Assembly: GCA_017544725.1 (NCBI GenBank)
Contig: JAFYDR010000293.1
Coordinates: forward strand, 1 to 38,196
Direction of reading: 5' to 3'
Length of the DNA stretch: 38,196 nt
Origin: Kiritimatiellia bacterium
Lineage (GTDB): Bacteria > Verrucomicrobiota > Kiritimatiellia > RFP12 > UBA1067
Each line of letters starts with the position of its first letter. Within the stretch, counting starts at the first letter, position 1. Below the pieces are notes generated by a model. It saw only the letters and a list, made by a program, of their open reading frames with translations, did no database searches and was not told the origin of the DNA. This document shows, one piece after another, positions 1 through 38,196 of this stretch. Made by a program: the position numbers and the translations under genes.

Positions 1-437
1 AGCGGACGCGACGGAGCGCGTCCCTCCCATTCGATTGCATTCGACAGCTACCGATGACACGCGACAAACGACACGCGACACGCAGCTACTGCCTACTCCC
101 TATTGCCTTCTTTTCATTCGTCATTCTTCATTTTTCTCTCTTCATTTTTCATTGCCGCCTCTGGTGGCTTACTTAGCCTCTCAGCTGGCGGCATCAGCCG
201 CCCCGCTTAACACGCTAATCCCGCAGGGCGGCTTCGCCCTTTCAATAGATCGTGTCGCCGATTTCAAGCCGCGCAGCGGCGATTTAACCTTTTAACCATT
301 TCATTCGTCACGTAGGGGCGAAGCCCCGCTTCGAGGCTTCGAGCCCTTCCCCAAAACCGTTCTTGCGACTGGTTTGAAAATATGGCACAATACGCCACTA
401 CCTTTTCACAAGGGTAGTAAACAAAGGAATCGAGATC
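1..437. repeat. Intergenic repeat mosaic, left edge
   Basis: I see no gene here; the short open frames are repeat-derived. A repeat block (29-84) contains CAGCTACCGATGACACGCG and recurs near 2319-2376 and 20654-20713. It is followed by a pyrimidine-rich TTCATTCTTCATTTTTC tract (about 95-165). Perfect hairpins lie at 187-202 (GGCGGC-ATCA-GCCGCC), 225-240 (AGGGCG-GCTT-CGCCCT), 268-280 (GCCGC-GCA-GCGGC) and 315-327 (GGGGC-GAA-GCCCC). The last 75 bases carry the promoter of the next gene. Confidence 0.75.
363..391 (+). promoter_or_regulatory. Promoter of the M14/NanQ fusion gene
   Basis: TTGCGA (363-368), a 17-base spacer ending in TGG, and CACAAT (386-391) form a sigma-70 type promoter with an extended -10. 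The predicted start is near 398, giving a leader of about 40 bases with an AAAGGA ribosome-binding site before the ATG at 438. Confidence 0.6.
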
Positions 438-2183
438 ATGAAGCAAGCAAGTGTTGTTCTTTCTGCGGTACTGGCGTTCGCGACAGTCGTGACGGTTCAG
501 TCCGCTTTTGGCAAAATCGAAATCAGCTCTGACTACCCCGGCGGAAATGTGAAGGTCATGAGGATCGACGAGGTGGCAGGTATCGTGAAGGTCGCTCCAG
601 ACTTGCGCGACACGAATGGACTATGGTTCCACTTCGACTTCACGGTTCGCGGAGCGGCTGGACAAAAGTTGCATTTCCAGTTCCCGAACAGCAAAGCCGC
701 GTACCTCGCCACACTCGGTCCGGCGATCAGCAGCGACGGCGGTGTGACATGGCGTTGGCTTCGCTCGGATGGTACGCGCCATGAACCGCAGAACGCCTTT
801 GACTACACGTTCGGCAAGGACGAGAACGAAACGCGCTTCGCCGTCTCGATTCCGTATGTCCAGAAAAACTGGGACACAGCCGCAACCCGCTGGCGCGGAA
901 AGGAGGGCGTGAAGTTCGATGTCCTCTGCAAGTCGCAGAGTGGAACGAGGGATACCGAGCTTCTGCGCATCCCCTGCAGGAAGGGAAACGCGAAGTGGAT
1001 ATTTGCGTTCACCGCCCGCCACCACGCCTGCGAGACGACTGCGAACGCCGTCATGGAGGGTGTGATCGACGAGATACTCTCCGGTTCGAAAGAGGGCGAA
1101 TGGATTCGCGACAACGCCGACTGCGTGTTCGTGCCGTTCATGGACAAGGACGGCGTGGAGTGCGGCGACCAAGGGAAGAACCGCAGACCGCATGACCACA
1201 ACCGTGACTACGTCGCCGAAATCTACACGTCGGTGCGGGCGTTCAAGAACCTACTGACGAAAGAGTCGAGTGGAAAGCAGATCGTGTTTTTCGACCTACA
1301 TAGCCCGTACATCAGGAGCAGGGGGAAGGCAAATTCCAACGATAGCGCATTCACGTTTGCCACTCCCGACCCAGTGCGTGGTCGCCGCATAGAGACGTTC
1401 CGTCGCCTGTGGGCAGAGGAGCAGAAGGGAAAGTCGCTCGTGTATGACGGCAAATACGACGAGGGCGGATCTAAAGGGCAGAACGCACGACTCAACAAGG
1501 CGCGCAAGTCCGGTCTCCAGAACTCGCGCGGTTGGGTGGACGGGTTGCCGAACTGCTGGCTCTCAGTCTGCGGCGAGTTCGGCTATTCCCTCTGCGGGGG
1601 CGTCTTTTCGCAAGACGGAGGCCGCGAGCTTGGGCATGGTCTCCTGAAGTCCGCAGTCCGTACAATCAAGGAGTCGAATTCGGCGTCAGGTGGAGTTGCC
1701 ACCGCAACGGAGGCTACCCGTCCGTCCATCGTGTTCGCATCCATTGCGGAGGCGGACAAGTATATCGGGATGCACCCGCGTTTCGCACAAGCGTTTGCCA
1801 CTATGCGTCGTACAGACCTCGCAGAACTGAAGCCCGGCACGCGGATCGAGATCGACGGTACAAACTGCTGGGCGTTCGTTCAGGAGAGTAACCTGAAGCC
1901 CGTCTCCGAGCAGAACACTTACGAGGCGCACGGCGCATTCATCGATATCCAAGTGCCGATCTCCGGTCCCGAGACCTACGGAACGATGAAGACACCCGAT
2001 GACGCTCGGGCAAAATTCGACGTCGCGAAAGACATCGTACTTTTCCCGGCAAAGGGAGAGACCCGAACGCTTCGTCCCGGCGAGTTCGCGATTTTCTTCC
2101 CGCCCTACGGTGCACACGCGCCAGGATTGTCGGACAACGGACCGCGTCGCATTCGCAAGCTCGTCATCAAAGTCCGTGACTGA
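438..2183 (+). CDS. Secreted M14 metallocarboxypeptidase fused to a YhcH/NanQ domain
   Basis: 581 residues. Residues 1-25 form a signal peptide ending near QSAFG. Residues 26-180 resemble the beta-sandwich N-domain of cytosolic-carboxypeptidase-like M14 enzymes. The zinc peptidase domain (about 185-415) shows the HxxE pair H196/E199 in RHHACET, a third zinc ligand H288 in FFDLHSP, and a candidate catalytic glutamate E380 in CGEFGYS. After a linker, residues 428-581 match the YhcH/YjgK/YiaL family, including EAHGAFIDIQVP and HAPG. The E. coli member NanQ is an N-acetylneuraminate anomerase. M14 enzymes remove C-terminal or side-chain-linked amino acids. The fusion could process sialylated glycopeptides, an inference helped by the sialidase-like gene downstream. 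The start is set by AAAGGA upstream. Both domains look intact; the true substrate is unknown. Confidence 0.82.
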   Translation: MKQASVVLSAVLAFATVVTVQSAFGKIEISSDYPGGNVKVMRIDEVAGIVKVAPDLRDTNGLWFHFDFTVRGAAGQKLHFQFPNSKAAYLATLGPAISSDGGVTWRWLRSDGTRHEPQNAFDYTFGKDENETRFAVSIPYVQKNWDTAATRWRGKEGVKFDVLCKSQSGTRDTELLRIPCRKGNAKWIFAFTARHHACETTANAVMEGVIDEILSGSKEGEWIRDNADCVFVPFMDKDGVECGDQGKNRRPHDHNRDYVAEIYTSVRAFKNLLTKESSGKQIVFFDLHSPYIRSRGKANSNDSAFTFATPDPVRGRRIETFRRLWAEEQKGKSLVYDGKYDEGGSKGQNARLNKARKSGLQNSRGWVDGLPNCWLSVCGEFGYSLCGGVFSQDGGRELGHGLLKSAVRTIKESNSASGGVATATEATRPSIVFASIAEADKYIGMHPRFAQAFATMRRTDLAELKPGTRIEIDGTNCWAFVQESNLKPVSEQNTYEAHGAFIDIQVPISGPETYGTMKTPDDARAKFDVAKDIVLFPAKGETRTLRPGEFAIFFPPYGAHAPGLSDNGPRRIRKLVIKVRD

Positions 2184-2537
2184 ACCGGGATATAAGCGTG
2201 TTAAGCGGGGCGGCTTTGCCGCCAATGAAGTGCCGCGTCGGCAATGACGAATGAAGAATGACAAGTGACGAGAGAATAGGGAGGGATGCAATCGGACGCG
2301 CAGGAGTGCGTCACTCCGTTCGATTACAATCGATAGTTACCGATGACACGCGACAAACGACATGCGACATGCCGCCTTCATTCTTCATTTTTATCTTTTC
2401 ATTGCCGCCATCGGCGGCTTGCCTCTCAGCTTTTCAGCTTCTCAGCTGGCGGCGTCAGCCGCCATTCTTTTTTATGACCTTTTTTCATCGCAAAATTATG
2501 TTATACTGAACCATCACTTTTAACAAAGGGAGAATGT
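2184..2537. repeat. Intergenic repeat mosaic with promoter at its right end
   Basis: No gene is seen. The first hairpin, 2209-2223 (GGCGGC-TTT-GCCGCC), sits 25 bases after the preceding stop and may end or protect that transcript. An AATGACGAATGAAGAATGAC tract follows, then the ATCGATAGTTACCGATGACACG block (2319-2376), then hairpins at 2404-2418 (GCCGCC-ATC-GGCGGC) and 2448-2463 (GGCGGC-GTCA-GCCGCC). The sialidase-like gene promoter begins just after the last hairpin. Confidence 0.75.
2499..2507 (+). promoter_or_regulatory. Extended -10 promoter of the sialidase-like gene
   Basis: TGT followed by TATACT (2502-2507) is a good extended -10. No convincing -35 is present 16-18 bases upstream, where the DNA is T-rich. 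The start would be near 2514, leaving a 24-base leader with AAAGGGAG. Confidence 0.55.
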
Positions 2538-3653
2538 ATGCGTAACTTGCTTTTGACTGTCGTGCTTGTTGCGGCCGGATTTGCCCACGCCGATCCAGCC
2601 GTCGGTGTTCACATCGGATTGGAGCTGCCGCCCGGACCGAACAACCCTCGTAACAGCGAGGGCGCATTTCTGCCGCTCAAGGACGGTCGCATTCTCTTCG
2701 CCTATTCTCGTTACTACGGGACCTCCAAGTCCGACCATGCGACGGCGGACATCGCCGCGCGATACTCTTCCGACAAGGGGAAGACTTGGACAACAAACGA
2801 CGAGATCATCGTCAAGAACGAGGGCGGCATGAATGTGATGAGCGTGAGCCTCCTGCGGCTCCAGACCGGTGAAATCGCACTCTTCTACCTACGTAAGAAC
2901 AGTACTGTTGACTGTCGTCCCGTCTTGCGTCTCTCTTCCGACGAAGGTAAGACATGGGGCGACCCGACGATTTGCATCACAGACGAGGTAGCCTATTTCG
3001 TGCTCAACAACGACCGTGTGATCCAGCTGAAGGATGGGCGACTTCTTTTCGCCGTCTCGAATCACAGTTCGCCTACCGAGAAAGGGTTCACACCGGGTAC
3101 TGTGCTCACTTACACCTCAGACGACAACGGTAAGACATGGCAACGCGGCAAGTCCGCATTGGAAATCCGTGCGCCGAACGGTCATCGATATGTCGCACAT
3201 GAGCCGGGCGTAATCCAGCTGAAGGATGGCAACATTCTTCTCTGGATTCGCACGAACGCCGGTTGTCAGTTCATGAGCCACTCGAACGATCGGGGCGAAA
3301 CCTGGTCTCCGCCGCAACCTACATGGTTACGCGCGCCGACCTCCCCCGCCAGTATCAAGCGCCTTCCCACCACGGGTGACCTGCTCGCGGTGTGGAACGA
3401 CACGGAGTCGCGTACGGTGCTGAAGAAACCTGTCAGCGGTGAACGTCGTACTCCGCTTGCTGCCGCGATTTCGCGTGACGAAGGTGTCACATGGAGTCAC
3501 GTGAAGTTGCTCGAGAACGATCCAGACGGCTGGTTCTGCTACATCGCCGTCGAACCACTCGACGACGGCACGGTGTTACTTGGCTACTGCGCTTATAAGG
3601 GGTTGGCTCACACGCGCCTCGTCAAGGTACCGGTGGAGTGGTTCTATCAGTAG
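2538..3653 (+). CDS. Secreted sialidase-family (BNR/Asp-box) protein
   Basis: 371 residues with the signal peptide MRNLLLTVVLVAAGFAHA. It is a six-bladed-propeller type protein with at least five Asp boxes (S-x-D-x-G-x-T-W): SSDKGKTW, SSDEGKTW, TSDDNGKTW, SNDRGETW and SRDEGVTW. The N-terminal PRNSEGAFLPLKDGRILFAY is typical of the BNR_2/exo-sialidase group common in PVC bacteria. Members hydrolyse terminal sialic acids or act on other glycans, so sialidase activity is likely but not proven; I could not assign the arginine triad with certainty. The gene has its own promoter and a strong AAAGGGAG site 5 bases before the ATG. Proximity to a NanQ-like domain suggests a shared role in sialic acid use. 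Confidence 0.82.
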   Translation: MRNLLLTVVLVAAGFAHADPAVGVHIGLELPPGPNNPRNSEGAFLPLKDGRILFAYSRYYGTSKSDHATADIAARYSSDKGKTWTTNDEIIVKNEGGMNVMSVSLLRLQTGEIALFYLRKNSTVDCRPVLRLSSDEGKTWGDPTICITDEVAYFVLNNDRVIQLKDGRLLFAVSNHSSPTEKGFTPGTVLTYTSDDNGKTWQRGKSALEIRAPNGHRYVAHEPGVIQLKDGNILLWIRTNAGCQFMSHSNDRGETWSPPQPTWLRAPTSPASIKRLPTTGDLLAVWNDTESRTVLKKPVSGERRTPLAAAISRDEGVTWSHVKLLENDPDGWFCYIAVEPLDDGTVLLGYCAYKGLAHTRLVKVPVEWFYQ

Positions 3654-3670
3654 CTTCTGGTTTTCAGGGA

Positions 3671-3690
3671 TGCGGGCAAGAATGCCCGCA
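3671..3690. other. Perfect hairpin between convergent genes
   Basis: TGCGGGCA-AGAA-TGCCCGCA is an 8-base-pair stem with a 4-base loop, 18 bases after the sialidase-like gene stop and facing the end of the SDR gene. There is no T-run after either arm, so it is not a classical intrinsic terminator. It may be a bidirectional 3' end structure. Confidence 0.5.
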
Positions 3691-3768
3691 CGCTGAACAG
3701 GTACTGCCGTGCCCATTCCTCGCTCCGAAGCTGGTGCGAAGTATCTCGTCGAGAGCGTAGCCACAGAT

Positions 3769-4572
3769 CTAGAAGTCCACGTCTTCCGGCATGTGTTGGG
3801 CACTGCATCCGGCATCGACCACCAAACGTTCGCCACCGATATTGCGTGCGGCGTCCGAAGCGAGGAATGCCACCGCTTCGGCAATGTCGGAACCCATTGC
3901 CTCTTTACGCAACGGGCAGTTCAGGCGACGGCGCGCCTTAATCTTTTCGTCCAGTACATCCCAACGTTCGGTGTAGATATAACCGGGAGCGACCTCGTTG
4001 ACGCGGATACCGAGCGGACCGAGATCGAGCGCAAGCGAGCGAACCATCGCATCGATTCCGCCCTTGGAGGTGACATACGCGGTGCGGTTGCGGATCGCAC
4101 GCATGGAGACGTTCGAGCCGAGGAAGACAATCACGCCCTTTTGACCTGTCGCGGGATTTACCTCCTGTTTCAGGAAGAAACGGTTGCACGCCTGCTGCGT
4201 CACCTGGAAACCGCCGATCACATTGGTCTGCAGGACTTCCAGCAGTCGATCAGGACTCATCTCCAATGGAGTACCGTGACCAATCCCTTGGTTCGCAGCG
4301 TTGTTAACGAGGATGTCCAAGCGCCCCGCATCACGCTCGATCTGGTCGAACAGCGCATTCACTTGAGCGATGTCTGCGATGTTGCAGGGGATGGCGGTAA
4401 AACCGTCGTGTCCCCGAGCGCGCAGAATCGATTCTCCCTTCTCGGTGGAGGCTGGGGTGGAACCGCACAGGAAGACCTTCGCGCCTTCCCGGATAAACAG
4501 GTCCGAAATCTCGATGCCCGTGTTCCGATTCCCGCCAGTGACCAATACGACTTTTCCTTCAAAACGTTTCAT
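3769..4572 (-). CDS. Short-chain dehydrogenase/reductase (SDR)
   Basis: 267 residues, usual length for a classical SDR. The nucleotide-binding motif TGGNRNTGIEI lies near residues 12-22, a variant of TGxxxGxG. LVNNAANQG matches the NNAG motif, FLGSNVS carries the likely catalytic serine, and YVTSK gives Y166/K170. These enzymes oxidise or reduce alcohols and ketones with NAD(P)H. AAAGGAG lies 6 bases before the ATG. It is the last gene of the probable operon after the double glycoside hydrolase (79 bases between genes). A sugar or sugar-acid substrate is plausible from the context; the exact one cannot be read. The protein has no signal peptide, so it acts in the cytoplasm. Confidence 0.85.
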   Translation of the reverse strand: MKRFEGKVVLVTGGNRNTGIEISDLFIREGAKVFLCGSTPASTEKGESILRARGHDGFTAIPCNIADIAQVNALFDQIERDAGRLDILVNNAANQGIGHGTPLEMSPDRLLEVLQTNVIGGFQVTQQACNRFFLKQEVNPATGQKGVIVFLGSNVSMRAIRNRTAYVTSKGGIDAMVRSLALDLGPLGIRVNEVAPGYIYTERWDVLDEKIKARRRLNCPLRKEAMGSDIAEAVAFLASDAARNIGGERLVVDAGCSAQHMPEDVDF

Positions 4573-4596
4573 CTTTTCTCCTTTCAGGGTTCTGCG

Positions 4597-4618
4597 TGGG
4601 TGGGCGTCTGCGCACCCA
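4597..4618. other. Hairpin in the gap between glycoside hydrolase and SDR genes
   Basis: TGGGTG and CACCCA form a 6-base-pair stem around a 10-base loop. It lies between two genes of one probable operon. It could modulate the mRNA level of the SDR gene, but no T-run follows. Confidence 0.4.
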
Positions 4619-4651
4619 TTCCGTGATGACTACAACTTTTCGTGTGCCGCG

Positions 4652-7600
4652 TTACTGGGCGGCGGTACGCGTGCGGTAGAGATCGTAGCCGACTTCACGC
4701 ACGGCCTTGATCGTTTCCGGGTAAGGCTTATCGCAAATGTCCGTCCAGCCGACCTGCAGGTATTCGCCGTCGAAGCGTCCGGAGGTGGCCTGATCCGCAA
4801 ACTGATGCCAGTGTACACCGACGATCTGCGGGTTGGCGAGCGCGGAACGCACATACGCCTTTAGCTTCTCGGCTCGATCATTCTGGTTTTCCGCAACACG
4901 TACGCCCGTACCGAATGGACCGCGATCCGTCGCACCGAAGTGGAATTCGCCAACCATCACTGGCGCGTCCAGATTGTTCGGCAGACGCCACTCCTTGATG
5001 GTGTCCGCATAGATGTTATAGCTGACGACATCGCAGTACTTGGCGCATGCGCCAATCACCCACGGACGCGCTTTCGAGCCAACGAAGCGACAACCGAGGT
5101 AGAGCAACTGTTGGTCAAACGCCTTGACGGTTTCGCGTGTCCGCTTGAAATACTCCTCCGCAACGCGAAGGGTGAAGGCGACCAAATCGGCGCGGGAACC
5201 GCCACCCGGAAGCTGGATGGTGTGGAGCAGATCGTCCCAATCGACGTAGGTCGTTTTCCACGTCTCGTTGAGCTTGGCGACCTCGCCGTACTTCTCGCGG
5301 AGGAATGCGGCAAAGGCCACTTTGGCCGGCTGGTCCGCAGGGGACTGGAGCGTCCACTCGGCGAGTTGCGTCGGACTGGCCCCCCAGTTGATTTCGTTAT
5401 CGACAAAGAAACCGATGCACCAAGGGTCGTGCGCCTCACGTCCGTGCGCCTGCAATGCTTCGGTGACGCCCTTGGCGAAGGAGTCGTCCCACGGGTCGCG
5501 GAACTTCCACCACATTCCAGTGGAGGCGGCAATTGGACGCGACAGGCATTCGACGCGCTCGGCGTAGGGCGTACGATCCATCAGGCAAATCTTCACGTCG
5601 GAGGAGTTGGCGATGGTATTCGCGCCCCAGCTACGGAGACGGCGGTGTGCGGTGTCGGCAAACTTCTGGTAGTAGTCCTCACCGTACTTGCGGAAAAGGT
5701 TGGCGGAGGAGAAGTCGAAGATTCGCGTCTCGCCGCGTGCGAGATAGAACGGGTAGAGCAGATCATCGTGCGTAGTCCAGAACTTCGAGAAGGATGTCGC
5801 GTTCGTCGCATCAGGCGCGGGCGGCAGCTCGGCGAAGAAGCAGTCGCGATCCGGTAGTGTGCATCCGCGGCGAGGCTTGAAGGGATCGCCGTTCATGGGA
5901 GTCATCGCGGAGGACGGTGTGACACGCACGGGACCGAACGACCAGTAGAGGCGACCTTCTGGATCGACCAACCACCACTTGCCCTCCACCTTCTCGGTAC
6001 GGAAACGTCCGGTCGCTTTCAGTTGCGGTCCGGCAGTCCAACCGCCGTACTTGTTCCAGTCCTTCGGGCCGGGATTGGCCGCGAGATCCTTTTCCTCCTC
6101 GACGGCGGCGAGTTTCAGTTCTTCGTCGCTCTTGGTCTTGCCGGGCCAATCGCGATGCTTGAACTGACCGTACTTGTCGATGCAGGGGAGGAACTCCTCC
6201 GTCTTCATCTTCATCCAAGGCTGAGAACCTTCAGGCGGCAACGCCTTCATGTGGTTGCTCTGCCCCGGCTTGTAGAAGGTATCGACGATGGCGTAGGGCG
6301 AGAGCTTTTTCCAGTCGTACTGGAGAGGAACGCTCAACACATCGGCAATCATCACAGGCGAGTCCCACATCGGCAAGTCTTTCAAGACGGTTTGTCCGTT
6401 CTCGTAACGAATGTTCTTCTTGTCGATTTCAAAGACGCGGCCGGTGATCATCTCCACCCAGACAGGAGACGGCAGATGGTCATAAACTTTGATCGTCACG
6501 CGGTCGAAACCGAGCGTACTGGATGGACGCTGATCGGCAAACCAGTAGAAACGGATGTTCCTGCCGAAGCGGGAGAAGCGCGTCACCGTCAGCGAACGGT
6601 TGGAGGTGTCACGCGGATCGAACCGTTCCTCGATGGTGAATCCAGCCTTCGTGTCGAAGCCCGTCGGCAGCACCTCGTCGTCGAGGTAACTAAACACATG
6701 TTGCATGGCATAGTAGCTCGGGCGACGATAGACGAACTCCTTGAGCGTGTTGGAACGGATCAGTCCGAAACTCTGGAGCATGAAAGTGTACTGCAGGTCG
6801 ATCATGGTGAAGACGTTGCAGGGGATGGAACGGGCGGCGTCGCCGATTGTACGGCGCAAATCCCATTTCGCTTGCGCGTACTCCGACCACTCGATGTTGC
6901 TCAATGCGTGGGCGAACTCCAACTGCGTAGGGCAACCGACCTCGCCCTGCATGATGTTGAACGATCCGCTGTAGCTCTTGACCAACTTGCGCAGAGGTTC
7001 CGCCAAACTCGCATAGGAGTGGTCCGGATTAGCGGCGTACGGATGATAGATGAAGTAGGAGCCGAGGTCGAGCGCGTTCTCCTTCTTCAGGCGTTCCAGC
7101 AGGCACTTGTAGTCGTGTGGGAAGGAGATGGCTGTACAGAAGAGCTTGGCGTTCGGTTGAACGGCACGAATTGCCTTCGCCGTGCGGTAGAACATCTCGG
7201 CATATTCTTCCTTCTGGTTGAACGGCTCGTTCCAGATCTCCCACTCATCGACAACGTCCTTGTAACGTTCCACACAGGCAACGCAGTAGCGGATCCAAGC
7301 ATCGAATGCCTCTGGCTTTCCTGTCACCTGCTTCACGCGCATGCCCAGACGAAAATCACTGCCCCACACGGGATTGCCGTAGGAGAGGCAAATCCAGGGC
7401 TTCACGCCCATTGCCGCCATTTCGCGCACCTGTGGGTCGAGCCAAGTAAAATCGTACTTGCCCTTCTCCTGCTCGGTTTTCGCCCAGCCGGAGAAAAGAC
7501 GTCCGTGCTTCACGCCGAGCGGTCCCAACCACTCCTTGTAGGCATTCCAGTCGGCATAGTCACGGTCCATCGTCTCGCAACCGATCGACCACTTGGAGGA

Positions 7601-7855
7601 CTTGATGTCCTTGGCATCGCGCACGGAGAGGCGTCCGATCTCCTTCAGTCCGGGATCGAGCGCATTCAGTTTCTGCCAGGTCACGCATTTACGTTCGGGA
7701 CGTTTCGCAGGTTGTTTCTTGTGGTCACCCCAGGCGTCCCAGCTTTTAATCTTGGCCGCGTCTTTGAAAGCGACGGGTTGCTGGTCTTGCGCGAGGGAGA
7801 CGGTAGCTACAAACGCGAGTGCCGTAGGGAGGATGGAAAGAATCAGGTGTTTCAT
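4652..7855 (-). CDS. Secreted protein with two glycoside hydrolase domains (GH39-like plus agarase-like)
   Basis: 1067 residues with a signal peptide (about 1-22, ending in VSLAQ). The first TIM-barrel domain (about 60-430) has WEIWNEP with acid/base E210 and MQGEVGC with a candidate nucleophile E305, as in clan GH-A. A beta-rich segment (about 430-560) follows. The second domain starts near residue 590: WWLVDPEGRLYWSFG is typical of beta-agarase-like (GH50-type) proteins, with catalytic candidates E821 in FFVDNEINWG and E970 in VMVGEFHFG. Both catalytic pairs are intact, so two linkages of one polysaccharide could be cut by one protein. Family numbers are my reading of motifs and need a profile search. 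It lies 62 bases downstream of the phosphodiester glycosidase gene, probably in one operon. Confidence 0.8.
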   Translation of the reverse strand: MKHLILSILPTALAFVATVSLAQDQQPVAFKDAAKIKSWDAWGDHKKQPAKRPERKCVTWQKLNALDPGLKEIGRLSVRDAKDIKSSKWSIGCETMDRDYADWNAYKEWLGPLGVKHGRLFSGWAKTEQEKGKYDFTWLDPQVREMAAMGVKPWICLSYGNPVWGSDFRLGMRVKQVTGKPEAFDAWIRYCVACVERYKDVVDEWEIWNEPFNQKEEYAEMFYRTAKAIRAVQPNAKLFCTAISFPHDYKCLLERLKKENALDLGSYFIYHPYAANPDHSYASLAEPLRKLVKSYSGSFNIMQGEVGCPTQLEFAHALSNIEWSEYAQAKWDLRRTIGDAARSIPCNVFTMIDLQYTFMLQSFGLIRSNTLKEFVYRRPSYYAMQHVFSYLDDEVLPTGFDTKAGFTIEERFDPRDTSNRSLTVTRFSRFGRNIRFYWFADQRPSSTLGFDRVTIKVYDHLPSPVWVEMITGRVFEIDKKNIRYENGQTVLKDLPMWDSPVMIADVLSVPLQYDWKKLSPYAIVDTFYKPGQSNHMKALPPEGSQPWMKMKTEEFLPCIDKYGQFKHRDWPGKTKSDEELKLAAVEEEKDLAANPGPKDWNKYGGWTAGPQLKATGRFRTEKVEGKWWLVDPEGRLYWSFGPVRVTPSSAMTPMNGDPFKPRRGCTLPDRDCFFAELPPAPDATNATSFSKFWTTHDDLLYPFYLARGETRIFDFSSANLFRKYGEDYYQKFADTAHRRLRSWGANTIANSSDVKICLMDRTPYAERVECLSRPIAASTGMWWKFRDPWDDSFAKGVTEALQAHGREAHDPWCIGFFVDNEINWGASPTQLAEWTLQSPADQPAKVAFAAFLREKYGEVAKLNETWKTTYVDWDDLLHTIQLPGGGSRADLVAFTLRVAEEYFKRTRETVKAFDQQLLYLGCRFVGSKARPWVIGACAKYCDVVSYNIYADTIKEWRLPNNLDAPVMVGEFHFGATDRGPFGTGVRVAENQNDRAEKLKAYVRSALANPQIVGVHWHQFADQATSGRFDGEYLQVGWTDICDKPYPETIKAVREVGYDLYRTRTAAQ

Positions 7856-7888
7856 GGTTGTCTCTCTTTCGTCTGGTTTGGATACGAG

Positions 7889-7910
7889 GAACGCCGCAGA
7901 ACCGGCGTTC
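7889..7910. other. Perfect hairpin between phosphodiester glycosidase and double hydrolase genes
   Basis: GAACGCCG-CAGAAC-CGGCGTTC forms an 8-base-pair stem within the 62-base gap of the probable operon. There is no T-run. It could stabilise the upstream mRNA or partially stop transcription. Confidence 0.45.
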
Positions 7911-7917
7911 GTCTTCT

Positions 7918-8856
7918 CTATTGCTTAGCCTTTCGGTAAATCCCGATGTTGAGTGCGCAGGGACGTTGCATGTCAGATGCCTCCGTCGGTCGATTGCAAG
8001 TGACAGGCGTGCCGGACGCCTCGTCCCAGTACATCAGCGTGGTGGAGCCGCCGCCGTCCATGTTGATGGCATCCGTCGCTCCGAGGCGCAACATCATCTT
8101 CGCCAAGTCCCAGTAGTCCGCGCCGATGCTCCAGTTCTTCTGGCGTCCATCGACCGCCAGCACATAGAGCCAACGGCGGTCTGCGGAAAGTCCCAGCACC
8201 ATACGGGGATGGTAACTTCCCTGCTTCGGGTTCACAAGCGGCTTGCCGTCCTTCAGGATCAGATCGAAGCCCGCATGAGAGATCCAGACATCGCTCCGCC
8301 GTTCAGTCGGTACAGAGGGGAGAATGGAGGCCGTGCCGTTCTTCCAAATGACGAACACGGGCGACTGCCCCTTGTCGTGATTGTCGGTAATCATCTCACC
8401 GTTGGAAACGTTGTATCCGTGCGGATCGCCGTAGCGGAAGGTGAACGGTTTCCGCCAAGGTCCCCAAGGTGCGGTGTTGAACGCCACGATCATGTCCAGC
8501 CCATGTCCGCCCTTTCCGACCGGTTCGCGCGCATTCAGCAGGAAGTCACGTACTGTGACGCGCTGGGTGCGGATGGTACCGTTCGTGTAGTCCGGCATCG
8601 GCTTGCCCCACTCCGGGTCGCGTCCGTTCGCCGTGAACGCAAATGTGGGATTCGAAAGGTCGATACGCATGGCGTACCCCTTCATCTTGCGCGGCTGCTC
8701 ATAGACGAGACGGGTGTACCGAACGCCCTCCGTGATCTGCACGGCACGATCCCAGTTGACCGCAACGTCCGTTGCAGACTCCGCGGCAAACACCATGCGC
8801 GTTTCCGCTAGTAGAACTAGGCAGAACGCCAGCGCAAGGAAAAACGCTTTTTTCAT
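7918..8856 (-). CDS. Secreted phosphodiester glycosidase (NAGPA domain)
   Basis: 312 residues with a signal peptide (about 1-25, KKAFFLALAFCLVLL core). The C-terminal part carries NMDGGGSTTL, the signature of the NAGPA family, whose human founder uncovers GlcNAc-1-phospho-mannose and whose bacterial members cleave sugar phosphodiesters, for example in wall teichoic acid or extracellular polysaccharide. GLSADRRWLYVLAVDGR and the nearby WDLAKMMLRLGATDA also fit. The start is supported by AAAGGAG and by a clear promoter (8898-8926). It heads the probable operon with the double glycoside hydrolase and SDR genes, so it probably helps dismantle the same polymer. Substrate unknown. Confidence 0.85.
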   Translation of the reverse strand: MKKAFFLALAFCLVLLAETRMVFAAESATDVAVNWDRAVQITEGVRYTRLVYEQPRKMKGYAMRIDLSNPTFAFTANGRDPEWGKPMPDYTNGTIRTQRVTVRDFLLNAREPVGKGGHGLDMIVAFNTAPWGPWRKPFTFRYGDPHGYNVSNGEMITDNHDKGQSPVFVIWKNGTASILPSVPTERRSDVWISHAGFDLILKDGKPLVNPKQGSYHPRMVLGLSADRRWLYVLAVDGRQKNWSIGADYWDLAKMMLRLGATDAINMDGGGSTTLMYWDEASGTPVTCNRPTEASDMQRPCALNIGIYRKAKQ

Positions 8857-8897
8857 CCGATTCGCACTCCTTTGATTCCCATTCTGAAAACGCCTCC

Positions 8898-8926
8898 AGT
8901 ATAGCAGAAAAGCTGGTAGCTGTCAG
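8898..8926 (-). promoter_or_regulatory. Promoter of the phosphodiester glycosidase operon
   Basis: On the minus strand: CTGACA (8926-8921), a 17-base spacer ending in TGC, and TATACT (8903-8898). This is a strong extended -10 promoter with its start near 8891. The surrounding 44 bases (8896-8939) match those at 10782-10825 with three differences. Confidence 0.75.
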
Positions 8927-8994
8927 CTTTTAGTTTTGGAGACGCCACCCGGCTTTACACGCTTAACCAGCTGGCGGCGAAGCCCGCCTCGGCT

Positions 8995-9010
8995 GGCGGC
9001 GTCAGCCGCC
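8995..9010. repeat. GGCGGC/GCCGCC hairpin overlapping the end of the phosphatase gene
   Basis: GGCGGC-GTCA-GCCGCC. The right arm and loop encode the last residues (IGG) and the stop of the low-molecular-weight phosphatase gene on the minus strand. The same module occurs next to many gene ends in the window. Confidence 0.6.
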
Positions 9011-9502
9011 GATTGCTTTCAGCAATGCAGTGCATCCGCAGAGGATGTCTGCGTAGGTGGCATCGAAATTATCTGTGTACCACGGATCAGCGATGTCACG
9101 CGAAATTCCCGCGAACGAAAGGAGCGAACGGATCTTTGTGCGATCACTGGGACGAACAAGCCGATTCAAATCCGCGAGGTTGTACCGATCCATCCCGATG
9201 AGGAGATCGTACTCGGCTGCTTTATCAGCAGTCAAGAGCCAAGCGGCTCGGGGCGCGAACGGAATCCCCATTTCAGTCAACTTCCGCCTGGTTCCCCAGT
9301 GGATGTCGTTCCCGATCTCATCCGTATGCAACGCGGCGGAGACAACGGTCACGTCCTCGATCCCCGCCTTGCGAAGAAGATCCTTCATCACGAACTCTGC
9401 CATCGGCGAACGGCAGATGTTCCCGTGACAGACAAACAGTATCTTGAGCGGTTTGTCAACGGTTGTTTTGGGTATGTTCTTCTCTTGCGATTGTCCGTTC
9501 AC
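9002..9502 (-). CDS. Low-molecular-weight protein-tyrosine phosphatase
   Basis: 166 residues, cytoplasmic. The P-loop CX5R is C25-HGNIC-R31 followed by SP, and the general acid is D139 in DPWY, both in the standard places for this family, which dephosphorylates tyrosine phosphate. Bacterial members often act with polysaccharide-export tyrosine kinases, or on free substrates; no such kinase is in the window. The start codon is GTG, preceded by GAGGAAGAG. It lies 61 bases after rlmI and probably shares its transcript. The last codons are formed by a GGCGGC hairpin repeat, so the original C-terminus may have differed by a few residues. Confidence 0.9.
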   Translation of the reverse strand: MNGQSQEKNIPKTTVDKPLKILFVCHGNICRSPMAEFVMKDLLRKAGIEDVTVVSAALHTDEIGNDIHWGTRRKLTEMGIPFAPRAAWLLTADKAAEYDLLIGMDRYNLADLNRLVRPSDRTKIRSLLSFAGISRDIADPWYTDNFDATYADILCGCTALLKAIGG

Positions 9503-9542
9503 TTTCTCTTCCTCATTCTAGGCGTGTTTTGATTGTTCAGTA

Positions 9543-9562
9543 CCGCGCTGTTTTCAGCGCGG
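9543..9562. terminator. Perfect hairpin directly after rlmI
   Basis: CCGCGCTG-TTTT-CAGCGCGG is an 8-base-pair stem starting 1 base beyond the rlmI stop. No T-run follows on the minus strand, so it may be a weak or factor-assisted terminator, or an mRNA-stabilising hairpin before the phosphatase gene. Confidence 0.4.
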
Positions 9563-9563
9563 A

Positions 9564-10754
9564 TTAGGCACGGCAGAGAAGTCCTTTCAGGTAGAGTCCT
9601 TCGGGGAAGAAGATACCCTCGGGATGATCTTGCGCCTGCTGGAGATGAGAGATGATCTGCAAGTCACGTTTGGCGTCGAGCGCGGCCTCCATCACGACGG
9701 TACGGAAGAAATCGGGCGACATCCTTTCCGAGCAGGAGAAGGTGGCGAGCGTTCCACCCGGCCGTAGTAACTTGATACCGAGCAGGTTGATATCCTTGTA
9801 TCCCCGTGAGGCCTTTTGCAAAGCCGCTTTTGAAGTAACGAATTTCGGCGGATCGAGAATGATCAGGTCGAAGGACCGTCCCTGATCGCGGAACTTCCGC
9901 AGTACTTCAAACACGTTACCGCAAATGAATTCCGACTTGCCCATCGTGCAGATGGCATTCCGCTCCGTGTTGGCTTTCGCGATCTCGAGCGCAGGCTCAG
10001 AGAGATCGACATGCGTGACCGAGGCGGCACCAGCCGCAAGCGCGGCAATTCCAAATCCGCCCGTGTATGAAAAGGCGTTCAGTACCTCTGCGCCGTTGGC
10101 GTAGGCGGCGACCTTCGCTCGATTCTCCCGCTGGTCCAAATAGAAGCCGGTTTTGTGTCCGGCACGTACATCGACTAAGAATCGGCAACCTCCCTCGCGA
10201 ATCTCGATACGTTCGGGCGGCTCCTCTCCCGCCAATGTCCCGACGCAGGGCTCCAGTCCCTCACGCGATCGCGCGTCCGCATCCGACCGCTCGTAAACAC
10301 CCTTGCAGGATGGGAGAAGCCGACGTAAAGCTCCGACGATTTCCAGCTTCCATTGTTCCGCTCCGGCGGAGGTGAAAGAGCAGACGAGCCAGTCACCGTA
10401 CTTATCTACTACGCAACCGGGGATGCCGTCCGCCTCCGCGTTGATCAGACGGAGCGCGTCGGTGAAGTCCTCCGCAAACAGGACGGCACGCCGCCCCACG
10501 CTCTCCGCGACAAGTCGCTCGATCAGTGCCTCGTCCACAGACTCTCTGCCGTCGAACGTCCACATCCGTACCTGAATCTGCGAGAGCGGTGAAAAGGATC
10601 CATAACCGAGAACAACACCCTTGTCGGAGAGAAGTCGCACGGTATCGCCCGGATAAGGCATTCCCACCATACGCGCAATCGCATTGGAGAAAACCCAAGG
10701 GTGGCGACGGAGAAGCGAGAGTTCCCGCTTTGGATGCAAGATAAAATCAACCAT
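9564..10754 (-). CDS. rlmI: 23S rRNA (cytosine) methyltransferase RlmI-type
   Basis: 396 residues, the usual length. An N-terminal PUA-like domain (about 1-75) is followed by the middle domain and a class I SAM-dependent methyltransferase fold: NAFSYTGGFGIAAL (motif I), VDLSEPALE, ILDPPKF (motif IV), and TFSCSE with the cysteine expected for m5C chemistry. VRAGHKTGFYLDQRENR is characteristic of the family. E. coli RlmI makes m5C1962 in 23S rRNA. The gene has its own strong promoter (10784-10812) and AAAGG before the ATG. It is probably cotranscribed with the phosphatase gene. Confidence 0.92.
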   Translation of the reverse strand: MVDFILHPKRELSLLRRHPWVFSNAIARMVGMPYPGDTVRLLSDKGVVLGYGSFSPLSQIQVRMWTFDGRESVDEALIERLVAESVGRRAVLFAEDFTDALRLINAEADGIPGCVVDKYGDWLVCSFTSAGAEQWKLEIVGALRRLLPSCKGVYERSDADARSREGLEPCVGTLAGEEPPERIEIREGGCRFLVDVRAGHKTGFYLDQRENRAKVAAYANGAEVLNAFSYTGGFGIAALAAGAASVTHVDLSEPALEIAKANTERNAICTMGKSEFICGNVFEVLRKFRDQGRSFDLIILDPPKFVTSKAALQKASRGYKDINLLGIKLLRPGGTLATFSCSERMSPDFFRTVVMEAALDAKRDLQIISHLQQAQDHPEGIFFPEGLYLKGLLCRA

Positions 10755-11082
10755 AACGAACCTTTCACATCAGAAACGCAAGCAGTATAGCAGAAAAGCT
10801 GATAGCTGTCAGCTTTTAGCTTTGGCGGTAGATCCGCCAAGGCTAGTTAGGTGGTTGGGTGGTTAGGTAGTTAGGTAGTTGGGTAGTTGGGTGGTTAGGT
10901 GGTTGGGTGGTTAGTTCCAGGATTGCTGTAGCGTGGCATTTGGGAGGGGCAACGTCCTCGTTGCCTGCATCGGACACGCGATTAGCGAGACTGGCAGTTT
11001 CCCCGTCATTCGTCATTCTTTCATTCTTCATTGCCTAGCTTAACAGACTTACTCAGCTTAACACGCTGGCGGCGGAGCCACC
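10755..11082. repeat. Intergenic repeats including an 8-base microsatellite
   Basis: No gene is seen. The rlmI promoter occupies the left end. An 8-base tandem repeat (RGTTRGGT, about 8 copies) spans about 10844-10914. A GGGGCAACG-type hairpin lies at 10948-10965 (GGCAACG-TCCT-CGTTGCC). Pyrimidine-rich ATTCTTTCATTCTTCATTG and a GGCGGCGGAGCCACC element lead into the end of the M50-like gene. Confidence 0.75.
10784..10812 (-). promoter_or_regulatory. Promoter of rlmI
   Basis: On the minus strand: CTGACA (10812-10807), a 17-base spacer ending in TGC, and TATACT (10789-10784). The predicted start is near 10777, 23 bases before the ATG. It is the same cassette as the promoter at 8898-8926. Confidence 0.75.
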
Positions 11083-11787
11083 TCAGGTCTTCTGGTACTT
11101 GTCCGCAATCCAGAGACCGTACCGATAGATCATGTAATAGACATATTGCGTCAAGCAGTAGAGTTTGTTCCAATAAAAACCCAGCGGGATGTCTGTTACG
11201 CAAACGAGGAAGAAACCAATGCTTGCGACATTGACCAAAAAGATCAACGTGTATGAAAGAATGTATCCGTACTGTTTGCAGTCCGGTTGTGAAATGGTAA
11301 GGCTTTGAATGGTAAAGCAGAGGTGAAATGTCCAAGTGAAGCCGACTAGAAATGTCCAGACGGGGTGACAGGGAACGGGAGAGAAAAAGAATCCCGTAAT
11401 CCAGTGGATCAGCAGGACGAGAACGGTGTAAAACGGGAAAAAGTAGGGTGCTAATGTAATGATGATGTTGTCCTTCGAGAGTACCACGCTTCCGCCGCGC
11501 GTGGTTACCTTCAAATTTCGGACTCGTGCAAGAAAAAGAAGTCCGAAGAGTGCGTGCGTCATCTCGTGGCCGAAGACATAGAGGCGGAAGGGACGACGGA
11601 AAAAGCACCACAGAATCATCCAAGTTCCCATGCCCACGAGGAACCACAGGAGATCGGGGGAGAAACCATCGGAGGTCATCAGGAGTCTCCGGATAACCTC
11701 CAGCGTGCTCCACGTAAGGGAAATACACAACGGGACTAAAAAGAACCCGATCAGAATTCGCAAAAAACGAAACATACTTGTTCGCAT
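11083..11787 (-). CDS. Integral membrane zinc metalloprotease, M50-like
   Basis: 234 residues, very hydrophobic, with about six membrane segments. HEMTH in the sequence FGHEMTHALFG is an HExxH zinc site placed in or near a membrane segment, as in M50/M50B site-2-protease-like enzymes. There is no PDZ domain, and the LDG-type third ligand motif of M50 is not clearly seen. Such proteins cut membrane-bound regulators or act on unknown membrane substrates. No good ribosome-binding site precedes either the first ATG or the ATG four codons on. It lies downstream of the giant repeat-protein gene (111 bases). The stop is followed at once by a GGTGGCTCCGCCGCC hairpin module. Confidence 0.65.
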   Translation of the reverse strand: MRTSMFRFLRILIGFFLVPLCISLTWSTLEVIRRLLMTSDGFSPDLLWFLVGMGTWMILWCFFRRPFRLYVFGHEMTHALFGLLFLARVRNLKVTTRGGSVVLSKDNIIITLAPYFFPFYTVLVLLIHWITGFFFSPVPCHPVWTFLVGFTWTFHLCFTIQSLTISQPDCKQYGYILSYTLIFLVNVASIGFFLVCVTDIPLGFYWNKLYCLTQYVYYMIYRYGLWIADKYQKT

Positions 11788-11823
11788 CTAGGCGGCAAAA
11801 CCACAGCTTCTCCCTTTTGGTAA

Positions 11824-11843
11824 GGGCAACGAGGACGTTGCCC
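11824..11843. repeat. GGGCAACG/CGTTGCCC hairpin repeat
   Basis: GGGCAACG-AGGA-CGTTGCCC is a perfect 8-base-pair stem, followed by a degenerate second copy (about 11854-11880). It lies in the gap between the giant protein gene and the M50-like gene and belongs to the family expanded at 36033-36210 and 38051-38196. Confidence 0.6.
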
Positions 11844-11898
11844 CTCCCGTTTTAGGCAATGGGATGTTACCCCTCCTATTTGCGGTACACCTTTCCTC

Positions 11899-14800
11899 CT
11901 ACCGCACGAAGATGATGGTGCCTCCGAAGCGGAAGGTGAGGTAGAGCGTCTTGCCTTCGACTGTCGGTAGGAAGGTCCCCGTGGCATCGCCGTAGTTCCG
12001 TGCCTTGATCGATGACGGAGGTGTGCAGTTGCCAGTGAAGGTTGCCAGCGCAATCTTCGTTCCCAACGCAATGCCTTCCTCCTCGCCGTCCAAACCGAAA
12101 TCGACTGTCATGCTCGTCGGACAGGTGAGGTCGCCTTCCACGTTGAGCAGATTGCCGGGCGTGGTCTGGAGTGTCGCACCGGAGGCAATCGTCAGATTGG
12201 TGGTGGTATAGACCTCCGCGTCATCCGCTTCCATACCGCCAAGTACCAGTGAACCGTTGACCGTGAGCGAACCGTTCATGACCTGCGGAAGAACGAGACC
12301 GCGCTCCAGTATCAGGTTGGTGGCGGAACACGCTGTGCCATTGAGGTCGAGCGTGGTATTGTTAGCGAGCGTGATATCCGGCGAGAGCGAGGACTGACCC
12401 GTGACGCGAAGCGTTCCCTCTGCGACGACCGTCATGCCGGTGTAGGTGTTGGCACCGGAGAGGACGAGCGTACCCGCGCCGAGCTTGTGGAGTCCACCGT
12501 CTGCGGTTACCGCGTCCAGCGCGGGATCGCGCAGAAGTGCCTGTGCGACGGTATAGACACCACAGGTGACGCTACCGGTATCGATCCAAGCGCCGTTCGT
12601 CGAGACGTAGGCAGAGGTCAACCCGGAGAGCGTCTGGTTCGCCTCTACATCCGCAAGCGGCACGTACTTGCCGCCGTTGAAGTAGAGTTTGCTCGTCCCG
12701 CGCGTCGTCACGATGTTCTGCGCCGTGAGCGTGCCGCCGTTCAGGCGCAGTGTCCCGGTGGTGGCAGCTTGACGGCAGAGATTCACCACTCCATTGGTAA
12801 GCTTGACCTCGCCGCCATTCAGTTCTACGAGTCCCTCCGTCGTTCTGTAACTTCCAGTACTTGCACTGTCGTAATGGGCGACATACAAAGAAGTCCCGAC
12901 ATTCAAGCGGCCACCGTTCACGATCAGTTTCGAAGTGTAGCCGCTGATCCGCGACCGCTGGTATCCCAACGCCAGCCAAGCGGAGAGGTTGACCTCGCCG
13001 CCGTTGATCGTGATCGTCGGGTTCTGGTAGGCGTTCTCGCTGTTGTTCTGCACGGTCCGCAGCGAGGTCGCGTTGATCGTGCCGCCGTTCACCGTCAACT
13101 TTAACGAGCATTTCGAGCTGATTCCATCGTAGTATCCGAGGTAGATGCTTCCACCCGTAAGCGTTCCGTTGTTCATCACGAACTCGCAGTCGTAGTCGCC
13201 GGCGTGGGAAGTACCGATCGAGAAGTCGTCGCAGACAATCTTCGGCGCATCCGTATCGTCATCTATCGTTCCCGCAATAACACGTCCGCGCGTAATGTCG
13301 AACTTCCTGAATCCCGAAACGGGCGGATCGCCATTGGCTTTGATTCGCAGGTTTGCAGTACTTTCCCTGTTCTTCGCCTGATTACCCATGGTGAAGGTGC
13401 CGTTGCCTTTGAGAATGAGGTCGCCGGGACCACTCTTGATGAGCGCGCCGTTCGCGACCGTGACCGTCCGGATCGCAAGGTCGTTCTCGATCTCCACAAC
13501 GGAGGGCTTGCCGCTGCCTGCGTTAAGCCGGAAACCGGGAATCTCCTCGCCCGTTCCGGTGTACTTCAGCGTGGAGGGTCCGAGCAACAGATTCGCCGCG
13601 CTCGTGACCTGTCCGAGGCAGCCAACCACAAGACGACCGGACAGGCAGTAGAGTCGCCCGGAGATACCGGAAGGATCGGCGAGGTAAATTTCACCGCCGC
13701 CAGTAGAGTAGCCGTAGTTGGCGTTGAAGGCTTCCGTACCCGTTAGATGCCCCGTGAACGCGATACGAGTACCAGAGGGACAGGTGGCGGTGACAGGACC
13801 ACTGTAAGAGACGTCGTTGGCAATCGTGTTCGTTCCAGCAGATGCCGCGATGTACGCCATCCCGCGCGATCCGGTGTCAAGGGTGAGCGGATTGCCGCTG
13901 AGTGCATATCCGTTGGCGGTGGCGGTGGCGTAGAGTGCGAGGCGTCCGGCGGTCACGTCCGTATCCAGCCGCACGGGAACTGCAGTTGCCGTCGCCGCGT
14001 TGAACACCGCCTGCGCGCCAGGCGCGTTCGGGGCAGGGTTGCCGTTCCAGTTCACGGATTCGCTCCAGTTGCCGCCCGCAGAAACCGCCGTCCAAACCGT
14101 GTCGGAAGCGGTATCGGGCGCGGCTGCGCTTGCCGTAACGGTAGCAACAATCGCCTTCCAGCCGACATAAGGTCCGTCTTCGAGCGTGATCTGCTCGCAT
14201 GTCACGGCAAGACCGGCCTTGGTGGCGGGGGCGTGGAAGAGCGAGGTATCGACATCTGGATTGGAGGCATTGAATACCAACGCTGTGTAAACACCCGCCA
14301 CGAGCGTGTCGTTGCGCGAGTAGTTGTCTGTATGCAGCGAGATCGTCACAGGGGAAAGTACCTGCAGGTCGTTCGAGACGATCATACAGTAGTTCGTCGT
14401 CGCCATACTGGAGGCGTTGTAGAAGTTCAGATTCACCGGCTTGCTTTCGCCCTCTTCGCCGAGAGTCAGGTTCTTGTATGCCTGCCAACCGCCCCAGCCG
14501 CGCATGGCGGAGCCTGGCTTTAGGATGACGGTGGAAGTGGCGCAAGCGGAGAGGTTGCCGCCGAACACACCGTCCAGAACGCGGATCGGTCCGGTGATGG
14601 TGCTGGCTCCGACCGAGGTGTTTCCGGGAACGACCCAGCCGCCGCCGTAGATCGTGACGCCACCGTCCTGCGCAATACCCGGTTCCGGCTCCAGCGTCTG
14701 ATAGAGGTTGAACGAATACACGTATGTGAGATCGAGACCTGCGTTCTCGCTGGTGTCGATGAAGAGGCCCTTCTCTCCGATGTAGAGGTGCGTGAGGTAA

Positions 14801-17800
14801 CCCAGCTCCCTGTTCGCGTTGGATGGGACGACCGGCTTCAAGACACCGCCGCGTGCGTAAAAGATACTTTCAGGCTTGGCCGTCTGCTGGCTGCCGTCGA
14901 GGTTTCCAACGCGCAACGTCGCACCCTCGTTCAGGTAACAGGTGCCGGGTGAGTAGTTCGCCAGGCGGAACGTTCCGGGGACGCTCAACATGCCGCCGTT
15001 GAGGTTGATCGTCACGGGCTTGTACGTCCGCGTCTCGTTGGTAGCGACATCGCCGCAAGTTACATCCGACAGATAGACCGCGCCACCGTTCTGCGTGTAT
15101 TCGGTTTCGGCGTTTGCACCGGCATGGTAGTTGAAGTACGCCATGTCGCTTGTAGCCGTCAGCGTTCCGTCATTGATGGTGATGACCGCCTTTACATTCT
15201 GGGTGTAGGTCTTGTCCCAGAGAGAACGGAATTGCTTCGCTGTAACCGTGCCGCCGTTCTGCGTATAACGCAGGAGCGTTGTCTCCGGCGCGAAGTTGCG
15301 GATGCCACAATAGTACCCCAAACCAAGCACGGTACTGACAGCGACATTGCCGTTGTTGATGATCAGTTCACCGCCTGTCTCGTTCAGGCCGTTGGTGCCG
15401 GAGAGGAGACTGCCGATCGCCACTTCACCGGTGACGGTGACATTCGGTGCGTCGGTCTCGTCGCCGACCGTACCGATCACGACGCGTCCGCCACAGATCT
15501 GCGAGGATCGGAAGGTGGAGGTGGGCGAATCGCCGTTCACGCCTGCACCGAGTTCCGAGCTTTTATCCACTTGAGCATTCCCGAGACGGAAGCTGCCTGT
15601 TCCCTTGATGAAGAGGTCGCCGAGACCGCTTTTGGTGAAACAGGAACTGGAACAGGTAACGCCAGAGGTGAGCGTCAGATCGTTGTCGATGTTGAGAATC
15701 GAGACGTATCCGCCCGCACCCAACGCGAAGCCGGGGATGCTCTCGCCCGTTCCCGTGTAATGGAGCGTACCACGTCCGATAGTCAGCTTTGAAGCATCAT
15801 CGACAAAGGCGAGCGAGTCAAGTTCCGTCGTGCCGCTACCAGTCTTGAGTTTACCGGTGAAGCCTGACTTGTCGCCCGTCAACCGCACCAAGCCAGACCC
15901 TGTCGCAGCGGTGTTGACGCTCAACAGCGAATTTCCGGAGATGGCGGAATCGATGACGTTTGTGGCAAGTGCCAACGAAGTAATCGGAACAGTCGCGTAA
16001 CCGTTGTCGAACGCGAGCGTTCCGCCCGTCAGCGTGTAGCCGTTGGTCGTGGTGAAGGAGAGACCGCCGACCGTCTCCGTACCCGCAAGCGTCACCGTGC
16101 GGAGCGTTGCCGTGTCATCGAGGTCTGGGAAGGCGGGAACCGCACCCGGTGCATTCGGAGCTGCGTTGCCGTCCCAGTTGCCGCCCGTTGCCCAAAGGTC
16201 ACCGTCGTTAGCCGCACCGGTCCATGTGAAGGCGGAAGCCGCCGGTGTAGCTATCTCGGGTACCGTTACGGAAAGCGTCGCGGTGTTGCCCTCTTCCGTC
16301 ACGGCGAAGATGGCGGCAGGTGCCGTTGACAAGGCGGGATTCGCAAGCGTCGCGTGCGCCGCCAGATATTCGAGTGCCGTGCGGGAAGAGGTGGGAGCGG
16401 AAAGCAGAGGATAGGTACCGCCTGTCGTCGTAGCGGTGGTCACACCTTTCGCCTGGTAGAGCGAGACACGAAGCGTCGGTGTGCCGAGAACTGTCAGGTC
16501 TCCAGTCGAGGCGAGTTTTACGTCGCGCGCCACACGTAGGCTGAGTGCGGGCGAGGCGTTCTCCGTACCGAAGGTCGCTGTGGCCACCGTCTGGTTCTGG
16601 TTGGTGATCAGGAGGAAACCGCCGGTCATGGTGAAGTCCGTCACAGGCGGCAGCAACCCCGATCTGGTAAGGGCAAGTCCACCCGCTTTGAGGATGGTCG
16701 GTCCGTTGTACTGTTCAACAGCTGCGAATGCGGTAATGGCGGTGTCGGTGAGTGCATTGAGTGTGATGCCACCGTCTTTTTCAATACCGTCCTGCGTGGT
16801 GAAGGGCGCGAAGAGCCAATAAACACCCGAGTCGCCGTAGGTACGGATGGTCGCGCCTTTCGCACCGATTTGCACAGAGGTGACGTTGGCGTAGGTACCG
16901 TTCGATCCGCCGTTGCTCGTCTTCCGCATTGTGCCGCCATCGATCAATAACCGAATCTGACCATAAGTGCTTCCCTTTGTCCGAGAGGAATTACTATCAC
17001 TGTATCGACTATTGTTGATGGTATTGATGCGCAACTGGCCACCGTCGTGGACGTAGATGTTCAGCACACTCGCGTCATCGTTGTAGATGGCTCCGTTTCG
17101 GTAGAAGATACCGGTGCCGCAAATCTCCAGCGTGTTGGTGGTGTCGATGTTTCCGGAACAACGACCGCAGAGCACGAGATTGTTCGCCTGAAGCGTGCCG
17201 TTGGTGATGAGGATGTAGGTGTTGGCACCGCGATCTTCGCCGATGTAGAAATACTCCGTCGTCAGTTTCCCTCCGAACACCTCCAAACGCGGTGCCGAAT
17301 GTTGCGGGAAAGTCGAGTATCCCAGCTTGTTCCGTCCGAGGGAGAATGCGGTCGTGAAGGTCGCGTTTCCACCCGTAATGCGGAAGGTGGATTCCGTTCT
17401 CTTTTCGGGTGTGTTGGCGGTCTTGCCGTTGTAGGCGCCGTGCATAATCCAGCCTTCGAAGGTCGTGTTTCCGCCGACGACCTCCAGCGTCGCCTCCTTC
17501 TCCTGCCCGCTGTCGGTCGTCCAGCCGCCGACGCCCGCGTCGCCGGTGGGCTTGATCCTGTAGGTGCCACCGTTGCGTCCGAGCACGAGCTTGCCCTCCA
17601 GCACGTGGAAGATGCGGAAGCCCTTCGAGGGGGAGTCGCCGTTCGCGGTCGGCGTGAACATCGCCCGGATGCCGGACGTGCTGTCCGCCGGGGCACCGCC
17701 GCCGTAGCCGAAGTTGTTCGTGCCGGTGCCGTCGAGGTAGAGCGTGCCCGGACCCGTCTTGACGAAGGCGCCATATCCCTGATTCAAATCGGAGGCGATG

Positions 17801-18225
17801 GTCAGGTCGTTGCGGATGTCGTAGATCGAGGCGCGCGCCGATGCCGCGTGGTTCGTGAATACGCGGTCTGTCCAGCCGCCGTCAGGTCCCTCGTAGCGGA
17901 AGGTGCCGCTCCCGATTTGGATCACTCCCGTTGCGCCGAGGTTAGACGCCTTCCTGTCCGCGTCCAACTTCGAGACCACCAACGTACCGCACCCCTGCGT
18001 CGTCTTCCCTGAATAGGTGTTGATCGGGTTGAGCGAGACAATGCCGCCGCCGCTTGAGCCGTTGTTGATCGTCACATCCGTCTCGCCCGCGATCCGCTCC
18101 GCCACGTTCGTTGTCACGCCGTTCCCCGGATGGATCGTCAACGTCTCCGCGAGAGCAATGTTGGAAAGCACTGAAATCGAAAGCGCTCCAACAATAGCAA
18201 ACCGATCGAAAAACTGATTCTTCAT
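11899..18225 (-). CDS. Giant secreted autotransporter-type beta-strand repeat protein
   Basis: 2108 residues from the ATG at 18225, chosen because AAGGGA lies 8 bases upstream and the protein then starts with a clean signal peptide (MKNQFF... to SNIALA). The longer frame to 18261 lacks this fit. Many copies of the autotransporter-associated beta-strand (PATR) repeat are present, for example GAGTLVLSGANTYTGMT near the C-terminus and GSGTTELDS. Three large units of about 700 residues start near residues 25, 668 and 1377; each of the last two opens with a motif of the form W-x6-GNW...NAPGA. Each contains a GFR(I/K)F...G(K/R)V(V/I)(L/I)G block. The protein should form a long beta-helix at the cell surface. 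I see no C-terminal autotransporter barrel and no PEP-CTERM signal; it ends FRFGGTIIFVR. Function may be adhesion or surface display. Confidence 0.85.
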   Translation of the reverse strand: MKNQFFDRFAIVGALSISVLSNIALAETLTIHPGNGVTTNVAERIAGETDVTINNGSSGGGIVSLNPINTYSGKTTQGCGTLVVSKLDADRKASNLGATGVIQIGSGTFRYEGPDGGWTDRVFTNHAASARASIYDIRNDLTIASDLNQGYGAFVKTGPGTLYLDGTGTNNFGYGGGAPADSTSGIRAMFTPTANGDSPSKGFRIFHVLEGKLVLGRNGGTYRIKPTGDAGVGGWTTDSGQEKEATLEVVGGNTTFEGWIMHGAYNGKTANTPEKRTESTFRITGGNATFTTAFSLGRNKLGYSTFPQHSAPRLEVFGGKLTTEYFYIGEDRGANTYILITNGTLQANNLVLCGRCSGNIDTTNTLEICGTGIFYRNGAIYNDDASVLNIYVHDGGQLRINTINNSRYSDSNSSRTKGSTYGQIRLLIDGGTMRKTSNGGSNGTYANVTSVQIGAKGATIRTYGDSGVYWLFAPFTTQDGIEKDGGITLNALTDTAITAFAAVEQYNGPTILKAGGLALTRSGLLPPVTDFTMTGGFLLITNQNQTVATATFGTENASPALSLRVARDVKLASTGDLTVLGTPTLRVSLYQAKGVTTATTTGGTYPLLSAPTSSRTALEYLAAHATLANPALSTAPAAIFAVTEEGNTATLSVTVPEIATPAASAFTWTGAANDGDLWATGGNWDGNAAPNAPGAVPAFPDLDDTATLRTVTLAGTETVGGLSFTTTNGYTLTGGTLAFDNGYATVPITSLALATNVIDSAISGNSLLSVNTAATGSGLVRLTGDKSGFTGKLKTGSGTTELDSLAFVDDASKLTIGRGTLHYTGTGESIPGFALGAGGYVSILNIDNDLTLTSGVTCSSSCFTKSGLGDLFIKGTGSFRLGNAQVDKSSELGAGVNGDSPTSTFRSSQICGGRVVIGTVGDETDAPNVTVTGEVAIGSLLSGTNGLNETGGELIINNGNVAVSTVLGLGYYCGIRNFAPETTLLRYTQNGGTVTAKQFRSLWDKTYTQNVKAVITINDGTLTATSDMAYFNYHAGANAETEYTQNGGAVYLSDVTCGDVATNETRTYKPVTINLNGGMLSVPGTFRLANYSPGTCYLNEGATLRVGNLDGSQQTAKPESIFYARGGVLKPVVPSNANRELGYLTHLYIGEKGLFIDTSENAGLDLTYVYSFNLYQTLEPEPGIAQDGGVTIYGGGWVVPGNTSVGASTITGPIRVLDGVFGGNLSACATSTVILKPGSAMRGWGGWQAYKNLTLGEEGESKPVNLNFYNASSMATTNYCMIVSNDLQVLSPVTISLHTDNYSRNDTLVAGVYTALVFNASNPDVDTSLFHAPATKAGLAVTCEQITLEDGPYVGWKAIVATVTASAAAPDTASDTVWTAVSAGGNWSESVNWNGNPAPNAPGAQAVFNAATATAVPVRLDTDVTAGRLALYATATANGYALSGNPLTLDTGSRGMAYIAASAGTNTIANDVSYSGPVTATCPSGTRIAFTGHLTGTEAFNANYGYSTGGGEIYLADPSGISGRLYCLSGRLVVGCLGQVTSAANLLLGPSTLKYTGTGEEIPGFRLNAGSGKPSVVEIENDLAIRTVTVANGALIKSGPGDLILKGNGTFTMGNQAKNRESTANLRIKANGDPPVSGFRKFDITRGRVIAGTIDDDTDAPKIVCDDFSIGTSHAGDYDCEFVMNNGTLTGGSIYLGYYDGISSKCSLKLTVNGGTINATSLRTVQNNSENAYQNPTITINGGEVNLSAWLALGYQRSRISGYTSKLIVNGGRLNVGTSLYVAHYDSASTGSYRTTEGLVELNGGEVKLTNGVVNLCRQAATTGTLRLNGGTLTAQNIVTTRGTSKLYFNGGKYVPLADVEANQTLSGLTSAYVSTNGAWIDTGSVTCGVYTVAQALLRDPALDAVTADGGLHKLGAGTLVLSGANTYTGMTVVAEGTLRVTGQSSLSPDITLANNTTLDLNGTACSATNLILERGLVLPQVMNGSLTVNGSLVLGGMEADDAEVYTTTNLTIASGATLQTTPGNLLNVEGDLTCPTSMTVDFGLDGEEEGIALGTKIALATFTGNCTPPSSIKARNYGDATGTFLPTVEGKTLYLTFRFGGTIIFVR

Positions 18226-18282
18226 GCTCATTCCCTTCGCTTCAAAACCGAGTTCAAACAACTCTTAAAAACCTAAAGCAGT

Positions 18283-18311
18283 ACCATACCATGATTTCCC
18301 CAAGCCGTCAA
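18283..18311 (-). promoter_or_regulatory. Promoter of the giant beta-strand repeat protein gene
   Basis: On the minus strand: TTGACG (18311-18306), a 17-base spacer ending in TGG, and TATGGT (18288-18283). The start would be near 18276, giving a leader of about 50 bases. The same -10 (TGGTATGGT) is used before the sigma factor gene at 20897-20925. Confidence 0.65.
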
Positions 18312-18549
18312 CGCCAATCGAAACCGCCTCGTTGTTACTACCAAAGGCGGCAATGACAAATGTATCGACTGCGATCGATAGCTCACGATTCACTCCCTGT
18401 GTAACCAGCTTTACATGCTTAACTCGCTGGCGCGAAGCCCCCCGACTCTCAGCTGGCGACATCAACCGACCTTCGTCATTCTTTCATTCTTATTTCTTCA
18501 TTCTTCTTTTTTCATTGCCGCCTCAGCGGCTCGTTATTTCTGCCTAGCA

Positions 18550-18579
18550 TTGACGCGGCATGGGAGGGGATGGTACAAT
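18550..18579 (+). promoter_or_regulatory. Promoter of the GH2 gene
   Basis: TTGACG (18550-18555), an 18-base spacer ending in TGG, and TACAAT (18574-18579). The start would be near 18586, so the ATG at 18570 cannot be used, and the ATG at 18609 after AAGGAGG fits. Confidence 0.75.
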
Positions 18580-18608
18580 TTGGCCTTGGAATGAAGGAGG
18601 ACTTCAAG

Positions 18609-20573
18609 ATGAAGAGAATGTCAGGAATGGTGTTCCCATTGATCCAGAGTGGATTTCGGGGAGTGTGGTTTCTCGTTGCGGGCGTGGTTCTTTGCGCAAT
18701 CAGTGCCGATGCAGAGGGGAATCGTGTCATTTGCACGAATGACCTCACCACATCGTGGGGGCGGGCGGTGACGCCCGAAAATGTGTGGCGAGAATATCCG
18801 AGACCGCAACTGGTACGCGGCAATTGGATATCGCTGAACGGAACATGGGAGTACGCGATCGCGTCAGCTGTCGCAGAGGAACCTGCAAAGTATGACGGCA
18901 CGATCCTCGTACCGTTCGGTGTGGAGACGCCGCTCTCCGGCGTGAGACGTATGGTGACGCCGGAAGATCAGATCTGGTATCGGCGTACATTCACGCTTCA
19001 TCCAAAACAGGGATTCCGGACGATCTTGAACTTCGAGCGTGTCGATTTCCGTGCGCACGTGTTCGTGAACGGGCGCGAAGCGACGGATGTGCCGCACGAG
19101 GGCGGCAATGTTCCATTCTCCGTCGATGTGACCTCCTTCGTGCGGGATGGTGAGAATGAGGTGAAGTTGTTGGTCTGGGATCCGACAGACACCTATCTCG
19201 GAGGCACGGGAAAACAGGTGCTGAAACTCACCACCTGTTTCTTCCCTGCGACAAGCGGAATCTGCGGAAGCGTTTGGTATGAGACCGTGCCCGAAACGTA
19301 CCTGAGTGACTACAAGGTCGATACGGACGTGGACAAGGGCACGGTGACGGTAACCCCTTTTATCAAAGGATACACGCGTACGGTCGAGGTAACAGTCTCC
19401 GCATCATTCGGTGGTAAAATGCTCGCAAACGGACGGCTTGGTGCGGACGATGATGCGGTGACGCTTACCCTGCCGCAACCTCTGAAACTCTGGAGTTGCG
19501 ACACGCCGAATCTCTACGACCTCTCGATCACGGTTGCCGCCAAGGGAAAGAGCGATGAGGTGAAAGGGTATTTCGGGATGCGGAAGGTCGAAACGAAACT
19601 CGACGTGCGGGGAATCCGCCGTGCGGCAGTGAACGGCAAATTCACCTACTTTTTGGCGACGCTCGACCAAGGATGGTGGCCGGACGGCTACCTGACGCCG
19701 CCGTCGGAGGATGCCTTGCGCTTTGATGTGGATTTCCATAAGAAGGCGGGCTTCAACGCCATCCGCAAGCACGTCAAGATCGAACCTCGCGCCTTTTACG
19801 CCCATTGCGACAAGATCGGCATAATGGTGCTTCAGGATATCCCGTCCTGCCGTCCCGACCATCTGCAACACGACCTCCAGTTCTCCAACCGTCGGTACGG
19901 TTTCTATCGGCAGGAACTGAAGGAGATCGTCGATCACCTTCGTAACCATCCGTGCATCGTGATGTGGATCCCGTTCAACGAAGGATGGGGACAGCCGTCC
20001 GCAGACAAGACGCGGTTCACGAACCTTTGGCTGAAGCGGTACGATCCATCGCGTCTCGTTAACGGACCTTCCGGCTGGAACGACTATGAGGGCGGATTTG
20101 CGCAGGGGTACACCAAGTGGAAGTACCCGCCAGATCCGACGCCCTCCTGCGATGTAGTCGATCGCCACAATTATCCAGAGGCGAAGATGTTTGCTCCCAA
20201 CGCCAAGCGCATGACGATGGCTGGTGAATTTGGTGGCTCTGGTGTAAACCTCGTCGGACACTGCCAAGACATCAAAGGACGTCTGCATACGCTTGAACCG
20301 GCTGAAGGCGGAGATTGGCGCGCACGTGTACAACGGCGTTACGAATATCTGGCGCGTCCGCTGATTGACATGGCGCGGCAAGGTTTGGGTGGCAGCGTCT
20401 ATACCGAGGCGATCGACCAGTTCTGGGAATGGGGCGGCTTCATCACGTTCGATCGCGCCATCGAGAAATTCGACTACGATTTCCTCCGCAAGTTACACAA
20501 GGAAATCCTAGACGCAGCCTACGAGGCCGCCACATCATTGTCGCCAAAGGCGACAACGATGAATGAAAAGTAA
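18609..20573 (+). CDS. Secreted glycoside hydrolase family 2 enzyme
   Basis: 654 residues from the ATG at 18609; AAGGAGG lies 8 bases upstream and the promoter start lies between this ATG and the upstream one. The signal peptide runs to about residue 35 (VAGVVLCAISADA). The GH2 layout is jelly roll (about 60-230, NGTWEYAI, WYRRTFTL), Ig-like (about 230-330) and TIM barrel. Catalytic residues are E458 in WIPFNEGWG and E540 in MAGEFGG. GH2 enzymes are beta-galactosidases, beta-glucuronidases or beta-mannosidases; the sequence does not decide which. The last 14 or so codons (SLSPKATTMNEK) come from a TTGTCGCC-AAA-GGCGACAA hairpin plus an ATGAATGAAAAG tract, which are intergenic repeat material, so the original stop may have been lost. 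Confidence 0.88.
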   Translation: MKRMSGMVFPLIQSGFRGVWFLVAGVVLCAISADAEGNRVICTNDLTTSWGRAVTPENVWREYPRPQLVRGNWISLNGTWEYAIASAVAEEPAKYDGTILVPFGVETPLSGVRRMVTPEDQIWYRRTFTLHPKQGFRTILNFERVDFRAHVFVNGREATDVPHEGGNVPFSVDVTSFVRDGENEVKLLVWDPTDTYLGGTGKQVLKLTTCFFPATSGICGSVWYETVPETYLSDYKVDTDVDKGTVTVTPFIKGYTRTVEVTVSASFGGKMLANGRLGADDDAVTLTLPQPLKLWSCDTPNLYDLSITVAAKGKSDEVKGYFGMRKVETKLDVRGIRRAAVNGKFTYFLATLDQGWWPDGYLTPPSEDALRFDVDFHKKAGFNAIRKHVKIEPRAFYAHCDKIGIMVLQDIPSCRPDHLQHDLQFSNRRYGFYRQELKEIVDHLRNHPCIVMWIPFNEGWGQPSADKTRFTNLWLKRYDPSRLVNGPSGWNDYEGGFAQGYTKWKYPPDPTPSCDVVDRHNYPEAKMFAPNAKRMTMAGEFGGSGVNLVGHCQDIKGRLHTLEPAEGGDWRARVQRRYEYLARPLIDMARQGLGGSVYTEAIDQFWEWGGFITFDRAIEKFDYDFLRKLHKEILDAAYEAATSLSPKATTMNEK

Positions 20574-20945
20574 TTTACCCATCTCATGCGCACGAGAGGA
20601 TTTTGGAAACAACAGGAACAACCCCAAGCGGTCGCGACAAGTACTCCCTCCCCCATTCGATAGCAATCGATAGCTACCGATGACACGCAACAAACGACAC
20701 GCGACATGTCGCCCTCGTTCTTCATTCTTCTCTCTTCATTTTTCATTGCCGCCTCTGGCGGCACACCTTTCAGCTTTTCCCGCTTTACACGCCGCAACTA
20801 CCGCTTACTCCCTACTGCCTTCTTTTCAGCTTCTCAGCTGGCGGCTTTGCCGCCCCGTCACTCGTCACTGCGCAAAGTGCCTTCGCCGTCCGGTGGTTGA
20901 CTTTCTTCGGGGGATATGGTATGGTTTTTCGTAAGGAGAAAACCA
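20574..20945. repeat. Intergenic repeat mosaic before the sigma factor gene
   Basis: No gene is seen. The block with ATCGATAGCTACCGATGACACG lies at 20654-20713. It is followed by a TTCATTCTTCTCTCTTCATT tract, the hairpin GCCGCC-TCT-GGCGGC (20748-20762), a second pyrimidine tract, and the hairpin GGCGGC-TTT-GCCGCC (20840-20854). This order is the same as at 2319-2463. The sigma factor promoter follows at 20897. Confidence 0.75.
20897..20925 (+). promoter_or_regulatory. Promoter of the sigma factor/kinase operon
   Basis: TTGACT (20897-20902), a 17-base spacer ending in TGG, and TATGGT (20920-20925). The start lies near 20932, only 14 bases before the GTG at 20946. An ATG at 20916 lies inside the promoter and cannot be the start. 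Confidence 0.75.
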
Positions 20946-21527
20946 GTGCCGATTCCAACATCCACCACATTGTTGCGCGATATTTCGGGGGATCCATTAC
21001 ATCCCCGGTGGGATGATTTTGTTGCCCGTTATCGGCCCTTCATGCTATCCTTTCTGGAACGGCAGTTCCCGTTTCTCCCGGTGGACGACATCGTGCAGGA
21101 GACACTCATCGCGCTGGTTGAAATCCTGCCAAGCTACCAATACGACTCGGGCAGGAACGGACTCTTCCACAACTATCTGTCGGGCATCCTTCTCCGTAAG
21201 GCGTTACGCATTTGCCGTGAGAACGAGCAATACAAGAAAGCGTTGGCGGATTTCGCGATCGTTTCTCAAACGGCAGATTCCGGGGACGATGAGACCGAGT
21301 GGAAGAAACAGCTTTTTGAGATTGCGCTCCAACAGTTCCTCGACGATCCGTCCGTGGCGGATCGTACCAAGCGCATTTTCGAGCGCGTGGCTGTCAACGG
21401 TGAGTCGCCAGAGACTGTCGCGCGGGCGTTCAAAATGAATCGGCACGCCGTGGACCAGACTAAGGCTAGGTCGCTGGCGAAGATCCGTCGGCTGGTCGCC
21501 GCGTTGGGGGAGGTGGCGAATGCCTGA
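20946..21527 (+). CDS. ECF-type RNA polymerase sigma factor paired with a Ser/Thr kinase
   Basis: 193 residues from the GTG at 20946, chosen because AAGGAG lies 7 bases upstream and an upstream ATG at 20916 falls in the promoter. Region 2 (about residues 15-85) includes FLPVDDIVQETLIAL, the typical polymerase-binding helix; region 4 (about 130-190) has SPETVARAFKMNRHAVDQTKARSL, a helix-turn-helix for -35 recognition. It has no anti-sigma partner gene. Instead its end overlaps the kinase gene by 8 bases (ATGCCTGA), which implies translational coupling. ECF sigma factors linked to Ser/Thr kinases are known in PVC bacteria and elsewhere; in a studied Vibrio case phosphorylation of the sigma factor switches it on. 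That mode is inferred here. Confidence 0.82.
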   Translation: MPIPTSTTLLRDISGDPLHPRWDDFVARYRPFMLSFLERQFPFLPVDDIVQETLIALVEILPSYQYDSGRNGLFHNYLSGILLRKALRICRENEQYKKALADFAIVSQTADSGDDETEWKKQLFEIALQQFLDDPSVADRTKRIFERVAVNGESPETVARAFKMNRHAVDQTKARSLAKIRRLVAALGEVANA

Positions 21528-24339
21528 ACCCGCCGACACGATCGCCAAGCTCTGCGCCGAGCATCCGTCCATTCAGGACACAGGACGTTTTGCGGAAGGG
21601 ACTGTCTTCGGCGAGTGGTGGCTCACCGCATACATCGGACGTGGCGGGAACGGGGAAGTCTATTGCGCGGAGAACACTGTCTCTGGGGTATCCGCCGCCG
21701 TGAAGGTCTTGTTCCGCACCGAGGAGAGTGCGCGTGAACGCTTCCGGCAGGAGGCGAAACTGCTCTCCCGGCTCCAATCCGACGCATTTCCACGCTTCTA
21801 TTCCTTCGGCGAGACAAACGGTAGCCTGTATCTGGCGATGGAGTTGCTAGACCCCGGAGAACTGCCGACGCAGGAACGTGAAATCGCCTCCTTCTTGTTA
21901 CAGATCTGCAACGCCGTCTCGGAACTCCACGCGAAGGGTTTCGTCCACCGTGACATAAAGCCGTCCAACATCCTCTGGCGCGGCAAGCAACCGGTTCTTG
22001 CAGATCTTGGGCTTCTGAAAGACATCTCGCGCCCATCTCCGCTACCTCAAGAATCGCTGACACGTGTCGGCGGGAGGAAGGCGGGCGTGGGGACGCCTGG
22101 CTATGCGGCACCCGAGCAGATCGAGCGGGGAGAGGCGACGCCAGTGTCGGACATCCACGCACTCGGCGTCCTGGCGAACACCTGTTTCAACGGCAAGCCA
22201 CCTCGGGTTTGGCAGTCCATCATCCAGCGGGCGACCTCCTCGATTCCTTCGTTCCGGTACTCGTCTGTTTCAGCCTTCGCGCGTGCCATCCGTTACCGGA
22301 ACCTCGTCCGCTACCGTTACGCGATTCTCTCCGTCTTGGCGTTACTGGGTATTGTCGGGCTGTTGGCGGTCTTCCGTTCCGATCTCCCCACGGACGAATC
22401 GCGTCAGATTGAGAAGCCGGATGAGACGCTTGTTCTTGTGCCCTCTACGAACACCGAGTCCTACTGCGTGATCGACCTGTCTCCCGGACCATTCGCTACA
22501 AGTTATCCGGTCACCTATCTGGACAGGCAGCCAGAAGAGGGATTCAACACCGACGAGTACAAGACGATGAAACTGGTTTTGCGGCAGATTGACGCGGGAA
22601 CCTTTCGGATGCAGAACATCCGTACTGTCACATTGTCGCATCCGTTCTACATCGGACTATTCGAGGTGACACAGAAACAGTACGAGCTGGTGACGGGCGG
22701 GAACTCGGCGCAATACAAAGGGGCGATGCGTCCCGTGGAAAGGATAGCGTACGATTCGATTCGCGGAAGCTCTAATGGAACGAACTGGCCATCCTCCTCT
22801 ACCGTGGACGCAACAAGTTTCATGGGGAAACTTCGTTCCCGGACAGGACTTAAGTTTGACTTGCCTACGGAGGCGCAGTGGGAATACGCCTGCCGTGCGG
22901 GGACGACAAACGACTACAACAACGGTGGCAGTACAGCAAATGATCTGAATTTGCTCGGACGTTATTCCGGAAACAAGACGGATGGGAGAGGTGGTTACAC
23001 GAATGCGCACACGGTGGTCGGTTCCTATCAACCGAACGCATGGGGGCTTTACGATATGCACGGGAACGTCTTGGAATGGTGCTTGGACTGGAACGGGGTA
23101 CTGGCGTATGGTACAGATCCGAAAGGTCCCTCCTCTGGAACTGCCCGACACATTCGGGGCGGTGGATGGGACACCGGTGCGCCTGACTGTACTTCATCCC
23201 ATCGTTCGGATGGAACTCCGAGATACGGGAGTACCCGCGGTTTCCGTCTGTGCTGGACACTGGAGACGCAAGTCGTATTCCGTTCGGTGACATTCGACGC
23301 GAACGGCGGAAATGTTGCCGAGGCGACGAGGATAGTGGAAATTGGAACGGCAGTAGGAACGTTGCCGACGCCGATGCGCGCCGACTATGTTTTCAACGGG
23401 TGGTTTACGGAGGCTGACGGCGGAACTCCAGTGACGGCGGAAACTATCGTGACAGGGACTGTGGCGTACTATGCGCACTGGACGCCTACCGACCCCGTGT
23501 TCTCTCTATACTGTGTGATTGACCTCGCGGGAGGACCGTTGGCTTCCAGCTATCCGGTAATATACATGGATGTCGAGCCGAGCGGCGGTTTCAATGTGGA
23601 TTTGTACAAGACGACAAAACTGGTATTGCGAAAGATTTCCGCAGGCTCGTATATCATGGGTAGTGTACAGACCGACGAATCCCATCGCGTGACGCTGACG
23701 AAGCCGTTCTACATCGGACTCTTCGAAGTGACGCAGAAACAGTATGAACTGATTGCGGGGAACAATCCGTCTCGTTGTAAAGGTGACAAGCGCCCTGTGG
23801 AAAGCATATCTTACAATGGGATTCGCGGTTCCTCGAACGGGGCGCAATGGCCGTCCTCGTCAGCCGTGGACGCAGACAGTTTTCTCGGGAAACTCCGTGC
23901 TCGGACGGGGCTAGATTTTGATCTGCCAACGCATGCACAGTGGGAGTACGCTTGTCGTGCGTGTACAACATCAAAGTATAACAATGGAGGGGATACCGAG
24001 ATTGATTTGCAGTTGTTGGCACGATATGAAGGGAACATTTGGGATGGTGAAGGCGATTATTCTCCATATCACACAACGGTTGGTTCGTACCAACCGAATG
24101 CGTGGGGACTTTACGATATGCACGGCAACGTGTGGGAGTGGTGCTTGGACTGGGATGGAACACTGACATACGGAACGGATCCCAAAGGTGTACCTTCGGG
24201 AACGAAACGTGTGCGGTGCTGTGGATGCTGGAACTATGAAGCAGAGTATTGTGCGTCGTACAAGTACGGTCAATATCCTCCAACAGATACATTCCACTTT
24301 GATGGCGGTTTCCGCCTAGCCAGAACTCTGCCTGAATAA
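21520..24339 (+). CDS. Membrane Ser/Thr protein kinase with two extracytoplasmic FGE-like domains and an InlB-type repeat
   Basis: 939 residues. The cytoplasmic kinase domain (about 30-255) is complete: GRGGNGEV (40-47), K62, HRDIKPSN (D145, N150) and DLG (D162). One membrane segment follows (about 264-286, ILSVLALLGIVGLLAVF). The outer part has FGE-like unit 1 (about 314-583), an InlB/Listeria-Bacteroides repeat (585-657, VTFDANGG...YVFNGWFTEADGG) and FGE-like unit 2 (662-939). The units are close duplicates (both have FYIGLFEVTQKQYEL and NAWGLYDMHGNV) but differ strongly at their last 40 residues. Neither has the first of the two catalytic cysteines of formylglycine-generating enzyme, so they are likely ligand-binding rather than enzymatic. 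The gene overlaps the sigma factor gene and probably controls it. The ligand and phosphorylation targets are unknown. Confidence 0.85.
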   Translation: MPEPADTIAKLCAEHPSIQDTGRFAEGTVFGEWWLTAYIGRGGNGEVYCAENTVSGVSAAVKVLFRTEESARERFRQEAKLLSRLQSDAFPRFYSFGETNGSLYLAMELLDPGELPTQEREIASFLLQICNAVSELHAKGFVHRDIKPSNILWRGKQPVLADLGLLKDISRPSPLPQESLTRVGGRKAGVGTPGYAAPEQIERGEATPVSDIHALGVLANTCFNGKPPRVWQSIIQRATSSIPSFRYSSVSAFARAIRYRNLVRYRYAILSVLALLGIVGLLAVFRSDLPTDESRQIEKPDETLVLVPSTNTESYCVIDLSPGPFATSYPVTYLDRQPEEGFNTDEYKTMKLVLRQIDAGTFRMQNIRTVTLSHPFYIGLFEVTQKQYELVTGGNSAQYKGAMRPVERIAYDSIRGSSNGTNWPSSSTVDATSFMGKLRSRTGLKFDLPTEAQWEYACRAGTTNDYNNGGSTANDLNLLGRYSGNKTDGRGGYTNAHTVVGSYQPNAWGLYDMHGNVLEWCLDWNGVLAYGTDPKGPSSGTARHIRGGGWDTGAPDCTSSHRSDGTPRYGSTRGFRLCWTLETQVVFRSVTFDANGGNVAEATRIVEIGTAVGTLPTPMRADYVFNGWFTEADGGTPVTAETIVTGTVAYYAHWTPTDPVFSLYCVIDLAGGPLASSYPVIYMDVEPSGGFNVDLYKTTKLVLRKISAGSYIMGSVQTDESHRVTLTKPFYIGLFEVTQKQYELIAGNNPSRCKGDKRPVESISYNGIRGSSNGAQWPSSSAVDADSFLGKLRARTGLDFDLPTHAQWEYACRACTTSKYNNGGDTEIDLQLLARYEGNIWDGEGDYSPYHTTVGSYQPNAWGLYDMHGNVWEWCLDWDGTLTYGTDPKGVPSGTKRVRCCGCWNYEAEYCASYKYGQYPPTDTFHFDGGFRLARTLPE

Positions 24340-24348
24340 CGAACCGCA

Positions 24349-24410
24349 ATCGATAGCTGCATCTCCTCTGCGCAACGACGCCTTCGTCGTCGATTTCGAC
24401 TGCTATCGAT
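24349..24410. other. Large inverted repeat between convergent genes
   Basis: Outer arms ATCGATAGC (24349-24357) and GCTATCGAT (24402-24410) enclose an inner hairpin ACGACG-CCTT-CGTCGT (24375-24390). It lies between the ends of the kinase gene and the GH39-like gene and may end transcription from both sides. The arms are made of the ATCGATAGC repeat module. Confidence 0.5.
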
Positions 24411-24481
24411 ATGCGACACACATCTCGGGCTCTCAGCTGGCGCGAATCGCCACGCTGGCGGCGTTAGCCGCCTGTCGCCCC

Positions 24482-26008
24482 TTATTCGATCTCGATGAGA
24501 GCGAAGGAGTCGGGCTGCATGGAGAGGCGGACAGATCCATCGCCTTGCAGGATGAGCGGAATTTCCGTGTAGGTGCGTACGGCGTCGGTGAGATGGCAAC
24601 GGGACTTCGTGATTGCGCGTCCCGGTACGCGCACAACGACCGTGCCGGTTTCGGTCACATCGTTACTCTTGGCGTAGCGTACGACAAAAATCGCAAGGGA
24701 ACCGTCCGCTCCTTTTGCCGCCGTTGCGCGGAATTGTCCGTCCGCAGCGGTCGCAAGCGAGTCGTTGAAGACGATACCGGTTGCTGCGTAGGACTTGATG
24801 CCCCGCCCTTCTTTTACGGTGCAAGCCACCTGCGTTCCGCGATCCACCATCTTCGACCAGGCATAGAACGGGTAGTACCCCTTCATCGGCCAAAGTGTCG
24901 TGGTATTGAAGAGGTTGTTCATTCCACTGCTGATACGCGAGTCGTAGAACATCAGCAGGTCAAGAGGCGCGGATTGACAGTCCGACATGGCGGCAGCGAT
25001 AAACGCCGCGCCCTTTTGATTGAACCGCCCCGATTCCACTTCCAGCGAGTGTACCCAGTCGTCCGTCCACCCCTTCACGTAGTTCCATTCGTTCAGGATG
25101 GACTCGGACTGGTTGAATCCGGTCTCGTCCATCATCTTGCGGATTCGCTCCGCCTTGCTTGCGAGATTACGCGGTTCGGTAGAATAGATGTGCCACGAGA
25201 AGAAATCAAGCGGAACCTGATGGTCTCGGCAATAGGAGAGGAAACGACGCCCCCATCTCTCGTTCCCGCAGAGAGCAGGTCCGCCGATCTTGAGCGCAGG
25301 GAACTTTCCCTTGAGATGTTTTGCCGCTATCTCGTAAAACTCGAAGAAGTTGGTGACCGTCCCACCCCAGCACCGAGGGTTCTTCGGGAAACCGACATCC
25401 ACAGGATCCAAATCCGGTTCGTTCCAGATCTCCCAGTAGGTGATATGGAACTGGTTTGACCAAGCGATGTTGACCGTGGTGAATGCCTTGTCCAGTCCCC
25501 AGCCCCAACCTTCGTTGTAGTGACGGATCACATGCTCGCAAATACGCGCCCATTTAGCGAAGTCTTTCGGCGGAAGCACCCCATACTTCTTCGGTCCGTG
25601 TTCAATCGTCTGCCCGAGGCGGAAAAAGACCTCCGTTCCAGCACGGCGAATGTTGTCGAGATAGTGGTCGGTGAAAACGAAATCGTAGTTATTCGGATCG
25701 TTCTCGTCCGCATCGAAGTTGGGGAAGATGGCGTTGATATCGCACGTGTGCGCACCGCCCGACACACAATTGATCGAATCGTGGGTTCGGGCGAACGGAA
25801 TACGGGCTGCGCGGTATTCGGCAAAGTTGCCCCTTTTCTGATCGCCTCCGGGCTTCTCCACGCTCGGACCGTTGTTGACGGCATTCATCAGTTTCACGGG
25901 GCCAAGTACCGTTCCTTGATCAACGGTGATCTCTGCAGTGGACATCGGTTCCGCCGCAAAGACACCAAACGACAACGCGGTTGAAACCGCAATTATAAAC
26001 GACTTCAT
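24482..26008 (-). CDS. Secreted GH39-like glycoside hydrolase
   Basis: 508 residues from the ATG at 26008, chosen because it gives a proper signal peptide (MKSFIIAVSTALSFGVFA) and matches the promoter at 26128-26156. The upstream 45 codons of the open frame lack features. The TIM barrel shows WEIWNEPD with acid/base E197 and SILNEWN with nucleophile candidate E307, as in GH39 xylosidase/iduronidase-like enzymes. A beta-sandwich ends the protein (DSFALIEIE). The ribosome-binding site is weak (GTAAGA). The leader is about 113 bases. A GGCGGC-TAAC-GCCGCC hairpin module follows the stop. The substrate is not determined. Confidence 0.82.
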   Translation of the reverse strand: MKSFIIAVSTALSFGVFAAEPMSTAEITVDQGTVLGPVKLMNAVNNGPSVEKPGGDQKRGNFAEYRAARIPFARTHDSINCVSGGAHTCDINAIFPNFDADENDPNNYDFVFTDHYLDNIRRAGTEVFFRLGQTIEHGPKKYGVLPPKDFAKWARICEHVIRHYNEGWGWGLDKAFTTVNIAWSNQFHITYWEIWNEPDLDPVDVGFPKNPRCWGGTVTNFFEFYEIAAKHLKGKFPALKIGGPALCGNERWGRRFLSYCRDHQVPLDFFSWHIYSTEPRNLASKAERIRKMMDETGFNQSESILNEWNYVKGWTDDWVHSLEVESGRFNQKGAAFIAAAMSDCQSAPLDLLMFYDSRISSGMNNLFNTTTLWPMKGYYPFYAWSKMVDRGTQVACTVKEGRGIKSYAATGIVFNDSLATAADGQFRATAAKGADGSLAIFVVRYAKSNDVTETGTVVVRVPGRAITKSRCHLTDAVRTYTEIPLILQGDGSVRLSMQPDSFALIEIE

Positions 26009-26127
26009 TTTCTTACTAGAACTTTCCAATTTAGTTGGACTATGCACTCGTACGCACAGTGCCTTGGCTTGGCGAGGATTCCGCGCCGACCACCCGGGCG
26101 ACGCCATCCCTCCGCAGAAACGAGAAA

Positions 26128-26156
26128 ATGATACCATATCCACCTATGCGGTGCAA
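26128..26156 (-). promoter_or_regulatory. Promoter of the GH39-like gene
   Basis: On the minus strand: TTGCAC (26156-26151), a 17-base spacer ending in TGG, and TATCAT (26133-26128). It is of the same TGGTAT class as the promoters at 18283 and 20897. It lies 28 bases after the end of the transposase gene. Confidence 0.65.
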
Positions 26157-26184
26157 GGGGGGAGAAATATTCCGAAAATATGTT

Positions 26185-27393
26185 CTATTGCTTTACTTCG
26201 CGCGCCAACTGCGCCCTTGAAAAACCCATCGCGAGATCGCCGATAGTGCGAGCCGCGAGGTTCAGCCACTCGAAGCGAGCCTTGCCGTAGTTCGCGCGCG
26301 GCGCATGAGGCTGGCGAGGCGCAAACGGCGACAGCAGCAGCATGCGCCCTTGGGAGCAGAAGTCGAAATCGCGGCCACCCGGTTTGTAGTAGCGGCCCAT
26401 GCCCTCGGCCAGCAAATGCACGATTCTGCCGTCGCGCGCGAGTGCCTCGGCTTTCACGGCCTTCTCGCCCGGAGATATCCAGGGACTCACCAGAACCACA
26501 CCTCGCTCGGCCTTCGCGCCAAGCTTTGAAACGAGCTCTTCTATCTTATCGCTGGGGGTTGCCGTAGAGATTCGTACACTCACGAGGAGCGGGGCGTCGA
26601 GGAGAAATGGATTGCCCATGGCAGTCCAAGCGAGAGGGGTAGCTTGCCCACCTTGCGCCCCCTTGTTGTCGTACGCTTGCTGTTTCTCCGTCCTCTTGTT
26701 GTCGTACGCTTGCTGTTCTTCAAACGCCCGCAGGATCCGATTCCCCTTCCTCGGCTTCACGATCTCCTCGCCAGTTTCCAGATCCCAGTATTCACACCCT
26801 TGCGCCACTCCGCCGCCATCGTGCGCGAAGCCCCGGAAATCCCAGCTGTCGGCACCAGCAACACCTGCAAGCGTTTCACTCGCGCGATCAAGCCGCCAAT
26901 GCCTGAAGCCCATCACCTTCTTGAAGAGACCTGGATTGTTCTCCTTGATCCACCGGCGCTTCGCATTTGACAGCACGTATTCGATCTGGCGGTGAAGCTG
27001 CCCCTTGGCAAGGCAAATCGAATCACGCCAGAGTGGACACCACACGCGGCGGCCGATACGCCGCTCGACTTCGCTTGCGAAAAACTCGACAACGGCCTCA
27101 AGGTTGACTACCCCATCGGCCATGATATAAACGATCCCGTGGAAATGATCGGGCATGATCGCGTTGTAGGTGGCCCTCACATCCGGGAACTTGGACTCCA
27201 CCGCCTGCCAGGCTTCGTAAACAGCCCGCCCTTCTTCGGAGCGCTCAACACCCCACTCGCGCAAGGTTCCGAAGATCGAGACGCGCGGCTCCGCGACGAG
27301 GGTGATCATGTAGTTGCAGCGGGCATCGTAACGCCAGCCAAGGAGCCCTTTGTGACGCATAGGGGTGACCTCTTGCTGTTGTACGCTTCCCAT
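26185..27393 (-). CDS. HUH transposase (IS200/RAYT type) with a DprA-like C-terminal domain
   Basis: 402 residues from the ATG at 27393, which has AAGGAG 7 bases upstream; the longer frame to 27498 would run over repeats and the end of the next gene. Residues 10-180 are a Y1-type HUH endonuclease: IMPDHFHGIV gives H83/H85 and QIEYVL gives the catalytic Y139. Known relatives (REP-associated tyrosine transposases) move or maintain small palindromic repeats. Residues about 262-385 resemble the Rossmann-like DprA/SLOG fold: GVVLVSPWISPGEKA, ALARDGRIVHLLAEG, then GRMLLLSPF. The linker (about 226-243) contains two in-frame 11-residue repeats (QQAYDNK) encoded by a 33-base DNA duplication. No terminal inverted repeats of an insertion sequence are obvious. 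Confidence 0.72.
   Translation of the reverse strand: MGSVQQQEVTPMRHKGLLGWRYDARCNYMITLVAEPRVSIFGTLREWGVERSEEGRAVYEAWQAVESKFPDVRATYNAIMPDHFHGIVYIMADGVVNLEAVVEFFASEVERRIGRRVWCPLWRDSICLAKGQLHRQIEYVLSNAKRRWIKENNPGLFKKVMGFRHWRLDRASETLAGVAGADSWDFRGFAHDGGGVAQGCEYWDLETGEEIVKPRKGNRILRAFEEQQAYDNKRTEKQQAYDNKGAQGGQATPLAWTAMGNPFLLDAPLLVSVRISTATPSDKIEELVSKLGAKAERGVVLVSPWISPGEKAVKAEALARDGRIVHLLAEGMGRYYKPGGRDFDFCSQGRMLLLSPFAPRQPHAPRANYGKARFEWLNLAARTIGDLAMGFSRAQLAREVKQ
26663..26717. repeat. Two tandem copies of a 22-base repeat inside the transposase gene
   Basis: The 22-base repeat occurs at 26663-26684 and 26696-26717, reading TTGTTGTCGTACGCTTGC plus TGTT on the plus strand, with a period of 33 bases. It is in frame and codes QQAYDNK twice. 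Related copies are at 27372-27390, 27412-27434 and 27457-27479. Confidence 0.75.
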
Positions 27394-27479
27394 TATCTTA
27401 CTCCTTGCCCCTCTTGCTGTTTTACGCTTGCTGTCATTGCACCCTCTCCCCTGCCTATTGCTGTTGTACGCTTGCTGTT
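27372..27479. repeat. Three more copies of the same repeat at the 5' side of the transposase gene
   Basis: Copies at 27372-27390, 27412-27434 and 27457-27479 share TTGCTGTTGTACGCTTG-type sequence. The first codes QQQ near the transposase N-terminus, and the last supplies the final codons (SVQQQ) of the beta-helix gene. They may be the REP-like substrate of the transposase. Confidence 0.7.
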
Positions 27480-28711
27480 CCACCCCACTCACCCTCAAAG
27501 TCGTTGTTCTCGGTCGTCAGCTTCTCGACCTTCCCCTTGATGTCGAAAAACTGTATCGGCTGATCCAGGCGGTTGCGCATCTTGCAGTCGCGCACCGTGA
27601 GATGCCTGACCACCGCTTCCTTGTCAACGCGGATCGTGGCTACGGGGAGATTCCGCTCGTCGCGGCTCAGGTTGCGGATCGCGAGATTCCCCACATCCAC
27701 CGGACCCTGCACCCAAATCGGCGGGTAGTTCGTGCGCGAATTGACGCCGATGCCTTCCGGCGAAAACACCTTCGCGGAGAAGACATCGGAGATGACGATG
27801 TCATCAAAAACTCCGCGCGGCCGCTTCGGGAAGAAGTGCGTGAGGCCGACGGCGTAGGTGTAGAAGTTGCCGTGGACATTCCGGATGGTCACGCGCTTCA
27901 GTTCCGCGCCGGTGGAGAGGAGGCGCACCGCGCTGTGGCAGTAGTCGGCATAGACGCCGTCGATGTCGATGTCCGTAATCGGGCCCTGCTCCTGTGCGCA
28001 CTGGCCGTCGTTCGCGTTGAGCGCGACGAGGTCGTCGAAACAGGTTCCGCGTAGGTTAGATATTTTCCCGTGGTGGCAGTAGCCGTCGAAGTGTACGCCG
28101 TCGAGGTTGAGCGGAATCGGATTCCACGTGGTGTAGTCGAAGGAGACATCATCCACGAGGAAATAGGAAGTCTTGCAGAACGCCATTCCGTACGAGGTGG
28201 GATTGCGCACCGTCACGCCGCGCACGGACATCCCCTCCACGTTAGAGAACCGCATGGCCATGCCGAAGAAGAAATCGTTCTCGTGCTGCGGGGGCATGGG
28301 CGACGGCTTCGGCGGCTTCAGGCGGCCGTACTGCTGCGGATTGGGGGACTGGTCGAGGTTCGCCATGTCCCAGATGCCGCCCGTGATGGCGATGCGTTTG
28401 TCCGATCCGCCCACGTAGCCGCAGTTCTCGATCATCGGACAGTCCGACTTCGGCGCGAGCCGGATCACGGAATAACGGTCCAGCCGCAGTTCTTGGTCGG
28501 AGCCGATCTTGAGCGTCTTGGAGATCAGGTAGCACTTCGGCGGTGGCGGCAGGTACACGCAGCTTGCGCCACTGTCCAGCCGCGACTGGATCGCCGCGGT
28601 ATCGTCGGCGACGCCATCGCCCGCAAGCGGCGGAAGCGCGACGCCCTCGCCAGATGCGAGATGTGCTGCGCCGACCAAAAACCAAAGAATCGAGATCGAA
28701 CAGGCTTTCAT
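27455..28711 (-). CDS. Secreted beta-helix protein, GH28/pectate-lyase-like
   Basis: 418 residues with a signal peptide (about 1-21, SILWFLVGAAHLASG). DGVADDTAAIQ near the start is the typical first strand of pectate-lyase-3/GH28-type right-handed beta-helices. NLDGVHFDG and CFDDLVALN resemble the NTD and DD motifs of polygalacturonases (GH28); the GHG and RIK motifs are not evident. It may cut a pectin-like or other acidic polysaccharide. AGGAG lies 8 bases before the ATG. The last six codons (ASVQQQ) are made from the 22-base repeat found in the transposase gene, so the natural C-terminus has probably been changed. A 15-base palindrome lies upstream at 28741-28755. Confidence 0.75.
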   Translation of the reverse strand: MKACSISILWFLVGAAHLASGEGVALPPLAGDGVADDTAAIQSRLDSGASCVYLPPPPKCYLISKTLKIGSDQELRLDRYSVIRLAPKSDCPMIENCGYVGGSDKRIAITGGIWDMANLDQSPNPQQYGRLKPPKPSPMPPQHENDFFFGMAMRFSNVEGMSVRGVTVRNPTSYGMAFCKTSYFLVDDVSFDYTTWNPIPLNLDGVHFDGYCHHGKISNLRGTCFDDLVALNANDGQCAQEQGPITDIDIDGVYADYCHSAVRLLSTGAELKRVTIRNVHGNFYTYAVGLTHFFPKRPRGVFDDIVISDVFSAKVFSPEGIGVNSRTNYPPIWVQGPVDVGNLAIRNLSRDERNLPVATIRVDKEAVVRHLTVRDCKMRNRLDQPIQFFDIKGKVEKLTTENNDFEGEWGGTASVQQQ

Positions 28712-28740
28712 TTTGACTACTCCTAGCAGTGGTTTGTTAG

Positions 28741-28755
28741 GAAATGGTCCATTTC
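28741..28755. promoter_or_regulatory. Palindrome upstream of the beta-helix gene, possible operator
   Basis: GAAATGG-T-CCATTTC is a perfect 7+1+7 palindrome 30 bases before the ATG at 28711. It could be a repressor site; no regulator for it is in the window. Confidence 0.35.
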
Positions 28756-28925
28756 ATTTTGAGGCATGAACCTTCCCTATCCTTACCAGTCATGAAATCC
28801 ATGGGCTAGCTTTTAGCTACTAGCTGCCAGCTTTTAGGTGTCTAGGCTTATTCTCTTTCTTCATCGCCCTCCTACTGCCTACTCTCTACTGCCTCTTCTC
28901 ATTCTTCTTTCTTCATTCTTCATTC

Positions 28926-31900
28926 CTATTCTCCTAGCACCATACGGCTGTGGTTGGCATAGATGCGGCGGGGATCGGCGGCGTAGGCTTCCAGCGTCTT
29001 CCGTGCGATACCATCCTGATCACCGAGACGGAAGAGGGCGCGCGCTACGCAGAGTTCGCGCAGACAGTCGGAACGTTCTTTGTCGCCCGCTTTGTTCGCA
29101 TAGCCTGGAATCACAGGAATGTCTTTCGTCATCTTCAACGCATGACCTCCAATACCGGGCTTTTGCAGCAACTCTGCCAACGTAGCTGCCGCCGTTTTGT
29201 CGCCGATGGATTCCAGCGCGAGCGCGACGGCGCGGAAGTGCGAGTACTGATTGTCCTGACCGAGGATTTTCACCTTTTCGAGAATCGCAGGAACAGCCTT
29301 GACGGAACGGCAGCATCCGAGGGCGATGATGTAGCTATCTACCCAACTGATGCTGCGGTTGAACTGTCCCATGCCTCGATAATTCCACCCCGGATCCCAC
29401 TGCGTTGTCTCCAGCTTGCGGATCAGGTCGCGCTCCCCGTCCTTCTCTCCCATCATGGCGAGGACATGCGCGTAAATCAAGCGGTTGGTCTCGACCGTGG
29501 CGGAAGCATACGCCCGCTTGAGCAGCGGAATGGCGCGCGCAGGGTCGGTCATCACGACATGCAGTCCGATGTAATTGTTCGGCATATCGCGTACCGCCTT
29601 CCGCATCTTCTCGTCGGAAATCGGGAAGGAGTCTTTCATCGTCAGCACTTCGGGTTTCAAGATTCCCTTATCAACGAGATGCCGCTGCAGAGCCTTCACG
29701 TTCACGTTGCGAACAGTGACGCCCGCGTCGATTGCCATCGCGGCGGCAGTGCCAGCCGCGTACCCTTGGTTCTGCACGTCGGGTTGCATCCGTAGGACAG
29801 GCATGGCATCGCGATGTGCGCTCATGCCGAGTCCGATCACGAGCAGTCCGTCCAGTTTCTGCGGCAAGAAGCATCGGTAGGGGACGTTGACGGCAATACC
29901 GTTGTGACCGGGATCGTCAATGAAGAAGAGCGGATGTACCGTCTGTCCGTGCGTGTCGAAGTTGCTGTACGGCTGCGAGACCGTGTCCGGATAGGTGCGG
30001 TGGTTCATGATGTCCATCGGCGTGACGTAATACGCGCCGTGCATCCGGCGACGTTCGCGGGTGTTGACAACCTGCGCCTGATCCCAAATGCCATCGCGCA
30101 TACTTTCGCGGGAACGGAGTGCGAAGTAACAGAGGTCGGCGGCATCGGAGTCATCGACAAATCCGATGTCCGTATTGGTGTAGCGTGCACCGAGTGTACG
30201 CGGCGTCATGCCGGCTCCCTGTACGCTGATCTCCTCCGCATTGACGAATTCGGTCGGTTCGCCTGCGAGGGCGGGCAGCACGGCGTTGCCTGTCGCGTCG
30301 ATGGCGACCTTGCAGCGGATGACGCCGCGTTCGCCGTCCGGCGCAATCACGACCACGCCAGTAAGCGCACCGTTCTCGATGACGACGCCGCTCACGAGCG
30401 TACCGTACCAGACCTCGCCGCCATATTCGCGGTATTGCTTGCGGTACCATTCGATACGTCCCTGCTCCAGCACGGCTCCAGTCTCTTTTTCGCCGGCATC
30501 GATTTCCTTGGTGAACCCGACGCGGTTGCCAAACCAGTAAATACCGATCAGTCCGTCCGTCTGCACGCCGCCCATCGAGTACAGGTAGTCGCAGATGATG
30601 ACCTTCTTCCCGTGGCGTCCGGCGGCGATTCCGGCGGGTGCGCCGCCCGTACCGGCTCCGGCAACGAAAACATCGCAACTTGCAAGAACAGGCAGTTCGC
30701 GGTTGCCGACAACAACGCTCCCTTTCGTGTTCGTCAGGTAACCGGGCAACGAACCGCTCGTCTCCCCGACTTTGGTACCAGCGGCGGCAACTTGAGTACT
30801 CGCCTGCAGGGAGACCTTTCCGACGGCAGGAAGCGTCGCCGCAAGTTTGGCGGCAGCCTCGCCGACACGGCTACCGACTGCCATGTAGTTGCCCGGGCGC
30901 ATGAGTTCGGTGGCTGTTTCACGCGGCACGTCCGCCAAAGCACCCAGCACGAACAGGTTTGGATATCCGGTGGGTTGCAGGGACTTCAAATCGAAGGAGT
31001 CGGCACCTTGCCACGAAGCGGAGGAGGATGCCGCCGCACGGATATGATCGGGCGGCGTGAAAATCGTCGTGTCCGATCCGGTCAATTGCTGGCGCGTAAA
31101 CGTCGCGTCACGAGTACGCTGTTCCGCTTCGGCGAAGGAACGTGCGGAACCGTCCTTCATCGGTAGCGTGATGGAACAAGAGAACATCTTACCGGTGATA
31201 ACACCCGAGAATTGATGTCCCATTTGGTTGCGCGCGGGATAGACACCAAGAATCTCGCGGACTTTCATCCCTTCCGCTTTCGGCATCTCTCCGCTGAGGA
31301 CCATGCGCGTGAAGGTGTAGTTCCCTGCGGGGAAAGGAGTGATCGGACTGCCTGCCAGCCGCGCCACGTGCGCCCGTTCCGTGGCATCGATCACTACCTT
31401 CGCCCGGACGACCTGCCGACCGCTGCGGTTCGCCATGATGACACCTGCCAGCTTGCCGTTTTCATCGGTCACGGTTTCCGTCACCATCGCGCCGGTGAGG
31501 AAAGGAATTTGCGCCTTGAGCAGAGCCTCGTCCAGCGTCTTCTTCACTTTGAGCGGCGTGGTGCGGTCGGAAACGGTCACGCTCGGTTTCTCATCAGAAT
31601 AGATGAAGATCTCGCCGAGCAACTGCCGGGAGACGCCCACAGCCTGTTTTGCGATGATTTCCAGTTCACGGTATTTCCCCCTGAAGGGAAGCTCCATCAG
31701 ATGAGACTCGTCGCCACCTTCCACGACTCTCCACTCCTTTCCAGTGACGGGCGCTGACCAATCCTTCCCATCCGCGCGGCCACGGATGGTCACGGATTCG
31801 GTTTTGAACCCCCTTTCCGGATGGTCGCGCATAAAGGAGGCGATGACGACTTTTGTAATCGCGCAGGTTTTGCCGAGATTGAGAGACAAGGTCACGTCGC

Positions 31901-32336
31901 CGGCATATTGGACACTGTCTTTCGGCGCTAGCAGATAATTGCCGTCATTGAGCCGTCTCAGATCCGGATCGGCATGCGCGTTTTCCGCCTTGCGGCTTGC
32001 CGTATAGATGAACGGAAGCGAATCGGCGGGTCGTGACGATTCCGTGAACATCTCGCGTACGAGCGGGGATCTGGTGTCATCGTTCGGATCAAGGTGGATT
32101 CGAAGTTTGCCCGCCATGTCCTCTCCCAAGTAGGGACGCGGCGCGATCAGGAAAACGCGGGCACCCGCCGCCTTGGCGCGACAAGCTGCCGCCACCGCGC
32201 CGGAGCTACCGCCCACCACGACCACATCAACATCCTGCACCAAAGGAAGCGTACGCCCTGGCTCCACAATCGAGTCGGCATTTGCTCCGCAACACAACAC
32301 ACCAAACAAAATGCATCCCAAAAGTTTTTTCATCAT
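28926..32336 (-). CDS. Secreted tandem FAD-dependent oxidoreductase with C-terminal helical repeats
   Basis: 1136 residues from the ATG at 32336; AAAGGA lies 5 bases upstream, and the next ATG (32333) is an equal choice. The signal peptide ends near CCGANA. Two FAD_oxidored-type Rossmann units are present: VVVVGGSSGAV (about residue 36) and VFVAGAGTGGA (about 552). The first is interrupted at about 125-247 by a beta-rich, F5/8-type-C-like insert (LNLGKTCAITKVVIASF...RELEIIAKQ). The second unit has GGVQTDGLIGIYWFGNR, typical for this family. The last 200 residues look like HEAT-type helical repeats. The reaction is unknown. The next gene upstream codes a haem protein, so an electron-transfer partnership is possible, but the 206-base gap leaves operon status open. 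Confidence 0.78.
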   Translation of the reverse strand: MMKKLLGCILFGVLCCGANADSIVEPGRTLPLVQDVDVVVVGGSSGAVAAACRAKAAGARVFLIAPRPYLGEDMAGKLRIHLDPNDDTRSPLVREMFTESSRPADSLPFIYTASRKAENAHADPDLRRLNDGNYLLAPKDSVQYAGDVTLSLNLGKTCAITKVVIASFMRDHPERGFKTESVTIRGRADGKDWSAPVTGKEWRVVEGGDESHLMELPFRGKYRELEIIAKQAVGVSRQLLGEIFIYSDEKPSVTVSDRTTPLKVKKTLDEALLKAQIPFLTGAMVTETVTDENGKLAGVIMANRSGRQVVRAKVVIDATERAHVARLAGSPITPFPAGNYTFTRMVLSGEMPKAEGMKVREILGVYPARNQMGHQFSGVITGKMFSCSITLPMKDGSARSFAEAEQRTRDATFTRQQLTGSDTTIFTPPDHIRAAASSSASWQGADSFDLKSLQPTGYPNLFVLGALADVPRETATELMRPGNYMAVGSRVGEAAAKLAATLPAVGKVSLQASTQVAAAGTKVGETSGSLPGYLTNTKGSVVVGNRELPVLASCDVFVAGAGTGGAPAGIAAGRHGKKVIICDYLYSMGGVQTDGLIGIYWFGNRVGFTKEIDAGEKETGAVLEQGRIEWYRKQYREYGGEVWYGTLVSGVVIENGALTGVVVIAPDGERGVIRCKVAIDATGNAVLPALAGEPTEFVNAEEISVQGAGMTPRTLGARYTNTDIGFVDDSDAADLCYFALRSRESMRDGIWDQAQVVNTRERRRMHGAYYVTPMDIMNHRTYPDTVSQPYSNFDTHGQTVHPLFFIDDPGHNGIAVNVPYRCFLPQKLDGLLVIGLGMSAHRDAMPVLRMQPDVQNQGYAAGTAAAMAIDAGVTVRNVNVKALQRHLVDKGILKPEVLTMKDSFPISDEKMRKAVRDMPNNYIGLHVVMTDPARAIPLLKRAYASATVETNRLIYAHVLAMMGEKDGERDLIRKLETTQWDPGWNYRGMGQFNRSISWVDSYIIALGCCRSVKAVPAILEKVKILGQDNQYSHFRAVALALESIGDKTAAATLAELLQKPGIGGHALKMTKDIPVIPGYANKAGDKERSDCLRELCVARALFRLGDQDGIARKTLEAYAADPRRIYANHSRMVLGE

Positions 32337-32542
32337 CTCGTTCCTTTTCGTCTGTAACGAACAGCTCCCACTCTCTCTTGCGGACACTCCTCCGCTTTTC
32401 AGCTTATCCAGCTGTCGGTAAAACCATCCTGCGCGGCGGTCGCGACACTTAACCACTTAGGTCCGAAAGTCCATTTAGTGGCGCAGCCACGCTTAGTCGC
32501 TCCGCGACACTTACTTCCTAAAACCGCATAGCGGCTGAATCG

Positions 32543-35500
32543 TTAGTCTTCCAGCAGGACGCGGAAACCGACATCGTGAACGCGCTGCCAAGTGCGGTAG
32601 AGTACCGTGGTGGCGAAGGTCGCTTCCTTCGGGCGTGTCCAGAAGGAGCCGCCTCGCGCAACGGCGTACAGTTCTTTATCGGGTTCCGTCTTTGGAATTG
32701 TCACAGGCTGTGCGGTCGGGGATGCAGGACGTCGATCCGCCGTCCACTCCCAGACATTGCCTTGCACGTTGCGCAATCCCCAAGCGTTGGCTGCGAAAGC
32801 ATCGACAGGTGCGGTGACGCGGTACTTGTCGTCGAAGCGTTCATCCGCAGGACGCCAAGGAGGAACCGCCATGCCGGGAACGGCGGCGCGGAACCGATCC
32901 TGTCGGCGGAAGGTCTTGTCCGCCAGGTTGGCGAGCTTCGAGAAATCGACATCTACACCGCCGTACCACAGTGGTGTCGCTTTGCCGGCGCGACCTGCCC
33001 ACTCCCATTCGTTGCCGGTCGGGAGTCGCACGACGCATTTGCAACGCTCGCCGACGAGACGGCAGAATGTCGCGGCCTCTTCCTGTGAAATACGCACAAC
33101 AGGTTGCTTCGGCTTGTTGAGCGGGTAACCGCGTTCCTGTTCCGTGAACTGCATGAACTCGCCGCGTTCCAGCTTGCTGTCGTGTTGCGGGAAGATGCGA
33201 CGATACTGTTCGTTGGTGATTTCGTCCTCGCTGATCCAGAAGGAACGCGGAATCTGAACCTCCTCCCCATACGCATTGCGGTACCGTCCGGTGGGGATTT
33301 TCACGAACCTGATGGAGACACCGTCACCCAACGAGAGTTCCTTACGCGTTTCCGCCGTTTTCAGTTCGCCGACCTCCAGAATGGTCGCGGAACCGTCGAA
33401 TACGCGTTGTGCGGTGGCAGGCAAAGGGGCGTTCGTGGGAACCGAGAATCGGGCAGGACCGTACGTTTTCTCGTGGTCTTCTTCCAGGTTGGCATAACGT
33501 TTCTGCAGATCTGCTCGGCGTACCGCGAAATGGTGGACGCGGTTGGTTCCGACGGTCTCGTGCCAGGTGCCGTGTCCCATGCGATTCAGGTCGATCCAAG
33601 TGTTGATACGATCCCACGACTCCGTGTCGAGCACGACACCGTGATGCCCGCGTTCCAACATCTGCACGAGTGCGGTGGTACTGGCCGCGAGATCACAGGG
33701 CGACAGCACGTCGTTGTCACCTTCTTGCGTATGACTGCGCACATAGGAGCAGAGTGCGATGTAGGTAGGCGGGAAGAGGCCATCATTCATGTAATAGGTC
33801 TCCTTCGTCTTGATACAAATGTTCGGACGGTCGGTTAGATTGGGACGATTTGTGATACCGTCCTCATGGTGGCAGCGGATACAGTAACGGTCGAGAACTG
33901 GCTGTACCTCGCGCCGGAAGTCGAAACCGCGTTCCGGACCGTACCACGGACGGATCTCAGAGGGCGGACGTTCCATCGCGAGCAGTCGCCGTGCCTGTCC
34001 TGAACTGGCCTGCGTTTCCTCATGGCATCCGGAGCAGGATGCGAATTCGCCAGGCATGACGTTCATCCAGCTACGCATCAGCTGCAACGCACGCCCTTTG
34101 TTGTCCAACGGCTGAATCGAAATCGGCAAGTTGGCAGGCACCTTGAAATAGGCGGAACCATCCGATTCCACGGGAACGGTTCCCATGATTCGCTTGATGT
34201 CCCACGGACCGTCCAGCCCGTGGTGGTCGGTCTCGCCTCCCATCCACCTGTAGGCAAAGGAATAGGTGTACAGGCGTAGTGCCTTGACGGTTCCGCGAGG
34301 AACGCCTTGCAATCCCAGTCCGTCATAGATATCCGTGACCTTTACCAGTCCCTCTTTCGACGTCGGGTTGATCTTGGAAGGGATGACAGGTGGAACGGGC
34401 GCAGGCTGTATGGGAATCGGCTCGAAGAAAACGTGGTCCGATTCTTCGAGAATCGGCGTCAGGTTGTCAAACGCATCCGCCAGGTACAACCCCCAGCCAT
34501 CCTTTTCCGTCGGACGCGCCGCAACGATCACATAATTCTCGCTGAGCGGCCAAGGATGGCAGAACTTCGGCCAGGAATAATCGGCAAGACGGTCACGCAC
34601 GATCGGTTCAACCCGTTTTCCACGTTCCGGGAAACGCTGAACGACGCCGAGTGCCTCTTTCCGTCCCTTGTTGATGTCGAAGAGAATCAACTCGCCATAG
34701 CGCGGTTGACCGTGGTGACCGGAGATAATCGCGGTAAAGCGCGTCGGCGCGTCGGGACAGATGCGCGCGTTGAAAAGCGCGTTCGGCCAATAGGAATCGC
34801 TTCCGTAGTAGGCGCGTTGTGTCGTACCGTCCGGATTCATCGTAAAGAGAATACGCGTGCAATAGTGCGTGATGTCCGCATATTCCCAGTGCAGGAAAAG
34901 GATACGTCCGTCTGGCATCACGGTGGGACACCAGTTGTTGTCCTGATCGAAGGTCAGGCGACGAATGGACCCGTCTGTCTCCGCTCGGTAGATACTTGCC
35001 ACCCACGAGCTGCCGACCACACAAGGAACGCCAACCATCGAGGCATCGGAAAGAAAGAGCTTGGCACCGTCCGGCAAGTAACAGCCCGCATAGCAGTTGA
35101 CGTCGTTATCGGGAATGAACGTCAGTTCAACAGGCTTGGCGTCTGGCTTCGAAACGTCCAACTCGAAGACGCGGTGAATCGCCTCGTTCGCACGGCTGGA
35201 ACGAACCTTGGGAGGATGGTCGATCCGATCCGTCCGCCGCGTGTACATCACACGCTTGCCGTCCCAGTGCAGACAAAGTTCGCCGATATACCCGTTGTCT
35301 GGCGACTTGTCCAACACGGTAAACTTCGGCTTCCCGCGAAGGTCTTGCAGAATGCCCAATTCGTTCGGTTGTCCGCCGAAGAGGTCACGCGGCTGATTCC
35401 AGTTTTGGTAGAGGCCAAGACGGTCCGGCTTACGGCGAATCAGAAGCAGCTTATCGCAGTCCAGCAACGGATTGGCGAGCAGATGTCCCCGCAGTTCGCG

Positions 35501-35794
35501 GAGAAACTGCTCTGCACCAGCGACCGGTTCGGGTCCGCCGTAAAACGCACCCCAATCACCCTTGATGGAATCGAGAAGTACCTTCTGACGTTCCTCGAAT
35601 GTCCGCAACCATTCAGGATTCGCCTCGAAACGGGCGGGCCAACGTTTCACCATGTCCGCCCATGCGGCACGAACGTTTTCGACACGGATAGATTCCAACC
35701 GACGGATTGCGCGGTTCTCGCGACTTTCTGCAAAGAGTACGTTGCTCGAAAGGAGCAAGGCACAGACCATGACAACAGACCAACGAATTTTCAT
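32543..35794 (-). CDS. Hydrazine-synthase-alpha-like dihaem protein with C-terminal FGE-sulfatase domain
   Basis: 1083 residues with a signal peptide (about 1-22, CALLLSSNVLFA). A large middle region is a beta-propeller resembling the HZS alpha family (LTFIPDNDVNCYAGCYLPDG, GRILFLHWEYAD). Two c-type haem motifs follow: CSGCH (C587, C590, H591) and CIRCH (C638, C641, H642). The C-terminus (about 830-1083) is an FGE/SUMF1-type domain (EDEITNEQYRR, NAWGLRNVQGNVWEW, GFRVLLED), and its active-site cysteines are absent. HZS-like alpha proteins outside anammox bacteria are of unknown function; no other hydrazine synthase subunit is present, so hydrazine synthesis is unlikely. The promoter is placed so close that the mRNA may be leaderless. 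Confidence 0.78.
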   Translation of the reverse strand: MKIRWSVVMVCALLLSSNVLFAESRENRAIRRLESIRVENVRAAWADMVKRWPARFEANPEWLRTFEERQKVLLDSIKGDWGAFYGGPEPVAGAEQFLRELRGHLLANPLLDCDKLLLIRRKPDRLGLYQNWNQPRDLFGGQPNELGILQDLRGKPKFTVLDKSPDNGYIGELCLHWDGKRVMYTRRTDRIDHPPKVRSSRANEAIHRVFELDVSKPDAKPVELTFIPDNDVNCYAGCYLPDGAKLFLSDASMVGVPCVVGSSWVASIYRAETDGSIRRLTFDQDNNWCPTVMPDGRILFLHWEYADITHYCTRILFTMNPDGTTQRAYYGSDSYWPNALFNARICPDAPTRFTAIISGHHGQPRYGELILFDINKGRKEALGVVQRFPERGKRVEPIVRDRLADYSWPKFCHPWPLSENYVIVAARPTEKDGWGLYLADAFDNLTPILEESDHVFFEPIPIQPAPVPPVIPSKINPTSKEGLVKVTDIYDGLGLQGVPRGTVKALRLYTYSFAYRWMGGETDHHGLDGPWDIKRIMGTVPVESDGSAYFKVPANLPISIQPLDNKGRALQLMRSWMNVMPGEFASCSGCHEETQASSGQARRLLAMERPPSEIRPWYGPERGFDFRREVQPVLDRYCIRCHHEDGITNRPNLTDRPNICIKTKETYYMNDGLFPPTYIALCSYVRSHTQEGDNDVLSPCDLAASTTALVQMLERGHHGVVLDTESWDRINTWIDLNRMGHGTWHETVGTNRVHHFAVRRADLQKRYANLEEDHEKTYGPARFSVPTNAPLPATAQRVFDGSATILEVGELKTAETRKELSLGDGVSIRFVKIPTGRYRNAYGEEVQIPRSFWISEDEITNEQYRRIFPQHDSKLERGEFMQFTEQERGYPLNKPKQPVVRISQEEAATFCRLVGERCKCVVRLPTGNEWEWAGRAGKATPLWYGGVDVDFSKLANLADKTFRRQDRFRAAVPGMAVPPWRPADERFDDKYRVTAPVDAFAANAWGLRNVQGNVWEWTADRRPASPTAQPVTIPKTEPDKELYAVARGGSFWTRPKEATFATTVLYRTWQRVHDVGFRVLLED

Positions 35795-35801
35795 GGCTTC
35801 C

Positions 35802-35830
35802 AGTGTACCACCGAAATACCGTTAGGGCAA
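35802..35830 (-). promoter_or_regulatory. Promoter of the dihaem protein gene, possibly leaderless
   Basis: On the minus strand: TTGCCC (35830-35825), a 17-base spacer ending in TGG, and TACACT (35807-35802). The predicted start is at about 35795, one base before the ATG at 35794. Confidence 0.65.
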
Positions 35831-36032
35831 TTCGAAAACCACAGGTATAAAAACTGCGTTTTCGCCGTCATCTTTGGAAAATGAAAACAACAGAAACAAC
35901 TTGTCTTTAGAGCGCGGGCTAACTCGCCCGCGACTCGTGCGGGAGTATTCATGGGGATAACTTTCGATTTCGACGACGAGGACATCGTCGTTGCGCAATC
36001 GGACGCAATAAATAGCATCCCTCCCCATTTCA

Positions 36033-36210
36033 GGCAACGGGAACGTTGCCCCTCCCATAGCCCCGTAGGGGCGGCACAGTTTCGGGCAACGAGGACGTTG
36101 CCCCTCCCATAGCCCCGTAGGGGCGACACGGTTTCGGGCAACGAGGACGTTGCCCCTCCCATAGCCCCGTAGGGGTGACACAGTTTCGGGCAACGTCCCC
36201 GTTGCCCGCG
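36033..36210. repeat. 52-base tandem repeat, about 3.4 copies
   Basis: Units start at 36033, 36085, 36137 and 36189. Each has GGCAACG-AGGA-CGTTGCC (or close) followed by CCTCCCATAGCCCCGTAGGG and a GCGACACGGTTTC-like tail. The last copy is partial and has the centre TCCC. Each unit can fold into two hairpins (GGCAACG/CGTTGCC and CCCC/GGGG). Confidence 0.85.
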
Positions 36211-36322
36211 ATAAATGCCCTCGTCGTCTCATCGACTGCAATCGATTGCGTTCGACCATTCTCAATTCATCCCCAGCTTAACAAGCTTACCTCAGCTTAA
36301 CACACTTATCCCGCTGGCAGCG

Positions 36323-37525
36323 TTAGCCGCCTGTCGTACACGACAACAAACATTTTGAAAAAACATCTTTCGCAGTACCGATTCCGAATCTGTCAGCGAC
36401 CGTCAGCAAATCCTCTTTCGAGATGTCCGAGAAACGTCCGTTGACAGACATATTGTGCGTCCCGGCATGGGTACTCCATGGGTCGGTGGAAGGATAGTCC
36501 GCCCCCGTAAGGTCATATGCTGGCGCGAGCCGCCACCCTTCGCCTTCCTTCAGTATGAACGAGAAGTTTTTGGGATGGTCGTCGAATTCGCCGCTTAGGA
36601 CGTTGAACGTCATACGGCGAAATATCTCCTCGCGGTCTTCGTATGGAAGATGCAGCGAATCGGCCGCAATGAACAACTGCTCGTATCTGCGATGTTCGGG
36701 CGGTGTCTCTGCAGGAAGATGCGCCATCCCCGAAAGCGAAAGCAGATGATGACGACACCCTCCTTCACGATCGAAGCGTTTTGTCATGAAATGTTTGATT
36801 CCATCCACTTCGCAGAGCCGCGACTCGCTCATGCGAATTCCCACCGCCCTTGCCCTCTCGTGATGCTTGAACTCGCGTTCACCTCGCCACGGATATTTTT
36901 GCGGCGTGAACTTTACGATCCAGTGTTCGTAGCCAGATGGCAGGTCACGGTCACCAATCAAAAACCGGTCTTCTGTGCGGTTCCACCCCACGACGGCCTT
37001 CGCTTGGGCACCGCCAGCCGAAGAGCCGAGACGGATGATCATGCGCAGGGCGTCATCCCTGTCTCTGCTCCTCAACTCGCCGTTGACGACCCGTCGCGCA
37101 GACTCCGCAAGCGTCCGAATATCGATCGCCGTAGGACGTCTGCCTGGACTCCAGTCCGGCTCGTATGTCAACGCTCCCATTCCGCGACTTCCGATGTACG
37201 CAAGCTCGTCTAACGGCGTAATCTCACTACGGTCGATTCCGTGTTCTACAAGCCAGTAGTCAACCAACCCGCGTCCGAACGAATCAGGAAGAGAGTCCGC
37301 AAATACCGGCGGTAGTCCGGAATATGCGGACTGTGGCAAGTCGGGAAACACATACGGCTCGCGTCTGAGCGGCATCATGAGTGGTGAGATTTCGATTCCA
37401 GACAAGAGAAATTCGCGCTCGAAGCGGAAGGCATAAACACCGGGTTGCGGCGCGGCGACAAGAGAACCGACGCGCCGTCCCCAGAGGAAGACGCGGATCT
37501 TTCCGACATGGACCAGGCGGGTCAT
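36323..37525 (-). CDS. hipA: HipA-type toxin kinase
   Basis: 400 residues, the usual HipA size. The N-terminal domain holds ADSLPDSFGRGL, followed by GSSAGGAQAKAV (nucleotide-binding/ejecting loop region), then GEFDDHPKNF (D315-N320) and LAPAYDL, all landmarks of the HipA kinase fold. E. coli HipA phosphorylates glutamyl-tRNA synthetase and stops growth; the target here is not known. It is translated from the hipB mRNA with a 4-base overlap (ATGA), antitoxin first. The last codons (CTTGG then TAA) come from a GGCGGCTAACGCTGCC repeat module, similar to the end of the phosphatase gene at 9002. Confidence 0.88.
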   Translation of the reverse strand: MTRLVHVGKIRVFLWGRRVGSLVAAPQPGVYAFRFEREFLLSGIEISPLMMPLRREPYVFPDLPQSAYSGLPPVFADSLPDSFGRGLVDYWLVEHGIDRSEITPLDELAYIGSRGMGALTYEPDWSPGRRPTAIDIRTLAESARRVVNGELRSRDRDDALRMIIRLGSSAGGAQAKAVVGWNRTEDRFLIGDRDLPSGYEHWIVKFTPQKYPWRGEREFKHHERARAVGIRMSESRLCEVDGIKHFMTKRFDREGGCRHHLLSLSGMAHLPAETPPEHRRYEQLFIAADSLHLPYEDREEIFRRMTFNVLSGEFDDHPKNFSFILKEGEGWRLAPAYDLTGADYPSTDPWSTHAGTHNMSVNGRFSDISKEDLLTVADRFGIGTAKDVFSKCLLSCTTGG

Positions 37526-37833
37526 GAAACACGCCCTTTCCTCGGCGAACCCGCACGCAACCGACGACGACGTTCTGGCGGACGGTCGAAATAGGCGTCG
37601 TCAAGAACCGGCGGCGCAATGTTCACGATCCAGTCCGTGAGGTGCAACGTCTTACAGAGTGCCATAAGCGAAAGCGTAGAAGCGTTGTGTCCGTCCTCGA
37701 TGTTACGCACGGCCTTCAGCGAAATGCCGCTCCTGTCCGCAGCGGTCTGCTGCGAAATGTTATCGGCAAGCCTCGCCGCCCTCAATGATCGACCAAGCGT
37801 GATCAGCATCTCTGCATTCGTCTCGTATAGCAT
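37522..37833 (-). CDS. hipB: HipB-type antitoxin, XRE-family repressor
   Basis: 103 residues. The helix-turn-helix is ISQQTAADRSGISLKAVRNIEDG (about 25-47, split here for length: ISQQTAADRS then GISLKAVRNIEDG). The C-terminal part ends in a basic tail (PPERRRRLRAG). It should bind HipA and repress the shared promoter. It overlaps hipA by 4 bases. The start has AAGG about 8 bases upstream. Two TATAAG boxes in the promoter region are likely binding sites. Confidence 0.85.
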   Translation of the reverse strand: MLYETNAEMLITLGRSLRAARLADNISQQTAADRSGISLKAVRNIEDGHNASTLSLMALCKTLHLTDWIVNIAPPVLDDAYFDRPPERRRRLRAGSPRKGRVS

Positions 37834-37834
37834 A

Positions 37835-37894
37835 ACATACCTTATAAGAGTTATTGATAGGCAATATTATATAAAACATATCCTATAAGGTCAA
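37835..37894 (-). promoter_or_regulatory. hipBA promoter with two operator-like boxes
   Basis: On the minus strand: TTGACC (37894-37889), 17-base spacer, TATAAT (37871-37866), the only full-consensus -10 in the window. Two direct repeats of the form ACATAYCYTATAAG (37835-37848 and 37876-37889) lie 41 bases apart, one next to the start codon and one over the spacer and -35 edge. They probably bind HipB. Confidence 0.75.
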
Positions 37895-38196
37895 TAGAAA
37901 TGTGATTAGACACACTTTCTTCACTTACCCCACCCAACACGATTGGCGGCGTTAGCCACCTTGAGAGGGGCACTTCGTTCGAAGTGAAGAATGAAAAATG
38001 ACGAATGAAGAACTGTGGCACTTTTTCTCTTTTCATTCTTCTTGCCTGCTTCGGGAGGGGCAACGTCCCCGTTGCCTAAATCGGGAGGGGCAACGTTCCC
38101 GCTGCCCGAATGGGAGGGGCAACGTCCCCGTTGCCTAAATCGGGAGGGGCAACGTCCCCGCTGCCCGAATGGGAGGGGCAACGTCCCCGTTGCCTA
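37895..38196. repeat. Repeat-rich right edge with 30-base tandem hairpin units
   Basis: No gene is seen. A degenerate GGCGGCGTTAGCCACC module (about 37944-37959) and a GAATGAAAAATGACGAATG tract come first. From 38051 to the window end, units of 29-30 bases (starting 38051, 38081, 38110, 38140, 38169) repeat GGGAGGGGCAACGTCCCCG followed by TTGCC or CTGCC. Each has the inverted repeat GGCAACG-TCCC-CGTTGCC. The array continues past the window. Confidence 0.8.

Follow-up and report, generated by a model that had tools for sequence, protein, structure and literature searches.

What does a receptor-like kinase sense, and what does it act upon, when its gene overlaps that of an ECF-type sigma factor and its ectodomain resembles formylglycine-generating enzyme (FGE)? 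The question is raised by a DNA stretch of 38,196 nucleotides (the window) from a rumen-type Kiritimatiellae bacterium, across whose bacterial order the sigma-kinase pair recurs. A sequence-only reading of the window had described an ECF sigma gene overlapping by 8 bases the gene of a kinase with complete catalytic residues, one membrane segment and two FGE-like domains around an InlB repeat, the FGE fold being one that can bind ligands without catalysis. This architecture was upheld by the open reading frames, profile searches, hydropathy and structure models reported below, apart from the start of the sigma gene.

Kinase-linked ECF groups and single-span kinases bearing FGE domains are already known. 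In PknT-EcfP of Vibrio parahaemolyticus (group ECF43) the kinase phosphorylates the sigma factor; ECF43 sigmas have no acidic DAED motif and gain the charge when a Thr is phosphorylated, whereas the other kinase-linked groups ECF59, ECF61, ECF62 and ECF217 (Planctomycetota) retain DAED or a similar motif (PMC8999054). PknS of Xanthomonas citri phosphorylates EcfK in sigma2 and the linker (PMC13147305). According to a report on Planctomycetota (PMC11032199), the FGE-type domain ranks third in frequency among the accessory domains of their Ser/Thr kinases, and some single-span kinases carry a sulfatase-modifying-enzyme domain in the periplasm. Cyanobacterial kinases made variable by DGR retroelements carry a C-terminal C-type-lectin domain and are mostly predicted to be cytosolic (PMC7517822). 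The open-access literature yielded no description of a tandem FGE-InlB-FGE ectodomain, of its overlap with a dedicated sigma factor or of ectodomain exchange in Kiritimatiellae. The pair is a compact and recurring test case for sigma factors that stand beside kinases and keep the acidic motif, and it offers a nearly fixed Ser/Thr cluster and natural sensor-domain swaps to test. It also connects signalling, and in relatives diversification by retroelements, with the many FGE-like proteins of an uncultured animal-gut lineage.

The sigma factor gene and its upstream region

The features of the locus are collected in Table 1.

Table 1. Features of the sigma-kinase locus, with positions numbered along the window
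Feature	Position	Strand	Basis
Promoter-like element TTGACTT-N-GGATATGGTATGGT, sigma70-like, extended -10	20897..20925	+	Upstream alignment, four sigma loci
Shine-Dalgarno AAGGAG of sigma gene	20933..20938	+	Sequence; kept in four loci
ECF-type sigma factor of 193 aa with GTG start	20946..21527	+	TIGR02937, AlphaFold model, Foldseek
Sigma2 (residues about 22-108) and sigma4 (residues about 116-191)	within 20946..21527	+	
Conserved TSTT cluster, sigma residues 5-8, candidate phosphosites	20958..20969	+	Alignment of 25 paired sigmas
Predicted Hanks-type Ser/Thr receptor kinase with one membrane pass, 939 aa	21520..24339	+	ORF, Pfam, hydropathy
Kinase domain, complete catalytic residues, shortened C-lobe (alphaG region missing)	21598..22305	+	Pfam Pkinase, alignments
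Single transmembrane segment, positive side towards kinase	22318..22374	+	Hydropathy maximum 2.62
FGE1, C-type-lectin-like; C336 position = Thr552, C341 position = Cys557	22462..23262	+	PF03781, model, Foldseek
InlB-type beta repeat (Flg_new, PF09479)	23287..23484	+	Pfam E 2.7e-14; TIGR02543 above cut-off
FGE2, C-type-lectin-like; C336 position = Tyr906, C341 position = Cys911	23500..24336	+	PF03781, model, Foldseek

The sigma open reading frame extends over 20916-21527, its last 8 bases (21520-21527) being shared with the kinase gene. The start previously placed at 20897 was abandoned, that base opening the TTGACTT of the promoter-like element; the likely start is the GTG at 20946, preceded by the AAGGAG. 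The protein scored 48.1 bits against TIGR02937 (sigma70-ECF; cut-off 42.9) and fell just short of Pfam Sigma70_r2 (23 against a cut-off of 24), while a PDB sequence search with the sigma factor as sole query gave no match. E. coli sigmaE (1or7) was the first Foldseek match of the predicted fold, and the sigma2 and sigma4 regions are the only ones present, which places the protein in group 4 (ECF).

Upstream of four sigma loci, the promoter-like element was the sole well-aligned sequence. A strict pattern of the element occurred three times in the own genome (G000, 75% complete) and three times in G001, of the same genus, against none for a reversed-pattern control; five of these six matches lie ahead of sigma genes and the sixth ahead of an ATPase gene. 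The relaxed pattern gave 10 occurrences in G000 and 7 in G001, one of them at 18283-18311 on the minus strand, immediately ahead of the gene of the window's 2120-aa surface protein. Because the element also precedes surface-protein and ATPase genes, a regulon of the sigma factor cannot be claimed. Autoregulation through a sigma-specific promoter was rejected, since the conserved element looks sigma70-like; basal transcription of the operon probably starts from such a promoter.

The kinase and its membrane segment

Pfam Pkinase matches the kinase domain at E 1e-32 and the catalytic set is complete, comprising K62, E78, D145, N150, D162 (in DLG) and E199, with G40 in the Gly loop. All the hallmarks of Hanks kinases were found (Gly loop, VAIK Lys, alphaC Glu, HRD, DFG Asp and APE). 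The alphaG helix of the C-lobe is absent, the alignment with PknE and StkP showing that the kinase skips StkP position 240 to 257 and on, and the family alignment showed this gap to be common to the whole kinase family. Such a loss is a variant and no ground for exclusion from the Hanks-type kinases. In related kinases alphaG serves docking and dimer contacts; by analogy, docking by a kinase devoid of this region may be unusual.

The one hydrophobic segment (residues about 267-285) is preceded by RYRNLVRYR and followed by RSDLPTDESRQIE, and about 30 residues separate it from FGE1. The single segment and its positive-inside flank predict a kinase inside and an ectodomain in the periplasm. The ectodomain of a diderm would be periplasmic, so that a ligand from outside has to pass the outer membrane to reach it.

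The FGE-InlB-FGE ectodomain

FGE-sulfatase (PF03781) was matched twice in the ectodomain at E 8e-57, with the InlB-type repeat between the two matches. That both domains are enzymes making formylglycine in periplasmic sulfatases would agree with their membership of PF03781. Such enzymes carry the two cysteines C336 and C341, and the alignment to human FGE showed that both domains keep the C341 cysteine and have lost that of C336, replaced by Thr552 in FGE1 (a position assigned from its equal distance to the GG-x-W motif) and by Tyr906 in FGE2. The absence of this cysteine makes them unlikely enzymes, and tandem enzymes mounted on a kinase would make little sense; formylglycine synthesis was thus rejected as extremely improbable.

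The predicted ectodomain (pLDDT 81) was closest in fold to TvpA of Treponema denticola, followed by PvdO and FGE. TvpA (PDB 2y3c; Foldseek E 3e-14, target TM 0.65) was the best match of the FGE domains in both sequence and fold, which assigns them a TvpA-like binding fold; unlike them, TvpA is a stand-alone DGR target without a kinase. The structure model (pTM 0.50) supports the domain folds only.

The ectodomain had been called unusual. This does not apply to the combination of FGE and kinase, because Planctomycetota kinases likewise join a kinase, one transmembrane segment and a periplasmic FGE domain; the tandem FGE-InlB-FGE is rarer, was seen here only in the own genus and, like an overlapping sigma gene, is not described in the consulted passages of the Planctomycetota report (PMC11032199). 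The cyanobacterial DGR kinases (PMC7517822) are similar in combining a Ser/Thr kinase with a lectin-fold binding domain, whereas the window kinase is transmembrane and undiversified and theirs are DGR-diversified.

Recurrence of the pair and exchange of ectodomains

With the kinase domain as sole query against 60 related genomes, the kinase subfamily was found in 23 of them. Of the kinase ORFs in the retrieved stretches, 41 in all, 28 overlap or directly follow a homologous sigma gene; in six others, judged by coordinates, the sigma gene is downstream (G043, G047, G051) or convergent (G015, G028, G036). Thus the sigma gene adjoins the kinase gene in 34 of 41 ORFs, in several bacterial families and in three gene orders. 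Sigma and kinase distances were correlated with r = 0.83 (26 pairs; none of 9999 permutations reached this value), a value that shows co-inheritance and not contact, since it is uncorrected for species relatedness. The dedicated pairing proposed earlier was in this way supported as a co-inherited one.

Among the related genomes examined, FGE-InlB-FGE kinases occur at four loci, all in the own genus. A single FGE ectodomain occurs in G020 and G032 and a degenerate one in G026; other kinases carry Sel1, TPR or beta-helix ectodomains or almost nothing beyond the membrane segment, and many relatives have a small unnamed ectodomain with a YLNF-like motif. The ectodomains are interchangeable while sigma factor, kinase and membrane segment stay, as is expected of sensors. 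In a distant pair (L071), the kinase gene, the sigma gene and the gene of a distinct FGE protein, probably secreted by means of a signal peptide, form one gene string, which is an independent link between FGE and the sigma-kinase pair.

G001 possesses a full-length relative of 79% identity (contig of L069; goat rumen MAG RGIG3447). The genus has a second, paralogous pair of identical domain order (C261 in the own genome, C123 in G001), and in a third pair of the own genome (C183) the sigma start is lost at the contig end. Purifying selection was evident on the full-length relative and on the paralogous pair and was strongest on the kinase, the ortholog dN/dS values being 0.06 for the kinase, 0.13 for FGE1, 0.13 for FGE2 and 0.16 for the sigma factor. 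As the orthologs keep the whole order with low dN/dS, the sigma-kinase arrangement is no chance reading.

Proposed mechanism

The reading that we moderately favour is a two-gene module in which the one-pass Hanks kinase senses through its periplasmic ectodomain and phosphorylates its partner, the ECF-type sigma factor. A ligand reaching the periplasm would bind the two FGE/C-type-lectin domains, held apart by the InlB repeat, and would alter the association of the kinase domains. The kinase would then phosphorylate the sigma factor, most plausibly at the N-terminal TSTT or at another conserved Ser/Thr, changing its activity and the genes read. The genes, their domains, the membrane segment, the joint inheritance and the lost FGE catalysis are evident from sequence; ligand binding and phosphorylation, together with its sign and site, are what we infer.

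The best candidate phosphosites are T5-S6-T7-T8, T53 and T141. Positions 5 to 8 are S/T in 25, 23, 21 and 22, respectively, of the 25 paired sigmas; they begin a short helix in the AlphaFold model, and the cluster recurs as T-x-x-T-LL in weaker relatives. The motif could have a structural role, for example as a helix cap.

The pair resembles PknT-EcfP and PknS-EcfK in that a Hanks kinase gene stands beside an ECF sigma gene and an anti-sigma factor is absent, and differs from them in its FGE-InlB-FGE ectodomain. In contrast to ECF43, in which the acidic motif is missing and Thr takes its place, the window sigma keeps acidic residues at positions 47 and 48 of region 2.2 (PVDD), as do 25 of 25 relatives. 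The EcfP/EcfK mechanism is for this reason not simply transferable, and charge supply of the EcfP type was rejected. By description, the pair shares with ECF59, ECF61, ECF62 and ECF217 a sigma gene beside that of a Ser/Thr kinase, the absence of an anti-sigma factor and a retained acidic motif. Judging from the intact region 2.2, the sigma factor may bind polymerase unphosphorylated.

The same intact motif would suit a kinase that restrains a default-active sigma factor and, when unliganded, holds it at the membrane or phosphorylates it off, like a one-pass anti-sigma factor. The absence of an anti-sigma gene among the annotated neighbours, the close translational overlap, a usual feature of sigma/anti-sigma pairs, and the unusual docking implied by the missing alphaG region also speak for such restraint. 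Nevertheless, the catalytic residues are conserved throughout the kinase family and dN/dS is lowest for the kinase, neither being needed for a mere tether, and Pfam finds no anti-sigma-like domain in the kinase; restraint is regarded as possible but unlikely. Hanks kinases often have many substrates, and several further kinases are encoded in the own genome, so that the kinase might mainly target other proteins of the envelope or cell cycle, the sigma gene being a neighbour for co-expression only. The adjacency in several families irrespective of gene order and the correlated distances argue against this, and it is considered quite improbable.

Genes around the pair

GH2 and GH39 genes flank the sigma-kinase pair in the window, and a glycan link had been drawn from these neighbours. 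The ortholog is instead accompanied by a gene without a Pfam match and by AAA/DUF4143 genes, and the paralogs by lipase/ABC transporter genes or a LeuA-like gene. Since GH2 and GH39 flank the pair in the window and not the ortholog, this support is gone, and a glycan-utilisation link by neighbourhood was rejected.

Relation to retroelement diversification

The nearest structure is a DGR protein, and several relatives (G002, of the same genus, included) have reverse transcriptase genes and template/variable repeat pairs with A-directed changes at FGE genes of this family; on this ground the receptor might be a hypervariable sensor with DGR-diversified FGE domains. However, a template repeat was sought in G000 (75% complete) and G001 and none was found. 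The proportion of NNY codons at template-Asn positions is 0.71 and 0.57 in the window FGE domains, without the bias seen at DGR loci (0.86-1.00), and orthologs keep the FGE2 segment (dN/dS 0.07). DGR variation of the receptor's FGE domains was accordingly rejected as highly unlikely; codon pattern and conservation suggest that the kinases carry fixed representatives of a family of binding domains that is diversified elsewhere. As a speculation to which we would give little weight, Kiritimatiellae might share one large FGE/C-type-lectin pool, displayed in some members as free, DGR-varied surface proteins and in this genus as fixed tandem copies on sigma-coupled kinases. If true, an immune-receptor-like repertoire would be wired straight to transcription.

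In the relatives, reverse transcriptase genes adjoin FGE genes of the kinase-FGE family, and in several of them a repeat lies downstream whose differences from the terminal part of the FGE gene fall almost entirely at A positions of the repeat, the mark of a DGR. Six AAC-rich templates were present in five of 14 genomes, that of the genus mate G002 among them.

Diversity-generating retroelements

Diversity-generating retroelements (DGRs) with lectin/FGE-type target genes were observed at eight loci in Kiritimatiellae relatives (see table); the mismatches between their variable repeats (VR) and template repeats (TR) sit on template adenines, and reverse transcriptase (RT) genes lie close to the VR/TR pairs. 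In two FGE proteins of the own genome, L006 (G000:C180) and L007 (G000:C27), the tip codons at template-Asn positions are all NNY, and these proteins may be DGR targets; their template would then fall within the quarter of the genome that is missing from the assembly. A further contig of this assembly, G000:C363 (L086), encodes an RT of ~360 aa, a 141-aa Avd-like ORF and a putative variable protein of a different kind; the contig may carry a further DGR or may come from phage contamination.

Ectodomain of sister kinases and other window genes

Many sister kinases, of the same subfamily in related genomes, have in common a small unnamed ectodomain with the conserved pattern GPG-x-L ... YLNF (L138, L128, L135, L136, L152, L137, L132, L141, L140), which gave no significant Pfam match among those tested.

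The window ORF with the weak transposase match is flanked by the GH39 gene and a pectin-lyase-like gene. The element TTGACGGCTTGGGGAAATCATGGTATGGT, upstream of the surface protein gene, has the same form as the promoter-like element preceding the sigma gene.

Window features and DGR loci of relatives
Feature	Location	Strand
2120-aa surface protein, autotransporter-type beta repeats	11899-18261	
Element upstream of surface protein gene	18283-18311	minus
ORF, weak match to REP-associated tyrosine transposase	26188-27498	
Protein with hydrazine-synthase-alpha-like middle domain (PF18582) and C-terminal FGE domain	32546-35794	
DGR locus L225	G004:C63	
DGR locus L226	G024:C33	
DGR locus L227	G020:C31	
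DGR locus L228	G006:C479	
DGR locus L229	G002:C127	
DGR locus L231	G013:C135	
DGR locus L234	G021:C111	
DGR locus L235	G020:C75

Follow-up and report, generated by a model that had tools for sequence, protein, structure and literature searches.

A dihaem homolog of the hydrazine synthase alpha subunit with an FGE-fold C-terminus in a rumen-type Verrucomicrobiota bacterium, one of many alphas that probably share a single beta-gamma partner

Introduction

Hydrazine synthase (HZS) has been held to be unique to anammox bacteria. Non-anammox homologs of its alpha subunit and of a fused beta-gamma protein, forming clades I-IV, are described in the available part of Hagglund et al. 2025 (PMC12758564), where a shared complex is suggested for the two. 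Genes resembling hzsABC are also described in Phycisphaerae and KSB1 MAGs in the accessible part of PMC10732223, where the family of enzymes is suggested to be wider and to use other substrates. Among other cytochromes, the planctomycete-specific family (PSCyt) in Verrucomicrobia sits near sulfatase genes, according to the portion of PMC5615132 at hand.

The gene reported here lies in a stretch of 38,196 nucleotides (the window; contig JAFYDR010000293.1 of assembly GCA_017544725.1), and the host is a rumen-type Verrucomicrobiota bacterium. A first-pass annotation had proposed a new class of redox enzyme or sensor, which does not hold because HZS-alpha homologs beyond anammox bacteria were already published, as the available parts of PMC12758564 and PMC10732223 show. 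A text search of the available text of PMC12758564 gave no mention of formylglycine, Kiritimatiellota, Verrucomicrobiota or Akkermansia; the word "paralog" occurs in it once, in connection with HAO. No description of a clade fused to a formylglycine-generating enzyme (FGE) domain, of the copy expansion or of a ratio of one core to many heads was found in the literature searched.

Results

Identity and fold of the window alpha

The features of the locus are listed in Table 1. The N-terminus of the encoded protein (the window alpha), MKIRWSVVMVCALLLSSNVLFA, looks like a Sec signal, and the periplasmic location given at first pass is upheld. The Pfam search matched PF18582 (HZS_alpha) with an E-value of 2.9e-31; the score was 108 bits, the cut-off being 26.6. 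The AlphaFold2 model had a mean pLDDT of 85.7. Its residues 112-750 superposed on HZS alpha (5c2v_A) with a Z-score of 31.6 and an rmsd of 3.0 over 562 residues, Foldseek matched the model to HZS alpha at E 1.6e-26, and TolB propellers matched residues 105-465 with Z of about 24. The propeller, the HZS_alpha middle domain and the C-terminal haem domain of the HZS alpha fold were all present, and both the HZS-alpha-like propeller named in the first-pass annotation and the profile match that it had proposed as a check were recovered. Full-length orthologs, about 74% identical, occur in other genera, and chance origin is therefore excluded. By its sequence and predicted fold, the window alpha is a secreted homolog of the HZS alpha subunit.

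Table 1. Coordinates of the window alpha, its predicted parts and the downstream FAD gene
Feature	Position	Strand	Basis or remark
HzsA-like dihaem protein with FGE-fold C-terminus	32543..35794	(-)	ORF, 1083 aa, Pfam, AlphaFold2 model
Sec-type signal peptide, residues 1-22	35729..35794	(-)	By eye and hydrophobic-run check
Beta-propeller, about residues 112-480	34355..35461	(-)	AlphaFold2 model against 5c2v_A and TolB propellers
HZS_alpha middle domain PF18582, residues 501-592	34019..34294	(-)	Pfam
Haem I site CSGCH, residues 587-591	34022..34036	(-)	Sequence and alignment
Haem II site CIRCH, residues 638-642	33869..33883	(-)	Sequence and alignment
His717, counterpart of the distal haem alpha-II ligand His772 of HZS alpha	33644..33646	(-)	Alignment
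FGE-fold (SUMF1/PvdO/C-type-lectin-like) domain, residues 812-1083	32546..33361	(-)	Pfam and model
Secreted tandem FAD_oxidored protein, downstream of alpha	28926..32456	(-)	Likely true start near 32336 (Met41)

Haem sites

The two haem motifs described at first pass are both in place, and both are kept in 177 of the 178 related alphas whose first haem site was located, the second CXXCH following within 130 residues of the first. In the alignment, His642 and His717 match the bis-His pair of haem alpha-II (His689/His772), and His717 is invariant across the 45 rows of alignment A6. The position of HZS Tyr591 (His+4 of haem I) is Gln595 in the window alpha, and a tyrosine was found there in 3/178 relatives. 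Because this tyrosine is missing, the chemistry of haem alpha-I cannot equal that of HZS. The alignment stops one residue short of the Zn-binding Cys303, the next residue of the window alpha being Asp333; in Scalinduaceae this cysteine is missing, as stated in the available part of PMC12758564. The window alpha did not reach the NCBI equivalog NF052339 (48.6 bits against a cut-off of 800). Judged from sequence, with the haem alpha-I tyrosine absent and the equivalog cut-off far off, the window alpha is very probably no hydrazine synthase, and its system is not expected to form hydrazine.

FGE-fold domain

FGE-sulfatase (PF03781) matched residues 835-1080 at E 1e-33, and model residues 812-1083 superposed on PvdO (Z 26.4) and on human FGE (Z 22.1). 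The domain has the fold of a formylglycine-generating enzyme and lacks the Cu-binding cysteine pair, which we take to be Cys336/Cys341. This agrees with the earlier description of an FGE domain without active-site cysteines, and none of the 132 FGE domains of related alphas carried both cysteines together. In a tree of 155 alpha sequences (152 tip names confirmed by sequence check), the FGE-fused alphas formed one clade (110/110, support 93).

Beta-gamma partner

The other HZS subunits had been called absent, a statement that was contradicted by a fused beta-gamma homolog on another contig (C337) of the same genome. The gene occupies two frames, the break being an assembly error or the mark of a dead gene, and a congener carries an intact copy. 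A CCP_MauG search of the genome gave a sub-threshold match at C337 and no other. The full-length beta-gamma query identified this match as the beta-gamma gene, and scoring the genome as lacking CCP would thus have been mistaken. A beta-gamma protein encoded next to alpha in genomes of another family (L277) matched 5c2v_B (E 2e-25) and 5c2v_C (E 5e-20), with profile matches of 3e-41 and 8e-38. Its modelled beta part superposed on 5c2v_B with Z of 41.3 (next best 34.8). The gamma part of the beta-gamma model was of low confidence (mean pLDDT 75.2), 5c2v_C was not among the matches listed, and gamma is assigned from sequence. No conserved cysteine was found at the spacing of the gamma third-thioether cysteine (Cys165) in 23 beta-gamma sequences, two of which (L286 and the fused L146) were unaligned at the haem site. 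In one other genome, a single frame of 3114 aa contained HZS_alpha, FGE, PKD and CCP_MauG in that order, a natural fusion of alpha-FGE with beta-gamma. Alpha adjoins beta-gamma in several lineages, both within and beyond the FGE clade; the window alpha and most other alphas are not adjacent to it.

Co-inheritance, copy number and cytochrome c maturation

Genes were called with a home-made caller trained on the window genes. Beta-gamma was found in 46/49 alpha-positive and 3/191 alpha-negative genomes of the phylum sample (240 genomes, p 6e-42), and in 37/38 alpha-positive and 1/18 alpha-negative genomes of the window's family (p 3e-12), p-values that overstate the association because related genomes are not independent. 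The exceptions in the phylum sample were alpha without beta-gamma (3/49) and beta-gamma without alpha (3/191). In the family, alpha reached 538 copies (median 12, up to 36 per genome) and beta-gamma 58 (median 1); the window's genome carries at least 8 alpha paralogs.

CcsA occurred in 38/38 alpha-positive and 8/18 alpha-negative genomes of the family and in 49/49 and 96/191 genomes, respectively, of the phylum sample; at genus level alpha was accompanied by CcsA in 21/21 (p 1.5e-5). Beta-gamma lay close to CcsA on the same contig in 14 of 38 beta-gamma-positive genomes. The window's genome, which is 75% complete, has CcsA (contig C41), and ResB was not found in it; ResB was present in 3/3 congeners. 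The absence of maturation genes that would have counted against a c-type cytochrome was thus not observed.

Gene surroundings

A conserved operon around the window ortholog was considered and rejected, as the neighbours vary between genera. Across phyla, the commonest recurrent alpha neighbour was an aldo/keto reductase gene immediately upstream of alpha (7/79 named loci). Glycoside hydrolases, IclR regulators, Fe-ADH and aldo/keto reductases were present among 120 alpha neighbours (of 122, a HipA gene and one alpha fragment being left out), with no enrichment claimed.

Discussion

The reading that we favour, and hold to be probable on balance, is that the window alpha is a periplasmic or secreted dihaem subunit of an HZS-like complex, belonging to a clade that gained its C-terminal FGE-fold domain once, and one of many alphas that probably share one beta-gamma. 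The alpha paralogs of the genome would probably use the single fused beta-gamma encoded elsewhere, which is predicted to combine a 7-bladed propeller with a di-haem peroxidase/MauG-like module and in relatives lies beside cytochrome c maturation genes. The gamma haems would be the site where electrons act, or else an oxidant (peroxide, NO or hydroxylamine, for example), and an equivalent or small intermediate would then pass to haem I of alpha, presumably a conventional c-haem, unlike HZS, in which this haem is Tyr-ligated and Zn-linked. Binding and positioning of the target may fall to the propeller of alpha together with its non-catalytic FGE-fold domain, so that the substrate served by a common redox core may depend on which alpha is attached.

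The main competitor, which we consider rather unlikely, is a stand-alone dihaem protein for binding, sensing or electron transfer, with the expanded alphas no longer dependent on beta-gamma and acting on sugars or glycans. As alphas are more numerous than beta-gammas, many may act without it, and in three partly overlapping sets not chosen for beta-gamma, 14 of 179 alphas lay within two genes of it or were fused to it. Neighbours and fused domains also include glycoside hydrolases, esterases, F5/8C, laminin-G, sulfatase and aldo/keto reductase, although these lists record presence only; the almost perfect co-inheritance and the natural fusion argue against independence. Proteins without haem, serving as purely structural or binding propellers, would suit hosts that are mostly gut or rumen anaerobes (judged from named relatives only), but this is very improbable given the retention of both motifs and the presence of CcsA in every alpha-positive genome examined in family and phylum. 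Least credible is the reading as a genuine hydrazine synthase or an anammox system that has escaped recognition: homologs of alpha and beta-gamma are both in the genome, whereas the missing Tyr591 and the equivalog score speak against it, and the available part of PMC12758564 concludes likewise for other homologs.

The first-pass annotation had also suggested the downstream FAD protein as a partner, and a two-gene periplasmic dehydrogenase, in which alpha takes electrons from this secreted tandem oxidoreductase, appears improbable. The adjacency in the window stands: the genes share a strand, 206 bp separate the alpha stop from the likely FAD start, where Met41 sits just ahead of a signal-like stretch, and both proteins have signal-like N-termini. 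The pair recurred only in four genomes of one other genus (g3; homologs 58-59% identical), and there the FAD gene is convergent and forms no operon with alpha. The closest alpha orthologs (G017, G036, G047 and G055; 68-75% identity) have no close FAD relative alongside, the only one seen being 23% identical, near one ortholog and four genes off. In the congener G008, a FAD homolog of 86% identity is present, and the 4.1 kb that were read contain no alpha. FAD homologs (E 1e-40) occurred in 31/38 alpha-positive and 6/18 alpha-negative genomes, an association weaker than that of beta-gamma, with 7/38 alpha-positive genomes lacking one at this threshold; the FAD_oxidored family is moreover multi-copy in these genomes. 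Together these data point weakly to a partnership.

Beyond the shared complex favoured above, we tentatively suggest a modular periplasmic system, widespread in rumen and other Verrucomicrobiota, in which a single peroxidase-like beta-gamma core would serve alpha heads that are interchangeable, up to dozens in number, and have their own targeting or catalytic add-ons (FGE-fold, F5/8C, laminin-G, esterase, GH123), acting on glycan or amine substrates and not on hydrazine. If the favoured reading is true, gut-type anaerobes that strictly inherit alpha and beta-gamma together, with many alphas to one beta-gamma, would show the role of the ancestral complex and would be a source of HZS-like complexes less difficult to work with than anammox bacteria. 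Matches to HZS_alpha are common in metagenomes from rumen and lakes and should not be taken as a sign of anammox.

Among known systems, the FGE/SUMF1, PvdO, GldK/PorK and TvpA family (PF03781) shares the fold of residues 812-1083, whereas the window domain lacks the cysteine pair and is fused to a cytochrome. PSCyt are likewise multi-copy c-type cytochromes with carbohydrate-binding modules, but they comprise other domain families, and no HZS_alpha is described in the available part of PMC5615132. The Phycisphaerae and KSB1 genes are hzsA-like at low similarity, and the accessible part of PMC10732223 describes neither FGE fusion nor copy expansion. Clades I-IV of PMC12758564, as far as the available text covers them, share the alpha-I site without Tyr591 and the fused beta-gamma; His772 is reported absent from clade I, whereas its equivalent His717 is kept in the window alpha and its aligned relatives. 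Kuenenia HZS alpha (5C2V chain A), which we take to be the product of kuste2861, has the same propeller, middle and C-terminal haem domains in one fold, both CXXCH motifs and the His772 counterpart. It differs in having Tyr591 and a CXXCH spacing of 102 against about 51, while the window alpha has the extra FGE-fold domain, many paralogs and, as its putative partner, a fused beta-gamma of a kind that is usually not adjacent to alpha.

Domain architecture and haem sites

The alpha homolog of hydrazine synthase (HZS, from anammox bacteria) encoded in the window contained a signal-like N-terminus (by sequence inspection), a propeller, a Pfam HZS_alpha middle domain (E 2.9e-31), CXXCH sites CSGCH (587-591) and CIRCH (638-642), and a C-terminal FGE-sulfatase domain (E 1e-33). 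An AlphaFold2 model (mean pLDDT 85.7, pTM 0.86) was built from a 45-row alignment. The closest PDB structure to it by Foldseek was HZS alpha 5C2V (E 1.6e-26), to which model residues 112-750 aligned with Z 31.6 and rmsd 3.0 across 562 residues. The motifs, domain matches and model bore out the first-pass annotation of an HZS-alpha-like propeller with two haem motifs and an FGE domain. Residues 812-1083 were modelled as a separate FGE/PvdO/C-type-lectin-like domain, matching PvdO (Z 26.4), T. denticola TvpA (Z 26.3) and human FGE (Z 22.1). The features are listed in the table.

Coordinates of the alpha homolog, its relatives and other features (window positions unless a contig or fetched locus, L, is named)
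Feature	Position	Strand	Details
HZS-alpha-like dihaem protein	32543-35794	reverse	1083 aa
HipA-like gene	36323-37833	reverse	PF07804, PF13657; follows a 103-aa gene (HTH antitoxin-like by eye) and lies directly upstream of the alpha gene
GC-rich intergenic repeat GGGAGGGGCAACGT	36043-36160, 38053-38184, 10942, 11835		10 copies in the window versus 0.02 expected
Gene with weak resemblance to REP-associated transposases	26185-27498		E 0.0015, below cut-off
Autotransporter-like protein	11902-18264	reverse	2121 aa; passenger-associated repeat (PATR, PF12951)
Ser/Thr kinase domain with two FGE-fold domains	21520-24339	forward	939 aa
YhcH/N-acetylneuraminate anomerase-type C-terminal region protein, BNR/sialidase-like protein and SDR	438-4626		within a short stretch; a possible sialic acid cluster
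Beta-gamma homolog, own genome	C337, 353-2181		split into two frames
Tandem RidA-like gene after beta-gamma, own genome	G000:C337; L297:293-3253		PF01042, FkbO/Hyg5-like; no signal peptide seen by eye; RidA-like gene also 3' of beta-gamma at L277-L279, L299, L306-L308, L311, L315, L316
Alpha paralog, own genome	L053:5934-10895		1654 aa; N-terminal esterase-like (AXE1) region fused to dihaem alpha
Natural fusion	G012:C36; L146:3488-12829		one 3114-aa frame; HZS_alpha, FGE, PKD and CCP_MauG domains

The haems of the alphas are probably real, judging from motif conservation and the occurrence of CcsA. The analysis placed the first site in 178 of 186 alphas; of those 178, 177 carried a second CXXCH within 130 residues. 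Cytochrome c maturation genes, one of the checks proposed by the first-pass annotation, were represented in the window's own genome by CcsA (PF01578), while ResB was not found in that genome (75% complete) and was present in 3/3 congeners searched. CcsA occurred in 38/38 alpha-positive versus 8/18 alpha-negative genomes of the window's family, and in 49/49 versus 96/191 genomes of the phylum sample (Fisher p 5e-13; by genus, 21/21 versus 60/110, p 1.5e-5).

In a tree of 155 non-identical alphas, the 110 FGE-bearing alphas formed a single clade (support 93.4), which suggests one fusion event. The alpha sample was biased to FGE relatives, the named loci having been sought with an FGE-type alignment; the domain was present in 16 of the 47 alphas at loci sampled through PF18582 only and in 3 of the 8 in the window's own genome. 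A total of 226 relatives were found and 79 loci were read, with full-length FGE-fused relatives in records titled Kiritimatiellae, Verrucomicrobia, Akkermansiaceae, Lentisphaerae, Planctomycetota, Hydrogenedentota and Armatimonadetes. The FGE cysteine pair was absent from all 132 domains examined. The fold is a common module in the window's own genome, since 45 family matches were obtained there.

Candidate partners of the alpha homolog

The other HZS subunits had been taken to be absent; this was incorrect, as a fused homolog of beta and gamma (beta-gamma) lies on another contig of the same genome, and a congener (G008) has an intact copy. The beta part of the predicted structure matched 5c2v_B with Z 41.3 (next entry 34.8); the gamma part was poorly modelled, and its assignment rests on sequence. 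Beta-gamma relatives were found in 38 of the 56 genomes of the window's family, its own among them. Of the 56, 37 carried both genes, 17 carried neither, and one each had only alpha or only beta-gamma (p 3e-12, inflated by relatedness). The phylum sample of 240 genomes showed 46 with both, 3 with alpha only (G081, G259, G262), 3 with beta-gamma only (G140, G141, G145) and 188 with neither (p 6e-42, likewise inflated). Counted by hand, with fragments on separate contigs taken as separate copies, alpha had a median of 12 copies per positive genome in the family (up to 36; 8 in the window's own) and beta-gamma a median of 1, with exactly one in 22 of 38 positive genomes.

The beta-gamma gene directly followed an alpha-FGE gene at L277, L278 and L279 of genus g63, from another family (L277 copy: 5c2v_B, E 2e-25; 5c2v_C, E 5e-20), and lay immediately 3' of one at L300-L305. 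Cooperation between FGE-type alphas and beta-gamma is hinted at most directly by the natural fusion of the two. Against cooperation speaks their sparse adjacency: beta-gamma lay within two genes of, or was fused to, just 14 of the 179 alphas that had been selected other than through it, and the window gene is not one of these 14. After other beta-gamma genes came a tandem RidA-like gene and then ResB-CcsA; among listed places, beta-gamma was near CcsA on one contig in 14 of 38 beta-gamma-positive genomes. The RidA-like gene adjoined beta-gamma in 11 fetched loci (8 from the window's family, 3 from g63), a weak hint at imine or amine chemistry.

The secreted tandem FAD_oxidored protein encoded downstream, proposed earlier as partner, is a possible but weak candidate. 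FAD homologs were associated with alpha at genome level (31/38 alpha-positive versus 6/18 alpha-negative genomes, p 7e-4). Close homologs (58-60% identity) lay beside alpha only in the window and four genus-g3 genomes, on the same strand in the former and convergent in the latter, and G055 had a distant homolog (23%) four genes from alpha.

The window alpha is most likely one of the interchangeable heads that serve an HZS-like complex. The CCP/MauG-like gamma haems would handle a small oxidant or transfer electrons, haem I of alpha would be the second redox site, and the target would be bound by the propeller and FGE-fold domain. The analysis shows the homology, the motifs, the co-inheritance, the copy ratio and the fusion; from these we infer that the window copy forms a complex, as well as substrate and direction.

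Comparison with hydrazine synthase and its homologs

Passages of PMC12758564 and PMC10732223 already report HZS homologs beyond the anammox group, with beta and gamma fused and Tyr591 lost. In the openly readable main texts searched, PMC12758564 among them, neither the FGE-fused clade nor the copy expansion or the co-inheritance figures were described.

On sequence criteria, the window alpha is not a hydrazine synthase, because it scored 48.6 bits against the NCBI equivalog cut-off of 800 bits and lacks Tyr591, with Gln595 in the aligned place. According to passages of PMC12607021 and PMC12758564, Tyr591 is the ligand of HZS haem alpha-I and the CXXCH His holds zinc; a Tyr at equivalent spacing occurred in 3 of 178 related alphas. 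The haem alpha-II site looks intact. His717, invariant across the 45-row alignment, aligned in a profile alignment with the His at 5C2V chain position 745. A passage of PMC12607021 names His689 as a haem alpha-II ligand; since an offset of 27 places chain position 662 (the CXXCH His) at His689, position 745 corresponds to the distal ligand His772. Clade I is reported in a passage of PMC12758564 to lack His772, whereas the window alpha keeps its equivalent.
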